Source of the DNA: Luteitalea pratensis
GTDB lineage: Bacteria; Acidobacteriota; Vicinamibacteria; Vicinamibacterales; Vicinamibacteraceae
DNA: 64,000 bases
Direction of reading: 5' to 3'
Assembly: GCF_001618865.1 (NCBI RefSeq)
Contig: NZ_CP015136.1
Location: 1,027,001-1,091,000, forward strand
Part shown: positions 1 to 64,000 of the stretch, one piece after another
How the letters are laid out: every line of letters begins with the position of its first letter
How positions within the stretch are numbered: the stretch's first letter is position 1
Notes under the pieces: model-generated
Told to the model about the DNA's origin: nothing
Databases searched by the model: none
The model's input: the letters and a program-made list of their open reading frames with translations, nothing else
Program-made: the position numbers and the translations under genes

Positions 1-89
1 CCTATGGGCAAGGCGATGACGCTCAGCTGCGAGGGCGGCGTTGGTGCACGGTTGCGGACGGCGCTATGGTAGCCGGCGGTGGAACCGTG

Positions 90-190
90 GCGTGTCGACG
101 GCGCACGCCGCATGATCGTGGGATGACGTCGCGGGTGTAACCGACGTACAAGATGCACTGTCGGGTTGGGCAATGGAGGTGTACGAGCGC
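90..190 (-). pseudogene. Possible GIY-YIG endonuclease remnant
   Basis: On the minus strand a short stretch reads LYVGYTRDVIPR, which resembles the second half of the GIY-YIG nuclease core (usually LYVGxTxDLxRR). Nothing recognisable follows it and there is no intact reading frame of the usual 80-100 residues. The match is only about 12 residues long and it abuts an IS remnant, so it may be chance. Treat it as a weak trace of a decayed small GIY-YIG protein. Confidence 0.25.
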
Positions 191-610
191 CCTGGTCAGG
201 CGGGGCGACCTGACGCTGTGGTTGTTCCCTGATGCCAGGGCTGCCTGAAGAGTTCCGCCGTCCGGTCGACCGGGCGGGCAGCCACGGTTCGCGGACCTCG
301 CGATCGAGACCGCCTGACACTCCGGCTTGCGTTCCACTTGCCCTTGCTGTCAACGGAGGGTTCGTCCGGTCGATCCTGACTGCGATGCGCGCCGGTCTCG
401 ACGCCTGGGCCATCGACGCTGCCGCGACGGAGTCAGTTACTCGACGTCGCGACGCGCGACATGCCGGCCACAGGCCGCTGCATCTAATCGTCGACAGCAC
501 AGGCCTCTCAGGGGTTGGCGAAGGGGAGTGGGCCGCCGCGAAACACGGCGGACGTGGCACGCGAGGCTGGAAGAAGCTCCACCTGGGTGTCGCACACCCA
601 CCATGCGATG
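170..610 (+). pseudogene. IS5-family transposase remnant
   Basis: Conserved IS5-type blocks occur in order but in different frames with internal stops. Near 172-225 the DNA reads VYERALVRRGDLTLWL, near 265-305 it reads PGGQPRFADLAIETA, and from 481 to 591 it reads LHLIVDSTGL followed by GEGEWAAAKHGG and RGWKKLHLGV. The Asp of the DSTGL motif is the expected second catalytic acidic residue. The C-terminal third, with the last catalytic Glu, is absent, and no terminal inverted repeats were identified. This is a decayed, immobile copy lying directly upstream of a toxin-antitoxin pair. Confidence 0.75.
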
Positions 611-713
611 AGGCTCGGAAGGCGAACGACGTGTCCCCCATGGACGCCGGTCCACTCGTCCGCCCAGTGGTTCCCGAGCGATTGGGACCGCCCGGCAGCG
701 TCGATCGCCGCTC

Positions 714-742
714 TTGACATCAAGTAGCCACACGGCTACAGT
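714..742 (+). promoter_or_regulatory. Promoter and operator of the toxin-antitoxin pair
   Basis: A consensus -35 box TTGACA (714-719) is followed after exactly 17 bases by TACAGT (737-742). The inverted repeat GTAGCC-ACAC-GGCTAC (724-739) overlaps the -10 box. This is where an antitoxin would bind for autorepression. The toxin ATG at 751 lies only 8 bases after the -10 box, so the transcript is probably leaderless or nearly so. The boxes are read directly; antitoxin binding is inferred. Confidence 0.6.
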
Positions 743-750
743 CCGGAGCG

Positions 751-1046
751 ATGGTCGAGGTGCGTCGGACCGAGCGCTTCGCGCGATGGCTGGATGCCTT
801 GCGCGACGTGCGCGGCCGCGCACGGATCCAGGTGGCATCGAACGCCTGGCAGCGGGCAATCCAGGCGATGTCGCACCGGTTGGCGAGGGAGTGTCCGAGT
901 TGCGGATCGACGTTGGGCCAGGGTATCGCGTGTATTTCACCCGACGGGGCCGCGCGGTGATCATCCTGCTGGCGGGCGGCAGCAAACACACACAGACCGC
1001 CGACATCAGAGTCGCGCTGCGGTTGGCGCGCGGCTTGTCGAAGTAG
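751..1046 (+). pseudogene. HI1419-type (RelE/ParE superfamily) toxin, frameshifted
   Basis: The protein starts MVEVRRTERFARWLDALRD and, after a shift of one base near 834-838, continues IERLAAGNPGDVAPVGEGV and then GYRVYFTRRGRAVIILLAGG. Together this gives the complete ~98-residue sequence expected of the 'upstream' toxin of HI1419/HI1420-type addiction modules, which are RelE-fold ribosome-dependent mRNA interferases. One base appears to be missing in the codon after IQV. The downstream antitoxin begins 4 bases after the stop and is intact. Either the toxin has been inactivated while the antitoxin persists, or this is a sequencing or assembly indel. Confidence 0.75.
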
Positions 1047-1049
1047 CCG

Positions 1050-1352
1050 ATGAAAAAGGGAACTGTGACCGTCCGGTACGATGTGGCAGAACATCTCAGG
1101 ACCCCTGAGGAGATGGCCGCTTACCTTGAGGCGTGTCTTGAAGAGGCTGACGGCGACGCGGCATTCGTCGCAAAGGCGCTTGGCGACATCGCACGAGCGA
1201 AGGGTATGAGCCAGGTGGCTCGAGATGCAGGGCTCTCGCGCGAAAGCCTTTACAAGGCCCTGTCGGGTGAGCGCAGCCCTGATTTCGACACCGTCCTCAG
1301 GGTGATGGCCGCCCTCGGATTGAGACTGCATGCCGAAGCCGCCCAAGGATGA
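1050..1352 (+). CDS. HI1420-type addiction-module antitoxin
   Basis: This 100-residue protein would bind and neutralise the adjacent toxin and repress the shared promoter. The N-terminal part carries the typical YDVAEHLRTPEEMAAYLEA segment. The C-terminal half is a lambda-repressor-like helix-turn-helix (KGMSQVARDAGLSRESLYKA, then LSGERSPDFDTVLRVMAALG). Length and layout match the 'downstream' antidote of HI1419/HI1420 modules, in which the toxin gene comes first. The ATG at 1050 lies 4 bases after the toxin stop, so the pair is co-transcribed from the promoter at 714-742. The frame is intact although the toxin is frameshifted. Confidence 0.85.
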   Translation: MKKGTVTVRYDVAEHLRTPEEMAAYLEACLEEADGDAAFVAKALGDIARAKGMSQVARDAGLSRESLYKALSGERSPDFDTVLRVMAALGLRLHAEAAQG

Positions 1353-1404
1353 CCTGAACGGTCGCAGCGGTTCGTGGCCTCCGAGCCCGCATCGGCTCGA
1401 CGCA

Positions 1405-1533
1405 ATGATCGAGGAGGCCACAGTGGAAGCCTACGGCGAGTCCGAACAGGCGACCGCCTTCCTGACCACGCTCGAAGAATATCTGCCGCTTCCATTTGGT
1501 GCGACCGTTCTTGGCGACGCGTTGGCAATGTAG
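1405..1533 (+). pseudogene. N-terminal fragment of a CcbP-like calcium-binding protein
   Basis: From 1405 the frame reads MIEEATVEAYGESEQ, then a Leu-rich stretch ending LPLPFGATVLG. This resembles the start of the acidic CcbP-type calcium-binding proteins (IEEATVDAYxESEQ, VPFxTEVLG). The family normally runs on for another 60-80 residues. Here it stops at 1533, exactly where a palindrome begins. The frame is open upstream to 1330, overlapping the antitoxin end, but that part shows no family similarity. I read it as a gene cut by the rearrangement that placed the palindrome and tRNA remnant here. Confidence 0.5.
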
Positions 1534-1555
1534 AATCTGTAACTTACAGATTCTA
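1531..1555. repeat. 25-bp perfect palindrome
   Basis: Two perfect 12-base arms (TAGAATCTGTAA and its reverse complement) flank a single C. The sequence is AT-rich in a roughly 65% GC neighbourhood and lies 14 bases before a tRNA-Ser 3'-end remnant. A one-base loop makes an RNA hairpin terminator unlikely and there is no T-run. A recombination or protein-binding site fits better. It sits exactly at the truncation point of the upstream gene fragment. Confidence 0.8.
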
Positions 1556-1568
1556 AAAGACCTGACAG

Positions 1569-1593
1569 AGTTCGAACCCCACCCTCTCCGCCA
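1569..1593 (+). other. tRNA-Ser 3'-end remnant, possible attachment-site scar
   Basis: The sequence contains TTCGAAC, then CCCAC, then CCTCTCCGCCA. This is the T-loop, the 3' half of the T-stem, the acceptor-stem 3' strand, the discriminator base and CCA of a bacterial tRNA-Ser. The 5' part of the tRNA is absent and the 5' T-stem strand (CAGAG) no longer pairs with CCCAC, so this is not a functional tRNA. Integrases commonly duplicate such 3' ends. A related copy in the same orientation lies at 44044-44068. Confidence 0.55.
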
Positions 1594-1830
1594 TCACCCA
1601 AACGATTGATTTCTGTACCACCTCGCCACGTAGGTGGCCTTTCCACCCGCTTCGTCAGTCCATTGACACGAGAAAGCCACACGAACGGAGAGGCTTGGCG
1701 ATTGATCGATTCGTTTCGTCGCACCTCTGCGAGCTCCTGGCGACATACCACGAGGGAACGGCGTCGTCGGTACGCGTCGCCGCGAAGAGCTGGGCGTCGC
1801 AGTCGAAATGTAGAGCGCGGTCGCGTCACC
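1594..1830. other. Intergenic region without a recognisable gene
   Basis: This stretch lies between the tRNA remnant and the 3' end of the leftward pectate-lyase-fold gene. A weak hairpin (CCACCT, 8-base loop, AGGTGG) lies at about 1619-1638. No coding sequence with family similarity was seen on either strand. Confidence 0.5.
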
Positions 1831-4800
1831 TCACGGCTGCGCCGAGTAGAGCGCATGGTGTGTGAGGATGAAGAGCGTCCGCCGATCCTTGCCGCCCAAT
1901 AGGAGCTGCAGCGGACGCGCCGGCACGTCGATGCGACCGACCTCCTTGCCGTCCGGCGCGTAGACGAACACCTGACCATTGGCGACGTACACCCGCCCGT
2001 CCGGACCGACCGCGACGCTCTCACCGCCGCGGTTGGCGAACACCCTCAGGTCGGTGACTGCGCCGCCGGCGCCGAGCAGGCCGCTGTAGGTCTTGATCTC
2101 CGATCCGTTGGTCACGAATACGCGCGACCCGGGCTTTGCGGTGATGAAACCGTAGGTCTGCATCGCGTTCGACCAGCGCCAGCCGGGCCCCTGTTGGAAC
2201 GTGCGAAGCGCCGGCAGGGCGAGGCTGCCGTCGGGCGAGACGTAGTAGCGGGCGTTGGGAACGGCCATGTCGCGGGCGAACATCTCGGCCAGCGTCGTGA
2301 AGTGGTCGGCCCTCGGGTCCTACTGGTCCTCGAACTCGCCGTTGTTCCAGTAGTTGGCCGGCAGCACGAGCTCGCTGCCCGCGGGCGGTGCGGCCGTCGT
2401 CGGTGCGAGCACCGACATCTCGGTCTCTGGTGAGCCCGGCTTGAAGCTGTACACGGTCCCCTCCGGGCCTTCGGCCGAGAGCACTACCAGGTTGCCGGCT
2501 TTGTCGACGGCGAGATTGACCGGGTCGAGGCTGGTGTCGCGCTCCAGCGTCAGCCCGTCCGCTGCGCTCCAGCCGTGGATGCGATGGAACTTGCGCTCCA
2601 CGAACCACAGCTTGCCGTCGGGGCCGACGGCGCCGCCCGAGATCGACCAGAAGCCGTCGGCGAGCTTCGAGACCGTGACGCCCGATGCCGGCGCAGGCAT
2701 GGGCTGCGGCTTCACGTCTGTCGGGATGTCGAGCACGGCGAACTCGCGCTCGCGCACCTGCAGCCCGCGGGTCACGTCGACGATGGCGTTCTCGTAGGGG
2801 AACTTGCTCGCCCGCAGGAAGGTGGCGGGGCCGAGGCTGTCGGCGGTCCCGAGCCCGCTCTCGGCGTTGACGTGAACGTTGCGGAAACGGACGCCGGCGA
2901 CGTTCTCCAGCCGCACGGCCATCGGCGCCGGCTTGACGGTGCGGGTCACGCGGTAGCCGTGATAGTTGGTGACGAGGATGTTGCGTGCGTTGCGGATGTC
3001 GAGGCTGACGGCGTCCGGGCTCTCGCCGACTTCCTCCTCGGTTTGCGGGGCGTGCAGCTCCCAGTTCTCAACGCGGTTGAGGCCGATCTCGACCCGACCG
3101 TGGTGCTCGGCAGAGAGCTGCAGGATGCGACCGGGCGTCTTCGTGTCGGAGACGTAGAAGCCGGACTGGGCGTAGGTGTTCACACTCCAGACGTTGGTGA
3201 ACGTGCCCCCACCGCCGTCGGCCACCCAGATGCTGTGGTACTGCACGTCCCAGCGCTTCCGCGGGTCCTTGTCGCCGGCGTGGTAAGGGTCGTACGGATC
3301 GAAGCGCGAGCCATCCTGCAGGAACGTGCCGTGCCCGCCCTGGAGCTTGACGTCGTCAACGAGCGACGTGGCGCCCGCTTTCCAGAGCAGCGCCGTCGCC
3401 CGCGCGTTGATGCCGCCGGTGAACAGCCCGAACCCGCTCACGATGTTGTCGCCGCCCTTCGGGGCCTCGATCAGCGGCTTCGGTCCGCCGACGCCCTGAA
3501 AGCCTCTGGTGCCGTCGGGGATGACGATCTGCGTCGTGCTCGGGTGCAGCGCGATCAGCGCCGTCTCCGGTTTCAGCAGCAGAGTGTCGGTGATCTGGTA
3601 GAAGCCGCTGGGGAAGTAAAGGACCCGATGCGCTTCGATCGCCGCCTTGAGCGCGGCCGTGTCGTCGGTCTTGCCGTCACCCGTGACACCGAGCGTCCGG
3701 ACGTTGACCCACTGATCGACCGGCGGCAGATTGCGAATCACCTTCGGACCGACTATGGGCAGGCTCGCCAGTGGCTCGGCGTCGAAGCGCGTCTCGTAAC
3801 GGCCGAAGGCGCCGAGCGCCGGCAGGGTCAGGCCGTACGTGAACGCCTTGACCCGATACCCGCCGGCGCGGCCGACCGTCTTGCCGCTGTCGCGGAATCG
3901 CGCGAACACCGGCGTCCCGGTGGCGACCGCGTCGTCGAAGCTGACCTGAGTAAAGGCGTTGTCCTCGTTGGACACGATCACCGCGGCCTTCGACACGTTC
4001 TCGAACCGCAGGCGCTGGCCGTAGAGCCAGTCGCCGTAGCCGCGATCGATCTCGATGCCGACCGGCGTGTCCCTGAACGTCACGTTGAGCATCGTCAGCC
4101 CGGCCTCGTGCTCGCGGATCCCGGCGTCGCGCTGGCCCTCGAACGTGCTGTCCACCAGGGTGAACGACCAGGCCGGCGACGGCTTCTCGGTGACGATGCC
4201 GTAGCGCCCACCCTTGAAGTGCAGGTCGGCGCCGTAGTTGCCGACCATGTAGACGCCGGCGAACGCGCTCCCGAGGTCGAAGTCCATGTGCTGGAGGTAG
4301 GCGTGCTGCGCGGCGTGGAAGCGGATGGCGGCCGCGCCTTCGTTACCAGCGCCGATCTGGATGTCGATGTTGCCCATCGCCGGATAGAACGTACCGGGAT
4401 TGGCGTCGGCGATGTTGTCGTTGAACGGCACGCTGCCGGGCGGCGGGAAGGGCGGCTTGCGGGCGAAGCCGGGTGGCGGTGGCTCGACGCCGCGGCCGGC
4501 GAAGATCACCATGTTCTTGATGCCCTCCTGGAAACCCGGCGTCCGGTCCGCCAGGAGCAGCACCGGCCGCGTCGGTCCGATGCCGATCAGGCGCACGCCA
4601 GGCCAGACGTAGATCGTGCGGGTGAGGTTGTAGCGGCCCGAGGGAAGAAAAACGATGCCGCCGGCGCCGCGGTTCGAGGCGGCATCGAGCGCCTGCTGGA
4701 TGGCGGCGCTGTCGTCGGCAATGCCGTCGCCGGTCGCGCGGATCGTGATCGCCTTGGGGTCGTCGGGCGCGGAGCGGTAGACGGAGGGCCCGCCCCAGGC

Positions 4801-4854
4801 CGGAACGGCGGCGGCCAGGCTTGCCAAAGCAGCGGCAGCTCGGATTGTCTTCAT
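1831..4854 (-). pseudogene. Secreted pectate-lyase-fold protein with beta-propeller tail, broken by an in-frame stop
   Basis: The start (MKTIRAAAALASLAAAVPAW) is a Sec signal peptide. Two parallel beta-helix segments of the pectate lyase superfamily follow, each opening with the G-D-G-x-x-D-D-(S/T)-A-A motif (near residues 44-53 and 396-404). The C-terminal ~250 residues contain propeller-like motifs such as AVGPDGKLWFVE and SVAVGPDGRVYVANG. The reading frame stops at TAG (2320-2322) after NGEFEDQ, yet the same frame continues without shift as DPRADHFTTLAEMFARDM to 1831. A single TAC-to-TAG change therefore explains the break. Intact, it would be about 1007 residues and probably act on polysaccharide outside the cytoplasm. 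The substrate is unknown. A truncated 844-residue product ending at 2320 could still be made. Confidence 0.8.
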
Positions 4855-4908
4855 GGAGGCGACGACTCTACTACCACGTCGCCGATCTCAGACGCGGAGG
4901 ACAACGCC

Positions 4909-5037
4909 ATGACGCCTTGCGGTCGACGCACGCGACGCGAATTCCTCAAGAACCGGGCCTGCCGAGGGGGCGCTGGCCGTCTGGCAGCAGATTCCGTTCG
5001 TAGCGGCGTGGCGAACAAAAAGCGAATATGCTACGCT
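4909..5037 (+). pseudogene. Orphan Tat-leader fragment, paralogous to the start of the aldo/keto reductase gene
   Basis: From the ATG at 4909 the frame reads MTPCGRRTRREFLKNRAC. This is nearly the same as the start of the aldo/keto reductase at 14229 (MTPCSRRTRREFLKTGLA), including the twin-arginine motif. DNA similarity extends upstream through ACGCGGAGGAC and the ribosome binding site (about 4892-4955 versus 14212-14275). After about 50 bases of coding sequence the frame degenerates and no enzyme domain follows. It is a duplicated 5' end or the relic of another Tat-exported protein. Confidence 0.55.
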
Positions 5038-5102
5038 GGCGCGCTGAGGGTTTCGGACGCTACGCGGCAGCTATGCGGGTCCGGCCGTCGGCACTCGGTT
5101 GA

Positions 5103-5381
5103 GGTGACGACCGCTTCCGGGTCGACGACTACGAGATGGCCCTGAAGAGAGCACGCACTCTCGTTGACCGGTCCGAAGAGGAGCCCCACGTGAACCCGAA
5201 CAGTCACACGCACGAGTTCTCACTCCGGGATCCGGACGGATACTACGTCACGATCAGTGCGCCCTCCGCGCCGGAGCGAGAGGAACCCGCGAGGCGGCGG
5301 CCTGACAAGCGCCTGAAGCCGACGACTGCGCGCGGCCGAACCAGCAGGGTAGGGGAACGACGTCCGCGCCTTCGCGGCTGA
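5103..5381 (+). pseudogene. C-terminal fragment of a VOC (glyoxalase/bleomycin-resistance) family protein
   Basis: Just after a stop codon at 5100-5102 the frame reads DDRFRVDDYEMALKRARTLV and then THEFSLRDPDGYYVTISA. This is the usual last ~50 residues of a VOC-family metalloenzyme, including the strand carrying the final Glu of FxxRDPDGY. The N-terminal beta-alpha-beta module is missing. After TISA the frame drifts into Arg/Pro-rich sequence with no family similarity. A fragment of about 60 residues cannot fold as an active VOC protein, so this is a gene relic. Confidence 0.6.
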
Positions 5382-5392
5382 AGCGGTGATCG

Positions 5393-7039
5393 ATGGGCAG
5401 CCATCCCGAGCCGCTCTCGCAACTCGAGGTGCTGGCGGTCGACTGTCAGGCCACGGCTGCAGCTCCGCGAGGGCATCTCATTGAGATCGGCTGGGCCCGA
5501 GTTCGCAAGACCATCACGCACCCGCGTGCCTGCCTGATCGCGCTTCCGGACAGCGAGCAGATTCCGCCAGCCGTTGCGCGGATCACGGGAATCTCCGAGC
5601 ACATGATGCGAGACGCTGTCGAGCGACACCGCGCATGGCGCGAGCTGTCGGTCCACGCCGCCTGTCTCTCGCACCAGCCCGCGCCGACGGTCATTCACTT
5701 CGCTCGATTCGAGGAGCCGTTCCTCCGCTCGTTGGCCGCCGGCCCGTTTCCACTCGACGTGGTCTGCACGCGGGACATTGGCAGGCGCCTGTTGCCCAAT
5801 CTGCCTCGCTGCAGCCTGCGTGCCCTTTCCGGATACTTCGGTCGCGCCGTTGGCGCGCTGCGTCGCAGCGCCGATCACGTGGATGCGACGGCGTTGGTCT
5901 GGCAAGAACTCGTCCGGCTGCTCGAGATGCAGGGTGTGTCGACGTGGGGCGCGCTCCACGATTGGCTCGCCAGACCGGTCAAGCCTGCCAGGTGTCGACG
6001 CCGCGTCTGGCCGATGCCGCGGGACGTGCGGCTTTCGCTGCCGGATGCCCCTGGCATCTATCGCATGCTGCGGACAGACGATAGCGTCCTGTACGTCGGC
6101 AAGGCAGCGTCGCTCCATCATCGGGTCAACAGCTACTTTCGGAAGCAGAACGGGGTTCCCGAGCGGTCGCTCGAGATGCTGTCGCAGGCACGCGCGATCT
6201 CGTTCGACGTCACACCCAGCCCGCTCGAGGCCGCGCTCCTCGAGCCGGACGAAATCAAGCGACACCGTCCGCCCTACAACGTTGCGCTCACGAATCAGGA
6301 CCGCGCGTTGTGGTTCACGTCGCCGGATCTCAGCGCGCGTCGTCCACAGCCGTCGCCACACTGTCCGCTCGGACCATTTGCTTCCCCCGGTACGCTCGAT
6401 CAATTCGTGGCGCTCACTCGGGCAGACCGCGCGGCGCTGACGTCCGGTCGATGGGCCCCAGATGCAGGCACGTTCAACGCCGGTTACGAGCGGTTGTGCG
6501 CTACCCATCCTGAAATGTCGCGCATCAACCTCTCTGCGCACGCCACGCTGCTGCGGCTTGGCACGCGCCTGTGGCGAGAAGGTCGGCGAGACCGCGACGT
6601 TGATGAAGACGAGGTCAACGAAAGGGGCCGTGGCTTCCCGGGGTGGACCCCGGAGTTCGTTCAAGTGTCCCTCGAGTGGCTCGCGTTGCGGGTGGCGCTC
6701 GCCCGACGCCGCGCGATCTGGCTAACCCGATTGGTCGATTCGAGCGTGGTGTGGCGCGAGCCCGGTGGCAGTGGTGCACGGCTCATCGTGATCGAGAACG
6801 GCGAGGTCGTGGTGAGCACGGCAGCGGACACAAACGCAGCATCCCCGATTCCACCGGGTTACCGCCGTCCAGTGGCCGCTCGTCGTGAGGCCTTCACCCT
6901 CGCCTCCTTCGATCGCCTACGGGTATTGACGACGGAGCTGAAACGCTTGATTGCAGCTGGCGCTCCAGTGGCGCTGCGCCTGGGCGTCGGACCGGCACTC
7001 GACGAGTCGCGACTCGCGTCTGCGCTGTGGTGGGTGTGA
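5393..7039 (+). CDS. DnaQ-like exonuclease / GIY-YIG nuclease fusion protein
   Basis: This 548-residue protein joins two nuclease modules. Residues ~10-175 have a DEDD-type 3'-5' exonuclease fold. The usual catalytic set is altered: motif I reads VDCQAT (Gln for Glu) and motif II reads [10 protein letters not shown] (Glu for Asp), while motif III keeps HVDATAL. Residues ~215-300 are a UvrC/Cho-type GIY-YIG domain with [20 protein letters not shown] and the catalytic Glu in [14 protein letters not shown]. The last ~240 residues are unassigned. Its stop overlaps the start of the DNA polymerase IV gene (TGATG), so the two are translationally coupled. The exonuclease half may be weak or structural. 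Confidence 0.8.
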
Positions 7040-8283
7040 TGGGTTCCATAGCCACCATTCTCCACGCGGACCTCGACGCCTTTTATGCGTCGGTCGAACA
7101 ACTGCTCGACCCTCGCCTGCGCGGCAGGCCGATTGCGGTCGGCGGCGGCGTCGTTCTCGCGGCCTCCTACGAAGCGCGGGCCTTCGGCGTACGAAGCGGC
7201 ATGCCAGGCCGGCGCGCGCGGCAACTCTGTCCCGACCTCGTGTTTGTCGGCGGACACTTCGACCAATACCAACGGCTCGGCGACGCCGCCATCAGGGTAC
7301 TGAGCGATTTCACGCCTTCCATCGAGCGGATCTCCATCGACGAGGCTTTCGCCGACGTTGCAGGGTGCACGCATCTCTTCGGTGCGCCGGCAGAGATCGC
7401 AAGGACGGTCCGGGCTCGCGTGCGCGCCGAGCTGGGCTTGCCAATCTCAATCGGCGTGGCGCGTACCAAGCACCTGGCGAAGATCGCATCGCAGGTCGCC
7501 AAGCCGGATGGATTGGTCGTCGTCGATCCAGATACTGAACTCGACTTCCTTCACAAACTGCCCGTCGGCCTCATGTGGGGCGTGGGCCCCGCCACCGAGG
7601 CGCGGCTGGCCAAGCTCGGCGTCACCACCATCGGTCAATTGGCTGAGAGCTCTCCAACATCCGTGGAGCGATTGCTTGGGCAGGCGGCGGGAAGAAAGCT
7701 GACGGCACTCGCTTGGAACAGCGATCCGCGGCAAATCCAGACGCGCCGGCGCGCGCGCTCCGCCGGCGCACAATCGGCACTCGGACGACGGCCTGCGATC
7801 GAGCGCGTCTTCAAACCGACGCTCCATCATCTCGCCGACCGCATCGGCGCCAGGCTCCGGGCCAAATCCCTGGCGGGCCGGACGATCACGGTCCGCGTGC
7901 GCTTCGCCGATTTGCGCTCGGTCACGCGCTCGCTCACGCTGTCAGCGCCGATTTCTGCAACGAGGGCTCTCGCTGAGATCGCCGAGGACCTGGTGCGCGG
8001 CGTGCTTGCGGATCACCATGACGAGAGGACGATCTCGTTACTGGCGATCTCGGTCTCAAATCTCGAAGCGCATGCGATCGTGCAACTGGAGCTGCCGCTC
8101 GGGTTTGCCGACGAAGGACGCCGTCCTGGCACACAGAAAGGCCTGGCGCGATCGCGCGCCGACCGGGCCGTCGATGCGATCCGCAAACGCTTCGGAGAAG
8201 AAGCGGTGGATTATGGGTCAGCATCGCGGGGTGCGCGTTCCGTCCCTGACGAGTTCCGACGCCTTGCTGAAAGAGAGCTTTGA
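7039..8283 (+). CDS. dinB: DNA polymerase IV (Y-family)
   Basis: A translesion polymerase of 414 residues. The palm and finger motifs are intact: HADLDAFYASVEQ carries the first metal-binding Asp, SYEARAFGVRSGM is the Y-family fingers block, and ERISIDEAFADV carries the catalytic Asp-Glu pair. A helix-hairpin-helix thumb (PVGLMWGVGPATEARLAKLG) and a little-finger domain follow. The ATG at 7039 shares one base with the stop of the upstream nuclease gene and fits the family N-terminus, so I prefer it to an in-frame start at 7027. Coupling to an exonuclease/GIY-YIG protein suggests a damage-tolerance operon. No clear LexA-type operator was seen upstream of 5393. Confidence 0.92.
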   Translation: MGSIATILHADLDAFYASVEQLLDPRLRGRPIAVGGGVVLAASYEARAFGVRSGMPGRRARQLCPDLVFVGGHFDQYQRLGDAAIRVLSDFTPSIERISIDEAFADVAGCTHLFGAPAEIARTVRARVRAELGLPISIGVARTKHLAKIASQVAKPDGLVVVDPDTELDFLHKLPVGLMWGVGPATEARLAKLGVTTIGQLAESSPTSVERLLGQAAGRKLTALAWNSDPRQIQTRRRARSAGAQSALGRRPAIERVFKPTLHHLADRIGARLRAKSLAGRTITVRVRFADLRSVTRSLTLSAPISATRALAEIAEDLVRGVLADHHDERTISLLAISVSNLEAHAIVQLELPLGFADEGRRPGTQKGLARSRADRAVDAIRKRFGEEAVDYGSASRGARSVPDEFRRLAEREL

Positions 8284-8365
8284 ATATCGTGCGCGCGCTG
8301 TAAGAATCACCGACGCGCGCTGGGGAGAACTGCGAGTCCCGTGTCGAGCCATGCACCAACGCCGT

Positions 8366-10321
8366 TCATCGGACGGTCGTCCGACACACGGCGACAAGCC
8401 TTCCAGCGAGGTCCCACGCTTGCGCTTCGACGGCTCTGCGTGCCGTTCCATTCCTGCCGATTTCCACCTCAGTGGTCGGCACCGTACCGTCCTGGGCGTC
8501 GATCGAGAGTACCGGTCGCCCATTCACGTAGATATCCACGCGGGAGATTTTCCGGCTGGCCTTCGACGTTGGCACCTTCGACGCGGCGCTGACCACCATC
8601 CTGCTGGCGCCTTCGCCGCTCACTGGGTTCACTGACAGCTGGAACGAGGGCCGTTGCTGAATGAGGCGTGCGGCACGGGACAAGAGATCGACGTTGTCGC
8701 TCAACAGGTCGCGTTTGGTCATGAAGTGCGGCACGTCTGGCAAGACCCCGAACTCCTCCAGCGGCGAGCCTGCGCGCAGACCGACCCGAATGCTCCGACG
8801 CATGGCCACGATGAGCTCGGCCCCCTTCGGCAACTTCTTGAACGGCGACGCCGGGTCCTTCTTCTGCGCCCGCAGCAGGTCGTCCAGTGACCAGAAGTTG
8901 GCCCCCCCGGCTCCGGTGTTGCCGCCCGTCCCGAGTATCGGTCCGATCTCATTGTCCTGAAAACCCGCGGCGAAGATGTCCGTCGCGCTGTACGACAATG
9001 CGTCGGTAATCAGCACGACGGGGCCGTAGTAGACCTGACCGATGCCGTTGCACAACGCGCCGAGCGTGAGTGGAAATCCTGCTGAATACGTCGCACCGGT
9101 CAACACCGAGTCGCCAATCGAGGGCCCCCACCGCTTCAGATCCCAGCCGTCCGGCGCGGACTTGCAGATCTGAAAATTCAGCGGTGTGTTGAGGAACTCG
9201 AACGACTCCGGTTCGATGGTGTTGGGCGTGAGCAGCTGCAGCAGCGATTCGGCCGCGCGGATGTCGCCGCCCGGGTTGCCGCGCACATCGAGAACGAGGC
9301 CGTCCTGTGGGAAGCCGTCCTTCGTGATCAGCTTGGCGAACGATCGACGGAAGCGCCACGCATCCTCGACGGCGAAGCTGAAGATCCGGATGTAGCCGAA
9401 CGTCTGGCCGTGCACCGTCTTCTTCACCGCGTACAGGATGTCCTTGATCGAGCCGACCGTGGCGGAGTCGTCACGCGGGTACAGTTCTCGCTTGACCTCG
9501 AGGATGCGCGTCCTCTTCACGTCCAGCGCCGTCCGCTTCCTGCTGTGCGACGCGGACGACTCACCGGTGTCACTCGTCTTGTGCACCAACCAGTACGATC
9601 GATGGCTCGCGATCACGCCGTTCTTCGCGCGGAACAGGATGTCCACCCACATTTCATCGGGGGGCAAGGTGTTGTTGAGCGGCCGAATGGTGAGGTTGTC
9701 CAGCCCACGGGCAAATCGCGCATCGGGGTTGCTACCGGCCTGCATCTCGCCATTGATCTCGATGACTCTCACAATAGGGACACCGTTCCACGCCAGCACT
9801 TCGACGCCACGCTCGAACCGTGCCTCTCGCCCCTCCTCTGACCAGGACAACGCCTCTTCGTCGTCCACCGCCGTCCGCGTCACGATGAATCGTTCAGCGC
9901 CCCGATCGAAGCACTGCTCGATGAGAAATGGCAGATACGCGGTGCAATCCCTGAATGGCTCCGGGAGCAGATAGAGCGTGTGCAGGTCGCGCGTCGAGCC
10001 AAAGATCGACAGCATGCGGCGGTGGAAGTCGATCGTGCTCTCGAGGTCCGCATTCCACTCGGCGAGGTGGAACCTGAGAAGCTTGAGCTGCTGGATGGGG
10101 TCGATGGCGTGAATGGCGCGCTTCATCGGCAGATGGACATAGTTCATCTCCATCAACACCAGGGCCTGCTCGACAATTTGCAGACGCTCCTCCCGGGAGA
10201 GTCCGGCCCCTCGTTCAGACAGGTCGAGGAAAGTGCGAAGGTCGCGCTCTGTCCGGCGCCCGTTCCGCGAACGGGCGATGTCCAGCAGGTCCCGCCTCCT
10301 GCCGACTTCGACTTCAGCCAT
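8366..10321 (-). CDS. S41-like (C-terminal processing/tricorn-type) peptidase
   Basis: This 651-residue protein has no obvious signal peptide. A PDZ-like region lies around residues 170-240 and the S41 core is at about 310-500. The core shows DGLVLDVRGNPGG, the block holding the expected nucleophile Ser in ITDALSYSATDIFAAGFQD, and GPILGTGGNTGAGG. The last block is where Tsp-type enzymes carry their catalytic Lys (GEPTFGKG), and here the Lys is missing. Activity may therefore follow another scheme or be lost. I chose the ATG at 10321 because GAGGGAG lies just upstream. A longer frame to 10372 would run into the terminator of the preceding genes. It converges on dinB. Confidence 0.75.
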   Translation of the reverse strand: MAEVEVGRRRDLLDIARSRNGRRTERDLRTFLDLSERGAGLSREERLQIVEQALVLMEMNYVHLPMKRAIHAIDPIQQLKLLRFHLAEWNADLESTIDFHRRMLSIFGSTRDLHTLYLLPEPFRDCTAYLPFLIEQCFDRGAERFIVTRTAVDDEEALSWSEEGREARFERGVEVLAWNGVPIVRVIEINGEMQAGSNPDARFARGLDNLTIRPLNNTLPPDEMWVDILFRAKNGVIASHRSYWLVHKTSDTGESSASHSRKRTALDVKRTRILEVKRELYPRDDSATVGSIKDILYAVKKTVHGQTFGYIRIFSFAVEDAWRFRRSFAKLITKDGFPQDGLVLDVRGNPGGDIRAAESLLQLLTPNTIEPESFEFLNTPLNFQICKSAPDGWDLKRWGPSIGDSVLTGATYSAGFPLTLGALCNGIGQVYYGPVVLITDALSYSATDIFAAGFQDNEIGPILGTGGNTGAGGANFWSLDDLLRAQKKDPASPFKKLPKGAELIVAMRRSIRVGLRAGSPLEEFGVLPDVPHFMTKRDLLSDNVDLLSRAARLIQQRPSFQLSVNPVSGEGASRMVVSAASKVPTSKASRKISRVDIYVNGRPVLSIDAQDGTVPTTEVEIGRNGTARRAVEAQAWDLAGRLVAVCRTTVR

Positions 10322-10378
10322 GGTTCTCCCTCGGTCCCGGGGACACGCCACGTCGCGACGGCACCGGAACATGAAGAA

Positions 10379-10407
10379 AGCCGGCAGCAGGATCCCTGCT
10401 GCCGGCT
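10379..10407 (-). terminator. Rho-independent terminator behind the kinase / Lys-rich protein pair
   Basis: A perfect 13-bp stem (AGCCGGCAGCAGG) with the 3-base loop ATC lies 6 bases after the stop of the small Lys-rich gene. On the minus strand it is followed by CTTTCTTC. This is a strong GC-rich hairpin with a modest T-tract, correctly placed to end the kinase transcript. Confidence 0.8.
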
Positions 10408-10413
10408 ATCGCG

Positions 10414-10512
10414 CTACTTCTTCTTCGTGGCCTTCTTTGCCGTCTTCTTGGCGGGTTTCTTCTTGCCGCCGCCGGCCTGACCGCCGCCGGGATCGCCTTC
10501 TTTAGCTGCCAT
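10414..10512 (-). CDS. 32-residue Lys/Ala-rich histone-H1-like mini-protein
   Basis: A tiny gene overlapping the last 11 bases of the kinase gene in another frame. It begins MAAKEGDPGGGQAGGG and ends in a basic tail of KKPAKKTAKKATKKK type, much like the C-terminal tails of histone H1 or bacterial Hc1/AlgP-like proteins. A consensus AAGGAGG lies 6 bases upstream of the ATG (10512) and a strong terminator lies 6 bases after its TAG. Translation is therefore very likely. The basic tail should bind DNA or RNA, and the Thr residues could be targets of the overlapping Ser/Thr kinase. That last point is inference. Confidence 0.75.
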   Translation of the reverse strand: MAAKEGDPGGGQAGGGKKKPAKKTAKKATKKK

Positions 10513-13510
10513 GTCCAGCCTCCTTCTGTGCGTTGACCGACCGTGTTCGCTCGAGCACTTGCGCGAGTTCCTTCAAACGTCCTTGAATGTCATGCCGCTG
10601 TGCGTATCCGCGGTAGTTGTCGTCGCCCCAGCGTGCCTGGAGAGCCGCGCGGGTCGTCTCGGCACGGACGGCGTAGTCGGAGGCGGCCGAACTGTCGCCC
10701 TCTAGCCGCATGGCCCGTGCCGACACCAGCCACGCCCGCCACTCCGACTCCAGTTGCCCCCCCGCCGAGAAGATGCGCTGTGCGGCCTGCGCGTCAGCGA
10801 GTGCGCCCCTACCGTCGCCGCTGGCCAGGCGAACTTCGGCCGACGCGAGCAGCGCTGTCGAAAGAAGCCGGGGAATTTTCAGCGCCCTGGCCGCGCCCAC
10901 CGCGTGTTCGACGAGCGTGAGGGCTGTCTTCGGCGCGCCGGGACCAACCTGGGTGAGGGCGAGCGTCTGCCTGGCCTGGAGTGCGGTGTCCTTGTAGTCG
11001 GGGTCAGCCAGCGACAGCGCCGCCGCGGCACGCGTCCGGGCTTGCACGCGGTCGCCCAGGCTGAGGGCGATCTGCGCGCCGACGACCTCGACGTGGGCGA
11101 GTTGCGACTTGAATCGCGCGTCGGGCCCGGCGGCAATGGCACGGGCTTCGTCGAGAGCGGTCGCGGCTTCGTCGTACCTGCCTAATGCCGCCAGCGACGC
11201 CGCCCGATTGGCCTGGTCCCATCCCATGCTGACCCGCGCGCCGAGCGACGTGTTGATGCGATAACTCTCCGCGAGATACGGCAGGGCCTCGGCGTACTGC
11301 TCTTGGTTCTCTCCTAGAAGGGCGCCGATGCTGGAATGCGTCGCCGCGAGGCGAGCCGGGTCGCCTGACTGCTTCGCCAATTCCAGTTGCTCGGAGAATG
11401 CCTTCATCGCGACGGCGTATTCGCCTTTGTCGCGATAGGCGCGCCCAAGCAGAATCAGTGCGTTGGATGTCTCGGTGCGGTAGCCCGCCGGCTGGTAGAA
11501 CTTCAGCGCCGCCTCGAGGTGAGACACCGCGTCATCGAAGGTGCCGTCCTGCGTACCGAGACTGCCAAGTGCGAGGCGGGCTCGCGCCTCCAGACGAGGC
11601 GACTTGTCCTGACGGGCCAGATCGAGAGCCTGATTCAGGTACTCGCGCGTGCTGGCGAACTCGCCTCGCGCCAGCAGGGTGTACCCGAGGTCAATCAGGC
11701 CGTTGGTCGCGAGCGTTCTGCTGTTGAGCAGTTGCGCGGCCTTCACCGCGTCGGCGGCGATCGCCTCGGCCCGGGTGCTGTCGCCGGTCGCGTAGTACAC
11801 GTTGCTGAGTTGCAACGATGTCCTGATCGCCTGGTACTCGCTGGACGACGCGCGTGACATCGTCAACGACTGCTCCAGTTGCGCCTTCGCTTCAGGCAGT
11901 CGCCGGAGTCTGGCCAGCAGCGCGCCCCTCTGGTAGTGCACCTCGGCCAGGCCTTCCTGGTTCGACATCGCCCGGTAGATGCCCTCCGCCTTCGAGAATG
12001 CCTCGTTGGCCGGTGGCAGCTGCTGGCGACGGCCATGGAGGATGCCCGCACGCAGAAAGGCGGCGGCCGATTGCGGATCCAGCTGGGTGGCCTTCACGTA
12101 CGATGCGATGGCGCGATCGAGGTCCTCGTTCTTCTCGTACGCACGGCCAAGATCGACGTAGGCCGCGGACTTGTCCGATCCGCCAACCGAGTCCGCGATC
12201 AGCGCGTACTTGTCGATCGCGGTCGTGAAGTTGCGGCCGAGCGTCGCCGCGACGGCGTCGACATAATTCGACTCGGCGTCCGACAGCTGCGAGCGATCCG
12301 GGAGCAGCGCCATGGCCTGCAGCAGGTCTTCCCGCGCCCTGTCGGTGAGGCCCATCTCCGCGTAGGCTTCCGCCCGCCGCGCCCGCGCCAGCGGGAAGTC
12401 GTTGTCGATCGCGAGCGCGCGCTCCAGCGCCTTGCTCGCTTGAAAATACGCCCCCTCGCGAATGGCGCTGGTGCCGCGGTCGTACCACGCAACGGCCTCG
12501 GGAGGCGGGACGTGCCGCCCGCGTCGCAGCAGACCCGACGCGAACCACGCCGCCAGGAGCACGGCAATCGCGCACGCGGCGACGAGCGTCTTGAATCGGA
12601 CGAACCGGCGGCGCACGTTCGTCGTTGACGGCGCCGTCACCGCTGGCCGGACCGTCGATCCGTCGAGCGCATCCTTGAGTCCACGCAGATCGTGGTGAAG
12701 CGATCGTGCCGAGTCGTAGCGCGCCGCGGCATCTTTGGCCATCGCCCGCGCGATGATCGCGTCGAGCGCCGGTGGCATTGCCGGGTTGAGCTCGGAGGGC
12801 GGAGGCGGAGTGACGCTCATCACCTGCATCGCGACCTGCACCAGCGTTCCTCCACCGAACGCAGATCGGCCGGTCGCGCATTGGTAGAGAGTGACGCCGA
12901 GCGCGTAGATGTCGGAGCGCGCGTCGGCGTTCAGGCCGCGCAGCTGCTCGGGAGACATGAATGCCGGCGTGCCAATCAAGCTCCCCGCCACCGTCAGAGG
13001 TTCACTCGTCTGGGTCTCGGCAAGAGCGTGCGCCGCCAGTTTCGCGAGTCCGAAGTCCAGCACCTTCAGCTGTCCGCGCGGCGTGACGATGATGTTCTGA
13101 GGCTTGATGTCGCGATGAATGACGCCAGCAGTGTGGGCCGCCTCAAGCGCCTGCGCTGCCTGGATGCCGATGTCCACCACCTCGGCGGGCGCTAGTGCGT
13201 GCTGTCCGATCCGCTCGGCCAGACTCTCGCCGTCGATGTATTGCATGACGATGAAGACACAGTCGTCTTCTTCGCCGACTTCGTGGATCGCGCAGATGTT
13301 GGGGTGGTCGAGTGCGGCGGCGGCTTTCGCCTCGTTGATCAGCCGTCGCCGGGCCAGATCGCTCTCCACACTGCGCTCGAGCAGCATCTTGATGGCGACC
13401 TTGCGGCCGAGCGTGGTGTCTTCCGCAAGAAAGACCTCACCCATCCCGCCCGAACCCAGTTTCCGGACGATGCGGTAGTGGCTGATCGTGGATCGTGCCA
13501 ACAGACGCAT
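10502..13510 (-). CDS. Membrane Ser/Thr protein kinase with TPR tail
   Basis: This 1002-residue protein has three parts. Residues ~12-280 form a Hanks-type kinase domain: glycine loop GSGGMGEV, Lys41 in VAIK, HRDIKPQN at 132-139, DFG at 152-154, and the APE-equivalent SPE. A single transmembrane helix lies at about 307-327. Residues ~340-980 hold roughly 14 tetratricopeptide repeats. All catalytic residues are present. The kinase should face the cytoplasm with the TPR part outside, a common arrangement in Acidobacteriota. The gene ends inside the start of the Lys-rich mini-protein and lies downstream of HU in the same direction. Confidence 0.92.
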   Translation of the reverse strand: MRLLARSTISHYRIVRKLGSGGMGEVFLAEDTTLGRKVAIKMLLERSVESDLARRRLINEAKAAAALDHPNICAIHEVGEEDDCVFIVMQYIDGESLAERIGQHALAPAEVVDIGIQAAQALEAAHTAGVIHRDIKPQNIIVTPRGQLKVLDFGLAKLAAHALAETQTSEPLTVAGSLIGTPAFMSPEQLRGLNADARSDIYALGVTLYQCATGRSAFGGGTLVQVAMQVMSVTPPPPSELNPAMPPALDAIIARAMAKDAAARYDSARSLHHDLRGLKDALDGSTVRPAVTAPSTTNVRRRFVRFKTLVAACAIAVLLAAWFASGLLRRGRHVPPPEAVAWYDRGTSAIREGAYFQASKALERALAIDNDFPLARARRAEAYAEMGLTDRAREDLLQAMALLPDRSQLSDAESNYVDAVAATLGRNFTTAIDKYALIADSVGGSDKSAAYVDLGRAYEKNEDLDRAIASYVKATQLDPQSAAAFLRAGILHGRRQQLPPANEAFSKAEGIYRAMSNQEGLAEVHYQRGALLARLRRLPEAKAQLEQSLTMSRASSSEYQAIRTSLQLSNVYYATGDSTRAEAIAADAVKAAQLLNSRTLATNGLIDLGYTLLARGEFASTREYLNQALDLARQDKSPRLEARARLALGSLGTQDGTFDDAVSHLEAALKFYQPAGYRTETSNALILLGRAYRDKGEYAVAMKAFSEQLELAKQSGDPARLAATHSSIGALLGENQEQYAEALPYLAESYRINTSLGARVSMGWDQANRAASLAALGRYDEAATALDEARAIAAGPDARFKSQLAHVEVVGAQIALSLGDRVQARTRAAAALSLADPDYKDTALQARQTLALTQVGPGAPKTALTLVEHAVGAARALKIPRLLSTALLASAEVRLASGDGRGALADAQAAQRIFSAGGQLESEWRAWLVSARAMRLEGDSSAASDYAVRAETTRAALQARWGDDNYRGYAQRHDIQGRLKELAQVLERTRSVNAQKEAGHGS

Positions 13511-13687
13511 CTTAAGCCCTACCGTAGCGGAGGCAAAGCGGAAGATCGCCTGGCGAGAGATGCGTCCGAGCGCACGGTCGGTTGGCGAAGGGGAGTGGGA
13601 GGCCGCGACCGAGCGCGGCGAAATCAGCAGGAGCTGGCCGGTGGGCAGGGGATCGCCTGAGTAAGGCGGTCGCCATCGGTTGCCGCA

Positions 13688-13712
13688 CGCAAGTGGGACG
13701 ACCCCACTTGCG
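13688..13712 (-). terminator. Hairpin behind the HU gene
   Basis: A perfect 10-bp stem (CGCAAGTGGG) with a 5-base loop lies 31 bases past the HU stop on the minus strand. No T-run follows, so it may be a Rho-dependent or mRNA-stabilising 3' hairpin rather than a classical intrinsic terminator. It separates HU from the kinase gene. Confidence 0.5.
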
Positions 13713-13743
13713 CGCAGCGGAACGCGGCGTGTGCCGGCACGAA

Positions 13744-14040
13744 CTAGAGGAGCGCGTCCTTGGCGGCCTTGACCGCCCGGATCTTGAGCACCTTGCTCGC
13801 CGGCTTGGCCTTGAACACCGTCGGCTCCTTCGTGAAGGGATTGATGCCCTTCCTCGCCTTGGTCGCCGCCTTCTTGACCACGACGAACTTCGCGAGGCCA
13901 GGGACGACGAACGTCCCGGACTTCCTGAGCTCCTTGTGTGCGATCTCGGAGAGCCCCTGCAGGAGGTCCTTGACGGCTTTCTTGCTCAGCCCATCAGAGC
14001 TCGCGACCAGCTTCTCGATCAGTTGTGTCTTCGACAGCAT
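13744..14040 (-). CDS. HU/IHF-family DNA-binding protein
   Basis: A 98-residue nucleoid protein. It starts MLSKTQLIEKLVASSDGLSK and carries the HU signature with the beta-arm tip INPFTKEP, followed by FKAKPASKVLKIRAVKAAKD. The HU core is complete, including the Pro of the DNA-intercalating arm. It is Lys-rich, with a KKAATKARK segment in the arm. The ATG at 14040 has GGAG just upstream. A longer open frame to 14211 has no HU similarity and is rejected. A TATAAT hexamer lies on the minus strand at 14165-14170, about 125 bases upstream, in the region shared with the divergent aldo/keto reductase gene. Confidence 0.9.
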   Translation of the reverse strand: MLSKTQLIEKLVASSDGLSKKAVKDLLQGLSEIAHKELRKSGTFVVPGLAKFVVVKKAATKARKGINPFTKEPTVFKAKPASKVLKIRAVKAAKDALL

Positions 14041-14228
14041 CTTCTCCGTCCTTTGTCCTTCCGGGCTTGCTGGCAAGCGGTGAGTGCGGCGCCAACGTGG
14101 CGTGCCTCCGGCCAGAACGCAAGTTCCTCGTGGCGTGAGCACGTTAGTCGTGCGGCCGAAGGCGATTATACAGATGTGATGGAGGTGCTGATACCATCTC
14201 GACATCTTCATACGCGGAGGACGACGCC

Positions 14229-15119
14229 ATGACGCCTTGCAGCCGACGCACGCGACGCGAATTCCTCAAGACCGGCCTGGCCGCGGGAACGCTGGCCATG
14301 TCCGGCGCGCTTCCCCTCGCCGCGCAGCGCGGGAAGGCGACCGACCTGGTGACCCTCGGCCGATCGGGAGTCAAGGTGACACGGCTGGCCTTCGGCACGG
14401 GCAGCTTCAGCGGCCGCGTGCAGCGGGAGCTCGGGCAGGACGGGTTCACGCGGCTGGTGCGTCACGCGTACGACAGCGGCATCCGCTTCTTCGAAACGGC
14501 CGAGTCGTACGGCGAGATGCACAAGATGCTCGGTGTCGCCCTGAAGGGCATCCCCCGCGACAGCTACCAGATCATGTCGAAGGTGACGACCAGGGACGGT
14601 GTCGATCCGCAGAAGAAGTTCGACGAGCTCCGCACGCTCGCCAACACGGAGTACTTCGACATCATGCTGCTGCACTGGCAGCACACGGCGTCGTGGCCCG
14701 CCGACACGGCGCGCTGGCAGGACGCGATCCTCGAGGTCCAGTCACGCAAGGTCGTGCTCGGCCACGGCGCCTCCGTTCACGGCCTACCGGCCCTGCGCCG
14801 GGTTCCCGGCAACGACTGGCTCCAGGTCGCGATGATTCGCGTGAACCACATCGGCAAGGCCATGGACGCCGAGGACTACAACACGCAGGGGCTCGGCAAC
14901 GTGCCGGAAGTCGTGTCCCGTGTCCAGGAGGTCCGCAAGCAGGGCATGGGCGTGATCTCGATGAAGCTCGTGGGGGAAGGCACGTTCGATCGCGAGGACC
15001 GGCGGAAGGCGATGCGGTTCGCATTCCGCAATGCGGGTGTCGATTGCGTCACCGTCGGCTACAAGGCCCCCGCCGAGATCGACGAAGCGATCGAGAACCT
15101 GAATCTGGCCCTGGCATAG
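14229..15119 (+). CDS. Tat-exported aldo/keto reductase
   Basis: A 296-residue protein. Residues 1-32 are a twin-arginine signal (TRREFLKTG, then a hydrophobic Ala/Leu stretch ending LPLAAQ). The rest is an aldo/keto reductase TIM barrel beginning VTLGRSGVKVTRLAFGTGSF. The active-site Tyr (ETAESYG), Lys (IMSKVT) and His (MLLHW) are present. The usual catalytic Asp in FDTA is Glu here (FFETAESYG). The barrel is shorter than the ~320 residues typical of cytoplasmic enzymes. AGCGGAGGA-like sequence precedes the ATG. Its leader has a near-identical orphan copy at 4909. The substrate is unknown. Confidence 0.85.
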   Translation: MTPCSRRTRREFLKTGLAAGTLAMSGALPLAAQRGKATDLVTLGRSGVKVTRLAFGTGSFSGRVQRELGQDGFTRLVRHAYDSGIRFFETAESYGEMHKMLGVALKGIPRDSYQIMSKVTTRDGVDPQKKFDELRTLANTEYFDIMLLHWQHTASWPADTARWQDAILEVQSRKVVLGHGASVHGLPALRRVPGNDWLQVAMIRVNHIGKAMDAEDYNTQGLGNVPEVVSRVQEVRKQGMGVISMKLVGEGTFDREDRRKAMRFAFRNAGVDCVTVGYKAPAEIDEAIENLNLALA

Positions 15120-15143
15120 TGGCGGTCGCACGCCGGAATTCGG

Positions 15144-18100
15144 TCATGGCCACTGCTCGGCGACATCCGTTATCGCGCCGATGACATCCACCGCCGCCGC
15201 GTCGCCGCCAAGCAGCGTGACCGCCGGTGCCCACGCCTCCACTATCACCAGCGCATCAGCGCGATGGCTGCGGGCGTGAGCATGAAGCGCGGTGCGAAAT
15301 ACCGGCAGAAGGTGTGGGCGCATGTCGGCACCCAAGTGCGAATGGCACCTGCGAAGAAGCGCTCCAACGCGCACAGGCGTGTCGATCCGCTCCAATAACC
15401 GAGCCAACTCCTGGCGATCCCGATCCCGCAGACCCGCGACGAGAACCGGAACGACGAGGTCATGGCGCTCCGGCGTCAGGTAGTCCGCCAAGCGTGCCAG
15501 GAGCGCGGCGCAGTCGCTGCTGTTGAGCGCCTGCGACTGTCGCACGATCTCATCGAAGCGATCGTGTTCAGAGTCCAGCCGGTCGAGTCTCCGCCATAGC
15601 TCCCCGACAGTCGATCCTGCTTGTGTCACGCGAATCGGAGGTCGCTTGTCTGACGAATACGCAGCGCGGACCGCGGGCTTCAGCTCGTCGAGGAGCGACT
15701 CGATCAAACGATCGGCGATAGCAGGATCCCGAGAAAGGCCGGGAGCGGTTCGATCGTCTTTCGCGGAGATGCCTTGTGCTGCGTCCGGCCACCCGTTCCG
15801 AATGTCGGCACGGATGCTGTCTGCGGCACGCTGCCATGCCTCGAGAACAGCCGCATCGAGCTTCGAACGGACAAGAGTGAGCCGCCGCCAACGCTCGGTC
15901 TCCAGCGGAGTCTCGAGCAGCGCGGCGAGCACTTCGCGCTCGCGTGGCGGGTCCAAACGATCGGCGATCGCCAGCAGCGCGTGTGCGCCCCATGTGCCAC
16001 GACCGAGGCCCAGCGCAACCGCCAACGCCGACGAGCGCGATTCTTCGTCGACGATGAATGGAGCAATGCTGGTGAGCAGCTCTGTAATCTGCCGCGGGCG
16101 GGTCGATCCGGGCAGGTCGTCCAGCAGTGCCGCCAGGTGACGAGGGAGGAGCTGCGGCGCGAGGCTCTCTACCAGCAGGACACGTTCCGCGCACTCTGCC
16201 CGATTTCCGTTCGGGGGCAGCGCTCGCAGGAGCGCGATGGCCTGGTTCGCATCGAGCTTGTGTGCCAGCTTGCGAAACGCCTGCATCGCGTGAATCGGCT
16301 GTTGGACGCTCTCTTCGACGAGAGTGTCCACGAGCGGCGCGGGCACGCTTGCTGCGTATTCGACCATGCTGACCGTTGCGCCAACCCGAAGAGCATGGTG
16401 ACCGGTCCTGCGTGCATCGCGCAGCGCCTCCTGCAGCAAAAGCTCATCGACCGGTACGCTCGCGACAGCGGCCTGACCGAGTGCGATCGAACGACAGCTC
16501 GGATCCGTGATTGCCCGCGCCAGCGCCACCAATTCCTGTAATGGCAACCTGGCGCGGCTGGAAGTCGCCCAGCCAATCGCCTCGCAACGCAACGAATCGT
16601 GGCGCAGCGTTCGAATCGCGTCTACGTAGGAACGGATTGCTGATGCGGGCCATGCGGCTGCTGCTGTGCGCAGCCACGCGAATGTGACCTCGTCCTCCGC
16701 GATTTCGATGAGCATCTCCGCTGCGCGTTCTGCCCGTACAGGAGTCAGTAGGGCAGGCCAGCGTGCCACCAGCGCCGACAGTGCCTCCAGCCACGCAAAA
16801 TCTGTCGTGATGCCCTCGAGCAAACCAACCGCGTGAGACTGCAGGCCGTCATTCAGGAAGGGCGCCCATGCAGCGAGCAGTCGCCCGCGAGACGCCGCGG
16901 ACAACAAGCCATCGGCGACATTCAGCACCGGCGCTCCAATTGCTGCGCGCTCGTCCGCGGCAACGTCGCACAGGACCCGCACACAGTATTCCGTGGGAAG
17001 CATGCCCGTGACTCGTGCAACGACGGCCGCAGCGGCGGTGTCGGGAAGCCGCGGGATCAGCTCGCGCAGGGCCTGGAACCGAAGGTCCACCTCTGCTGCC
17101 TGACCGACGATGTTCAATACGTCGAGCAGATATGACGGGGCGGCCACGCCGCAAGCGACGGCCGCGGCCACGCGTCGCAGCGGGTCGGGCTCAGCGGCGA
17201 TCGAGGCCAGCGCGAGTTCGAAAGTCTTGTCGCGGGACCGGCCACTCTGCCGCTCGGCGAGCCGAATCTGAAGCCTGCCGCGATCGGCCGCCGCTTCAAC
17301 CGCAGCCACGGCGGCGACGGCGCGAACCAGCGAGCCCGCTGGCGCGAACACGGCGAGGCTGCGAATGGCACTTCGGCGAAGAACCGCATCTCCAATCTGC
17401 CCAGCCGTTTCAGCGAGGAGGCGTACAGCCGCCGGAGACAGATCACGCTCGAGAGCGAGGCGGCACACACTTGCGTGTCGCGCGACGTCGTTGTCGGCCG
17501 ATTGCAGCACGCGCTCGACCTGCGCCGCCATCGAGGCGTCGAGGCCGCCGGCGTCGAGGAAAGCCTCCCTGGCACGACGCTGTTGCGCTGCGATGTCATC
17601 CAGCCACTTCCTCGTCTCAGCCGGCAAACGCGCGAGCTCGCGTGCAGCGTTGAGCTCTGGCGGCGACCACGGCAACGAGGCACTGGCCAACGCGTCGCGG
17701 TCAACGTCCGCGGCGATCAACACCGCTGCCGGCAGCTGCAGATGCCGTGGCAGCGCTGGCGACAAACGCAGCAGCGCACGCGTTCGATCGGCCGACGGGG
17801 GACGAATACCGAGCCACTTCAACGCTGATGCCATCACCCGCGCCGGCGCGTCCACCATCGCCACGGCGAGCGACTCGAACAACTCGGGCCATTCGAACCC
17901 GGTGCGGCCATCGATAGGCGAGTCGAACGCTCGTGCGAGCACAATCCAGCGATCGGGTGGCGCCAGGAGTGGCGACACATAGATCGATGCGGCTGCCTGG
18001 ACGCTCGAAGTCGGCAGTGAGCGCCCAGCGGCAAGCAAGTGATTGACCGCATGGGCGGCGCCGCTCGGGCAGAATTCGGCGAGCGCGCGCACCGCTCGCA

Positions 18101-21100
18101 TTCGCGGAGCCACGTCATCAATCCGGCGCGCTGCGGCCACAGCTGTCGTGGTCTGTTCTGTCGGTAGCACGCGCGCCAGCGCCGCCAGTGCGTCGCTGCG
18201 CAGATTCCGATCCCTGATGGCTATGGCGGCAGCTGTTGCGTCGCCGAGCACCGACTGCGACGTGGGCATGAGGTCCACGGCCATCTGCACCAGACGTCGG
18301 CCCATTGCCGGTGCATCGATTTCGGCTGACAGCCGCAAAGCGTGGCCAAGAAGTCCGAGGCGTCCGTCTGGCGGCAGCTGGCCAATCAGGGCAAACCATC
18401 TGTCCAGACGTGCGCCCGGATCGGGGAGTTTCCCCGCGAGCGCAATCGCATCATCGATTCGCCAGGTGCGATACCAGGCGGTGAGCTCGCTCAGCCATCG
18501 CTCGCGCTGCTGCGCCGAGCCGAGCCGGGCAACCGCATCGAGCACCGGGCCGAAGTGTGCCGAAGCGTCAGGACCAAATGCCATGAGGCGGAACGTCCCT
18601 TGCTCTATGGCGTTGAGCGTCGACGCGGCTTCGAGCCAGCGCACCAGGGTCTGCTCACGAACGACAGGCAGCAGTGCGACCAGGCAATCAACGCGAAGGG
18701 TCGGTCTGATGTCCTTCGCATCGCAAACGGCCGCGAGGGCCATGGTCATTAGTTCATCCGAAGGTCGCGCCAGCCTGGCAACCCTCAGCGGTATCTCGAG
18801 GTCCTGCAGCGGCGCGCGAAGCGCCGCCGCAAAGATTCCCTCACGCGAAATGTCCGGCATCGACGCCGAATCGAGCAACTGCTCGCGAGTTGACTGATCC
18901 ACGTCACCATGCCCCCAAAGTACGCGCGCGAGCTGTGGAATCGCCGCGGCAGTATCGGCGTGAGGCGGCCACAATTTCGAGCATGGCAGCAGAGTCAGCG
19001 CATCGACCAGTTCGCTCGAGCGAAGTCGTACATAGGGCGAACCAGCCTCGCCCCATCGATCCTCTGCGGCCAGAACAAGTGGCACCGCGTCACGAAGGAT
19101 CGACGGCTCGACACCATCGATCCCGTCCACGAGCACGCGCAGGCTCGCGCTGAGCGACGGTGGCGCTGTCGCCGCGAGAGCAGACCTCGCGATCGCCTCG
19201 GGCCGATCGGCTGACGTCGCTCCCGTGGCCTCAGCCCCGAGGTCCAGCGCCATCAACTGGCCAACGATGGCGATCCGGTGCGTCCAACCGGGTTGTCTAT
19301 GGCGAGGCGATTGCGCGAACCTTTCGGCCAGACGCCGCGCCGTTGACCATAAAGACGCTCGATCGACCTTCGCGGCGATCAGCATCAGACGGATCTGCGA
19401 CGTGCTCGAGCCTCCGTCGATCGCGGCAGGCCGCCACTCTTCGAACGAGTCACCCGAGCCCTCGGGCTGCAGCAGATCCACCAGGGCTGCCATGGCGGCG
19501 GATGCTGATTCACCGACACTCTTCTCAGCGATGACCGCGAGTGCTCGCTCGGCGACGAACGACTGCAGCGCCGGCTCGGGACGCGAGCGAACCAGTGCCG
19601 CGCACAATGCGAGACACTCGTCACGGAGGAAACGCAAACGCGCTGCCTGCTTCTCGAACCAGATTCGGGCTTCGTGTTCCGATGTTGCGCTGGCCCACTC
19701 CAGATCGCTTCGCCACCTATCGTCTCCCGGGTCTGCGAGCAATTCTTCAGCGTGCATCGCCGCAGCGACGAGACGTTTGGCCGATGGCGACGCATCGTGG
19801 AGGATCGCCCGCAGTTCGTGGAGTCGCTCCGGAGGCGGCAGACGGCGTGCCGCCATGGTCAGGAGTTCCAGTTGCGGCGCCGCCAGGTACGGAACGAGTT
19901 CGGCGCGCGACGCATCTGCGCGCGTGCGCGGCAAGGCTTGCCACGCACGGCACAGCAGCGTGAATCCGTCAGGACCGAGATCGCTCCCGGCCACGATCGC
20001 CGACCCCAGAACCTGAGCTGCCGCGTACAGCGCCGCCTCCCGCAAGCCATTCGTGTCGCTTCGAGTCCCATCGCCAATAGCGCGCTGTAGCATCGACAGG
20101 CGCTCGGCCGCCGTCGATCGCGAACCTGTCGCGACAGCATCACGCAGGTCGGCGTAACCACTCACATCGGCAGGCGCCGTGTCGGGGGACGCGGCCGCCG
20201 CTGCCGCACGAACGATGGCTCGCTGCTCCGGAGACACCGTGCACCGCGCCGCTGCCTCAGTCACTGCCGCACGGACGATGTCGAGTTGCTCGCCGTTCAA
20301 TCCATGCTGAGCAATGCGCCATACCGCTTCCAGGAAGCGGCCAGCCATCGCCGGACCAGTATGAAGGTTCTTGGCGTTGGCTATGGTCCGCAACACACCG
20401 CGAAGAATCGTGATTCCCTCTTCGTTTCGGAGCAACGCTCGCAACTCGCCAAGACCCGCCGCGAGTGCGAGCGGACGGTCCGCGTCGGCAGTGACCGCAG
20501 CCAGCGCCAGGACCGAATGGAAGCGATCTTCCTGATCAGGGATTCTCGTGGCGTATGCGATTGCCTGCTCCGAGGTCCAGACACCGCACTCCAGCAAGGC
20601 GCACAAGAGTGCCGCCGGCATGTCAGCGGCTTGACTGGCGATGCTCGAGGTGCACAACGGGCCGCGAAGTTCCGTCGCCAGATAGCGCACGGGCTCACCG
20701 CGGCCGCTCGCCGCGTCGTCGTCTCGGGCAGCGATCTCGCATGCCCTGCGCAGGTCACCAAGGAATCCGCCGTAGCTTCCCTTGTCGATCCGGTCCCACG
20801 CGCGGACCCACGCATTACTGGCCATGCCCAGGTAGTCGTCAACAGTGCAGGCGGCACGGTCGAAGTGCGGCCGCGTGAAATACAGCAGATAGGCGGGGAC
20901 CTCGCTGACCGGCCGGCTGCCATCGGCAACTCGCGTGAGCCATGCCCGGCACCAGCGCACGTAGCGCAGTTCCTGATCGTGTTGCTGGCCGGCGTTGGCG
21001 AGTCGATCGTAGAAGTACTCGGCAAGTCGTGGATGACTGAGCGCGTATCCCTGGGTGTCGCCGTCGCCGACGACGAACCGCTTCAAGTCGCTCATCACAT

Positions 21101-22574
21101 CGTCGAGCGTCCACACCGCCATCGAACGCGGGCCGGGAAGCAGTTCGAGCAGTTCGGCGGTCAGCAACGGTCCGAGCGCACAGGCGAGCGCGTTGAAGAC
21201 GCCATCGACAGCCGGTTCCTTGAACGGCGAATCATCGCCCCAGAGCGCGCGCTGGTCATCCCACCACCGATGAAAGTAACCCTCGAGCCCGGGTTCGAGC
21301 GCGCCGAGGTCCTCGGGCCGAAGACGTGCGACTTCCTCGCCGCGTGCCCACAAATCCGAGACGTAGAGATTTACGAGCAGCGGATCCCCTTCTGTCAGGC
21401 GGAATAGCTCCGCCACGACGTCGGCGCGTTGGCTCAGTACCTCCAGCGGCACACTCGATTTCTGTAGCACGTCGGTCAGACCGCGTGCGCTGAGAGGCGG
21501 CAGATCGAATGGATGTGCCAGGCGCAAACCACTCCATCCCAGCCGTGCAATCCAGCCGCGCGCGTCCACGTCACCGGCCAGATACCGCGCTGAAACGACG
21601 ATACGCAGACGCTCGGTAGGCACAGCCGGAAAGAGATCCGGCCCGAGCTCCCAATCCGCGCTTTCGTCGGCACCATCGAGGATGACCAGAAGACGGCGCC
21701 CTGCTGGCGGGGGACGCCGCAGGTACGCCGCCGTCAATTCCCTCCACACTTCGGCTGGCGTTTCCGGTCCCGCGAGCAGTGGTTCTCCATGGACGGTCGC
21801 GAGTCGCGCCGCGATCGAGGTGAACGCCACGTTTGCCAGATTCGTCCGAAAGCGGATGCTGATCGGAAAGTAGACGAGCGCCAGGTCCGCGTGCCGCGTC
21901 AGCTGCCTCGCCCAGTGCACGAGCAGCGCGGATTTGCCACGGCCCGCTGGTCCTGCGACGAGGGCATAGGGTGCGGCGCGTGGATCGGCCAACCACCGAT
22001 CCAATTGCGCGAGCTCTGCATTGCGACCGCCAAATGGCACTGGCGCGTCGGGCCTCCCGAGGTATTCCTCGAGGAATCGCTGGATTCGGCCGTCGAAGTC
22101 ACCGTGGAGCTGCCGCGCGCCGTGCGCGACCAGCCGGTCGAATATGAGGTTGTGCAGGTCGGCGACGATGCGCGTCGCAAGTTCGGCTGCAGTCTCGAAC
22201 TGGACGACTGTATGGGCCGCCTGCAGCTCGCGTAACCATGCGGCGCGGCGCTCCGCCTCGTGACGGGGCTGCGGATCGTGCGCTGGCGGGTTCGCCTTCA
22301 GGTAGATCAGGCACGGCAGACCGCGCGCGATCGCGCGGCGGTACTCCTCTGCGGTGATGCCGGAACCCCAACGATGGCCGATGACGCCGACGTAGATGTG
22401 GGAACGGTCGACTTCATCCAGCGATGCCTGCCGCGTCGTCGCCGTCCGGGCCCCGAAGTACTCCATCCCGACGAAGCGGATAGACTCTAGCCGTCTCGCG
22501 GCCCGTTCGATCGCGTCGCGCTCGACAATGAGATCGATCCAGGTGGAGCTGACGAATACCTTCAGTGGTTCCAT
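15144..22574 (-). CDS. Giant DUF4062 / STAND-NTPase / helical-repeat protein
   Basis: This 2476-residue protein is by far the largest in the window. Residues ~4-95 are a DUF4062 domain (KVFVSSTWIDLIVERDAI, GMEYFGART, YVGVIGHRWG). A P-loop NTPase of the NACHT/STAND type follows, with Walker A GPAGRGKS at 208-215 and Walker B LLVILDGADE at 295-304. Residues ~600-2470 are almost entirely Ala/Leu/Arg-rich helical repeats of HEAT/TPR-like character, with recurring R-x-x-A-L-x-x-L-A patterns. No signal peptide or membrane helix is visible. DUF4062 next to NACHT also occurs in eukaryotic TEP1. In bacteria such proteins are often treated as ligand-sensing switches. It is divergent, by 89 bases, from the contractile-sheath genes. 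No effector domain was recognised, and DUF4062 itself may be the output. Function unknown. Confidence 0.8.
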   Translation of the reverse strand: MEPLKVFVSSTWIDLIVERDAIERAARRLESIRFVGMEYFGARTATTRQASLDEVDRSHIYVGVIGHRWGSGITAEEYRRAIARGLPCLIYLKANPPAHDPQPRHEAERRAAWLRELQAAHTVVQFETAAELATRIVADLHNLIFDRLVAHGARQLHGDFDGRIQRFLEEYLGRPDAPVPFGGRNAELAQLDRWLADPRAAPYALVAGPAGRGKSALLVHWARQLTRHADLALVYFPISIRFRTNLANVAFTSIAARLATVHGEPLLAGPETPAEVWRELTAAYLRRPPPAGRRLLVILDGADESADWELGPDLFPAVPTERLRIVVSARYLAGDVDARGWIARLGWSGLRLAHPFDLPPLSARGLTDVLQKSSVPLEVLSQRADVVAELFRLTEGDPLLVNLYVSDLWARGEEVARLRPEDLGALEPGLEGYFHRWWDDQRALWGDDSPFKEPAVDGVFNALACALGPLLTAELLELLPGPRSMAVWTLDDVMSDLKRFVVGDGDTQGYALSHPRLAEYFYDRLANAGQQHDQELRYVRWCRAWLTRVADGSRPVSEVPAYLLYFTRPHFDRAACTVDDYLGMASNAWVRAWDRIDKGSYGGFLGDLRRACEIAARDDDAASGRGEPVRYLATELRGPLCTSSIASQAADMPAALLCALLECGVWTSEQAIAYATRIPDQEDRFHSVLALAAVTADADRPLALAAGLGELRALLRNEEGITILRGVLRTIANAKNLHTGPAMAGRFLEAVWRIAQHGLNGEQLDIVRAAVTEAAARCTVSPEQRAIVRAAAAAASPDTAPADVSGYADLRDAVATGSRSTAAERLSMLQRAIGDGTRSDTNGLREAALYAAAQVLGSAIVAGSDLGPDGFTLLCRAWQALPRTRADASRAELVPYLAAPQLELLTMAARRLPPPERLHELRAILHDASPSAKRLVAAAMHAEELLADPGDDRWRSDLEWASATSEHEARIWFEKQAARLRFLRDECLALCAALVRSRPEPALQSFVAERALAVIAEKSVGESASAAMAALVDLLQPEGSGDSFEEWRPAAIDGGSSTSQIRLMLIAAKVDRASLWSTARRLAERFAQSPRHRQPGWTHRIAIVGQLMALDLGAEATGATSADRPEAIARSALAATAPPSLSASLRVLVDGIDGVEPSILRDAVPLVLAAEDRWGEAGSPYVRLRSSELVDALTLLPCSKLWPPHADTAAAIPQLARVLWGHGDVDQSTREQLLDSASMPDISREGIFAAALRAPLQDLEIPLRVARLARPSDELMTMALAAVCDAKDIRPTLRVDCLVALLPVVREQTLVRWLEAASTLNAIEQGTFRLMAFGPDASAHFGPVLDAVARLGSAQQRERWLSELTAWYRTWRIDDAIALAGKLPDPGARLDRWFALIGQLPPDGRLGLLGHALRLSAEIDAPAMGRRLVQMAVDLMPTSQSVLGDATAAAIAIRDRNLRSDALAALARVLPTEQTTTAVAAARRIDDVAPRMRAVRALAEFCPSGAAHAVNHLLAAGRSLPTSSVQAAASIYVSPLLAPPDRWIVLARAFDSPIDGRTGFEWPELFESLAVAMVDAPARVMASALKWLGIRPPSADRTRALLRLSPALPRHLQLPAAVLIAADVDRDALASASLPWSPPELNAARELARLPAETRKWLDDIAAQQRRAREAFLDAGGLDASMAAQVERVLQSADNDVARHASVCRLALERDLSPAAVRLLAETAGQIGDAVLRRSAIRSLAVFAPAGSLVRAVAAVAAVEAAADRGRLQIRLAERQSGRSRDKTFELALASIAAEPDPLRRVAAAVACGVAAPSYLLDVLNIVGQAAEVDLRFQALRELIPRLPDTAAAAVVARVTGMLPTEYCVRVLCDVAADERAAIGAPVLNVADGLLSAASRGRLLAAWAPFLNDGLQSHAVGLLEGITTDFAWLEALSALVARWPALLTPVRAERAAEMLIEIAEDEVTFAWLRTAAAAWPASAIRSYVDAIRTLRHDSLRCEAIGWATSSRARLPLQELVALARAITDPSCRSIALGQAAVASVPVDELLLQEALRDARRTGHHALRVGATVSMVEYAASVPAPLVDTLVEESVQQPIHAMQAFRKLAHKLDANQAIALLRALPPNGNRAECAERVLLVESLAPQLLPRHLAALLDDLPGSTRPRQITELLTSIAPFIVDEESRSSALAVALGLGRGTWGAHALLAIADRLDPPREREVLAALLETPLETERWRRLTLVRSKLDAAVLEAWQRAADSIRADIRNGWPDAAQGISAKDDRTAPGLSRDPAIADRLIESLLDELKPAVRAAYSSDKRPPIRVTQAGSTVGELWRRLDRLDSEHDRFDEIVRQSQALNSSDCAALLARLADYLTPERHDLVVPVLVAGLRDRDRQELARLLERIDTPVRVGALLRRCHSHLGADMRPHLLPVFRTALHAHARSHRADALVIVEAWAPAVTLLGGDAAAVDVIGAITDVAEQWP

Positions 22575-22663
22575 CGATGATCGCGTTCGACGTCTGGATG
22601 CGGCGGCCGGGCATTCGCCATGTGCCCGACAGTGTATCCGCAGCGTGGCCCGAGTGATTGACC

Positions 22664-23524
22664 ATGCAACTACCCGATCTCGATGCGCTGCTCGTACCGG
22701 TTTCCGCGGACGAACCCTGCGGTCCGAACCTCGAATACGCGCCCTTGTTCGCGGAACTCGAAGCCGCCATCGCCGGCCGGCCCGAACGGCAGTTCGGGAA
22801 CTTCATCGAGCCGGCGCAAGGTCCCGACTGGGCGCGTGTGCAGGAACTGGCGGCGAAGCTCCTTTCACAAACAAAAGATCTGCGTGTGGCGATTGCATGG
22901 ACTCGGGCGCTGACGGTCACCCATGGCCTGGACGGCGCAGCAGCCGGCCTTCAATTGATCGCGCGCCTGTTGACGACGTGGCCGCGCGACGTTTACCCGG
23001 TGGTCGAACCCGATGAAGACCGACCTCCCCTGAGGTGGTTTGTTCTGGCCAACCTGGCTGCGCCACGCGGACTCCTGCACGATCTTCACGGGACGAAGTC
23101 TGGCGCCGAGGCGTCGATAGGCGCAGAGTGGGCGCGGATAGACGAAGCCTTGATCACCATTCGCGAGGTGCTGTGGGACACGGCCCCCGGTAACGCCCTG
23201 CCGGAATTGTGGAGTTCCATCGGCGTCGATGGGGCCGTCGATTCTGGCGCCATGCGGCCATGGCCAGAAGGCGAACCGGTTGCCGCCGACGCGACAGTCT
23301 GGTCGAAGGACCAGCAGGGGTTGCTCGAGTCGATTTGTGATCTGATCGAGCGCGCTGGTTTCGACGCGGCGTCGGTCTGTCGCCGTGCGCACCGTATCAG
23401 CGTCAGCCGGTACCTGGATCTCGCTGCAGACGTAGCGCCACCGAGCCGCGAGCACGCCGCGTCATCCCGGCAGCCGCGCGGTTCCGACCAGGCTCGTCGG
23501 TCAGACGGACGCGGACAGTCGTGA
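22664..23524 (+). CDS. tssA: TssA-like (ImpA N-terminal domain) type VI secretion protein, short form
   Basis: A 286-residue protein. Residues ~3-145 match the ImpA_N domain of TssA: LDALLVPVSADEPCGPNLEY, then an FGNFIEPAQGPDW block, then LRVAIAWTRALTVTHGLDG and WPRDVYPVVEPDEDRPP. TssA organises baseplate and sheath assembly in type VI systems. The large C-terminal ring-forming region of classical TssA (total 350-550 residues) is replaced by ~140 residues with an Arg/Ser-rich end, so this is a short TssA. ATG 22664 is chosen; a TTG lies in frame 6 bases upstream. Its stop overlaps the GTG of the sheath gene (GTGA). No other baseplate genes are nearby. Confidence 0.8.
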   Translation: MQLPDLDALLVPVSADEPCGPNLEYAPLFAELEAAIAGRPERQFGNFIEPAQGPDWARVQELAAKLLSQTKDLRVAIAWTRALTVTHGLDGAAAGLQLIARLLTTWPRDVYPVVEPDEDRPPLRWFVLANLAAPRGLLHDLHGTKSGAEASIGAEWARIDEALITIREVLWDTAPGNALPELWSSIGVDGAVDSGAMRPWPEGEPVAADATVWSKDQQGLLESICDLIERAGFDAASVCRRAHRISVSRYLDLAADVAPPSREHAASSRQPRGSDQARRSDGRGQS

Positions 23525-25116
23525 AGCACACATCGATACCGCGAACGCCCTCGCGCATCGCCATGCACTACGAGGTGGACGTCAATGGCGCCACCCGACG
23601 TGTTGAGCTTCCCTTCGTGCTGGGTGTCATGGCCGACCTGTCCGGTCAGCCTGACCAGCAGCTCGAACCGCTGGACGCTCGCGAATTCGTGCCGGTCGAC
23701 GCCGACACCTTCGACACGCTGCTGGCGGCGGCCCGACCGCGCGTGATGTTTCAGGTCCCGAACCATCTCGTTGACGATGGCTCCGATTCGTCGATTGAAC
23801 TGACTTTCGGGTGTCTCGACGATTTCGCGCCCGGGCGTGTAGCGCATCGCATCACGGCGTTGCACCATCTGCTCGAGCGCCGGAGCAACGGCGGCGAAGC
23901 AGCGGCACGCCAGATCGACGCGCTCGTTGACAAGCAGCTGAGCGCGATTGTTCATCACCCTTCCTTTCAACGGCTCGAAGCGACGTGGCGCAGCCTGCAC
24001 CGTCTCGTGACGCAGACCGAAATCGATGACGACCTGAAGATCGCAGTGCTGAACGTCACGAAGCTGGAGGTCGGAAAGACCCTCAAACGATACAAGGGGG
24101 CTGGATGGGATCGGAGCCCGATCTTCAAGAGGATTCACGACGAGCGCTATGGCGCCGCGGGCGGAGAACCGTTCGCGTGTCTGCTGCTCGACTACGAGTT
24201 CGACCATGGTCCGGCCGACGTGGAAATGCTCACGCAGTTGTCGAAGATCGGTGCGGCGGCATCTGTGCCGTTCCTGGGCGCGGCCGCGCCAAGGTTATTC
24301 AGCCTCGACTCGTGGCTGGAGCTGTCGCAACCGATTTACCTGGCAAAGATCTTCGCCTCGCCTGAGTACGCGGCGTGGCGATCGCTGCGAGAGGCCGAGG
24401 ATGCCCGTTACCTTGTACTGACCTTGCCGCGATGCGTGGTCCGGTCCCGTTACGAACGACGAAGCAGCGTCGCTGACGAGTACGACTTTCACGAGGACGC
24501 CGGAGACGGCCACGCCGGGATCCTGTGGGGCAACGCCGCCTATCTGTTCGCCGAAAACATCCTGCGTTCCTTTCGAATCCACGGCTGGCCGACACGGATC
24601 AACGGCTTGCAGACGGGAGGGGCCGTCGAGGGGTTGCCGCCGGTATCTGTGCCGAGACCGACCGGGCCTGGGCACACGATGGTCGTCACCGAAACGATGG
24701 TGCCCGACCGTCGTGAAGGCGAACTGGCGCAGTGCGGCTTGACCGCGCTGGTTGCGCGCGGCGAGTCTGGTCTCGCGGAATTCGTCAGCGCCGTCACCCT
24801 CAGCAAGCCGATGCAGCACCTCGACTCCGACGCGACCGCGAATGCGATACTCGCGTCTCGACTCGCCTCTGTCCTGTCCATCGGCCGCGTCGCACACTAC
24901 ATCAGAGCCATGGCGAGAGATGTGTCGTCGCTTGGTGACCGCGCGACCGTGCAGGCATGGTTCGAGAAATGGATTGCCGACTATGTCGATCCGAGCCCAG
25001 CCTCGCCGGGCGGACTCTTCGCGTTGCCCAGGCCTCTGGCCGCCGCCGAGGTCACGGTCGAGGATGTCGACGGCGGCGGACACACGGTCAAGTTCTTCTG
25101 CCGTCCGAACTTCTGA
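23521..25116 (+). CDS. TssB-TssC fusion: single-chain type VI contractile sheath protein
   Basis: One 531-residue chain carries both sheath subunits. Residues ~10-122 are TssB-like (ELPFVLGVMADLSGQP, FVPVDADTFDTLL, FQVPNHLVDDGS, LDDFAPGRVAHRI). Residues ~126-531 are TssC-like (HHPSFQRLEATWRSLHRLV, DLKIAVLNVTKLEV, ILWGNAAYLFAENI, VTETMVPDRREGELAQCG, and at the end WIADYVDPSPASPGG, VKFFCRPNF). Separate TssB and TssC total ~650 residues. The missing ~120 fall at the junction, which is the TssB C-terminus and the TssC N-terminus, where the ClpV-binding helix of VipB lies. The GTG start is supported because PSRIAMHYEVD aligns with the TssB N-terminus. Translationally coupled to TssA. No ClpV, Hcp, VgrG, TssK or membrane complex is present in the window. 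Confidence 0.85.
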   Translation: MKHTSIPRTPSRIAMHYEVDVNGATRRVELPFVLGVMADLSGQPDQQLEPLDAREFVPVDADTFDTLLAAARPRVMFQVPNHLVDDGSDSSIELTFGCLDDFAPGRVAHRITALHHLLERRSNGGEAAARQIDALVDKQLSAIVHHPSFQRLEATWRSLHRLVTQTEIDDDLKIAVLNVTKLEVGKTLKRYKGAGWDRSPIFKRIHDERYGAAGGEPFACLLLDYEFDHGPADVEMLTQLSKIGAAASVPFLGAAAPRLFSLDSWLELSQPIYLAKIFASPEYAAWRSLREAEDARYLVLTLPRCVVRSRYERRSSVADEYDFHEDAGDGHAGILWGNAAYLFAENILRSFRIHGWPTRINGLQTGGAVEGLPPVSVPRPTGPGHTMVVTETMVPDRREGELAQCGLTALVARGESGLAEFVSAVTLSKPMQHLDSDATANAILASRLASVLSIGRVAHYIRAMARDVSSLGDRATVQAWFEKWIADYVDPSPASPGGLFALPRPLAAAEVTVEDVDGGGHTVKFFCRPNF

Positions 25117-25214
25117 TTCGCCAGGCTGCCCTGCGAGCCAGCAGCCGTGTAGAGCGAGAGGGATTCTGCGCCAAGCTCGCGAATCCATCTGCGATTCGGT
25201 GTGCCACCTCGTCT

Positions 25215-25244
25215 TTGACACTTCGCGCTCCGGTCGCCTACAAT
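25215..25244 (+). promoter_or_regulatory. Sigma70-type promoter of the prolyl oligopeptidase gene
   Basis: TTGACA (25215-25220) is separated by 18 bases from TACAAT (25239-25244), about 50 bases upstream of the ATG at 25296. It shows that the peptidase gene has its own promoter and is not part of the TssA/sheath operon. Confidence 0.6.
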
Positions 25245-25295
25245 TCCGGCGCTCCCGCTGAGTGCCCATGTCCTGGTTCTGGAAGGAGTTGCGCA

Positions 25296-27497
25296 ATGCA
25301 TCTCGTCCGGCGTTTGCCAAGCCTGAGGCTTGCTGCGTGGCTGCCGCTGCTCCTCGTTTCAATTTCATACGTCGTCTCCGCGCAAGACGCGGCGCCGAAG
25401 GCGCCTGTTCGCGAAGTCACCGACACGTATTTCAATACAAAGGTCGTGGATCCGTATCGCTGGATGGAGGACCTGAAGGGACCGGAGATGGTGACGTGGA
25501 TGAAGGCGCAGAGCGCATACACGCGCCGCTACCTTGATGCGTTGCCAGTTCGTCTCGCACTCCTGAAACGCGTCGACGATTTGAGCAACGCCAATGTGGT
25601 CGTCTCCGGCGCACAGCGCGCCGGCGATAACTATTTCTATTACAAGCTGGCGCCCGGCGAGAATACCCGCAAGCTCTATGTGCGCGCTGGTCTCAGCGGC
25701 GCCGAGCGACTGCTCCTGGACCCTGACAAACTATCCGAGACAGACGTTCACCACTCGATTGATGCATTCAGTCTGTCCCAGGACGGTCAGTACGTCTCCT
25801 ACACGGTATCGGCCGGCGGCTCCGAAATGGGCGAGCTGCACGTGCTCGATGCCAGGACCGGCCGTGAGTTAGGCGAAAGGATCGATCGTGCCCGCTTCGA
25901 TTCCGGCGCATGGCTGCCCGACGGGAAGTCGTTTCTCTACAATCGTTTGCAAAAGCTACCGCCAGGCGCACCGGCGACTGATCTGTACCAGAAAAGCCGC
26001 GTCTACCGTCACGTGCTCGGAACGGATCCCGAGAAGGACGAAGCGATCTTCGGAGCCGATGTCAATCCGCAGATCACGTTCGAGCCGACGTTGCTGCCCT
26101 TTGCGTACCCGGTTCCAGGCTCCGCGCACGTCATTGCCGTGGTCAACTCCGGGGTCTCGCCGAATTCCGCGTTCTACGTCGCGCCCGCTGCCTCGCTGGG
26201 ACTCTCGCCGATACCTTGGCGGAAGATCGCGGACTTCGCCGACGAGGTGAGTAACGTGGACCTGCACGGGGACGATCTATACGTGCTCACGTACAAGCAG
26301 ACGCCGCGCTTCAAGGTCGTCCGCACGAGTCTTTCCCATCCCGACTTGACGAAAGCACAGACGGTCATTCCGGCGAGCGACGCGGTCGTCACAGCGATCG
26401 CGGCCGCGAGCGATGGTCTGTACGTCCAGGCGCTCGATGGTGGGATCGGCCGCTTGTGGCGCGTGGATTACGGCGACGGATCTGCGGAAGCGATCACATT
26501 ACCGTACAAAGGATCGCTGTCCATCGCGAACTACGACCAGCGGATGGCTGGCGTGCTGTTCGTGACGAGTTCCTGGACCAGGTCCCCGACGATCTATGGA
26601 TACGACGCGGCGAAGCGAGCTGTCGTGGACACATTGCTGCAGCCGCCCTCGCCTGTTGATTTCTCCGGCATCGAATCCATCGAGGTCAAAGCCAAGGGCC
26701 AGGATGGCGTCATGATTCCGCTGTCGATTATCTACAAGAAGGATATGAAGCACGACGGCACCAACCCGACCATCCTCGGCGGGTATGGCGCATATGGCAT
26801 CAGCCGCGAACCATCATTCTCGCCTGGCTCGCTCGCGTGGTTGGAGCGTGGCGGCATCGTGGCCGTGGCGCACGTTCGCGGCGGCGGTGAGTACGGCGAG
26901 GAATGGCACATGGCCGGCTACAAGCAGACGAAACCGAACACGTGGAAGGACTTCATCGCTTGCGCCGACTACTTGATCCGTGAAAAGTTCACGAGCCCCA
27001 GGTACCTGGCCGGAGAAGGCGGCAGCGCAGGTGGCATTCTCATCAGCAACACCATTACGGAGCGGCCGGACCTGTTCGGCGGGGCGATCATTCACGTTGG
27101 CGTCAACAACACGCTGCGGGCTGAAACTACGTCGAACGGCGTACCGAATATTCCCGAGTTCGGCACCGTCGCGACCGAGGAAGGATTCAAGGCCCTGCTG
27201 GCCATGGATGGGTATCACAAGGTCAAGAACGGAACGCCGTACCCTGCCGTCCTGTTGACGACTGGCATCAATGATCCACGTGTCGAACCGTGGATGTCGG
27301 CAAAAATGGCGGCGAGGCTGCAGGCCGCGACATCCAGCGAGAAACCGGTTCTGTTGCGGGTCGATTACGACGCCGGTCACGGCGTCGGCTCGACCAAGCA
27401 GCAGCGGAATGAAGAGCGCGCGGACGTGTTTGCATTCCTCCTGCAACAGATTGGCTCCGGCGCTGGCACGAGCAGCAGCGTCGTCAGCATCAAGTGA
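25296..27497 (+). CDS. Secreted prolyl oligopeptidase (S9A)
   Basis: A 733-residue protein with a signal peptide (residues 1-31, ending VVSAQ) followed by the propeller gate (~35-430) and the alpha/beta hydrolase catalytic domain. Family motifs are TYFNTKVVDPYRWMED at the N-terminus, the nucleophile Ser in GEGGSAGGILIS, the Asp in GINDPRVEPW and the His in DAGHGVGSTKQQ. The triad is complete. It should cut short proline-containing peptides in the periplasm. The ATG at 25296 has GGAAGGAG eight bases upstream and directly starts the signal peptide. Longer upstream frames run back into the sheath gene and are rejected. Confidence 0.92.
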   Translation: MHLVRRLPSLRLAAWLPLLLVSISYVVSAQDAAPKAPVREVTDTYFNTKVVDPYRWMEDLKGPEMVTWMKAQSAYTRRYLDALPVRLALLKRVDDLSNANVVVSGAQRAGDNYFYYKLAPGENTRKLYVRAGLSGAERLLLDPDKLSETDVHHSIDAFSLSQDGQYVSYTVSAGGSEMGELHVLDARTGRELGERIDRARFDSGAWLPDGKSFLYNRLQKLPPGAPATDLYQKSRVYRHVLGTDPEKDEAIFGADVNPQITFEPTLLPFAYPVPGSAHVIAVVNSGVSPNSAFYVAPAASLGLSPIPWRKIADFADEVSNVDLHGDDLYVLTYKQTPRFKVVRTSLSHPDLTKAQTVIPASDAVVTAIAAASDGLYVQALDGGIGRLWRVDYGDGSAEAITLPYKGSLSIANYDQRMAGVLFVTSSWTRSPTIYGYDAAKRAVVDTLLQPPSPVDFSGIESIEVKAKGQDGVMIPLSIIYKKDMKHDGTNPTILGGYGAYGISREPSFSPGSLAWLERGGIVAVAHVRGGGEYGEEWHMAGYKQTKPNTWKDFIACADYLIREKFTSPRYLAGEGGSAGGILISNTITERPDLFGGAIIHVGVNNTLRAETTSNGVPNIPEFGTVATEEGFKALLAMDGYHKVKNGTPYPAVLLTTGINDPRVEPWMSAKMAARLQAATSSEKPVLLRVDYDAGHGVGSTKQQRNEERADVFAFLLQQIGSGAGTSSSVVSIK

Positions 27498-27608
27498 CGG
27501 CGCCTCTGACGGAGTGACAAGTAATCGTCGCCGGCGCGTCGGGCAGCTGGGGGCGGGTTCGTCGGGAACGAGTGGTGTCGCGGCCTGCGATTGCTCAGAC
27601 CGGTAACG

Positions 27609-28697
27609 TCACTGCGATGACGGCACGCCGCCGGCCGCTTCGAAGCGCTGCTTGGTCTGTACCAACGACTTCATCAGCCCCGACCGGGCGCGGTGCTGCA
27701 CGATCGGGCGCGCAATCGTGCCGAGAAGGCCGCCCAGCCGGCCGACTCGCGCACGATTCACATAGACCCAGTAGAACGCGGTTTCCTTCGACCCCCGGTC
27801 GGGCATCAGGGCGTTGATACCAAGGGACCCCTCGATGTAGTGGCTCGCGTAGATCTGGATCGTCAGGATCGTCACCCGCCCACTCGTCGGGTCGGTGTGC
27901 ACGCCAACGTGATTGAGACCGACCACCGGTTTGAAGCCAAAGACTTCCTTCGACCAGTAGAAGAAGTCCTCGGTGTGCGGATCGGGATGGGACGGGTACT
28001 GCCGGATGTGCTCCCGGAGACCCGTCGCATGGTCGAGCAAAGAGGGTCTCGCGTCCAGGAGCGATTGCGTCTCGTGCGCCAGGGACACCCCGGGCTCTCG
28101 GTCCTGATAGTGCGCCAGGCCCTTCGTGCCCGTGGCTCGATATCTGACAAGGTGCTCGAACAGAATGGTTCGGTAGAGGCTGGCGGCGTCGCGCGCAGCG
28201 GTCGTCGATCTCCAGTTCACCAGGCTGAAGCGCCGTATGTCGTCCGCACTCAACTGCACGTCGCATGCACCCACGCGACACGTACGCAAGGACTCGACAT
28301 CCTCGGGATCGAGCGTCAGCGTGTCGAGGTCGCGAACGTGGGGCTCTTGGCCGAACTTCTCGATCTGCAAGACGAACTGACTGGTCCGGAATCCTTCCAG
28401 CGTCTTGAACTGGCTGACGAAGCGCGCCATGGCGCTGCCGCGGATCCGGACGCCACCGGCGGTCGTCATCTCGCGCGGCGCGCTCGAAGTCAATGTCTTC
28501 GCGATGGCTCGCCCCTGCACCAGCGCCGACAGATCCGCGTCAGACAGCTGCAATTGCTCTCTGAGCACGGTACGGGGATCGCCCACTTCGATGGGGCGTT
28601 CGCGGACAGTCGCGTGACACACGATCCCCAGCAGTACCGCAACGACGGTACCAGGTGCGGCCCGCGCGACACGACGTAACATCATGGGCATCCTCAC
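27609..28697 (-). CDS. Secreted protein of unknown function
   Basis: This is a 362-residue protein whose family I do not recognise. It starts with a hydrophobic signal-like segment (residues ~5-28, APGTVVAVLLGIVCHATV). Two Cys residues lie in SLRTCRVGACDVQL, and a long region with IYASHYIEGSLGINALMP and FYWVYVNRARVGRLGG sits near the C-terminus. The mixed alpha/beta pattern in the second half could form a lipid- or ligand-binding fold, but nothing decisive is visible. ATG codons at 28697, 28691 and 28685 are all possible. It converges on the prolyl oligopeptidase gene, with about 110 bases between the stops. Confidence 0.65.
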   Translation of the reverse strand: MRMPMMLRRVARAAPGTVVAVLLGIVCHATVRERPIEVGDPRTVLREQLQLSDADLSALVQGRAIAKTLTSSAPREMTTAGGVRIRGSAMARFVSQFKTLEGFRTSQFVLQIEKFGQEPHVRDLDTLTLDPEDVESLRTCRVGACDVQLSADDIRRFSLVNWRSTTAARDAASLYRTILFEHLVRYRATGTKGLAHYQDREPGVSLAHETQSLLDARPSLLDHATGLREHIRQYPSHPDPHTEDFFYWSKEVFGFKPVVGLNHVGVHTDPTSGRVTILTIQIYASHYIEGSLGINALMPDRGSKETAFYWVYVNRARVGRLGGLLGTIARPIVQHRARSGLMKSLVQTKQRFEAAGGVPSSQ

Positions 28698-29117
28698 ACC
28701 TTACGATGGGCAGCGCCGCCAGGCGCATCCGAGCGCGGACGATGCGCGAGCGCTGCGACGAACCGGCGCGCGCCAGACAACCCAGCATGCGCATCGGGAA
28801 CGTGTGAACTCGATTCATGGGCGCGCTGCGACGAACGCGAGCGCCATGACTGCCATCCGCTGGGCGAGGGGCATGGCCACACTATATTCGCGGACGCCAT
28901 CGCCATATTCGCGATGACCATGCGCCGGTCGCATCGCGCCCCACGTCATCCCGAGCACGTCCGGCACGGCGATGGTGAGGGCATCGACCACGATGTTCGG
29001 GAAATCCGGCTTCTCGACGACGAGCCGATGCACGCCTGGACCTCATGGCGCTGCCTCAGGCCACCGGCGCCTGACACGCTAGTGGACATCCGACCGCCGC
29101 GCACGTTCAAATGCCAC
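28698..29117. other. 420-bp region without a convincing gene
   Basis: Upstream regions of two divergent genes meet here. A minus-strand frame of 72 codons (28815-29033) contains a plausible sequence ending MPLAQRMAVMALAFVAARP, but no ribosome binding site or family match was seen. The short repeat ATATTCGCG occurs twice near 28883-28914. Nothing else was recognised. Confidence 0.4.
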
Positions 29118-29429
29118 ATGAAGAAACGCACGGAAGAACGCCTGCCATCGGATCGCACGCCGGCGACGGCCACCGTCGCGGAAGCGATTGGCGCAGAAGC
29201 CATCGGGGCACAGGCGATCGGCGCCCAAGCCGTCAAGGTCCAGGCTATTGGCAGCCTCGCCATCGGAGCGCTCGCCGTCGGAGCCGTGGCGATCGGCGCG
29301 CTCGCCCTGGGCCGCGTGGTCATCGGTCGCCTGACCGTCCGACGCACTCGACTCGGCGTCGTCGAAATCGACGAGCTTCGAGTCGGACGCCTGTACATCG
29401 GCGAACAGACTGAAGAGCACAGTCGATAG
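29118..29429 (+). CDS. Small pentad-repeat (A-I-G-A-x) protein
   Basis: A 103-residue protein. After a charged N-terminus (MKKRTEERLPSDRTPATAT) residues ~20-72 are built from five-residue units of the type AIGAE/AIGAQ/AVKVQ/AIGSL/ALGRV. The last part reads RTRLGVVEIDELRVGRLYIG. The five-residue period with small and aliphatic residues at fixed positions suggests a narrow right-handed beta-helix like pentapeptide-repeat proteins. The strongly hydrophobic middle could instead be membrane-associated. Similar short proteins occur in Acidobacteriota without known function. ATG 29118 is chosen because the repeat region begins soon after. No clear Shine-Dalgarno sequence. Confidence 0.65.
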   Translation: MKKRTEERLPSDRTPATATVAEAIGAEAIGAQAIGAQAVKVQAIGSLAIGALAVGAVAIGALALGRVVIGRLTVRRTRLGVVEIDELRVGRLYIGEQTEEHSR

Positions 29430-29511
29430 CGAGTGTCACAGCCTCCATTCTTCCGGACGTCTCGACGCGGAGCCCGCGCGTCGCATGGAGTCGAGGGTCG
29501 GCCATCCACGA

Positions 29512-29975
29512 CTACGAATGCCGGTGGACCTTCCAGCCCAGATAGACCTCCATTGCCTCGGCGAGGATCCCGGCGCAGTGTGATGCATTCATTGCCGCGT
29601 GGTGCTCGAACCCATGACGGCAGATGAACCGCATCAACTGTTGCAACTGCGGCACGTGGACCACGGCGCGCGTGCCGAAGGTGTTGAGCGGGTCGTCGGT
29701 GAACTCGCCTTCCCCGACGTAGGCGCGGATGCACCCGTCGCGGTCGTCAGTTGATACCCTGCCAAAGGTCACCGGGCCACGCGGCGTGCGGCCCGCCAAC
29801 GCCCCATAAGTGTTCTGTTCGCCCAGCGGTTGAACGCGCGTTTGTCGACGGCTCGCTGGTGCCCACCGAGAACGGCGGGACGGCCGGCACCCAGGAAATC
29901 GCCGAGCGTGTGCAGCGGCAGTTGGAGCGAGGAGGTGACCGAGCGCAGGTACCTCGTGGTTCTGGTGATTGAGCT
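29512..29975 (-). pseudogene. C-terminal remnant of an L-fucose/L-arabinose-type isomerase
   Basis: The last ~105 residues ([40 protein letters not shown], then [20 protein letters not shown]) match the C-terminal domain of L-fucose isomerase-like sugar isomerases, including the His expected near the metal site. Upstream, in a different frame, the DNA reads [19 protein letters not shown] and [15 protein letters not shown], so there is at least one frameshift near 29810. The first two domains (~350 residues) are absent and the fragment ends where the ADOP permease gene stops. It is a decayed 3' end. Confidence 0.75.
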
Positions 29976-29990
29976 GGCGAAACCTTAGAG

Positions 29991-32663
29991 CTAGTCCTGC
30001 CGCAAGGCATCCATCAGGTTGACTCGCGCCGCGCGCCACGCCGGCAGTGCGCACGCGATCAGCCCAAGCAGCACGAAGAGCAGCGCGGCACTGCCAAGCG
30101 TCAGTGGGTCGGTGGGCGGGACCCCGAACAGCAGAGTGTGAAGGAGGCGGCCCATCAGCACGGAGAAGCCGAGCCCCAGCGCCACCCCGAACCCAATGAG
30201 GCGCAGCCCTTCACCGAACACCAGCGACAGGATCTCGGTGCGCTGCGCGCCAATTGCCTTGCGCACCTCCATTTCCTTCAGCCGCGATCCCACCGACAGC
30301 GACAGCACGCCGTAGAGCCCGACGAGCGAGAGCAGCGTTGCGACGACGGCGAACCCGACCAGCAGGTGCATGGCGAAGATGCGCGGCGCGATCGACTCCT
30401 GTCGGAGCTGCGCCATCGCCTTGACCTGCTCGACCGCGGCGGCGGGATCGACCTCTCGAATCGCTCGACGGATGGGGCCGGCCAAGGCCAGCGGATCGCC
30501 GCTGGTCCTGACGATCAGATGCTTGGAGAACGCCCTCTGCTGCCAGAGCGGGAGGTACGCTTCCGGCGTGGCCGGTTCGCTCAGGGCGTCGGTGCGCGCA
30601 TCGGCGACGACGCCGACGATCGTCATTGGCGGGGTGCTCGCGTTGCCGGCGAAGCGAATCGAGCGCCCGAGCACGACGCCGGTGCCGAACTGGCTGGTCG
30701 CGAACGCCTGGTTGACGATGACGACCGGCGGCGCGCCGCGATCGTCGGATTCGCGGAAGGCGCGGCCGTCGGCCAGGCGGATCCCCATCGCCGCGAAGTA
30801 GTCGGGGGTGACGGCGCGCAACGGCACATGCAGCTCCTCGGCGAGGCGATCGGTGCCGGCGTTGCCGACGATCTCCAGCGTTGCCGGCCAACTGTTGCCG
30901 GTCAGGGGCACGCCCCAGGCGAAGGCAGCCTGCCGCACGCCGGGGAGGTGCGACACGCGCTCGAGCGCGTCGGCATGGAAGGTCTTCCAGGCATCATCGC
31001 GCTGCATGGTCGTTACGGCCATCGTGAGCACGTGCTCGGTGTCGTACCCCGGGCGCAATTCGGCGAGGTTCCGCGCGCTGCGGACCAGCAGCGCGGCTCC
31101 CGCGAGCAGGCCGACCGTGAGCACGATCTGAAGTGCGGCCACGCCGCCGATCAGGCGCCGCTCGGCCGGACCCGCGGTGGTGCGGGTACTCGCGACGCCA
31201 TGCGAATGCTCACCGAAGGCGGCGCGGGCGGCCGGCAACAGTCCGGCGATGGCCGCCGCGATCGGGGCGACCACCGCGCAGAATGCGAACACCGGCCAGC
31301 CGATCGCCACTGCATCGGCGCGGGGCAGGGCGTGTTCACCGACCGAGAGGAACAGCGCGACCATCACCACGGCGAAACCGCCGCCGACGACTGCACCGAC
31401 CAGGGCGAGCGCAACGGACTCGGTCAGTGCCTGTCGGAAGAGTCGCTGCCATGTGGCCCCGATCGCCGTCCGCAGCAGGTAATCGCGCTGCCTATGGAGT
31501 CCTCGTGCCAGCAGCAGGCCGGCGACGTTGGCGCACGCGATGAAGAAGACCAGCGCGACCGCGCCGAACAGTGGCACCAGCAGGCGCCGGCCGTCTTCGT
31601 TCAGCACCTCGAGGACTGGACGCGCCGTCGCCGTCAGCCCGTCGAGCGTCGCGTCCTCTGTACGCTGTCGCGCCGCGACCGCGCTGACGTCAGCGTTCAC
31701 CGCGGCGGCCGACATCCCAGGCGCCAGGCGACCCACGACGTTCCACTGGCGCTGAGTCAGCTGCGACTCATCGGCGAGGGCCGGCAGCCAGAAGTCCACG
31801 TGCGCGTCGACGTCGTAGCCCGGTTCGCTGACGTTGGCCGGATCCGGGAGAAAGCGGATGCCCGGAGGCATCACGCCCACTATCGGCAGCGGGGCAGGCA
31901 TCCGGCTGATTTGCAGGGTCCGGCCAATGATGTCCGGGTCGCCGTTGAACGTGCCTTGCCAGAGTTCGTAGCCGATGATGACGGCCGTCGGAGGACCGCT
32001 GCTGGCGGCTTCCGAGGCAAGGAACTCCCGACCGCGCAGCGGCGTCAGCCCGAGGACGCGGAAGTAGTTCGGCGTCACGACCATGCCGCCGAGGGCCGTA
32101 CTGCCTTCGCTCCGGACCAGGAAGTTGAACATCCACCGGTAGAGCGCGGTCTCGACCCTGGGACTGGAGGCACGCCAGGCGAGCCACTGCGTCGTCGTCG
32201 GACGCTGTGGGTACGGCGATCCGTCGAGGCGTGCCGGCGACAGCAACACCAGGCGGTCCGGTTCGGCGTAGGGGGGCGGCGACAACAGCACGCCTTGAAT
32301 CAAGCCGAACATCGCGGCCGCGCCTCCGATACCCAGCCCCAAGGTGAGCACCGCCACCAATGAGAACGCGGGCGCCCGGTAGCCCTGACGGAAGGCGTGG
32401 CCGAGGTCGCGCCAGAGATCGGCCAGCCCGCGTCCGACGGGGATCCGCTCGCGCTGGTCGTGGAGCTTCCTGGTCATCGGGCCAACGCCACCCACCTCGA
32501 CCTGCGCGCGTCGTCGCGCCTCGTCGGGGGCGTGCCCGGCGGCAATGCCCTGATCGGTGCGCTCGTCCACGAAGGCGCGAAGTTCCTGCTCGATATTCGG
32601 GTCCGGATCGGTGCTCCGGAACAGTTGTGCGCAGCGCGCACGTAGTCGCGACATCGGCGGCAT
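29991..32663 (-). CDS. ADOP-family MacB/FtsX-like permease
   Basis: An 890-residue permease of the acidobacterial duplicated orphan permease type. Residues ~20-75 hold the N-terminal acidic helical domain ([20 protein letters not shown]). Two copies of the MacB periplasmic core plus FtsX domain follow, with transmembrane helices near 100-120, 370-390, 420-445, 465-490, 510-530, then 770-795, 820-840 and 855-875. FtsX-type motifs include [19 protein letters not shown] and [18 protein letters not shown]. No ATPase is encoded nearby, as usual for the family. The ATG at 32663 has AGAGGAAA upstream, and only 15 bases separate it from the PadR stop. Confidence 0.92.
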
Positions 32664-32678
32664 GACTCGTTTCCTCTT

Positions 32679-33020
32679 TTAGGCGCTGCGAAGCACCTGC
32701 GCCACCGCCGCCACGACGCGGTCCCAGGTGTGCTCCTGCTCGACCAGTTGCCGGCGTCCGGTCGCGGTCAGGGCATAGGTCCGGACGCGGCGTCCCTCTT
32801 CGGTCGTCGTCCACTGGGCGGTGGTCCATCCCGCGTGTTCGAGGCGGTGGAGTGCTGGGAAGAGCGAGCCAGGCTGCACGTCGAAGGTGCCCTGGGTGAC
32901 CTGCGCAATCCGGTCGGCGATGGCCACGCCGTGCAGCGGGCGCGGCGACAGTGTTCGCAGGATCAGGAGGTCGAGGGTGCCGCGCAGGACATCGGTGCGA
33001 GTGGTGGTCAGCTTGGGCAC
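32679..33020 (-). CDS. PadR-family transcriptional repressor
   Basis: A 113-residue winged-helix regulator. It has the PadR pattern DVLRGTLDLLILRTLSPRPL, then HGVAIADRI, then QPGSLFPALHRLEHAGW with the wing TTTEEGRRVRTYALTATGRR and a C-terminal dimerisation helix. The start is GTG (33018-33020). It is the first gene of a PadR-ADOP operon, a standard acidobacterial pairing in which PadR likely represses itself and the permease. A tandem 17-bp repeat begins 13 bases upstream of the start codon and is the probable operator. Confidence 0.9.
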   Translation of the reverse strand: MPKLTTTRTDVLRGTLDLLILRTLSPRPLHGVAIADRIAQVTQGTFDVQPGSLFPALHRLEHAGWTTAQWTTTEEGRRVRTYALTATGRRQLVEQEHTWDRVVAAVAQVLRSA

Positions 33021-33032
33021 GGGGTTGCCAAG

Positions 33033-33111
33033 TGGTATACGGTTCCGATTGGTATACGGTTCCGATATAGAAATTCAATATCGTGATGCGCGGATACCGG
33101 AACCGTATACC
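33033..33111 (-). promoter_or_regulatory. PadR operator: two tandem 17-bp repeats plus a distal inverted copy
   Basis: TGGTATACGGTTCCGAT occurs twice back to back (33033-33049 and 33050-33066). A 14-base inverted copy (CGGAACCGTATACC) lies at 33098-33111. Between them is an AT-rich segment with an inner inverted repeat, CGATAT (33063-33068) and ATATCG (33078-33083). The block fills the true intergenic region between PadR and the native end of the SRPBCC gene. Repeat spacing of 17 bases and contact with the PadR promoter region suggest cooperative repressor binding. Confidence 0.65.
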
Positions 33112-33133
33112 CTGCCCTCCACGAGCACAGAGG

Positions 33134-33959
33134 TCAGGCGCTCTGGCTCGTCTCCGATGGCATCGGGAAGCGTTCCTGGATCCACGCTTGCCACAGCGGT
33201 GTGACGTGGGCGACGGTTCCGGCCGCCTAGATCGCCGTACAGGTAGAAGCTCACCGCAACCATGCTCTGGCCGCCGGGGAAGCTGAAGGCGCCAAGGGCG
33301 GCTACACCTGGACCCGGCTTGTCGAGCCGCATCAGGGCATCGTAGGGACTCTGGCTGACGTACTCCGCCACGCCGCTCAGCGCCGGGACACCCGCGGGCG
33401 CCGTCCAACGCTGCCCGACGCTCACGCCTTCCACTCCCAATGCCGCGGTCAGCGTTTCCCAGCCCTCCGCTTCGGTTCCCGCGACGGGAGCCACGAACTG
33501 CGCGATCGCGGATCGTTGGCCGCGGAAGTGCGTGAGATAGATCCGCAGGGTGCGGAAGAAGCCGGGCCAGCCGTGCGCGGTGCTTTCAAGCTGGTTGTCC
33601 CAGTCGTCGGTGCTGGCAAAAAGGCTGTGCACCACACGGACGAGGCACACACCCCCCGCGCGCGCTTCGACGATCCACTCGGTTGCGATCGGCGGCGAGC
33701 CACCCCAGCCCTCGCCCTGCGCGGCAAACATCCGCGGCGGATCCCAGGCCGTCACGGCAGAACGGGCCTCCATGCCCGCGCCGAAATTCATCGTGATCGC
33801 GACGGGTTTTCCATCGCGCTCCTCGAATTGCGTCGGCACGAACCAGGACGAAATTCCTGGCCCGGTGGCGATGGCCTGCCAGACTTCCTCCGGCGTGCCG
33901 GGGACCTCGACGTCGACCTGGACTGAACGGCGGCCGGAGGCTTCTTTCTTCACGCTCAT
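33134..33959 (-). pseudogene. SRPBCC (AHSA1-like) protein with C-terminal frameshift
   Basis: The sequence is SRPBCC from VQVDVEVPGTPEEVWQAIAT onward, with FEERDGKPVAITMNFGAGME and the hydrophobic-cavity pattern, ending in YLYGDL. After this the same frame runs on through Arg-rich sequence to 33075. Shifting by one base near 33225 gives AAGTVAHVTPLWQAWIQERF and a short tail ending at TGA (33134-33136), a normal end for the family. One extra base therefore explains the odd tail. Without it the protein would be ~275 residues. The start overlaps the stop of the upstream HTH regulator (ATGA), so both form an operon. It may still be functional with the altered tail. Confidence 0.7.
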
Positions 33960-34624
33960 GATGGCTCCTTGGGATCGGATGTGTTCGGCCCGCCTTCGCG
34001 CCGAAGGCGCTTCGGCGAGGTCTCGCCGGAGTCGGCTTCGCCGACGAAGGCGGGCACAGGGTGCGCCACGACGATGAGGCGATGCGCGCGGCCGCCGGGC
34101 GCGGATTCGTCGTGGTACTTCGCGACCAGTTTCGTGATCGCCTCGGTGAGTTCATTGCTGAACGCCGCCCGGTCAGTCGCCGACCGGAAGCGCACCTCGG
34201 TATCCACTGCCAGGGTCGCCAGGCGTTTGCCCGTGTCTGTCGCACGACGAACAAGGTGGCCCACCTCGCGGACGACCCGTGCGCCGAGGGCAATGAGGTA
34301 GCTCGCGGACAGCCTGTCGATCTCCCGACTCGGGTCCGCCGCGATCGGACCCAGGGCGCCCGGCGAAACGACGTAGGACGCGGCCGTGGCCACGAGCAGC
34401 CGCTCTGTCAGGCCGCCCCACTTGCGTTCCTGGGCCAGCCGCACCAGCCCGTGCGCCTCGAGCGCGTTCAAGTGGTAGGTGACTTTCTGTCGAGCCAGGC
34501 CGACCCGCGCGGCCAACGTCGCTGCCGAGGCGGGCGCGGCCAGTTCCGCGAGGAGTCGACTCCGCATGGGCACCAACGCCACGGTCGCCGCTGCCGGATC
34601 TTCGATGACGTGGACGTCGAGCAC
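33956..34624 (-). CDS. ArsR-like winged-helix regulator
   Basis: A 222-residue regulator starting at GTG 34624. Residues ~15-85 are an ArsR-type winged helix (MRSRLLAELAAPASAATLAA, VGLARQKVTYHLNALEAHGL). The remaining ~135 residues are a helical domain with a stretch on unsaturated pairs such as RSATDRAAFSNELTEAITKL. It lies upstream of, and overlaps, the SRPBCC gene, a pairing common in actinobacteria and acidobacteria. The open frame continues to 34789 but that extension crosses a perfect operator palindrome. The GTG at 34624 is therefore preferred; it lies 7 bases after the predicted -10 box, implying a leaderless mRNA. Confidence 0.8.
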   Translation of the reverse strand: MLDVHVIEDPAAATVALVPMRSRLLAELAAPASAATLAARVGLARQKVTYHLNALEAHGLVRLAQERKWGGLTERLLVATAASYVVSPGALGPIAADPSREIDRLSASYLIALGARVVREVGHLVRRATDTGKRLATLAVDTEVRFRSATDRAAFSNELTEAITKLVAKYHDESAPGGRAHRLIVVAHPVPAFVGEADSGETSPKRLRREGGPNTSDPKEPS

Positions 34625-34631
34625 GAAGGCG

Positions 34632-34664
34632 AGAGTAGCCTTGACAATATTAATTGTCAAGGCT
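34632..34664 (-). promoter_or_regulatory. Palindromic operator and promoter of the HTH/SRPBCC operon
   Basis: A perfect inverted repeat with 12-base arms (AGCCTTGACAAT, 4-base centre ATTA) spans 34637-34664. On the minus strand the right arm supplies TTGACA (34655-34660). After a 17-base spacer the -10 hexamer TACTCT follows (34632-34637). The start codon GTG is 7 bases further on. A winged-helix repressor bound here would block RNA polymerase directly. The mirror arm also places TTGACA on the plus strand, so the site may influence the divergent gene at 34789. Confidence 0.7.
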
Positions 34665-34788
34665 GATTTTGGCCTATTTGCGACGAACTCGATCTTTCTC
34701 GGGCAGACGCGGCTCAGGCACTTGGCACGCTGGTACCCTTTGGCGACGGAGGGCACCGGGCAACGTTGCAACCCTCCACCTAGACCCA

Positions 34789-35781
34789 ATGACCGTCATC
34801 CGTTGCTTACCGCTCTTACTCGCGCTGCTCGCCTCGACCACATCGCTCGCGTCCGCGCAAAACAAGTACTGCGACGGTTCGCAGTTCGATGCGCTGACGA
34901 ACATGTGGAAACTGGAGCCGGATCAGAACACCCGGCAGGTCACGGCCGGCGAGCTCGCGGCCGAACGGACGGTCATGCGGCGCGTCGTGGAGATGTTCAA
35001 GTCTACCTTCGTGCCGACGGGCGCCGCCGGCTACTACGGCGTGAACTATGACGTTCTGCCGCAGGCCCTGAACAAGGACCGCTATGGCAACACCTATATC
35101 TTCACCCTGAGCAATCACAAAATCGAATGCCTCGGCGGCAAACCGGTCGCGCTGGACGTGTCGCTCGGCAACGTCTCGGTTCAGGTCAACATGCATTTCG
35201 TTGGCGAGGCCGAGAAGGGCGACTCCTCCGTCGGCTTCGGCTACCTGCCGCGCGGGTACTACCAGCTCAAGGACAAGATTGCGCTACCTGAAGCCAATCC
35301 CGAGGGTATTCAGGAGTTCAACTTCGTGGACGGCACGACCGTCTGGTGGCTCACGCGTTCTGGCGCCCTGCCGTTCCGGTTGGTCACGAGGCGCGAGTTC
35401 CTGCAGAAGCAGATCGAGATCCTGCGATCCAGACCGACCCCCAGCGCCACGTTGGTGGCCTACTACGAGCGCATGCTCGGCGATGCATCCGATGACGTGG
35501 CGATCGTCAAGGAAGCGCAGGTGCCATCGCTGAACGTGTCCGGCTACGTCTTCACGACCCTGGCCGAGAAGGGGAACCGCGTCTACGTCACCGTGAATCC
35601 CGACTACTACGACCGAAGCCTGCCGAAGTCCGCGCCACAGCACATCCTCATCAGGCTCAGGCACCTGAGCGTGGAGTCGCTCAACGCCACGGGAAACGGG
35701 GCCCGTCACCTCGAGAGCTTCGCGAAGCTGCGGGAGATCGTCAAGGCCAACCTTGCCGAGCTTCGAGCGATGGTGAAGTAG
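34789..35781 (+). CDS. Secreted protein of unknown function
   Basis: A 330-residue protein whose family I do not recognise. Residues 1-23 form a clear Sec signal peptide (LLLALLASTTSLASAQ). The mature part contains YCDGSQFDALTNMWKL, a GYYGVNYDVLPQ motif, a beta-rich middle with GYLPRGYYQLKD and WWLTRSGALPFRLVTRREFL, and a helical end (HLESFAKLREIVKANLAELR). Two Cys residues (in KYCDG and KIECLGG) could form a disulfide. The ATG at 34789 follows a region without a good Shine-Dalgarno sequence. It lies divergent from the HTH/SRPBCC operon and could share its operator. Confidence 0.65.
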   Translation: MTVIRCLPLLLALLASTTSLASAQNKYCDGSQFDALTNMWKLEPDQNTRQVTAGELAAERTVMRRVVEMFKSTFVPTGAAGYYGVNYDVLPQALNKDRYGNTYIFTLSNHKIECLGGKPVALDVSLGNVSVQVNMHFVGEAEKGDSSVGFGYLPRGYYQLKDKIALPEANPEGIQEFNFVDGTTVWWLTRSGALPFRLVTRREFLQKQIEILRSRPTPSATLVAYYERMLGDASDDVAIVKEAQVPSLNVSGYVFTTLAEKGNRVYVTVNPDYYDRSLPKSAPQHILIRLRHLSVESLNATGNGARHLESFAKLREIVKANLAELRAMVK

Positions 35782-35966
35782 CCTGAGCGTTGACGGCGCT
35801 GCGTCAGGGCCGTGCGGCAGCCTCCTGATCCGTGCCCGCGGACGAATCCGGTGATGCAATCGTGCAAGGCGCCTCGGCGTCGCGACAAGGCTGTGGTCCG
35901 TGCATCCGTTCTCGACAGAGGCGTGAATATCAGCGCGGGCATCTGGAACCTGGAAGGAGGCCTTCG

Positions 35967-37841
35967 ATGGCGTCACTCGATTGGCATCAAGTGCATCGCG
36001 TGCATCTCCTGGTGGCTGCCCTCGGCCTGAGCATCGGGCTCGGAGCCCAGGCCGCGGATGTCACCGTTCGCGTCCAAACGCGGATGGAGCCGGCGCGCTG
36101 GGCGGTTCTGGAGCGGCGGTTGCTCGCCTCCAACGTTCCGGCCGCCAGGGAATTCTTCGAGAAGTATTACGACCATCGCGGCTACCTGAAAGCCTTCGTG
36201 CGCTGGGGCGCCAACGATGGGCCCGACGATGCGTTCGAGCATTTCAATCGGTGGCCGGAGTTGCACGCTCTCGGCGCAAACGACGAAGTCCTTCGGATGT
36301 ATACGCAGGGCCACGAGGGCCTGCTGAAGCAATACACCGAGGCCCGCACCACGGAAGTGCCGATCGCGCGTCAAGGCATGTACGCGAAGGAATTCATCGT
36401 GCAGTCCGATTGGATGCACCACGGTGAGGGCCTGCAGTTGTTCAATCGGATGGGGCTGTCGACCCCGCAGGATGCGACCTATCGGGCGCGCGCCCGCCGA
36501 TTCGCCGGGTTCTACATGGCCGAGGATCCCGGCGCACCCAACTACGATCCGAAACTCAAGATCATTCGCAGCATGCAGAACGGCAGCCGCGGGCCGATGC
36601 TGCGCCAAGCCACGGCCCTCGATTGGGTTGGTGATCCGTTCGACGTCGCCAAGTTCGATGCCGAGCACGGCGAGTCGACGTTCAAGCAGTTCCTGGCGCA
36701 TTACGAGGACTACACCGACGTCGCCGGCGATCATTTCCTGAATCTCGCGGCCACGACGCTGGCGACCAACGCGTATTTGTTGACCGGAGATCAGAAATAC
36801 AGGCGATGGGTCGTCGACTACATGGATGCGTGGCTGAACCGCATGCGCGAGAACGGCGGGATCATCCCCAGTCACATCGGCCTCGACGGCACGATCGGCG
36901 GCGCCGACAAGAAATGGTGGGCGGGCGCGTATGGCTGGGGATTCAGTCCGATCAATCCGGTCACCGGACGCCGCGAGGATCGCAATCGCATCGGATGGGC
37001 CCTCCCCGGCTTCGGCAACGCGCTCCTGCTGACCGGCGAGCAGAAGTACGTGGACGCCTGGCGCTCGATGACCGCGTCGGTGAACGCGCACGCCCGCGGC
37101 GAGGGCACAGAGAGACAGTTTCCGACTATGTACGGGGCTGACGGCTGGTATGGCTGGCGCAGCACGCCATGGGATGCGGGCGCGGTGGACGTCTGGTACT
37201 GGTCGCAGAAACCAGAAGATCTTCCGCGCGCGCCAGCCCCTCGGTCGCTGCCGACAGGCAGCGGCGCCTACACGTCTCTCGGCACCGCCAGCTGGATCAG
37301 TTTTCTACACGGCGAGAAGTCAACCTATCCCGAAGAAGCGCTGCAGTGGGATCTCGACCTCATCGACAAACGCCTTGTCGCGATGAGGAAGGACGCGACG
37401 CCGCCCGATCGGCGCCTGGCCGACAACATGCTCGACTACAACCCGGTCGCGGCCGAGTCCCTTGTTCAGCTGATGTGGGGCGCGCTGATGCCGGGCCGCA
37501 ACGGCGGCCTCGTCAATGCACGCCTGCGCTACTTCGATCCCGATCGTCAGCGAGCGGGCGTGCCCGAGGACGTTGCTGTGCTCGTGTCCGAACTATCCGA
37601 CACGCAGACGAAAGTCACACTCGTCAACCTCAATCCCTCTGTGGCGCGTCGCGTCGTCGTCCAGGGTGGCGCGTATGCGGAGCATCAGATTGAGAGCGTC
37701 GGGCGAGGCAGCACGTCGACATCGATTCAGGCACCCCACTTCACCGTCCACCTCGATCCCGGCTGCGGCGAAACGCTGGTCCTGACCATGAAGCGCTATG
37801 CGAACGCGCCGACGGCGCGGCATCCGTGGCAAAGGCCCTAA
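35967..37841 (+). CDS. Secreted alpha-barrel-like protein, possible glycan-active enzyme
   Basis: A 624-residue protein preceded by a near-perfect GGAAGGAGG eight bases before the ATG at 35967. A signal peptide ends at LGAQA (residue ~29). The mature part is rich in paired helices with Trp/Tyr/Gly loops (YRRWVVDYMDAWLNRMRENG, WWAGAYGWGFSPINP, GFGNALLLTGEQKYVDAW), the pattern of an (alpha/alpha)6 barrel found in many glycosidases, epimerases and lyases. The C-terminal ~90 residues are a beta domain (VTLVNLNPSVARRVVVQGGA). No catalytic signature was recognised, so enzyme activity is inferred from fold pattern only. Confidence 0.65.
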   Translation: MASLDWHQVHRVHLLVAALGLSIGLGAQAADVTVRVQTRMEPARWAVLERRLLASNVPAAREFFEKYYDHRGYLKAFVRWGANDGPDDAFEHFNRWPELHALGANDEVLRMYTQGHEGLLKQYTEARTTEVPIARQGMYAKEFIVQSDWMHHGEGLQLFNRMGLSTPQDATYRARARRFAGFYMAEDPGAPNYDPKLKIIRSMQNGSRGPMLRQATALDWVGDPFDVAKFDAEHGESTFKQFLAHYEDYTDVAGDHFLNLAATTLATNAYLLTGDQKYRRWVVDYMDAWLNRMRENGGIIPSHIGLDGTIGGADKKWWAGAYGWGFSPINPVTGRREDRNRIGWALPGFGNALLLTGEQKYVDAWRSMTASVNAHARGEGTERQFPTMYGADGWYGWRSTPWDAGAVDVWYWSQKPEDLPRAPAPRSLPTGSGAYTSLGTASWISFLHGEKSTYPEEALQWDLDLIDKRLVAMRKDATPPDRRLADNMLDYNPVAAESLVQLMWGALMPGRNGGLVNARLRYFDPDRQRAGVPEDVAVLVSELSDTQTKVTLVNLNPSVARRVVVQGGAYAEHQIESVGRGSTSTSIQAPHFTVHLDPGCGETLVLTMKRYANAPTARHPWQRP

Positions 37842-37934
37842 CGGTTAGCGTGATGCGTCCCTGACGGACCTCCACGCGATGCGGTGCCCCTCGCACCACC
37901 TGCATGCGTGCCTCCAGGCGGACGCAGGCGCGGC

Positions 37935-40172
37935 TCAATTCGCGCCAGATTTGCCTGGGACCGTGAAGATGAATACGTTGGATGCCACGCCGACGCCGCA
38001 GGCGTTGATGGCGGCGACGCGAATGTCGTAGGTTCCTGGCTCGAGGCCGGCTGTCAGACTCGTGCCTGCGCCGGGCGACGTGATCGTCGTGGGCCCGGAG
38101 GGGCCGGCGCCGACCACGCGATAGTAGTCGGCGCGCGAGCCACCGGCTGGCAACCAACTGATCGTCGTCTCGCCATTGATGGTTGACGGCGGCAGCAGGA
38201 CGGGCTCGAGTGGCGCGGCGGTGCAGACAGTCGTCGCTGGCACCGACACTTCGTTCGATGGCGCGCTCACCGTCGCACCGCGCACGGCGCGCACGCGGAC
38301 GTAGGACGTCGTAGCGCCCGCGGGATAGGTCACGCTCGGCTGCGTCGTCGTGAGCACCGCCGCGTCCGCTCGTCCTGGCCCGCCGCCGATTTCGACCTGA
38401 TAGAGAGCGTCGACGCCTGGCGCGGGTGTCCAGGTGGCCGTGATGAACCCGTCCTCGATGACGGCGAGCGCGCCGCTGGGCGGGCCGCTGGCCGACCAGG
38501 ATCCGGCAGCCGCGACTCCGGCTTCATTGGACGGTGGACTCAACCCGTCGGCGAGCACCGCGAAGACCGTGAAGTAGTAGGACCCCGGCGGCAACGCGGG
38601 AATCGTGTACCGATTCGACGCGTCCGCTGTCACGATGACCGGCAGCGTCGAGGTGTGTGGCGCCGTTCCGCCGCTGATCGCGTAGCGCACAGGAGCCGCG
38701 CCGCGCGGTCCGATCCAGGTCAGGACGACACCGCTCCCGCTGGCAGTTGCGACGAGGTTGGCAGGCTGGGCGGCCTCGCCGCCATCAGCCGCTGGCGCGC
38801 TGGCCACTGCGCTGCTCGAAGCTGCGCGGGCGCCTGGCACGGGCTCGATCACGGGGACCTTGTTGCCGCTGGCGCTCGCGCGCCAGTCGTGCAGCGTGTT
38901 CGGCCCGACCGGGACCGGCGCTGCGCGGCCGGCGGTGTAGAGCTCGGCGCTGCCGGTCGTGGACCATTCACCGACAATGCCTCCGGCCATCAAGACGTTG
39001 CCGTCATCGACCAGGGTGGCCGTGTGCCAATAGCGTGGGGTGGCCAGGCTCCCTCCCGCGGAGAACACGCCAGTTTCAGGATCATAGAGTTCGGTGCTAC
39101 CGAGAGCCCCCCAGCCTTCCTGATTGGCTCCCGCGATCAAGACCGTTCCGTCGCGGAGCAGCGTGGCCGTGTGTCGTCCCCGGCGCGTCGTCATCGTGCC
39201 GGTCGGCCTGAAGGCCTCAGTCGAGGGGTCGTATACTTCCGCGCTGCCAATCGCGCCGAACACGAGGCCACCGGTAACCAGGACCGTGCCGTTGGCAAGC
39301 AAGGTCTGGGTGCCCGCTTCGTACTCCCGGGTTGCGATCATGCTGCCGGTCGCGCTGAAAACGCCGGTTCGAGGATCGTAGAGTTCAGCGAGGCCGCTGG
39401 TCCACGTGACGAGGACCCGACCGTCCTGGAGCAGAGTAGCGGTCGGATGGACGTAGTCTTCTCCGGTGGAGGCATTGATGCTGACGGGCGTTCCGGTTGC
39501 GGCGAACGTGCCGCTCGCAGGGTCATAGAGCTCGGCCCTCAAGTCGAGCGGTGCACCCTTGCCCCGATATTCCGCGCCGGAGACGATCAAGACCTTGCCA
39601 CTGCCGAGCAGGACCGCCGAGTGGTACAGACGAGCGGCGACCATGATCCCCGTCGCCGTGAACGTGCCGGTCGAGGGGTCGTACAACTCCGCGCTGCCGA
39701 CTTCTCGATAGAAAGGGGGGTCGTGTTGCCCGCCCGTGATCAAAACGCGACCATCAGTAAGGAGGGTCGCAGTGTGAAAGGCACGGGGCGTGGTCAAATT
39801 GCCTGTGGCGGTGAAGGTTCTCCTGGAAGGGTCGTAGAGTTCGGCGCTGATTGCACGGTCAGCACGTGCTTGGTACCGGGACGAGAGCGAATCGCCACCG
39901 ACGATCAAGACCCGACCATCAGGGAGCCGGGTAGCGGTATGGCTGTGACGGTTCGCGGCCATGTGGCCGGCGCCGGTGAAGGCGCCGCTTGCCTGTGCCC
40001 AAGCCCTCCCTGTTCCCGGGGTAGATAGCAGTACCAGCACGGCCAGGGTCTGGCTCACTCGCTGCACCCCAGGCACCACGATCGCGAGTGCCGACGCGCG
40101 CGCGCAGGTCAGCAGCGACTGGCCCATGTGTCGATTTCGAGACCAGAGGTCGTCGTCTGGCTTTGACCGCAT
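37935..40172 (-). CDS. Secreted kelch-repeat / fibronectin type III protein
   Basis: A 745-residue protein. Residues ~1-60 hold a long signal segment ending in GRAWAQ. Seven kelch-like repeats follow with a constant core such as HTATLLTDGRVLITGG and a conserved SAELYDPSTGTF-type link, forming one beta-propeller. About 320 C-terminal residues are three or four fibronectin type III-like domains (VLTWIGPRG, YYFTVFAVLADGLSPPSNEA, VRVRAVRGATVSAPSNEVSV). It should be an extracellular binding or adhesion protein. ATG 40172 is preferred; a second ATG lies at 40127. A frame open to 40574 overlaps the next gene and has no such sequence, so it is rejected. Confidence 0.75.
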   Translation of the reverse strand: MRSKPDDDLWSRNRHMGQSLLTCARASALAIVVPGVQRVSQTLAVLVLLSTPGTGRAWAQASGAFTGAGHMAANRHSHTATRLPDGRVLIVGGDSLSSRYQARADRAISAELYDPSRRTFTATGNLTTPRAFHTATLLTDGRVLITGGQHDPPFYREVGSAELYDPSTGTFTATGIMVAARLYHSAVLLGSGKVLIVSGAEYRGKGAPLDLRAELYDPASGTFAATGTPVSINASTGEDYVHPTATLLQDGRVLVTWTSGLAELYDPRTGVFSATGSMIATREYEAGTQTLLANGTVLVTGGLVFGAIGSAEVYDPSTEAFRPTGTMTTRRGRHTATLLRDGTVLIAGANQEGWGALGSTELYDPETGVFSAGGSLATPRYWHTATLVDDGNVLMAGGIVGEWSTTGSAELYTAGRAAPVPVGPNTLHDWRASASGNKVPVIEPVPGARAASSSAVASAPAADGGEAAQPANLVATASGSGVVLTWIGPRGAAPVRYAISGGTAPHTSTLPVIVTADASNRYTIPALPPGSYYFTVFAVLADGLSPPSNEAGVAAAGSWSASGPPSGALAVIEDGFITATWTPAPGVDALYQVEIGGGPGRADAAVLTTTQPSVTYPAGATTSYVRVRAVRGATVSAPSNEVSVPATTVCTAAPLEPVLLPPSTINGETTISWLPAGGSRADYYRVVGAGPSGPTTITSPGAGTSLTAGLEPGTYDIRVAAINACGVGVASNVFIFTVPGKSGAN

Positions 40173-40326
40173 GCGGCTGAGAATAAGCTGCCCCGGATTG
40201 AGCGCAGAGTAGCAAGGGGTTGAAAAGGGGTTGGAGAACCCCCGTTGGCCGCAGTGGATGGCGTGCGACGATGGGTACTCCTCGTTGACGCACCGGATTC
40301 TGCGGCCATTCCCGAGACGCCGTCGT

Positions 40327-42150
40327 TCACTTGTTCCCGAGACGCATGTGCTGAAGCAGGTCGTTCCAGCGAGGGTCTGCGTGAAGCGCGTCGAAGTCGG
40401 GATCGGCCTTGATGAAGGGGAACCAGTCTTCACGCTCGTCCACCGCACGAAAGAGCAGCGTGAACGCGGCGTCGTGCTCGCCGAGCGCGGCGTGCACGAC
40501 AGCTGCCCCGCCGGCGGCACCCTGAAGGCCTGGAAGCAGCCGGCGGGCATCGCTCCCGCGACCCATCCGCGCATAGGTTCGAGCGATCCGCGCGCGATAA
40601 CCAGGCGTCAGATCCGCCGCCAGCTCACCAGCCTGTTCGTAGAGCCGCAAGGCCTCGTCGTAGCGTCCGATCAGCGCGTAGACATCTGCCAGTCGGGCAT
40701 ACGACACGCCATTGCGCGGCTCCAGCTCTATGGCCCGATTCAGGCGCTCCCTGGCCTCGTCGAAACGACGAGCACGATAGAGAATCCGGCCAAACGTCGA
40801 TTGCACGTGCGCCGACAGCGGATCCAGGTGTGCGGCATGCTCGATCTGCGCCACCGCTTCCGACAGTCGTCCCATGGCCATCAACAGAATCGCATACACG
40901 TAGTGGGCGTCCATGCTGTTCGGCTCGAGCTGGACGGCATGCTCAATGGTCGCCTCCGCCCCCGTCCAATCCCAATCGAATATGCCCTGCACATAGGCTT
41001 GCGCCGCGTACGCCTCCGCGAGGCGGTCGTCACGCGCCAGGGCCTCGCGCGCCGCGTCCCTCGCCGGCGCTGCCACCTCTTTGAAACTCAGAGGACCAAG
41101 AACGCCTCGCATCCACCACGCGTGCGCGAGGCCGGCGTACGGCGCGGCGTAGTCCGGAGCGATGCTGATGGCGCGATGGAAGTGCTCGATGGCGCGCAGC
41201 CGGTCCTCTTCGATGAATTTCCACAGGAGATAGCGCCCGAGCAGGTATTCCTGGTGAGCTCTCGGATCGACCGTTGGCGCCGACGCCAGACGGGCGCGCT
41301 CGTCCGGCCTGATCTGCACGCGAATCTCGTCGGCGACCGCCCGCGCAATGTCGTGCTGCAGTTGAGGGAGGTCCGCCGCGTCTCGTTCAAAGTCACGGGC
41401 CCACAGATGGGTGTCAGTGGGTGCATGAACGAGTTGAATGGAGACCTTCACGCGCCCGTCCTGGTACCGGACTGACCCTTCGAGCGCCGCATCCACCTGC
41501 AACTCCCGTCCGATGGCGGGGAGTGATACCCGACGGCCCTCAAAAGCCATCGCCGAGGTCCTGGAGACCACACGCAACGCGCGGATCTGCGCCAGCGTCG
41601 CAGTCAGTTCTTCGGTCACGCCGGCCACCAGGTAGGCCTGGGCCGGATCGCCCGAGAGGTTGTCGAGCGGGAGCACTACCAGCGACGTGACGTCTGGCGA
41701 TGCCGAAGGCGTCACTCGGCCTTGCGCGAAGCCGAACACGATGGCCGCGACGGCGCACACAATCACGCTGGCGACCGCTGAGACCCAACCGAGCCACGGG
41801 CGCGGCCTTGCGGTTGGTGGTGGTTGACTCGTCGGCAGCTGCAACGCGCTGCCGTTCTCGGCGTCCGCACGGGGTGGTTCAGCGACGCTGGCAGATGAGC
41901 GCCAAGTCTCCTCGCCAACGTGCCGGGTGCGGGTTCGCTGCCACGCATCGAGCTCGGATCGAAAGGCGTAGACCGAACCCTGCTTGTCGTGCACGTGCCG
42001 CCGGATCGGCAGGCCCTCTCGGTGTTCCCAGCGCTGAACCGTCGTGACGTCGCGGTTCAGGTAGGCAGCTACGTCCTTCCAGGAGTCCAGCCGATCCGAG
42101 GTGCCCCGACTGGGCCCGCTCGATGCCGCCGGCGAGGGTCCCCTGGTCAT
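40327..42150 (-). CDS. HTH-TM-TolB-TPR membrane regulator
   Basis: A 607-residue protein. Residues ~18-70 are a MerR/excisionase-like helix-turn-helix (DSWKDVAAYLNRDVTTVQRW, HREGLPIRRH). A transmembrane helix lies near 120-142 (VSAVASVIVCAVAAIVFGFA). A TolB N-terminal-like domain follows (LVVLPLDNLSGDP, VAGVTEELTATLAQIRALRV, LEGSVRYQDGRV), then ~8 TPRs to the end. This layout recalls CadC-type regulators, in which DNA-binding and sensor parts are joined through the membrane. The start is taken as ATG 42150; upstream in-frame sequence to 42273 is not family-like. It lies divergent from the PD40 propeller gene, a plausible target. Confidence 0.8.
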   Translation of the reverse strand: MTRGPSPAASSGPSRGTSDRLDSWKDVAAYLNRDVTTVQRWEHREGLPIRRHVHDKQGSVYAFRSELDAWQRTRTRHVGEETWRSSASVAEPPRADAENGSALQLPTSQPPPTARPRPWLGWVSAVASVIVCAVAAIVFGFAQGRVTPSASPDVTSLVVLPLDNLSGDPAQAYLVAGVTEELTATLAQIRALRVVSRTSAMAFEGRRVSLPAIGRELQVDAALEGSVRYQDGRVKVSIQLVHAPTDTHLWARDFERDAADLPQLQHDIARAVADEIRVQIRPDERARLASAPTVDPRAHQEYLLGRYLLWKFIEEDRLRAIEHFHRAISIAPDYAAPYAGLAHAWWMRGVLGPLSFKEVAAPARDAAREALARDDRLAEAYAAQAYVQGIFDWDWTGAEATIEHAVQLEPNSMDAHYVYAILLMAMGRLSEAVAQIEHAAHLDPLSAHVQSTFGRILYRARRFDEARERLNRAIELEPRNGVSYARLADVYALIGRYDEALRLYEQAGELAADLTPGYRARIARTYARMGRGSDARRLLPGLQGAAGGAAVVHAALGEHDAAFTLLFRAVDEREDWFPFIKADPDFDALHADPRWNDLLQHMRLGNK

Positions 42151-42375
42151 CTGGTCACTCCAGTGCGAGCACCGGTCGCTTCGGATCCGGTTCCAGCGAC
42201 CGGCCGTCCGGACGGCAAAGCACTGCAATCCACGGCATCTGTGGAATGCGTTGCCTTGCCGCTTGATCGACACGTCCCGGCGAACGAGGCTGACTGCACG
42301 AACGCGGCCGATATCGCTCGTTCCACATTAGGAAACGCGGATCGATCGTGACGTCTCTTGAAACGGAGCCCCAGC

Positions 42376-43326
42376 ATGACGCGCCTTCACCGGAGATTCA
42401 AGGCCGTTGGCCCAGCCTTCCTCGTGTGCCTTGCCATGCTGTCGGCCTCTCCCGTCGAGACCGCCAAGCCGTTTGAGGCGTGGACGGCCCCGGTCAACCT
42501 GGGGGAAGACGTCAACTCGGCGTTCAACGACTTTCTCCCCGAGCTGTCCAGCAATGGCCTCAGTCTCTATTTCGCCTCCAACCGCCCGGGGCCATTCGGT
42601 GGAGAAGACCTCTGGGTCTCACGGCGCGCGAGCCGCGACGCCCGCTGGGGGACGCCGGTGAATCTCGGAACCCTGGTCAACACCAGCTTCAATGAACGCT
42701 CGCCGGCCCTTTCGCGCGACGGTCACCTGCTCTTCTTCGCAAGCGACCGTCCAGGTGGTGCGGGCAGCCTCGACATCTGGGTCTCGTGGCGAGCCCACAC
42801 GCACGATGACTTCGCGTGGCAGCCGGCGGTCAATCTCGGCACAGGGGTCAACGGGGCCGCCGGCGATTTCGGGCCGAGCTATTTCGAGAACGACGAGATT
42901 GGCATACCCAATCTCTTCTTCGCCAGCAGCCGACCAGGCGGCGTCGGAGGCGTGGACATCTACCGGAGCGAGCTTCTGCCCAGCGGTTCGTTTGGGCCGG
43001 CTTCTTCGATCCCGGTGCTCAACGCGCCTGAGAACGACTTCCGCCCGACCATTCGGCCCGACGGACTCGAGCTGATCTTCGACTCCAGCCGCCCAGGTCC
43101 GCCCGACGTGTCGGGGCTCGGCCTTCGGGATCTCTGGGTGTCGGCACGCTCCTCGGTGTCGGCCCCCTGGTCGACGCCCGAGAACCTGGGATCCGTGGTG
43201 AACGGTGCGTTCAACGACATGCTCGCGGCGCTGTCGTCTGACGGGGAAATGCTCGTGTTCACGTCGGATCGACCTGAAGGGTTTGGGGGCAACGATCTCT
43301 ACATCACCACGCGGTCCGGGAGATGA
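42376..43326 (+). CDS. Secreted PD40 (TolB-like) beta-propeller protein
   Basis: A 316-residue protein with a signal peptide (residues 1-30, ending VETAK). Six or so PD40/WD40-like units follow, each with the pattern FNDFLPELSSNGLSLYFASN, SPALSRDGHLLFFASDRPGG or DMLAALSSDGEMLVFTSDRP, preceded by a VNLG link. The set would close a six-bladed propeller like the C-terminal half of TolB. GGAG lies 9 bases before the ATG at 42376. The stop overlaps an ATG (ATGA) beginning an S8-peptidase-like remnant, so the two were once an operon. A role in binding envelope components is likely but not shown. Confidence 0.75.
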   Translation: MTRLHRRFKAVGPAFLVCLAMLSASPVETAKPFEAWTAPVNLGEDVNSAFNDFLPELSSNGLSLYFASNRPGPFGGEDLWVSRRASRDARWGTPVNLGTLVNTSFNERSPALSRDGHLLFFASDRPGGAGSLDIWVSWRAHTHDDFAWQPAVNLGTGVNGAAGDFGPSYFENDEIGIPNLFFASSRPGGVGGVDIYRSELLPSGSFGPASSIPVLNAPENDFRPTIRPDGLELIFDSSRPGPPDVSGLGLRDLWVSARSSVSAPWSTPENLGSVVNGAFNDMLAALSSDGEMLVFTSDRPEGFGGNDLYITTRSGR

Positions 43327-43528
43327 CCGCCAGTTCTGTGGACCCATTGGCTTTGGTCAAGCTCACCGCGTTGATGGCGCGCACCAAAGGTCGCGCCGAA
43401 GTGACGGTCGGTGTCATCGATGGGCCTGTTCGCATGCAACACCGGATTTGACCGCCGACCATCTCCGTGACGTGTCTGGCTCACAGGGCGCGGTTGAAGC
43501 AGTGATACGCCGGGTCGAGCTTGGATGA
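43323..43528 (+). pseudogene. N-terminal remnant of an S8 (subtilisin-like, PatA-type) peptidase
   Basis: From ATG 43323 the frame reads VDPLALVKLTALMARTKGRA, then EVTVGVIDGPVRMQ, and meets a stop at 43450. In the next frame the sequence continues with PDLTADHLRDVSGSQGAVEA. This restores the start of a subtilase domain, where V-G-V-I-D-G-P-V carries the catalytic Asp region. A single missing base near 43440 explains the break. The His and Ser motifs of the peptidase are absent, because unrelated sequence follows after about 43528. It overlapped the PD40 gene by ATGA. Peptidases of this type act in cyanobactin-like peptide maturation, but no precursor peptide was found. Confidence 0.6.
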
Positions 43529-43755
43529 ACGCAATCTGAGGGCGAAGCCTTACGGCCGGCTACCGCTCCGAGATTCTCCTCGAGACGGGGAACCACGCAA
43601 GGGCGAGCTGTGTGTCCGCCGCCCCGGCGCCGGGCCATGTGCCGGCGCGGGCGGCGACTAGCGCATGCCTGACTCCTGGCTCGTTCCCTGCGTCGACGCA
43701 CTACTACATTCTGAACTCCTGCCCAATAAAGCCCGTAGACTCGAGGAGGGGTTTC

Positions 43756-43983
43756 ATGAACAGCAAATACAAATACGTCGGCTTGAGCATGAGTTTGGGC
43801 CTCTGTTTCGGAGTCGCACTGGGAACGGTCCTGCACAATGTAGGCGTGGGGATCGGTCTTGGCGTCTCACTTGGCCTGGTTTTCGGCGCGGCATTGGGCA
43901 TAGCACCCGACGCGGCACCGGCCCACAAGAAGGCGGCATTACACAAGCCCCTGCCCCATCCGTTGGGTTTGTTCGAGCGGTAA
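43756..43983 (+). CDS. Small glycine-zipper membrane protein
   Basis: A 75-residue protein with an excellent GAGGAGGGG site before the ATG at 43756. Residues ~8-50 form two hydrophobic helices with spaced glycines (SMSLGLCFGVALGTVL and GIGLGVSLGLVFGAALG), a glycine-zipper hairpin. The C-terminal tail is Ala/Pro/His/Lys-rich (PAHKKAALHKPLPHPLG). Similar proteins are common in soil bacteria without assigned function. It stands alone between an S8 remnant and the tRNA-Ser remnant. Confidence 0.75.
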   Translation: MNSKYKYVGLSMSLGLCFGVALGTVLHNVGVGIGLGVSLGLVFGAALGIAPDAAPAHKKAALHKPLPHPLGLFER

Positions 43984-44043
43984 ACTGACGTTCCTCCGAC
44001 CCTGACCGCACCACCTCCGCGCAGGCTTCGCCCGCCGCGAGGC

Positions 44044-44068
44044 AGGTCGAATCCACCCTCTCCGCCAC
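44044..44068 (+). other. Second tRNA-Ser 3'-end remnant, possible attachment-site scar
   Basis: CAGGTCGAATCCACCCTC followed by TCCGCCA repeats the T-arm and acceptor end of tRNA-Ser, with two bases fewer than the copy at 1569-1593. The shared core CCACCCTCTCCGCCA is identical. No tRNA body precedes it. Both copies are on the same strand and lie ~42.5 kb apart, as the ends of an integrated element would, although no integrase gene was found between them. Confidence 0.5.
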
Positions 44069-44222
44069 ACACCTCCACCGTCTCGGCGACCGCCTTGCTT
44101 TCCTGAACGCGAATTTCGCCAGAAATCTTTCACCGCCGCCCGGCGGCGTACAAACCACCGGACGGTGGTCGGTGCAATTGCGCGCGAACCCATTCGACCG
44201 CAAGGTTCGCTCAAGGCCTGCG

Positions 44223-45674
44223 CTACAGGAGCGACAGGGTTCGGCTCCTTCGTCCCATCAACGCCAGGTAGATCACAGCGCTCAGCGCGAAGGTCACAAA
44301 CCACGCGTACGTGTAGAGCGTGTCGAGCAAGCCCGGATCGGCCACCTGCCCACCCGGTGTGGTCGCCGCGCGTGCGAACCCGGGCAGCACCGGCAGCACC
44401 GCAAGAACCAGCGCTGCGATCGCACGCCAGTTCACGCCTCCCTGATACGTGTAGCGCCCGTCGACGGCGAACAGATCCGGCACCGACAGCTCGCGCCGGC
44501 GAAGCACCCAATAGTCGGCGATGAGGATGCCGCCTATGGCGCCCATCAGGCTCGAGTAGCCGATGAGCCACGTGAAGATGTACGCCGCCGCATCGGCATA
44601 CAGCTTCCACGGCATCATGACGATGCCGAGGACCGCCGTGATGAGGCCGCCCATCACGTAGCTGACGCGGCGCGGCGCGAGGCTCGAAAAGTCGTTGGCC
44701 GGCGAGACGACGTTGGCCGCCATGTTGGTCGTGAGTTGCGCGGCCAGGACCACCAGAGCGCCGGCGATGACGACCGGTGCGCTGCCGATGCGCGCGATGA
44801 GGACGACCGGGTCCCAGATGGCCTCGCCGAAGAGCACGATCGTCGCGCCGGTGACCGCCACTCCGATGAATGCAAATCCCGTCATCGTCGTCGGCAGTCC
44901 CATCAGTTGACCCAGGGCTTGCGAGCGCTGGCTGCGCGCGTAGCGGGTGAAGTCCGGGATGTTCAGGCTCAGCGTCGCCCAGTAGCCGACGTTGGCGGTG
45001 AGCGCGGCAGGAAACAACGTCCAGAAGGGCGTCCGCACCTGCTGCAACCGGGAGGACTCGCCCAGGATGCGGCCCAGGCCGCCGCCCGCGTCGATGGCCC
45101 ACAGCAGCAACGCCACCCCGCCGCCCAGCAGCAACGGCGCCGACCAGCTTTGCAGCAGCCGGATGCCTTCGAGGCCGCGCAGGATGATGCCGACCTGGAT
45201 CGCCCAGAACGCGGCAAACGCGATCCACACGGCGCCGGGCACAGCCGACCAGCCTGGCCAGGCGGCGCGCAACAAGGTATCCAGCGCCAGCCCGCCAATC
45301 CACGTCTGGATGCCGAACCACCCGCACGCGACAATCGCGCGCAGCGTGGCCGGGACGTTGGCGCCCTTGACGCCGAAGCTCGCCCGGCACAGCACGGGGA
45401 ACGACACGCCGTACCTCGTGCCGGCATGGGCGTTGAGGATCATGGGCACCAGCACGACCGTGTTACCCAGCAGGATCGTGGTCAGGGCCTGCCACCACGT
45501 CATGCCCTGCTGCATCAGCCCGGAGGCAAGCGTGTAGGTCGTGATGACCACGCTCATGCCAATCCAGAGCGCGGCGATGTTGTAGGTGGACCAGGTGCGC
45601 TGATCGGGCCTGGTCGGCGCGAGGTCGGGATTCCAGAGCGGGCTCGTCGAAAAATCGTCCGGGCCGGGCATCAC
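44223..45674 (-). CDS. NCS1-family nucleobase/hydantoin permease
   Basis: A 483-residue transporter with 12 hydrophobic helices. The NCS1 start is WSTYNIAALWIGMSVVITTY, and later motifs are PVLCRASFGVKGANVPATLR and FGIQTWIGGLALDTLL. Members carry uracil, allantoin, hydantoins or cytosine by sodium or proton symport. Its ATG overlaps the PreA stop (ATGA), and the neighbouring genes degrade pyrimidines, so uracil, thymine or a dihydropyrimidine is the likely substrate. The C-terminal end is short after the last helix (LALMGRRSRTLSLL). Confidence 0.88.
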   Translation of the reverse strand: MMPGPDDFSTSPLWNPDLAPTRPDQRTWSTYNIAALWIGMSVVITTYTLASGLMQQGMTWWQALTTILLGNTVVLVPMILNAHAGTRYGVSFPVLCRASFGVKGANVPATLRAIVACGWFGIQTWIGGLALDTLLRAAWPGWSAVPGAVWIAFAAFWAIQVGIILRGLEGIRLLQSWSAPLLLGGGVALLLWAIDAGGGLGRILGESSRLQQVRTPFWTLFPAALTANVGYWATLSLNIPDFTRYARSQRSQALGQLMGLPTTMTGFAFIGVAVTGATIVLFGEAIWDPVVLIARIGSAPVVIAGALVVLAAQLTTNMAANVVSPANDFSSLAPRRVSYVMGGLITAVLGIVMMPWKLYADAAAYIFTWLIGYSSLMGAIGGILIADYWVLRRRELSVPDLFAVDGRYTYQGGVNWRAIAALVLAVLPVLPGFARAATTPGGQVADPGLLDTLYTYAWFVTFALSAVIYLALMGRRSRTLSLL

Positions 45675-46801
45675 TCGTGGGCGGTGCCGGCGTGCTCGGC
45701 GTAGCCTTCGGCATCGTGCCCGCCGAAATACTCCTTCGAATCGGGGCGGCCGATCTGCGAGTGCGTCACCACGCGGTCGCGCCGCAGGCCGCGAATGTCG
45801 TCGACCGACGACCAGCCACGGTCAGCGTGCCGCTCGAGGAACTCGGCAAGGCCGCGCGTGAGGCCGGCGATGATGTTGGGGCCAATCGCGTGGTCGAGCA
45901 TTGCCGCCGTGCACACCTGCACGGTGCCGCAGCCGAGCAGGAAGTAGTTGAGCGCGTGAGCGAACTCGGCGACGCCGCCGATGCCGGAAAATGCCTTGTC
46001 GGGAAATGCCTGCGTGAGCTGCGCCATCTTGGCCATCGACAGGGGCAGGATGGCCGGGCCACCCAGCCCTCCGCTCGAGACGTACCCGTCCACCTGCATC
46101 TCGAATTCGAGCGTCTCGGGGTCGATGAGCGGCAGCGACGGAAAGGTGTTCGACGATGAGATCGCGTCGGCGCCGCCGAGGAACGCGCCGCGGGCCTCCT
46201 CGACGATGTCGGTGGTCGACGGCGTGAGCTTGGCCCAGACCGGCACACGTGCCACCTCTTTCACCGCCTCGACGACGATGGAGATGAGCTGTTGATCCTT
46301 GCCGATGTTGCTGCCCATGTCCTTGCGGTCCATGTGTGGGCACGACAGGTTGAGCTCGAGTGCGTCGGCGCCCTCGTCCTGGCAGGCCGTGGCCAACGTC
46401 TGCCAGTGCTGGAGCTCGCGGTCGCTCCCCGAGCCGGCCATGATCGAGGCCACCAGCACGCGCGTAGGATGAGCCTGCTTGATCCTCGCGATGCGCGGCA
46501 CCCACCAGTCGAGCGGCTTGTCCGAGATGAGCTCCCAGTTCCACGACGAGTGCAGCGCCGTTCCCTGGCGCTTCTGCATCGACAAGTGCGGCGAGTCGGG
46601 CGTCGCGCGCAGGAACTTCGTCTTCGGGCCGCGGACATTGACCACCGGATGCAGGCCGATGGTCTTGGTGACGACGCCGCCCCATCCGGCGTCGAAGGCG
46701 CGCATGATGTTGCTGTCCGATTCGGTCGGCGGGGCCGACGACAGCAGGAACGGGTTGTCGAAACGCAGGCCGGTGAAACTGACCGAGAGGTTGGCGGCCA
46801 T
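45671..46801 (-). CDS. preA: Dihydropyrimidine dehydrogenase catalytic subunit (PreA-like), lacking the Fe-S domain
   Basis: A 376-residue FMN TIM-barrel enzyme that reduces uracil and thymine to the 5,6-dihydro forms, the first step of reductive pyrimidine breakdown. Family features are LSVSFTGLRFDNPFLLSSAP at the start, the active-site Cys in ELNLSCPH, KLTPSTTDIV, and GIGGVAEFAHALNYFLLGCG with the FMN phosphate site. E. coli PreA is about 411 residues and ends in a two-cluster ferredoxin domain. Here that domain is missing and no CxxCxxC is present. The partner PreT is also absent from the window. ATG 46801 follows AAGGAG; the longer frame to 47506 is antisense to mmsA and rejected. Confidence 0.88.
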   Translation of the reverse strand: MAANLSVSFTGLRFDNPFLLSSAPPTESDSNIMRAFDAGWGGVVTKTIGLHPVVNVRGPKTKFLRATPDSPHLSMQKRQGTALHSSWNWELISDKPLDWWVPRIARIKQAHPTRVLVASIMAGSGSDRELQHWQTLATACQDEGADALELNLSCPHMDRKDMGSNIGKDQQLISIVVEAVKEVARVPVWAKLTPSTTDIVEEARGAFLGGADAISSSNTFPSLPLIDPETLEFEMQVDGYVSSGGLGGPAILPLSMAKMAQLTQAFPDKAFSGIGGVAEFAHALNYFLLGCGTVQVCTAAMLDHAIGPNIIAGLTRGLAEFLERHADRGWSSVDDIRGLRRDRVVTHSQIGRPDSKEYFGGHDAEGYAEHAGTAHE

Positions 46802-46859
46802 GGTCGGCTCCTTCTCGCGCAGACGGTAGCATAATGGGCGTCCCCGGAGGAGGTGCGTG

Positions 46860-48320
46860 ATGGCGGAGGCGGTCGAGACCCTCTCGAATTTCGTCGGCGG
46901 ACGGTGGATTCCAGCGACCGCCACGAGTTTTGTCGACGTCCACAATCCGGCGCGCGGCACCGTGATCGCGCGCGCGCCGCTGTCGACCTCACGCGACGTC
47001 GAACTGGCTGTCGCCGCCGCGACCGGCGCCTTTGCCGGCTGGAGCGAGACGCCTCCGGTGGTGCGTGCGCGGGCGATGTTTCGCTTCAGGGCGCTGCTCG
47101 AAGAGCACTTCGAGGAACTGGCCCGGCTGGTCACGACCGAGCACGGCAAGACGCTGGACGAGTCGCGCGGCAGCGTGCGGCGCGGCATCGAGTGCGTGGA
47201 AGTGGCCTGCGGCGGGCCGTCGATGCTGATGGGATACGGCCTCGAGAACGTCTCGCACGGCATCGACTGCACGGTCATGCGGCAGCCGATTGGCGTGTGC
47301 GCCGCCATCGCGCCGTTCAATTTTCCCGCGATGGTACCCCTGTGGTTCCTGCCCTTCGCAGTGGTGTGCGGCAACACGTTCGTGCTCAAGCCCTCCGAGC
47401 AGGTACCGCTCTCGCAGGCGCGCATGTTCGAGTTGCTCCAGCAATGCGACTTGCCGCCGGGTGTCGTCAACCTCGTACACGGCGGGCGGGAGGTCGTGGA
47501 GGCCATCTGCGATCACCCGGGCATCCGATCGGTGTCCTTCGTCGGCTCGACGCCGGTCGCGCGGCTCGTCTACCAGCGCGCCACGCACGCCGGCAAGCGG
47601 GTCCAGGCGCTGGGCGGCGCGAAGAACTTCGTGATCGTGATGCCCGATGCCGACCTCGATCGCAGTATCCCCATCATTTCCGAGTCGTTCTATGGCTGCG
47701 CGGGCGAGCGGTGCCTCGCCGGCAGCGTGCTCGTGCCCGTGGGTGAGGCCCACGCCCCGGCACGCGATCGGTTGATCGAGGCCGCCGCAGCGCTGAAGGT
47801 TGGCGACGGGCTCGAGCCCGGCGTCGGCATGGGGCCGGTCATCAGCCGACCGCATCACCAGCGCGTGGTGACCTACGTCGAGCGTGGCGTCAGCGAGGGT
47901 GCGCGCCTGGCACTCGACGGCCGAGAGACTCGCGTGCCCGATCGGCCTGACGGCTTCTTCATCGGTCCTTCGGTGTTCGATGAGGTGAATCCGGCCATGG
48001 CGATTGGCCGCGAAGAGATCTTCGGCCCCGTGGCGTCGGTGTGCCCTGTGACGGATCTCGACGCGGCCTTCCGGTTGATGGACGCGCACCCCAACGCCAA
48101 CGCGACCTCGATCTTCACCAGCAGCGGGAAGGCGGCGCGCGAGTTCAGCCATCGCGCGACGGCGTCGATGGTCGGCGTCAACATCGGCGTCGCCGCACCC
48201 ATGGCGTATTTTCCATTCGGCGGCGCGCGCGACAGCTTCTTCGGGGACCTCAAGGTGCACGGCCGCGATGCCTTCGAGTTCTACACGGACAAGAAAGTCA
48301 CCATTTCACGGTGGTTCTAA
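46860..48320 (+). CDS. mmsA: CoA-acylating methylmalonate/malonate-semialdehyde dehydrogenase
   Basis: A 486-residue aldehyde dehydrogenase. The MmsA-type start (NFVGGRWIPA, VHNPARGTVIARAP) is followed by IAPFNFPAMVPLWFLPFAVV, FVGSTPVAR, the conserved LGGAKNFVIVMPDAD and the catalytic Cys in FYGCAGERCLAGS. It lacks the Glu of hydrolytic aldehyde dehydrogenases (GGAKN in place of LGGK), as expected for CoA-dependent enzymes. In this operon it should turn malonate semialdehyde (from beta-alanine) or methylmalonate semialdehyde (from thymine) into acetyl- or propionyl-CoA. GGAGGAGG precedes the ATG at 46860. It is divergent from preA by 58 bases. Confidence 0.9.
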   Translation: MAEAVETLSNFVGGRWIPATATSFVDVHNPARGTVIARAPLSTSRDVELAVAAATGAFAGWSETPPVVRARAMFRFRALLEEHFEELARLVTTEHGKTLDESRGSVRRGIECVEVACGGPSMLMGYGLENVSHGIDCTVMRQPIGVCAAIAPFNFPAMVPLWFLPFAVVCGNTFVLKPSEQVPLSQARMFELLQQCDLPPGVVNLVHGGREVVEAICDHPGIRSVSFVGSTPVARLVYQRATHAGKRVQALGGAKNFVIVMPDADLDRSIPIISESFYGCAGERCLAGSVLVPVGEAHAPARDRLIEAAAALKVGDGLEPGVGMGPVISRPHHQRVVTYVERGVSEGARLALDGRETRVPDRPDGFFIGPSVFDEVNPAMAIGREEIFGPVASVCPVTDLDAAFRLMDAHPNANATSIFTSSGKAAREFSHRATASMVGVNIGVAAPMAYFPFGGARDSFFGDLKVHGRDAFEFYTDKKVTISRWF

Positions 48321-48322
48321 GC

Positions 48323-49191
<869 letters not shown>

Positions 49192-49195
<4 letters not shown>

Positions 49196-50568
49196 GCCTC
49201 CTGATCAAGAACGGCACTGTCGTCACCGCCGTGGATCAGTACGTCGGCGACGTGCTGATCGAGGGCGAGCGTATCGCCACCATCGGCTCGTCTCTGTCGA
49301 TGCCGGTCGACAGGACCATCGACGCCTCGGGCAAGCTCGTGCTGCCGGGAGGCATCGACGTGCACACGCACCTGGACATGCCGTTTGGCGGCACGACGTC
49401 AGCCGACGACTTCGAGTCCGGCACCATCGCGGCCGCGTTCGGGGGGACGACCTCCATCGTCGATTTCGCGATTCAGTACAAGGGCCAGACGCTGCATCAC
49501 GCCTGGGAGACGTGGATGCACAAGGCCGAGGGCAAGGCCGCCATCGACTACGGCTTCCACATGATCATCACCGATCTCACCGATCAGGTGGAGCTCGAGA
49601 TGGACGCGCTGGTGGGGCAGGGCGTCACCTCGTTCAAGCTCTTCATGGCCTATCCGGGCGTGTTCATGCTCGACGACGCGAGCATCTTCAAGGCACTGCT
49701 GCGCACCGGGAAGAACGGGGGCACCATCTGCATGCACGCCGAAAACGGTGGCGTCATCGACGTGCTCGTGAAGAAGGCGCTGGCCGAGGGCAAGACCGCG
49801 CCGAAGTACCACGCGTTGACCAGGCCGGTCCGTGCCGAGGCCGAGGCGACGCATCGCGCCATCGCGCTGGCCGAGATGGCCGACGTTCCCATCTACATCG
49901 TGCACCTCTCGGCCGCCGAGGCCCTCGAGATGGTCACCGAAGCACGCGACCGCGGCCTGCCGGCATATGCCGAGACCTGCCCTCAGTACCTGTTCCTGTC
50001 CGACGACAATTACGAGGAGCCGGGTTTCGACGGCGCGAAATACGTGATGAGCCCGCCGCTGCGGCCGGCGGCAACACAGGACCGGCTATGGCGCGGCCTG
50101 GCGTTCAACGACCTCCAGGCGATCTCCACCGACCATTGCCCCTTCTGCATGAAGGAGCAGAAGTCGATGGGGCACGGCGACTTCTCGAAGATTCCCAACG
50201 GCGCGCCCGGCATCGAGACGCGCATGAGCCTGGTGTACGACGGCGGCGTTCGCACCGGTCGCATCTCGCTCAACCGCTTCGTCGAGTTGACATCGACGTC
50301 GCCGGCGAAGATCTTCGGCCTGTTCCCCCGCAAGGGCACAATCGCGCCAGGATCGGACGCCGACATCGTGATCTTCGATCCGGAAAAGACCACCACGCTG
50401 TCGGTGCACTCGCTGCACATGAAGGTCGACTACAACCCGTACGAAGGGCGCCAGGTGACCGGCGTGACCGAGACCGTCATCTCACGTGGCCGCGTCGTCA
50501 TCGACAACGGGCGGTTCGTCGGTCGCGCCGGCGCCGGCGCCTTCATCAAACGCAGCGCGCGATGGTAG
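49192..50568 (+). CDS. hydA: Dihydropyrimidinase
   Basis: A 458-residue cyclic amidohydrolase that opens dihydrouracil or dihydrothymine to the N-carbamoyl beta-amino acid (step two). Metal ligands are His-x-His in GGIDVHTHLDMPFGG, the carboxylated Lys in VTSFKLFMAYPG, His in YIVHLSAAEALE, and Asp in DLQAISTDHCPF. The start is GTG 49192, overlapping the upstream stop. A C-terminal beta-sandwich (VVIDNGRFVG) closes the domain. It sits between beta-ureidopropionase and the aminotransferase in a five-gene run. Confidence 0.92.
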
Positions 50569-50576
50569 GGGACATC

Positions 50577-50750
50577 ATGAGCGAGATCCTCGACGAGTTC
50601 GAGCCGATCAGAGAGTTGGCCGAAGTCGCCGGCCTGATCGACCCTACTCCCAAGGCCGTCGATCCCGAGCCGATTCCTGTGTCCGAACCGCCCGCTGCCA
50701 GCAGTCAGCAGGATCGATCATGCCGACCAGCCACGCCCCAGCGACCATGA
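50577..50750 (+). CDS. Small acidic protein in the pyrimidine operon
   Basis: A 57-residue frame beginning MSEILDEFEPIRELAEVAG 8 bases after the dihydropyrimidinase stop, with GTAGGGGA in a fair position for ribosome binding. It runs LIDPTPKAVDPEPIPVSEP and overlaps the start of the aminotransferase gene (50720) by 31 bases. The first half is acidic and helical; the end is Pro/Ser-rich. No family was recognised. Its position, compactness and charge suggest translation, possibly coupling the downstream gene, but chance remains possible in this GC range. Confidence 0.45.
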   Translation: MSEILDEFEPIRELAEVAGLIDPTPKAVDPEPIPVSEPPAASSQQDRSCRPATPQRP

Positions 50751-52054
50751 CAGGCGACGAAATCGTCGCGCTGTCCAGGCAGCACACGATCTTCGAGTGG
50801 TCCGCGCAAGGCGCCGTGGACCCCATCCCCGTGGACCGCGCCAAGGGTGTGTATTTCTGGACACCTGAAGGCAAGCGCTTCCTGGACTTCAACAGCCAGT
50901 TGATGTGCGTGAACATCGGGCACGGCGACCCGCGCGTCGTGATGGCCATCCAGGAACAGGCGGCGAAGCTCCCGTACGCCAACCCCTTCATGGCCACCGA
51001 GGTTCGGGCGCGGCTTGGCGCGAAGCTGGCAGCGATCACGCCCGGCGACATCGACTGCTTTTTCTTCACCAACGGCGGCGCCGAGGCCAACGAAAACGCC
51101 ATCAAGGCGGCGCGCTGGTACACCGGTCGCCACAAGATCCTGGCGCGGTACCGCTCGTATCACGGCGCGACCGCCGGCACGATCACGCTCACCGGCGATC
51201 CGCGGCGCTGGGCCGCCGAGCCAGGCATCCCGGGCGTCGTGCACGTGCCCGATCCGTATCACGGCATCCAACGCGGCTGGGATCCGGTCGACGACGCGCT
51301 GGCGCGGCTCGAAGAGGTGATCCAGCTCGAAGGCGCGCACACCATCGCCGGCTTCATCATCGAGCCGGTCACGGGCACCAACGGCATCCTGGTGCCGCCG
51401 GACGGCTACCTGCAGGGCGTCCGCGCGCTCTGCGACAAGTACGGCATCCTCCTGATCGCCGACGAAGTGATGTCAGGGTTCGGCCGCACCGGTGAGTGGT
51501 TCGCCGTGGACCACTGGGGCGTCGTACCCGACATCCTCACGATGGCCAAGGGGCTGACGAGCGCGTACGTGCCGCTTGGAGCCGTGGGCCTGCGCCGCAA
51601 GGTCGCCGACCACTTCCGCGACAAGGTCTTCGCCGGTGGCCTCACCTACAACAGCCACCCCCTGGCGTGCGCCGCCGCGCTGGCGACCATCGCCGTATAC
51701 GAAGAGGATGGCCTGGTGGCACGCGCCCGGCAGATGGGCGAGGTCATGGCGGGACTGTTGGCCGACCTGGCCGCGCGTCACGTGTCGGTCGGTGCCGTCC
51801 GCTCGATTGGCCTCTTCGGCATCGCCGAACTGATTCGCAACCGGCAGACTCGCGAGCCCATGGCGCCGTTCAACGGCACGTCACCCGAGATGGCGGCGCT
51901 GAGCCGGTTCTTCCGGCACGAGGGGCTCTACACGTTCGTACGGTGGAACACGTTCTTCGCGAATCCGCCGCTCTGCATCACCGACGCCGAATTGCGCGAG
52001 GGCTTCGAGATCATCGACCGCGGCCTGGCGGCTGCCGACGCCGCCGTGGCGTAA
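50720..52054 (+). CDS. Class III (omega) aminotransferase, probably beta-alanine-directed
   Basis: A 444-residue PLP fold-type I enzyme. Features are the KGVYFWTPEGKRFLDFNSQL start, the FFTNGGAEANENAIKAARW cofactor-phosphate block, the pyridine-N Asp in LLIADEVMSGFGRTG and the Schiff-base Lys in LTMAKGLTSAYVPLG. In this operon it likely transfers the amino group of beta-alanine or 3-aminoisobutyrate, giving the semialdehyde used by MmsA. ATG 50720 is chosen. Residues ~331-394 correspond to the DNA duplicated at 55454-55647. It ends the pyrimidine operon. Confidence 0.88.
   Translation: MPTSHAPATMTGDEIVALSRQHTIFEWSAQGAVDPIPVDRAKGVYFWTPEGKRFLDFNSQLMCVNIGHGDPRVVMAIQEQAAKLPYANPFMATEVRARLGAKLAAITPGDIDCFFFTNGGAEANENAIKAARWYTGRHKILARYRSYHGATAGTITLTGDPRRWAAEPGIPGVVHVPDPYHGIQRGWDPVDDALARLEEVIQLEGAHTIAGFIIEPVTGTNGILVPPDGYLQGVRALCDKYGILLIADEVMSGFGRTGEWFAVDHWGVVPDILTMAKGLTSAYVPLGAVGLRRKVADHFRDKVFAGGLTYNSHPLACAAALATIAVYEEDGLVARARQMGEVMAGLLADLAARHVSVGAVRSIGLFGIAELIRNRQTREPMAPFNGTSPEMAALSRFFRHEGLYTFVRWNTFFANPPLCITDAELREGFEIIDRGLAAADAAVA
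51710..51903 (+). repeat. Source copy of a 194-bp duplication
   Basis: This internal part of the aminotransferase gene recurs at 55454-55647 in the same orientation with only two base differences (T/G in CAGACT/CAGACG, and C/T in ATGGCG/ATGGTG), about 99% identity. The copies lie 3744 bases apart. The edges are sharp: GGCCTGG at the left and GCGCTGAG at the right. Confidence 0.9.
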
Positions 52055-52178
52055 GGGCACGTGCCCGTGGGCGTCGATCCCGTTTCGGCGCGGCTGCAGG
52101 ATCGCCCGGAGGGCGGCGCGTGTGTGTCGTTGATCGTCGGCCAGAGTCGCGCATCTCAAAGACCGCAGGGAGCGGACG

Positions 52179-53447
52179 ATGCGGATATCGATGTCTTGCA
52201 CGGCAATCCTGGCGTACCTGGTCATAGGCCACCCGCCGCCGGCGGCGGCACAGGTCGATCAACAGCGCGCCGAGCAGTACTTCAAGGAAGCACAGACTCT
52301 CTGCGAGCGTGACGGCGGCCGGCTGTGGGGAGTGTCGCTCTGCGGTCCCATGGTGATTGCGGACGCCGCCACCGGGACGATCGCCACGAGCCAACCGGCG
52401 CCAACTGCTGTCCGTCCCCGCGAGATCGGCTTCGTGAACGCGCCCATGCAGTGGGGCGGCATCACCTGGTCCGCCTACGTCTGGCAGATGATCCCAAAGG
52501 ATAATCAGGCGGAGCGCGGGCGGCTGTTCATGCACGAGCTGTTTCATTGCATCCAGCCCCGCCTCGGGCTGATCGCTCCACGTGATCCGAGCGCTGGCGA
52601 AAACATTCACCTCGATTCGCTGGAGGGCCGCTACTGGATGCGCCTCGAGTGGCGGGCCCTGGCGCGGGCGCTTGGCGCCTCTGGCGCGGCGCGCACGTCC
52701 GCCATTGCGGATGCGCTGGCTTTTCGCGCGGCGCGCCACGAGCGTTTTCCCGGTGCCGCAGCGGCGGAGCACGTTGTCGACATCAACGAGGGGATCGCGA
52801 CGTACACGCAATACGTGACCGGGTCTGAGGGTGCGCAGGACGCGATCCGCAACGCGATGGCCGGACTGGCGGCGGCGGAGACGGGCACATCCTTCGTCCG
52901 GACGTTCGCGTACGCGTCGGGAGCCGGCTACGGGCTGTTGCTCGACGCGTTGTCTCCAGGCTGGCATCGGAAAATCACAGGGGCGAGCGATTTTGGCCAA
53001 CTGCTCTCAGCAGCGGCTGGAGTAACTGCGGCGCTGGACGCCGCCGCCGCCGCTGCGCGGTATGACGGCGCGTCGCTGCGGGTTGCCGAAGCGCAGCGCG
53101 ATCGCGAGCAGCAGGCAATCATCGCCGAGTTACGGCGCCGCTACGTCGATGGACCAGTGCTCATCGTGCCAAGAGCCGGGAGCGGCAGCATCAACACCAT
53201 GGGGGCCACAGTCATTCCCGGCGAGGGCACGGTCTTCCGGGCAATGGCGAACAGAAGCGCATGGGGATTTTTCGATGCGCAGGGCGGCGCGCTTGTTTCG
53301 GCCGACGGTGAGACGATATCGCTGCCGGCGCCGGTCGTCGTCGATGCGACGACGCTGAAGGGTGACGGCTGGACGGCGACCGTCGGTCCGGGCTGGACCG
53401 TGCAGCCGGGCCCACGACCGGGATCGTTTCGCGTCGTGCGGCAATGA
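52179..53447 (+). CDS. Secreted HExxH-containing protein, putative metallopeptidase
   Basis: A 422-residue protein with a signal peptide (residues 1-24, ending PPAAA). Its key motif is FMHELFHCIQPRLGL at ~112-126, an HExxH zinc site. A second candidate ligand is the Glu in VDINEGIATYTQYV about 85 residues later, the spacing of gluzincin-type enzymes with a helix-borne Glu. The C-terminal ~110 residues are a beta domain (GGALVSADGETISLPAPVVV). No family was recognised. GGGAG lies 5 bases before the ATG. Activity is inferred from the motif only. It begins 124 bases after the pyrimidine operon. Confidence 0.65.
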   Translation: MRISMSCTAILAYLVIGHPPPAAAQVDQQRAEQYFKEAQTLCERDGGRLWGVSLCGPMVIADAATGTIATSQPAPTAVRPREIGFVNAPMQWGGITWSAYVWQMIPKDNQAERGRLFMHELFHCIQPRLGLIAPRDPSAGENIHLDSLEGRYWMRLEWRALARALGASGAARTSAIADALAFRAARHERFPGAAAAEHVVDINEGIATYTQYVTGSEGAQDAIRNAMAGLAAAETGTSFVRTFAYASGAGYGLLLDALSPGWHRKITGASDFGQLLSAAAGVTAALDAAAAAARYDGASLRVAEAQRDREQQAIIAELRRRYVDGPVLIVPRAGSGSINTMGATVIPGEGTVFRAMANRSAWGFFDAQGGALVSADGETISLPAPVVVDATTLKGDGWTATVGPGWTVQPGPRPGSFRVVRQ

Positions 53448-53533
53448 CCGAACACGTCTGGCCCTGATTCCACGTCGTGGCTGTTTCCCAGGCGCGCCCT
53501 TCTTTGAACTCTAATACGCGGGGAGACTGACGA

Positions 53534-54169
53534 ATGCCTCATGTGGTACTCGCCGGTGATTCGATCTTTGACAACGCCAGGTATACGGAAGAAGGGCCCG
53601 ACGTCGTGTCACAGGTCCGTGGACTGTTGCCGCCTGGCTGGGAAGCCACGCTGTTGGCCGTCGATGGAGCGACCACTGATGATGTTGCGAGCCAGGTCGG
53701 CCGCCTCCCGGAACAGGCGACACACCTCGTGCTCAGCGTCGGTGGCAACAACGCCCTGATGCACATCGGGATTCTTGAGACTCCGGTATCGTCAATGACG
53801 AAGACCGTCGGAGCATTGGCCGACATTGCGTCGGACTTCGAGAGACGTTATCGAGTGGCCATTGCAGCCTGCCTGGACACGGCCCTTCCCCTGGCCGTGT
53901 GTACGATTTACAACGGGTGTTTCGACGACAGGGTTTTCCAGCGCCTGGCGTCCACGGTACTCACGGTATTCAACGACGCGATCATTCGGGTGGCCATTGA
54001 CCACTCCCTTCCTGTCATCGACCTTCGCTCGGTGTGTGTCACCAGGGAAGACTATGCCAACCCGATCGAACCATCGTCGGTGGGTGGGGAGAAGATCGCC
54101 CGAGTCATAGTCGGACTTGTATGTGAAACCAGGGCGACTGTGCCGGCTACCCGGATCATTGTCCAGTGA
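53534..54169 (+). CDS. SGNH/GDSL-family hydrolase
   Basis: A 211-residue cytoplasmic hydrolase. Block I is VVLAGDSIFDNARYTEEGPD with the nucleophile Ser in GDS. Block III is HLVLSVGGNNALMHIG with the oxyanion Asn (usually GxND; here GGNNA). The classical block V D-x-x-H is not clear; IEPSSVGGEKIA occupies the place and lacks the His. Some SGNH branches with a missing His exist, so activity is uncertain. GGGGAG lies 7 bases before the ATG. The first 20 residues are too polar to be a signal peptide. Confidence 0.75.
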   Translation: MPHVVLAGDSIFDNARYTEEGPDVVSQVRGLLPPGWEATLLAVDGATTDDVASQVGRLPEQATHLVLSVGGNNALMHIGILETPVSSMTKTVGALADIASDFERRYRVAIAACLDTALPLAVCTIYNGCFDDRVFQRLASTVLTVFNDAIIRVAIDHSLPVIDLRSVCVTREDYANPIEPSSVGGEKIARVIVGLVCETRATVPATRIIVQ

Positions 54170-54185
54170 GTCCCTGGATAGTGTC

Positions 54186-54400
54186 TGCGCGAGCAGCATT
54201 GCCGCTCGAACCGCGTCGCGATCGCGAGTCGCGGCTATCTCCTGACGGCCGCTTCATTGCGGTGACGCTCGAGGAGCAAGCGACGACGAGCGTCTGACTG
54301 TACGACATCGATCGGGAAACGTTTTTGCGATTCACTCCCCGCGATGCAATCGACGCGCACTCCGGTGTGGAGTCCCGACGGCCTATAACTCCTGCGCGAA
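54186..54400 (+). pseudogene. PD40/TolB-like propeller fragment
   Basis: One frame reads SRLSPDGRFIAVTLEEQATT, then SV-stop-LYDIDRETFLRFTP, then DAIDAHSGV. This is a single propeller blade pair of the kind that follows Ser/Thr kinases in Acidobacteriota (SPDGRxIAV, SVWLYDIxR, HSPVWSPDG). The Trp codon TGG has become TGA and the next blade is decayed. Only ~70 residues can be traced, with no start or end. It is a relic between the SGNH hydrolase and the alpha/beta hydrolase. Confidence 0.5.
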
Positions 54401-54443
54401 TCGGCACTGTCGTGCCCGGCTCTGCCGGGTCAATCTGCGACGC

Positions 54444-55361
54444 TCACTGCCGGCCGAGGAACGCACCGACGACGCGCCGAAACTCTTCCGGCTGTTCGAT
54501 CCACGGAAAGTGTCCGGCCTTGTTGAAATACGTCAGCGTCGAGCCGGCGATGAGCGCGTGGATATCTTCGGCCGTCTTGTCGCCGATGGGATCCTGGTGT
54601 CCCTGGACGATCAGCACCTGGCGATTCAGCTTGCGCAGTCCGTCCCGGAGGTCGTACTGCTTCGCGAGATCTCCGAACAGGCCCGCGTTGACGTCCGGGT
54701 GCAGCGCGCCGTCCTGGATCGCCGCCGCGAAGGCCAGGCTCTGCTTGCGATCGAAAAAGTATCCGGGCAAAATCGCGCGGACGGCTTCCATCGCTGCCTT
54801 GTCGCCATCGACGCCTTTCTTGGCTGCCGCCTGCCAGTAGTTTCTCGCCTCGCTATCCTCGGGGCGTAGCCGCATCTCGATGTTGTCGTTGAACCACTGC
54901 GTGAACTCGAGCGTCGGCCCGCCCGACCCGATGAGGACGAGTCGGTCGACGCGGTCCGGGTGGGTGGCCGCGTAGGCCATGGCCAGCATGCCGCCCCACG
55001 AGTGGCCGACGAGGAGAAGCCGGTCTTGTTTCAGGTGTAGTCGCAGCGCCTCGAGGTCTTCGACGACCATCTGGAGCGTCAGGCCGGCGGGGTCGAAGAC
55101 GGCTGGCCGCGACTTACCCGTGCCACGCTGCTCGAGGAAGATGCGCCGATAGCCGGCCGGCAGAAAATCGCCGACCGGGATCATGTAATCGACCCGGAAC
55201 CCAGGCCCACCGCTGAGAAGAACGGCAGGCGTTCCCGTGCCTGCGCTTCGGTAATGGAGCTCGACGCCGTCGGACACGAACGTGCTGTCCTGCTGGGCGA
55301 GCGCCACGCCCGGGGCGAGGAGAAGCGCGGCGAGGAGGAGCAGCGTCACATGTCGAGTCAT
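54444..55361 (-). CDS. Secreted alpha/beta hydrolase, proline iminopeptidase-like
   Basis: A 305-residue protein with a signal peptide (residues 1-23, LLLAALLLAPGVALAQ). The alpha/beta hydrolase core shows the oxyanion motif LLSGGPGF, the FLEQRGTGKS loop, the nucleophile Ser in LLVGHSWGGMLAMAYA, Asp in VQGHQDPIGD and His in FNKAGHFPWIEQPEEF. The triad is complete. The GGPG and DQRGTGKS blocks are typical of S33 proline iminopeptidases and their esterase relatives. ATG 55361 directly starts the signal peptide. The specific substrate is unknown. Confidence 0.85.
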   Translation of the reverse strand: MTRHVTLLLLAALLLAPGVALAQQDSTFVSDGVELHYRSAGTGTPAVLLSGGPGFRVDYMIPVGDFLPAGYRRIFLEQRGTGKSRPAVFDPAGLTLQMVVEDLEALRLHLKQDRLLLVGHSWGGMLAMAYAATHPDRVDRLVLIGSGGPTLEFTQWFNDNIEMRLRPEDSEARNYWQAAAKKGVDGDKAAMEAVRAILPGYFFDRKQSLAFAAAIQDGALHPDVNAGLFGDLAKQYDLRDGLRKLNRQVLIVQGHQDPIGDKTAEDIHALIAGSTLTYFNKAGHFPWIEQPEEFRRVVGAFLGRQ

Positions 55362-55453
55362 GCGTCGCAGAGTAAGCCAGAGCCGCGGCCGAGGTGCAAG
55401 CGTTCCCCTGTCGTAGCCTCCGCTCCGGCGGTCTTCACCAGCGCCATTTGGAA

Positions 55454-55647
55454 GGCCTGGTGGCACGCGCCCGGCAGATGGGCGAGGTCATGGCGGGACT
55501 GTTGGCCGACCTGGCCGCGCGTCACGTGTCGGTCGGTGCCGTCCGCTCGATTGGCCTCTTCGGCATCGCCGAACTGATTCGCAACCGGCAGACGCGCGAG
55601 CCCATGGTGCCGTTCAACGGCACGTCACCCGAGATGGCGGCGCTGAG
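55454..55647 (+). pseudogene. Duplicated internal fragment of the aminotransferase gene
   Basis: These 194 bases repeat 51710-51903 with two differences and encode LVARARQMGEVMAGLLADLA through NGTSPEMAAL without start or stop of their own. The right edge at 55647 coincides with the point where the neighbouring MpaB-type gene is cut off. That suggests both changes came from one event. No target-site repeats or insertion sequence were seen at the edges. Confidence 0.85.
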
Positions 55648-56491
55648 ACCCGCTCGAGCCGATCGCGCTGCCCCGCCGGGATGACGAGCTCCGGCATCTC
55701 GGTCTTTCCACGGACCTGCCGGTCGCCGGTACGTACGCCGTGCCGTTGCGGTCGCCCTCGGGATGTATGCCCATCAACTGCGCGAAGACCCGCCAGATGT
55801 AGTCGTAGTCCTCGGCCTGCGCCGGTGTGAGCGGGATGTCCAGCCGCTCGAAGCCGTCGATCACGAGCAGCGAGAACCCCATGATCGTGGCCAGCATGGC
55901 CTCGTGGTTCACGGGCACGCCGTAGGTCCGCTGATAGTCGCGGAGGCGCGCCTGGCCGTGCGCGATCCGTCGGACACCGGCATGCAGCAGCCGCAGCTTC
56001 TGCGCGGTCACCACCGCCGCCCCACCCGCCTCGAAGCCGCCGGCCCGGGTGACGTTGACCACCATCTGCAGCACGCCGAGCAGTCGTCGGTAGGCGTGGT
56101 GCTGCAGGTCTCCCGAGATCATCAGGATCTCGGCCAGGTTGCGTGCCGCGTAGCCCTGCGGCAGGCTCGCGGCGATCAGCACCAGCGCCGCCGGGAACGC
56201 GTGGGTGCAGAACACCTGCTCTCCGGCATGCAGGCGCGCGGCATCGACGGGCGTGCCGTCGAGGGTCGGCATGCCGTGGGTGGCCTCGAAGAACGCGCGC
56301 AGCGGCGCGGCGACGTGATGGGGCAGCGGCGCGCTGTCGGTGTCCATCTGCGCGAACAGGTGCCGGTAGTCCTCGCGCTTCAGCCGGGCGACGGCCGCGT
56401 CGGCCAGCGCGTCGCCCTGGAGCCGCAGGGCATCCAGGAACCCATCGTCGGACCACCGTGACGGCTGCACCCGCGATTTCGCCTCCTCCAC
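55625..56491 (-). pseudogene. MpaB-family (DUF2236) oxygenase, C-terminally truncated
   Basis: The first ~245 residues match the MpaB/DUF2236 family: THAFPAALVLIAASLPQGYA, MISGDLQHHAYRRLLGVLQM, LRLLHAGVRRI, PVNHEAMLATIMGFSLLVID, and DYDYIWRVFAQLMGIHPEGD. Conserved His residues of the haem-binding helical fold are visible. Family members continue for another 100-150 residues with a VPAT-x-x-x-A-x-x-F-Y block. Here the frame runs into Arg/Ser-rich sequence and stops inside the duplicated aminotransferase fragment. The enzyme is therefore probably dead. The start ATG is at 56491. Confidence 0.75.
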
Positions 56492-56557
56492 GCCACGGCT
56501 CCTGTCATCCTGATGTCCCGAGTCCTGGTGTCCTGAGTCCTGATTTCCTGCGTCCTG

Positions 56558-56893
56558 TTACTGCCTGACCACGCCGACCGTGCGGCCCGTCGTGCAATCG
56601 ACGCGGAGCAGTTCGGTCCCGACGACGCCGTACCTGCCCTCGGGCACGCGGTAGTCGCCGTAGCCGCGGTCGGATCGTTCGAGCTGCAACGTCGCCTTGT
56701 CGCGCGGGTCCACGATCGGCGTCCGGCATGAGCTGTTGTTGTTCAGGGCGCCATCGGCGAGGACGAACTGCCAGGGCACGTCGGTGGCGGGCCGCTCGGT
56801 GCGCCCCGGCGTCGTCTTGAAGGTATCGGACATGGAGCTGCAGCCGGCTGCTGCCGCCAGCATCGCGACTGCCACCATCGTGTCTGCGCGCAT
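56558..56893 (-). CDS. Small lipoprotein of unknown function
   Basis: A 111-residue protein. Residues 1-18 are a type II signal peptide with lipobox AAAAGC; Cys18 would be lipidated. The mature chain contains CRTPIVDPRDKATLQLERSD and YRVPEGRYGVVGTELLRVDC with two Cys that could pair. No family was recognised. GGAGG lies just before the ATG. It should be anchored to an envelope membrane. It stands alone between the truncated MpaB gene and the TIR genes. Confidence 0.7.
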   Translation of the reverse strand: MRADTMVAVAMLAAAAGCSSMSDTFKTTPGRTERPATDVPWQFVLADGALNNNSSCRTPIVDPRDKATLQLERSDRGYGDYRVPEGRYGVVGTELLRVDCTTGRTVGVVRQ

Positions 56894-57119
56894 GTGTTCC
56901 TCCCCGCCGCATCGCGCGGCGCCAGGTGGCGCCGCGGAACGACTGCCGGGCTAGCGTATCGCAGTTGGGGCCGGGTACCGGGGACCGGGGACCGGGTGCC
57001 GGGTGCGGGACGAAACGCAACCCGACGGGCGGGCTGTCGTTACACCACGGCATGCCATCGCTGTCGGCGTTCCTCCGCCGCCTCATCGACGTGCGCCCCA
57101 ACGAAGTGGCGGCGCTCGT

Positions 57120-57443
57120 CTGGGCATTCGACAAAACTCTCGCATCGTGCGTGCTGATGAACAGCTCCAACTCCTTCCGCGCCCGCTCCGAAGCGGCGTA
57201 TCGCGGCGACATGATCGACACGAAGACCCCAGCCCTCTCCACCTTGTCGACGACGTCCTCGGGCATGTCATCGTTGACACGCACCCTGTCATCCAGGAAC
57301 ACGCTCGCCTCGCGGCCGAGGAGTTGTGTGATTCGAATCTGCAGTGCTCGTCGAAACTGTTCGACCCACCCCTGGCCTCCCTCGGTCAGTTCGAGACTGT
57401 CGAGATGCGAATAGCTGCCATATACGTCGATGTCGATTTTCAC
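57120..57443 (-). pseudogene. TIR-domain fragment, divergent from the tandem TIR gene
   Basis: Starting at GTG 57443 the frame reads VYGSYSHLDSLELTEGGQGW, then FRRALQIRITQLLGREASVF, DDMPEDVVDKVERAGVFVSI and MSPRYAASERARKELELFIS. This is a TIR domain with the putative catalytic Glu in ARKELELF. After ~105 residues the frame loses similarity, so anything after the TIR domain (ATPase, repeats) is missing. It most resembles the second TIR domain of the divergent gene at 57551, as if one ancestral TIR array had been split. It is separated from that gene by 107 bases. Confidence 0.6.
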
Positions 57444-57550
57444 GTGAACCTCGAGGACGACGATCCTGATGTTTCGACGTGCCGCATTCGGAGTCGGACA
57501 GCGAGGGCTGATTCCATTCTGCCTGACACCAGGCGGAAGGGCTTCTTGCG

Positions 57551-58555
57551 GTGGTTCACCCCCCGGATGACAATGTCCGGACTGTGGCGGACATCTTTCT
57601 CAGTTACGCCCGCGAAGACATCGCCCGTGTCCGTTTGATTGTGGCGGCGCTCGAGTCCCACGGTTGGACCGTCTTCTGGGATCGACACATTCCGCATGGA
57701 CAGGACTTCAACGCCTATCTTCAGGCGCGGCTCGACGAGGCGAAATGCGTCATCGTCGCGTGGTCGAAGGCGTCGATCGCGTCGCAGTTCGTTCGTGACG
57801 AAGCCGGTGAGGGCAAGCTTCGACTGGTGCCGCTCCTCCTGGCCGATGTCCGGCCGCCTCTCGGTTTTCGGCAACTGCAGACGGCAAACCTCACCGACTG
57901 GAGCGGTGACGCCTCTCACGAAGAATTCAGCCGCTTCGTCGAGTCAGTCCGGGCCATCGTTGGCGCCTCCACCCCACCGAAGGCATCACGTCGAGTGGAC
58001 GCCTACGTCAGTTATGTCTCCCTCGACAATGTTCCGGAGAGCGCGGGACGCAACGGCTGGGTGACGAATTTCGTGCGCGCGCTCGAGACGCGAGGCAGGC
58101 AGCGTCTTGGCCGCGAGTTCAAGGTGTACTGGTACCCGTGGCTGGAAGGCAAAGCCCCCTTTCCGGAGGGCCTGCTCAAGCAACTCCACGACGTGATGGC
58201 GTTCGTGCCGATTGTGTCCAACCACTATGTCGAGTCGAAATGGGCGGCGCGCGAGCTCGCGGAGTTCTGCGATGCGGCGCAATCACAAGGGGGCACCCGG
58301 GTTCGAGATCGCTCTCGAATATTCAAGGTGCTAAAAAGCCCGGTTCCCACCGCGAGTCAGCCACGCGAGTTGCAGTCGTTGCTCGGGTACGAGTTCTTCA
58401 CGCTCGATCCGGAGAGTGGCAAGGTCCAGGAGTTCGACAAGCCCTTCGGTCCCGACGCACAACAGCAGTACTGGCTGAAGCTCGACGATCTCGCACGGGA
58501 TCTCGTGAACCTTCTGGGAATCCTCGAATCCGAGGCGCCTAGCGGGAAACCGTGA
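57551..58555 (+). CDS. Tandem TIR-domain protein
   Basis: A 334-residue protein with two TIR-like domains and nothing else. Domain 1 (~12-125) has DIFLSYAREDIARVRLIVAA, GWTVFWDRHIP, and IVAWSKASIASQFVRDEAGE. Domain 2 (~142-300) has AYVSYVSLDNVPE, FKVYWYPWLEG, and NHYVESKWAARELAEFCDAA with a candidate NAD-cleaving Glu in RELAEF. TIR proteins act as NAD-consuming enzymes or signal adaptors in immunity. Two TIRs in one chain with no sensor domain is uncommon. GGAAGGG lies 10 bases before the GTG at 57551; a GTG at 57584 would also start the domain cleanly. Confidence 0.75.
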   Translation: MVHPPDDNVRTVADIFLSYAREDIARVRLIVAALESHGWTVFWDRHIPHGQDFNAYLQARLDEAKCVIVAWSKASIASQFVRDEAGEGKLRLVPLLLADVRPPLGFRQLQTANLTDWSGDASHEEFSRFVESVRAIVGASTPPKASRRVDAYVSYVSLDNVPESAGRNGWVTNFVRALETRGRQRLGREFKVYWYPWLEGKAPFPEGLLKQLHDVMAFVPIVSNHYVESKWAARELAEFCDAAQSQGGTRVRDRSRIFKVLKSPVPTASQPRELQSLLGYEFFTLDPESGKVQEFDKPFGPDAQQQYWLKLDDLARDLVNLLGILESEAPSGKP

Positions 58556-58980
58556 CGGTGACGTCCTGGTAGGCGATCCACCCGCCGTCGTGTGCGAGCG
58601 CACGCAGGACGTAGACGCCCGGTGTGCTGAACGTCGCCCGCGCGCTCCAGTTGTTTCCCGGCGGTGGTGGCGGCGTGCTCCAGCCCGCGGACCACGGCGA
58701 GTTGCCGCCGTCGCGGTGTTCTTCCCACACCTTGGTTTGTGGCGGGTCGAATTCCACAGCTCCCGCGCCCCGATAGACGAACCAGGAGAGGCGGAGTCCC
58801 GTCGCAGAGTTCGGCACGAAATGACCCTGCCCCACGAGAAAGGCGGGCATCGGCCGAGTTCTCGGCTTGCCGTCGTCGGTTGCGTTGGCGCTCAGCGAGA
58901 GCGGTTCGCCGACCTTGACGCTGCGCTTGCGTTCGGGGGAAACCCGAAGAAAGCGCGCGAATCGGGCACCCCTGAGAACG
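58539..58980 (-). pseudogene. C-terminal Ig-like-domain fragment of a secreted protein
   Basis: The frame reads KVGEPLSLSANATDDGKPRT, then MPAFLVGQGHFVPNSATGLR, LSWFVYRGAG, VWEEHRDGGNSPWSAGW, and ends TYVLRA-type sequence with YQDVTVTVSR. This is the last Ig-like beta domain of a protein seen in several acidobacterial genomes. No start codon, signal peptide or preceding domain could be placed, because the sequence above ~58980 loses similarity. The frame could begin at ATG 58850 but would then lack half the domain. Its end overlaps the TIR gene by 17 bases. Confidence 0.5.
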
Positions 58981-59449
58981 GCCCTTCTGTTGCCTCCCGA
59001 CGGCGCTAATGCTTCCTATCGTCACAAGCACACCCTTGACAACAGTCAGGCGGTCGAGCAGGTCGCTGTACTCTTGACGGACCGATTCACCACCGCCGCG
59101 CTGGGGGCTCCGCCGGCCGAGCTGTTCCGCTTCACCCCTCGGAAGGGGCGAAGGAAGTGCCGAACGTCGCGTCGCGCCGTGACAAGAGGAAGTAGGCGGC
59201 TGGGGTTTCCGGCGTGCCGCACAACGTTCCGCCATTGGGCGGTCACTCCGTCGGTGCCGCCTGTTGGAGACCGCGAGGGTTGGTCTGTCACCGGACCTGA
59301 AGAACATCAACCAAAGCAACCCGAGAGCAACACGAGCACGACGGTCGGTGACCGCCATACAAGGCTCTCGCCTCGGCGCGTGGCGCAACGTCGTGGCAAG
59401 ATCGGGTCGCCATGCCGTTGACTCCGAAGGCCGTCGACAGGAGACGTTC
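58981..59449. other. Non-coding or decayed region before the FAD oxidase gene
   Basis: About 470 bases with several overlapping open frames in conflicting directions and no recognisable protein. One minus-strand frame reads VVKGVLVTIGSISAVGRQQK near 58990-59050 and another ALGLLWLMFFRSGD near 59290-59340. Both are too short to assign. It may hold decayed genes. Confidence 0.4.
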
Positions 59450-60934
59450 ATGCGCATCCACCGCCGCGAATTCCTGAGGGCCGCCGGGGTCGCCGCCCTG
59501 AGGCCGAGCTGGCCGACGTTCGCTCAGGAGGCATCCGGCACGATCGTCAACGACATCCACTCGCAACTCAATGCGACCCGCATTCGGCGCGTTGTCGAAG
59601 TCGATTCGCTGAACGGGCTGCAGGCGGCGGTTCGGAGTGCAGCGGCCGAACAAACCGGTATCTGCATATCAGGTGGGCGGCACGCGATGGGCGGCCAACA
59701 GTTCGCGTCTGGCACGACGATGCTGGATATGCGGCGCTACTCGAGGGTTCTGGGGCTCGATCGCGCCCGCGGCATCGTCGAAGTCGAGTCCGGCATCATG
59801 TGGCCGGCGCTTATGAACGAGCTCCACAGACGCCAGGCCGGCTTGTCGCAGCAATGGGCCATCGCTCAGAAGCAGACCGGCGCCGACCGGCTCACGATCG
59901 GGGGCGCGGTCGCGGCCAACGTCCACGGTCGCGGGCTCAAGATGAAGCCGTTCGTAGGCGACATCGACTCGTTCGTTCTGATCGACGCGACAGGGAATCC
60001 TCGTACGTGCAGCCGCCGTGAAAACGCGGAGCTCTTCAAGCTGGCGATCGGTGGCTACGGTCTGTTCGGCCCCGTCGCGACGGTCAAGCTCCGCCTCATG
60101 CGGCGGCAGAAGATTCAGCGGGTCGTCGAAGTGCGGAACATCGATGATTTGCCGGCAGCCTTCGGCCAACGCATCGCCGATGGCTTTCTGTTCGGCGATT
60201 TCCAATTCGCCATCGATGAGAAGTCCGATGACTTTCTTCGCCGCGGCGTCTTCTCCTGCTACAAGCCGGTCGACCCGGCAACGCCGACTCCCTCGGGACA
60301 GAAGGAGCTCGTCGACGACGACTGGCAGCGGCTGCTGCTGGCAGCCCACGCCGACAAGACTGCGGCCTTCCAGCAGTACGCGGCGTACTATCTGTCGACG
60401 AATGGCCAGGTGTACTGGTCGGATACCCATCAACTCAGCGCGTATCGCGACGACTACCACAAGTTCATAGATGCGCGCGTCGGTGGCAAGGACCAGGCGA
60501 CCGAGATGATCACGGAAATCTACGTCCCGCGTGCGCTGCTCCCGGGCTTCATGCGCGAGGTGGCCGAGAGGTTCCGGATCAACGGCGTGCCCATTATTTA
60601 CGGCACTGTCCGGCTGATTGAAGCAGACGACGAAAGCTTTCTTGCGTGGGCAAAGCAATCGTACGCCTGCATCATCTTCAATCTGCACGTCGTCCACACG
60701 CCGCAGGGAGTAGACCAGGCGGCGGCGGCGTTCCGCGATCTCATCGAGATGGCGATCGCGCGCGACGGCCGGTATTACCTCACCTACCACCGCTACGCGA
60801 CTCGCGCCCAGGTGGAGGCGTGCTACCCGCAGCTGACTGACTTCCTCGAGCTGAAGAAGAAATACGATCCGGACGAACGGTTTCAAAGCGAGTGGTATCG
60901 GTTCTACCGAACGATGTTCGCAGACAGACTGTGA
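59450..60934 (+). CDS. Tat-exported FAD-linked oxidase
   Basis: A 494-residue protein. Residues 1-27 are a twin-arginine leader (MRIHRREFLRAAGVAALRPS). The FAD_binding_4 (PCMH) domain spans ~38-215 with GICISGGRHAMGGQQFASGT, where the His may attach flavin covalently, and GADRLTIGGAVAANVHGRG. The C-terminal substrate domain ends KKKYDPDERFQSEWYRFYRT. It resembles sugar-lactone or alditol oxidases, so the substrate is probably a polyol or lactone in the periplasm. Its stop overlaps the GTG of the next gene (GTGA). It is the first gene of a three-gene operon. Confidence 0.85.
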   Translation: MRIHRREFLRAAGVAALRPSWPTFAQEASGTIVNDIHSQLNATRIRRVVEVDSLNGLQAAVRSAAAEQTGICISGGRHAMGGQQFASGTTMLDMRRYSRVLGLDRARGIVEVESGIMWPALMNELHRRQAGLSQQWAIAQKQTGADRLTIGGAVAANVHGRGLKMKPFVGDIDSFVLIDATGNPRTCSRRENAELFKLAIGGYGLFGPVATVKLRLMRRQKIQRVVEVRNIDDLPAAFGQRIADGFLFGDFQFAIDEKSDDFLRRGVFSCYKPVDPATPTPSGQKELVDDDWQRLLLAAHADKTAAFQQYAAYYLSTNGQVYWSDTHQLSAYRDDYHKFIDARVGGKDQATEMITEIYVPRALLPGFMREVAERFRINGVPIIYGTVRLIEADDESFLAWAKQSYACIIFNLHVVHTPQGVDQAAAAFRDLIEMAIARDGRYYLTYHRYATRAQVEACYPQLTDFLELKKKYDPDERFQSEWYRFYRTMFADRL

Positions 60935-63177
60935 CGCCAGACGGCCGACGCCCGCGCTACGCGATCGCCCTCTGGGCACTCCTCGGCCTGTTCGGCCTTC
61001 GAGTCGCCGGGCAGCTATTGATTGCCATCGGTGCCGGCGGCTTCCTGCCTCCGTGGGAAGAGTGGTTTTCAGGCGCGCTTCCCTATCCTGCATTGCTGAC
61101 CAGCCAGCTGCTGATTATTTGTCTCTATGGAGCCATCGCGCGTGACCTGACACGCGGATACGGTTTCTTCGCCGTCTCACGGCGCCGCCTCGGTTCGGCT
61201 TTGCTCGCTTTCGGATGGCTGTACTTCAGCGTCATGGTGATTCGTTACGTCATGCGCATGACGCTGTATCCTGCCGAGCGCTGGTGGGGAGGATCGATCC
61301 CGATAGTCTTTCACGGCGTGCTCGCGTCGTTCATTCTGGTGTTCGGCGCCTATCATTGGCGGTCGGGTCCTCCGACTCCGGCCTGGCGGTATCCGAAGGG
61401 CGCCCGCCTGGCCCAAGGTGCGGCCTGGCTGTTCATCGCGGCCGGGATCGGTGGATGGATCGCGTACCAGCTGGCGCCGACGTTTCTCGCGGGCGTCCTC
61501 GACGTCCGTTCGGCCGAATACGCGGTCCGTATCGACCGCGCTGTCGTGATGACCTCGAGTGACGGAGTCGCCCTGGTATCCGACGTCTATCGTCCCGTGC
61601 GCGTCGGCAGGACGCCGACGATCCTCGTACGAATTCCGTTCTCGAAAACCATCGTCAATTCGCTCTTCGCGACCGTTGTCGGTCGCTTCTGGGCCGAGCG
61701 TGGATACACGACTGTCATCCAGGGGACGCGTGGACGATACGAATCGGGGGGCCGTCACTATCCGCTCATCGATGAGCGGCGCGATGGGCAGGAGACGCTC
61801 GCCTGGCTGAAGACGCAACCATGGTTCGATGGACGCCTGGGGATGTGGGGCGGGTCCGCCTTCGGACACACGCAATGGGTCCTGGCCGACCAACTGCCAT
61901 CCCCGCCATCGGGCCGCTCCGCGTTGATGGTGCAGATCGCCAGCACGGATTTTCACGGCATGTTCTATCCCGGTGGCGCGTTCTCATTGGCGAGCGCATT
62001 GTTTTGGGCGGTCCGAAGCCGCGGCGCCGAGGACGAGACGCCCGATTCGCGGACGCTTCAGCGCGGGTTCGATGGCGTTCCGCTCATCGAGGCCGACGAC
62101 CGCGCCGTCGCGGACATACCGTTCTTCAACGACTGGGTACGACATTCCGATCGCGATGCGTACTGGCAGGCCATCGACGGCGACCGGCGCGCGGCGCTGT
62201 TGCAGGGACCGGTGCTCCTGACGGCCGGGTGGTTCGATCCGTTTCTGCCGGGTCAGCTCGCCGACTTCGTTCGGATCCGGCGCGAGGGCCGTGCTGATGT
62301 GGCGGCGTCGACGAGATTGACTGTTGGCCCGTGGGCGCATGCGGAAACCGTCACGCTGCCCGGCGATGTCCGTACCCGCAACTACCGTCTCGAGAGCCTG
62401 GCTCCGACGATTCCATGGTTCGATCGTCAGCTTCGTTCGGCTGGACGTGGCGTTCAGCCCGACGCGCCAGTGCGCATCTACGTGATGGGCGCAAACGTGT
62501 GGCGCGACGAGCAGGACTGGCCGCTCGCACGCGCGCGGGCGACGCCGTTCTACCTGCGGAGCGGTGGACGCGCGAACTCGGCGTCAGGGGATGGACAGCT
62601 GTCGATCGACGCCCCGAGCGAAAACGAGCCGGCGGACACATTCGCGGCCGATCCGCAGCGTCCCGTTCCCACGCGCGGCGGCGCGACGCTTGGTCCTGGC
62701 GCCGGCGTGGCGCGACAGAACGACGTCGAGATGCGTGACGACGTCCTCGTCTACACGACCGCGCCGCTGCCGGAGGACGTGGAGGTGACCGGGCCGATCG
62801 CCGCGACGCTCTACGTCGCCTCGTCTGCGCCGCACACCGACTTCACCGCCAAACTCGTCGATGTCCACAGTGACGGCAACGCGTACAACGTCACGGACGG
62901 CGTTGTCCGGCGTGCCTACACCGCACACGCCAATCCGGCGGACGCCGAGCCGGGGGCGATCGAGATCATGTTGTGGCCCACGAGCATGGTGTTTCGTCAG
63001 GGACATCGCATCCGACTGGAAGTGGCGTCCAGCAATTTCCCACGCTTCGATAGCAACCCGAACACAGGCGCCCCGATTGCAAGCGCAGTCGCGACGGCTG
63101 TCGCGAGGCAGGCCGTTCATCACGGACCGGGCGCGCCCTCGCGAATCGTCCTGCCGGTTGTTCCCGGGCCTCGATGA
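60931..63177 (+). CDS. Membrane-anchored CocE/NonD-type hydrolase
   Basis: A 748-residue protein of unusual layout. Residues ~10-210 form a membrane region of five predicted helices (IALWALLGLFGLRVAGQLLI, ALLTSQLLIICLYGAIARDL, ALLAFGWLYFSVMVIRYVMR and others). The catalytic CocE/NonD alpha/beta hydrolase follows: IDRAVVMTSSDGVALVSDVY, QGTRGRYES, nucleophile Ser in GMWGGSAFGHTQW, Asp in TAGWFDPFLPG and His in LTVGPWAHAET. A C-terminal jelly-roll (~600-748) completes the X-Pro dipeptidyl-peptidase/cocaine-esterase pattern. Most relatives have a signal peptide instead of five helices. The start is GTG 60931. Confidence 0.82.
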   Translation: MTPDGRRPRYAIALWALLGLFGLRVAGQLLIAIGAGGFLPPWEEWFSGALPYPALLTSQLLIICLYGAIARDLTRGYGFFAVSRRRLGSALLAFGWLYFSVMVIRYVMRMTLYPAERWWGGSIPIVFHGVLASFILVFGAYHWRSGPPTPAWRYPKGARLAQGAAWLFIAAGIGGWIAYQLAPTFLAGVLDVRSAEYAVRIDRAVVMTSSDGVALVSDVYRPVRVGRTPTILVRIPFSKTIVNSLFATVVGRFWAERGYTTVIQGTRGRYESGGRHYPLIDERRDGQETLAWLKTQPWFDGRLGMWGGSAFGHTQWVLADQLPSPPSGRSALMVQIASTDFHGMFYPGGAFSLASALFWAVRSRGAEDETPDSRTLQRGFDGVPLIEADDRAVADIPFFNDWVRHSDRDAYWQAIDGDRRAALLQGPVLLTAGWFDPFLPGQLADFVRIRREGRADVAASTRLTVGPWAHAETVTLPGDVRTRNYRLESLAPTIPWFDRQLRSAGRGVQPDAPVRIYVMGANVWRDEQDWPLARARATPFYLRSGGRANSASGDGQLSIDAPSENEPADTFAADPQRPVPTRGGATLGPGAGVARQNDVEMRDDVLVYTTAPLPEDVEVTGPIAATLYVASSAPHTDFTAKLVDVHSDGNAYNVTDGVVRRAYTAHANPADAEPGAIEIMLWPTSMVFRQGHRIRLEVASSNFPRFDSNPNTGAPIASAVATAVARQAVHHGPGAPSRIVLPVVPGPR

Positions 63178-63809
63178 TTACCGAACCCAGCACACTGGTG
63201 ACCGATTACCTGCTCGCCACCCTGTGCCTGTGGCTCGCGTGGCGCTTACGGGCGAGGCCCCTCGCCGCACATCGGCGGGCGGTCAGGTTGTTCTCAGCGG
63301 CACTTGCGGCCACGGCGGCAGGAAGCTTCGCAGGCGGCACCTATCACGGCTTCAAGATCGTTCTCTCGGATGGCGTTGCCGGCGCGATCTGGACGACCAG
63401 CACGATCGCGATCGGCGCAGCGGCGTGCCTGTTGCTGTCTGCGGTGTTGACCGCCGGCGTGCGCGAGCCGGCGCGGCGTTGGCTGCTGGTTGCGGTATGG
63501 GGACAGTTTGCGGCGTACGCGCTCTGGATGCTCCAGCACGATGAGTTCGTGAATGTCATCATCGAGTACGGTTCGGCCCTGCTCATTATCGCGTTGCTCT
63601 ACCTCGGTCTTCCGACGCTGCGGTATCACCGGTCGGCTCGATGGATCATCGCCAGTATCGTCGTGACGATCGCCGCAGCCGCAGTGCAACAGAGTGGAAT
63701 CGATGTGCACGTCTACCTGAATCACAACGACTTGCAACACCTCATACAGATGATCGCGGTCGCGCTGCTCTACAAAGGTGGCGCGGAGCTTCGTGATGCG
63801 GTGGGTTAA
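63174..63809 (+). CDS. Multi-pass membrane protein, CREST-like
   Basis: A 211-residue protein with seven hydrophobic helices. Polar conserved-looking residues sit in SFAGGTYHGFKIVL (helix 2-3) and near the end in YLNHNDLQHLIQMIAVALLY. The H...N-H-N-D-x-x-H pattern resembles the metal-site residues of CREST-superfamily membrane hydrolases (alkaline ceramidase, PAQR receptors). Its ATG overlaps the stop of the hydrolase gene (ATGA), so it is the last gene of the operon. A membrane amidase or receptor role is possible. This is a motif-level inference. Confidence 0.65.
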   Translation: MITEPSTLVTDYLLATLCLWLAWRLRARPLAAHRRAVRLFSAALAATAAGSFAGGTYHGFKIVLSDGVAGAIWTTSTIAIGAAACLLLSAVLTAGVREPARRWLLVAVWGQFAAYALWMLQHDEFVNVIIEYGSALLIIALLYLGLPTLRYHRSARWIIASIVVTIAAAAVQQSGIDVHVYLNHNDLQHLIQMIAVALLYKGGAELRDAVG

Positions 63810-63837
63810 CAGCGCGTGGTGCGATTCACCATGGGCT

Positions 63838-64000
63838 GTCGACTCGCCGCTGAGTGCCTTCAACATCACCTCTTGCACCGTCATTACCCGCTCCCACGCG
63901 GCGTCGGGATACGACATGGAGCACCTCAGCTCTGTCGTCTCCCAGCCGCTTTCGAAGCGGTCAGATCACTTGCTCTCGGGAGCGGTCAAATCATGTACTC
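63838..64000 (-). mobile_element. Partial insertion sequence at the window edge (ISNCY-like transposase start and IS end)
   Basis: On the minus strand from ATG 63917 the frame reads MSYPDAAWERVMTVQEVMLK, then ALSGES, the usual start of an ISNCY-type transposase (MTVQEVxLRALSGE before a helix-turn-helix). Similarity ends at about 63838 and the frame then runs on as antisense of the upstream gene. Towards the window end the 13-base unit AGCGGTCARATCA occurs twice, 25 bases apart (63956-63968 and 63981-63993), as transposase-binding repeats at IS ends do. The element is therefore truncated, and its outer end lies at or beyond base 64000. Confidence 0.5.

Follow-up and report, generated by a model that had tools for sequence, protein, structure and literature searches.

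A single-chain TssB-TssC gene of Luteitalea pratensis with a deleted junction and a shortened C-terminus

A tssA-like gene next to a fused tssB-tssC gene

We analysed a window of 64,000 nucleotides from the genome of Luteitalea pratensis (contig NZ_CP015136.1, positions 1,027,001 to 1,091,000), which is assembled as one contig of 7,480,314 bases. At 23521-25116 on the forward strand lies an uninterrupted frame of 531 codons, which starts with GTG, overlaps by 4 bases with the stop of a tssA-like gene (22664-23524, +) and encodes the T6SS sheath proteins TssB and TssC in a single chain of 531 aa. The TssB half matches positions 9-121 of the 160 positions of TIGR03358 (112.8 bits, cutoff 97.25) and the TssC half positions 53-457 of the 473 of TIGR03355 (406.3 bits, cutoff 271.5), while the Pfam domains T6SS_VipA, VipB and VipB_2 all score above their cutoffs within the same chain. 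With scores of this size, an open frame that arose by chance can be excluded, and they confirm the original prediction that both proteins are joined in one open frame. A stop or shift that might have been missed at 23870-23920 is not present, since the frame is open throughout; a frame error or a hidden stop at this position is thus ruled out by the uninterrupted translation. The same genome harbors a canonical T6SS cluster at 1.54-1.57 Mb, in which TssA, TssB and TssC are encoded by separate genes (hereafter referred to as the resident genes) and for which Pfam also identified TssL, TssM, Hcp, TagJ, TssE, TssF, TssG, a ClpB-type ATPase and VgrG- and PAAR-like proteins.

Measured against the resident proteins, the junction (aa 122-127, 23884-23901, +) lacks about 114 residues in total, 45 from the end of TssB and 69 from the start of TssC, in good agreement with the roughly 120 residues that had been estimated from the sequence before. 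The ClpV-binding helix in the N-terminus of TssC, whose absence had also been proposed, is indeed missing: the TssC profile match begins only at position 53 of 473, and the first alignment to P. aeruginosa TssC1 at chain position 31, which corresponds approximately to residue 68 when the tracing limits given in PMC5807055 are taken into account. Behind the junction follow the TssC core (Pfam VipB, aa 129-427, 23905-24801, +, 320.8 bits) and the gpW/gp25-like handshake domain VipB_2 (aa 438-531, 24832-25113, +), which is truncated and covers positions 2-97 of the 112 profile positions.

In the TssB half, the counterpart of the donor strand beta-1 (aa 12-21, 23554-23583, +; role according to PMC5807055) is kept by alignment, and so is the helix with the hydrophobic motif that contacts TssC (aa 107-118, 23839-23874, +). 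The spacing of its residues V107, I111, L114 and L118 equals that of the contact motif V106, I110, L113 and L117 in TssB of EAEC (PMC3840085). The leucine-rich end of the contact helix is the portion removed by the junction; in EAEC, substitution of this end had no effect according to the available text of PMC3840085. Ahead of beta-1, the columns of the TagJ-docking residues Lys9 and Phe10 are changed, whereas the resident TssB retains the HsiB1-like stretch SSQKFIARNRAPR, a TagJ motif. Docking of TagJ at the N-terminus of TssB through this stretch was seen in the HsiB1-HsiE1 complex (PMC4239648). An AlphaFold model of the 531-aa monomer built with seven sequences reached a mean pLDDT of 39.4 and was too poor for use.

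The tssA-like gene encodes a protein of 286 aa, in which the ImpA_N/Nt1 part is kept (102 bits for ImpA_N, with the frame read from 22658) and the C-terminal ring domain is degraded. TIGR03363 is matched at positions 2-121 of 353 only, with 113.3 bits and hence under the cutoff of 160.85, whereas the match of the resident TssA extends from 2 to 347 of 353 (180 bits). The EPSSP motif, which is present in nine of the ten other aligned TssA, is missing, and a short end part of the protein can still be aligned to TssA. Its AlphaFold model, derived from a single sequence, was also too poor for use (mean pLDDT 49.4). For TssA of P. aeruginosa, PMC11106082 reports in its available text that the binding of Nt1 is specific for the cognate sheath and that the ring is formed by the C-terminus; over the Nt1 part, the identity between the tssA-like product and the resident TssA is only 32-34%.

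A Pfam scan of 20 window proteins detected no T6SS genes besides these two, and in particular no tube, baseplate or spike gene. Downstream lies a promoter-like site (25215-25244, +) that matches a sigma-70-like consensus at 11 of 12 positions and precedes a gene for a prolyl oligopeptidase (25296-27497); its position points to 25116 as the end of the unit formed by the tssA-like and the fused gene. Upstream and in divergent orientation, separated by 89 bases from the tssA-like gene, a gene at 15144-22574 (-) encodes a DUF4062-NACHT-type STAND protein of 2476 aa, for which DUF4062 and AAA_16 score above and NACHT below the cutoff. A preprint of May 2026 (PMC13174449) describes, in its available text, DUF4062 proteins as TIR-like NADases in abortive anti-phage defence, one of which is activated by a phage portal; following this source, the protein is probably a TIR-like NADase as well. 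In 192 genomes of the class, the matches to the first 600 residues of this STAND protein outside its own gene were all partial, with E values of 1.4e-10 or weaker, and PADLOC returned no match for the three proteins submitted. When we compared the locus with stretches of 15-19.5 kb from three congeners, the gene at 14229-15119 was the only one in common, besides one match of 88 bases in G187, and therefore no empty site could be demonstrated. Elsewhere in the window, we observed a Ser/Thr protein kinase with TPR repeats (1002 aa, 10502-13510, -), a frame of 171 aa (28914-29429, +) in which short AIGA-like repeats follow one another and which, judged by eye, might represent a beta-helical repeat protein, and a MacB/FtsX-like permease (29991-32663, -) adjoining a PadR-type regulator (32679-33020, -).

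The C-terminus and the exchanged strands

The decisive feature of the chain, overlooked in the original prediction, is a loss at its C-terminus. The last residues read KFFCRPNF, and the chain ends 18-22 residues short of the TssC C-terminus in comparison with each of the 38 canonical TssC, all of which run on beyond this point. Likewise, the five solved TssC chains for which alignments were displayed extend 16-21 residues beyond this end, and the alignment to P. aeruginosa TssC1 stops at chain position 440 of 461. Judged by alignment, the missing segment presumably corresponds to the handshake donor strand beta-13, and the stretch at which the chain terminates (aa 511-531, 25051-25113, +) to the acceptor hairpin formed by beta-11 and beta-12. 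In the 180 bases from the stop onward, nothing resembling beta-13 exceeded the level expected by chance; the best scores in the three frames were 19-21 compared to means of 18.8-20.1 for shuffled sequences, which argues against a nonsense mutation that left beta-13 behind the stop.

In the P. aeruginosa sheath, as described in the available text of PMC5807055, beta-11 and beta-12 of one TssC take up two further strands, beta-13 contributed by the C-terminus of an adjacent TssC and beta-1 contributed by the N-terminus of a TssB. The N-terminus of TssC lies outside this strand exchange, and the region that corresponds to the junction (TssB helix 117-133, TssC helices 39-54 and 66-86) forms the outer, tri-helical domain 3. 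Since the exchanged strands are beta-1 and beta-13, what is lost with the junction deletion is the ClpV side together with the outer helices, and not the strand exchange, whereas the loss at the C-terminus would take away a donor of this exchange. The proposal that the TssC segment lost at the junction carries part of the strand exchange could thus not be upheld, as this architecture rules out an exchange at the junction and the segment belongs to domain 3. In Francisella, deletion of either donor strand, including that of IglB, left the heterodimers in place and abolished secretion (Clemens 2015, as cited in the available text of PMC5924787). A shorter end alone is no proof that assembly is lost, since P. 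aeruginosa TssC2 also carries a C-terminal deletion close to the handshake (PMC5807055).

Relatives and sequence divergence

Both halves of the fusion resemble canonical T6SS proteins. The 17 solved sequences that gave a match are all described in their titles or entries as T6SS sheath proteins, the best of them being TssB1/TssC1 of P. aeruginosa (PDB 5N8N; 395 bits for TssC, 98 bits for TssB), and both halves branch among canonical TssC and TssB. The closeness to phage or extracellular contractile systems that had been suggested finds no support in these results. PHROGs gave no match for the window protein, but a canonical TssC used as a control remained equally without a match, so that this search does not discriminate between the two kinds of sheath. 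The TssC half shares 47.6% identity with the resident TssC and up to 48.5% with its nearest other relatives.

A comparable copy was found neither in 193 genomes of the class (up to seven first-look candidates scored per genome) nor in 396 genomes of the phylum (up to three first-look candidates scored per genome), two sets that overlap and both include the source genome; the fusion had no match in four congeners and no relative on viral contigs. The best 30 of 436 plasmid records all showed two separate pieces, and a contig search covering close relatives returned three loci, at every one of which tssB and tssC are separate. Weak matches in G034, G130 and G164 were dismissed as chance, and longer stretches around them, inspected by eye, were without T6SS-like neighbours.

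The single-chain TssB-TssC architecture as such is not unique to the window. A second, divergent single chain resides in the same genome (L008:8125-9606, corresponding to 1,566,121-1,567,602 of G000), and altogether we examined seven of these divergent chains, five from Acidobacteriota, two of which are near-identical, and the remaining two encoded on plasmids of Leisingera and Eleftheria (L008:8125-9606; L034, L035, L036, L032; L065:13529-17641; L066:5854-7632). VipA and VipB occur together in all seven and VipB_2 in none. The Leisingera member comprises 1370 aa, and the plasmid records label the members as 'contractile sheath large subunit'. With a profile built from the five chains of Acidobacteriota, we searched 392 genomes of the phylum, the source genome among them, and scored up to three candidates per genome. 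At least 18 of these genomes have an uninterrupted frame that covers the 494 profile positions from 22 or less to 487 or more, and 59 have any match. Among the titles and beginnings of abstracts listed in searches of the open-access literature, none described a TssB-TssC single chain.

Like the members of this divergent family, the window fusion carries both VipA and VipB on a single chain, which has no C-terminal donor strand. Unlike the fusion, the divergent chains lack VipB_2, have a longer stretch between the domains, form a clade of their own (SH-aLRT 100) and, in the three clusters inspected, lie near vgrG, PAAR or tssK. The fusion, which has VipB_2 and branches with canonical TssC and TssB, thus stands outside the family, and from the differences in domain content, spacing, clade and gene neighbours we conclude that it is independent of it. 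A common origin with the resident divergent fusion is rejected by both the TssC and the TssB tree, and a shared loss of the same near-invariant positions by the fusion and the divergent family was not significant (p = 0.19).

The trees and conservation counts were based on complete frames of 38 TssC and 36 TssB, from which the complete L047 and L054 frames, duplicates of resident genes and cut frames had been removed by hand. The trees were quick searches with SH-aLRT support only and long-branch warnings, so that the exact placement of the window sequences is unsure; their separation from the divergent fusions received an SH-aLRT of 100. The end branch of the TssC half is 1.78 long compared to a median of 0.17, that of the TssB half 2.78 compared to 0.2. 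The TssC half keeps 73 (68%) and has lost 34 of the 107 near-invariant TssC positions, defined as those with a conservation of at least 97% across the 38 sequences, whereas the canonical TssC, each measured against the other 37, keep 83-100%; the TssB half retains 19 of 29 such positions at a canonical range of 77-100% (36 sequences). As a control, we scored these TssC positions in ImpD from one Rhizobium plasmid, which retains 72% of them, and in the canonical ImpC, which retains 92.5%. The long branch need not mean decay, since ImpD, a TssC relative that is in use and akin to a protein required in Agrobacterium, looks similarly diverged.

When we simulated neutral drift of the resident genes down to 47% identity under two base compositions, none of the 60 runs with either composition remained free of stops; each run contained at least 3, on average 9.5 and 7.6, respectively. 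This indicates that coding constraint was in force while the larger part of the divergence accumulated, and is silent on whether selection still acts on the fusion, which is a single copy without an ortholog in the searched sets. The CAI of the fusion is 0.545 compared to 0.347 for shuffled sequences and 0.69-0.77 for the resident T6SS genes. We discarded the idea of a codon-composition island, as the third-position GC content of 0.77 falls within the range of the window genes, although below that of the resident T6SS genes (0.86-0.90).

Interpretation and comparison with known systems

We favour, at a probability of roughly 0.55, an explanation in which a tssA-tssB-tssC cassette has turned into a mimic of the sheath protomer that does not polymerise and is either repurposed or decaying. 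Rather than a novel type of functional sheath, the window chain is probably a leftover part or one put to another use. Under the mimic reading, tssB and tssC would have become one gene, and parts needed for the life cycle of a sheath would have been lost together, namely beta-13 as the putative donor strand, the TssC helix to which ClpV binds and the TssB residues at which TagJ docks. At the sequence level, the chain still has the cores of both TssB and TssC, the helix through which they contact each other and the portion that aligns with the acceptor hairpin; its TssA-like partner retains Nt1, the sheath-binding domain, with most of the ring-forming domain gone. Such a chain would fold into a self-contained TssB-TssC protomer, with two helices of domain 3 joined by a short turn; it could accept the strand of a neighbour and would be unable to donate its own, and for this reason it would build no contractile sheath. 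Paired with the TssA-like protein through Nt1, it might form a small soluble complex, and one may guess that the mimic serves as a non-secretory adaptor or decoy. Both the folding and the lack of polymerisation are inferred. The long branches and the 34 of 107 lost near-invariant TssC positions, which also fit decay, and a codon bias under that of the resident T6SS genes speak against the mimic.

The closest rival is a decaying relic, i.e. a tssABC cassette, duplicated or imported, whose two ends were lost and which is on its way to becoming a pseudogene. The long end branches of both halves, the loss of near-invariant TssC positions beyond the range of the canonical proteins, the truncation of both the TssA-like and the TssB-TssC protein and the missing match in four congeners would all agree with this. 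However, both frames are intact, coding constraint acted across most of the divergence, the chain ends directly after the conserved hairpin without a shifted remnant, and ImpD, which belongs to a functional paralog group, has lost about as many near-invariant positions, so that we regard plain decay as possible, if doubtful. An unlikely alternative is a regulator of the resident T6SS, in which a protomer that only accepts strands, somewhat like TssE with its own acceptor strands, caps or poisons the growing sheath. The acceptor hairpin and beta-1 of TssB, both kept by alignment, and the handshake-like strands of TssE/gp25 (PMC5924787) would suit this role, but the TssC half is no more similar to the resident TssC than to others, and the cognate-specific binding of Nt1 in P. 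aeruginosa (PMC11106082) contrasts with the low Nt1 identity between the TssA-like protein and the resident TssA.

A functional single-use sheath, as put forward in the original prediction, is very unlikely. It would account for the single chain without a ClpV helix, and it has a parallel in pyocin sheaths, which according to the available text of PMC5807055 likewise lack domain 3 and are not recycled. On the other hand, beta-13 is missing, and deletion of the corresponding IglB strand abolishes secretion (PMC5924787); moreover, no tube, baseplate or spike gene was detected among the 20 window proteins scanned, and the TssC half is no nearer to the resident TssC than to others. It is scarcely credible that an assembly error fused two genes, given a genome in one contig of 7.48 Mb, separate losses at the junction and at the far C-terminus and a clean frame and codon bias. 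Highly improbable, too, is that the pair acts as a bait, with the mimic held by the TssA-like protein and signalling to the DUF4062-NACHT protein, which would deplete NAD once the attack or the assembly of a contractile tail of a phage or a T6SS is sensed; the one argument for it is the proximity of the pair to the gene of that protein. If true, it would mean that sheath genes were recruited into immunity.

Beyond these alternatives, the proposed mimic would offer a natural test of which sheath parts serve folding and which serve polymerisation, with the fold and the contact within the protomer apparently kept. The analysis also led to the wider family of single chains without the handshake domain.

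Among known systems, TssE/gp25 resembles the proposed mimic in that its handshake-like strands can accept the C-terminal strand of the sheath (PMC5924787); unlike the window chain, this sheath initiator is a small baseplate protein. TssC40/ImpD of Agrobacterium and Rhizobium offers another parallel, being a second protein of the TssC family beside TssB and TssC; in the available text of PMC3702570 it is non-redundant for Hcp secretion and marked with '+' in the component table. The one Rhizobium ImpD that we examined differs in that it is not fused to TssB and its VipB_2 match reaches position 111 of 112. With TssB1/TssC1 of the P. aeruginosa H1-T6SS (PDB 5N8N), the chain shares, by alignment, the same core, the contact helix and the acceptor hairpin, whereas the two P. 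aeruginosa chains are replaced here by a single one that lacks the TssB C-terminus, the N-terminus of TssC on the ClpV side and, presumably, beta-13.
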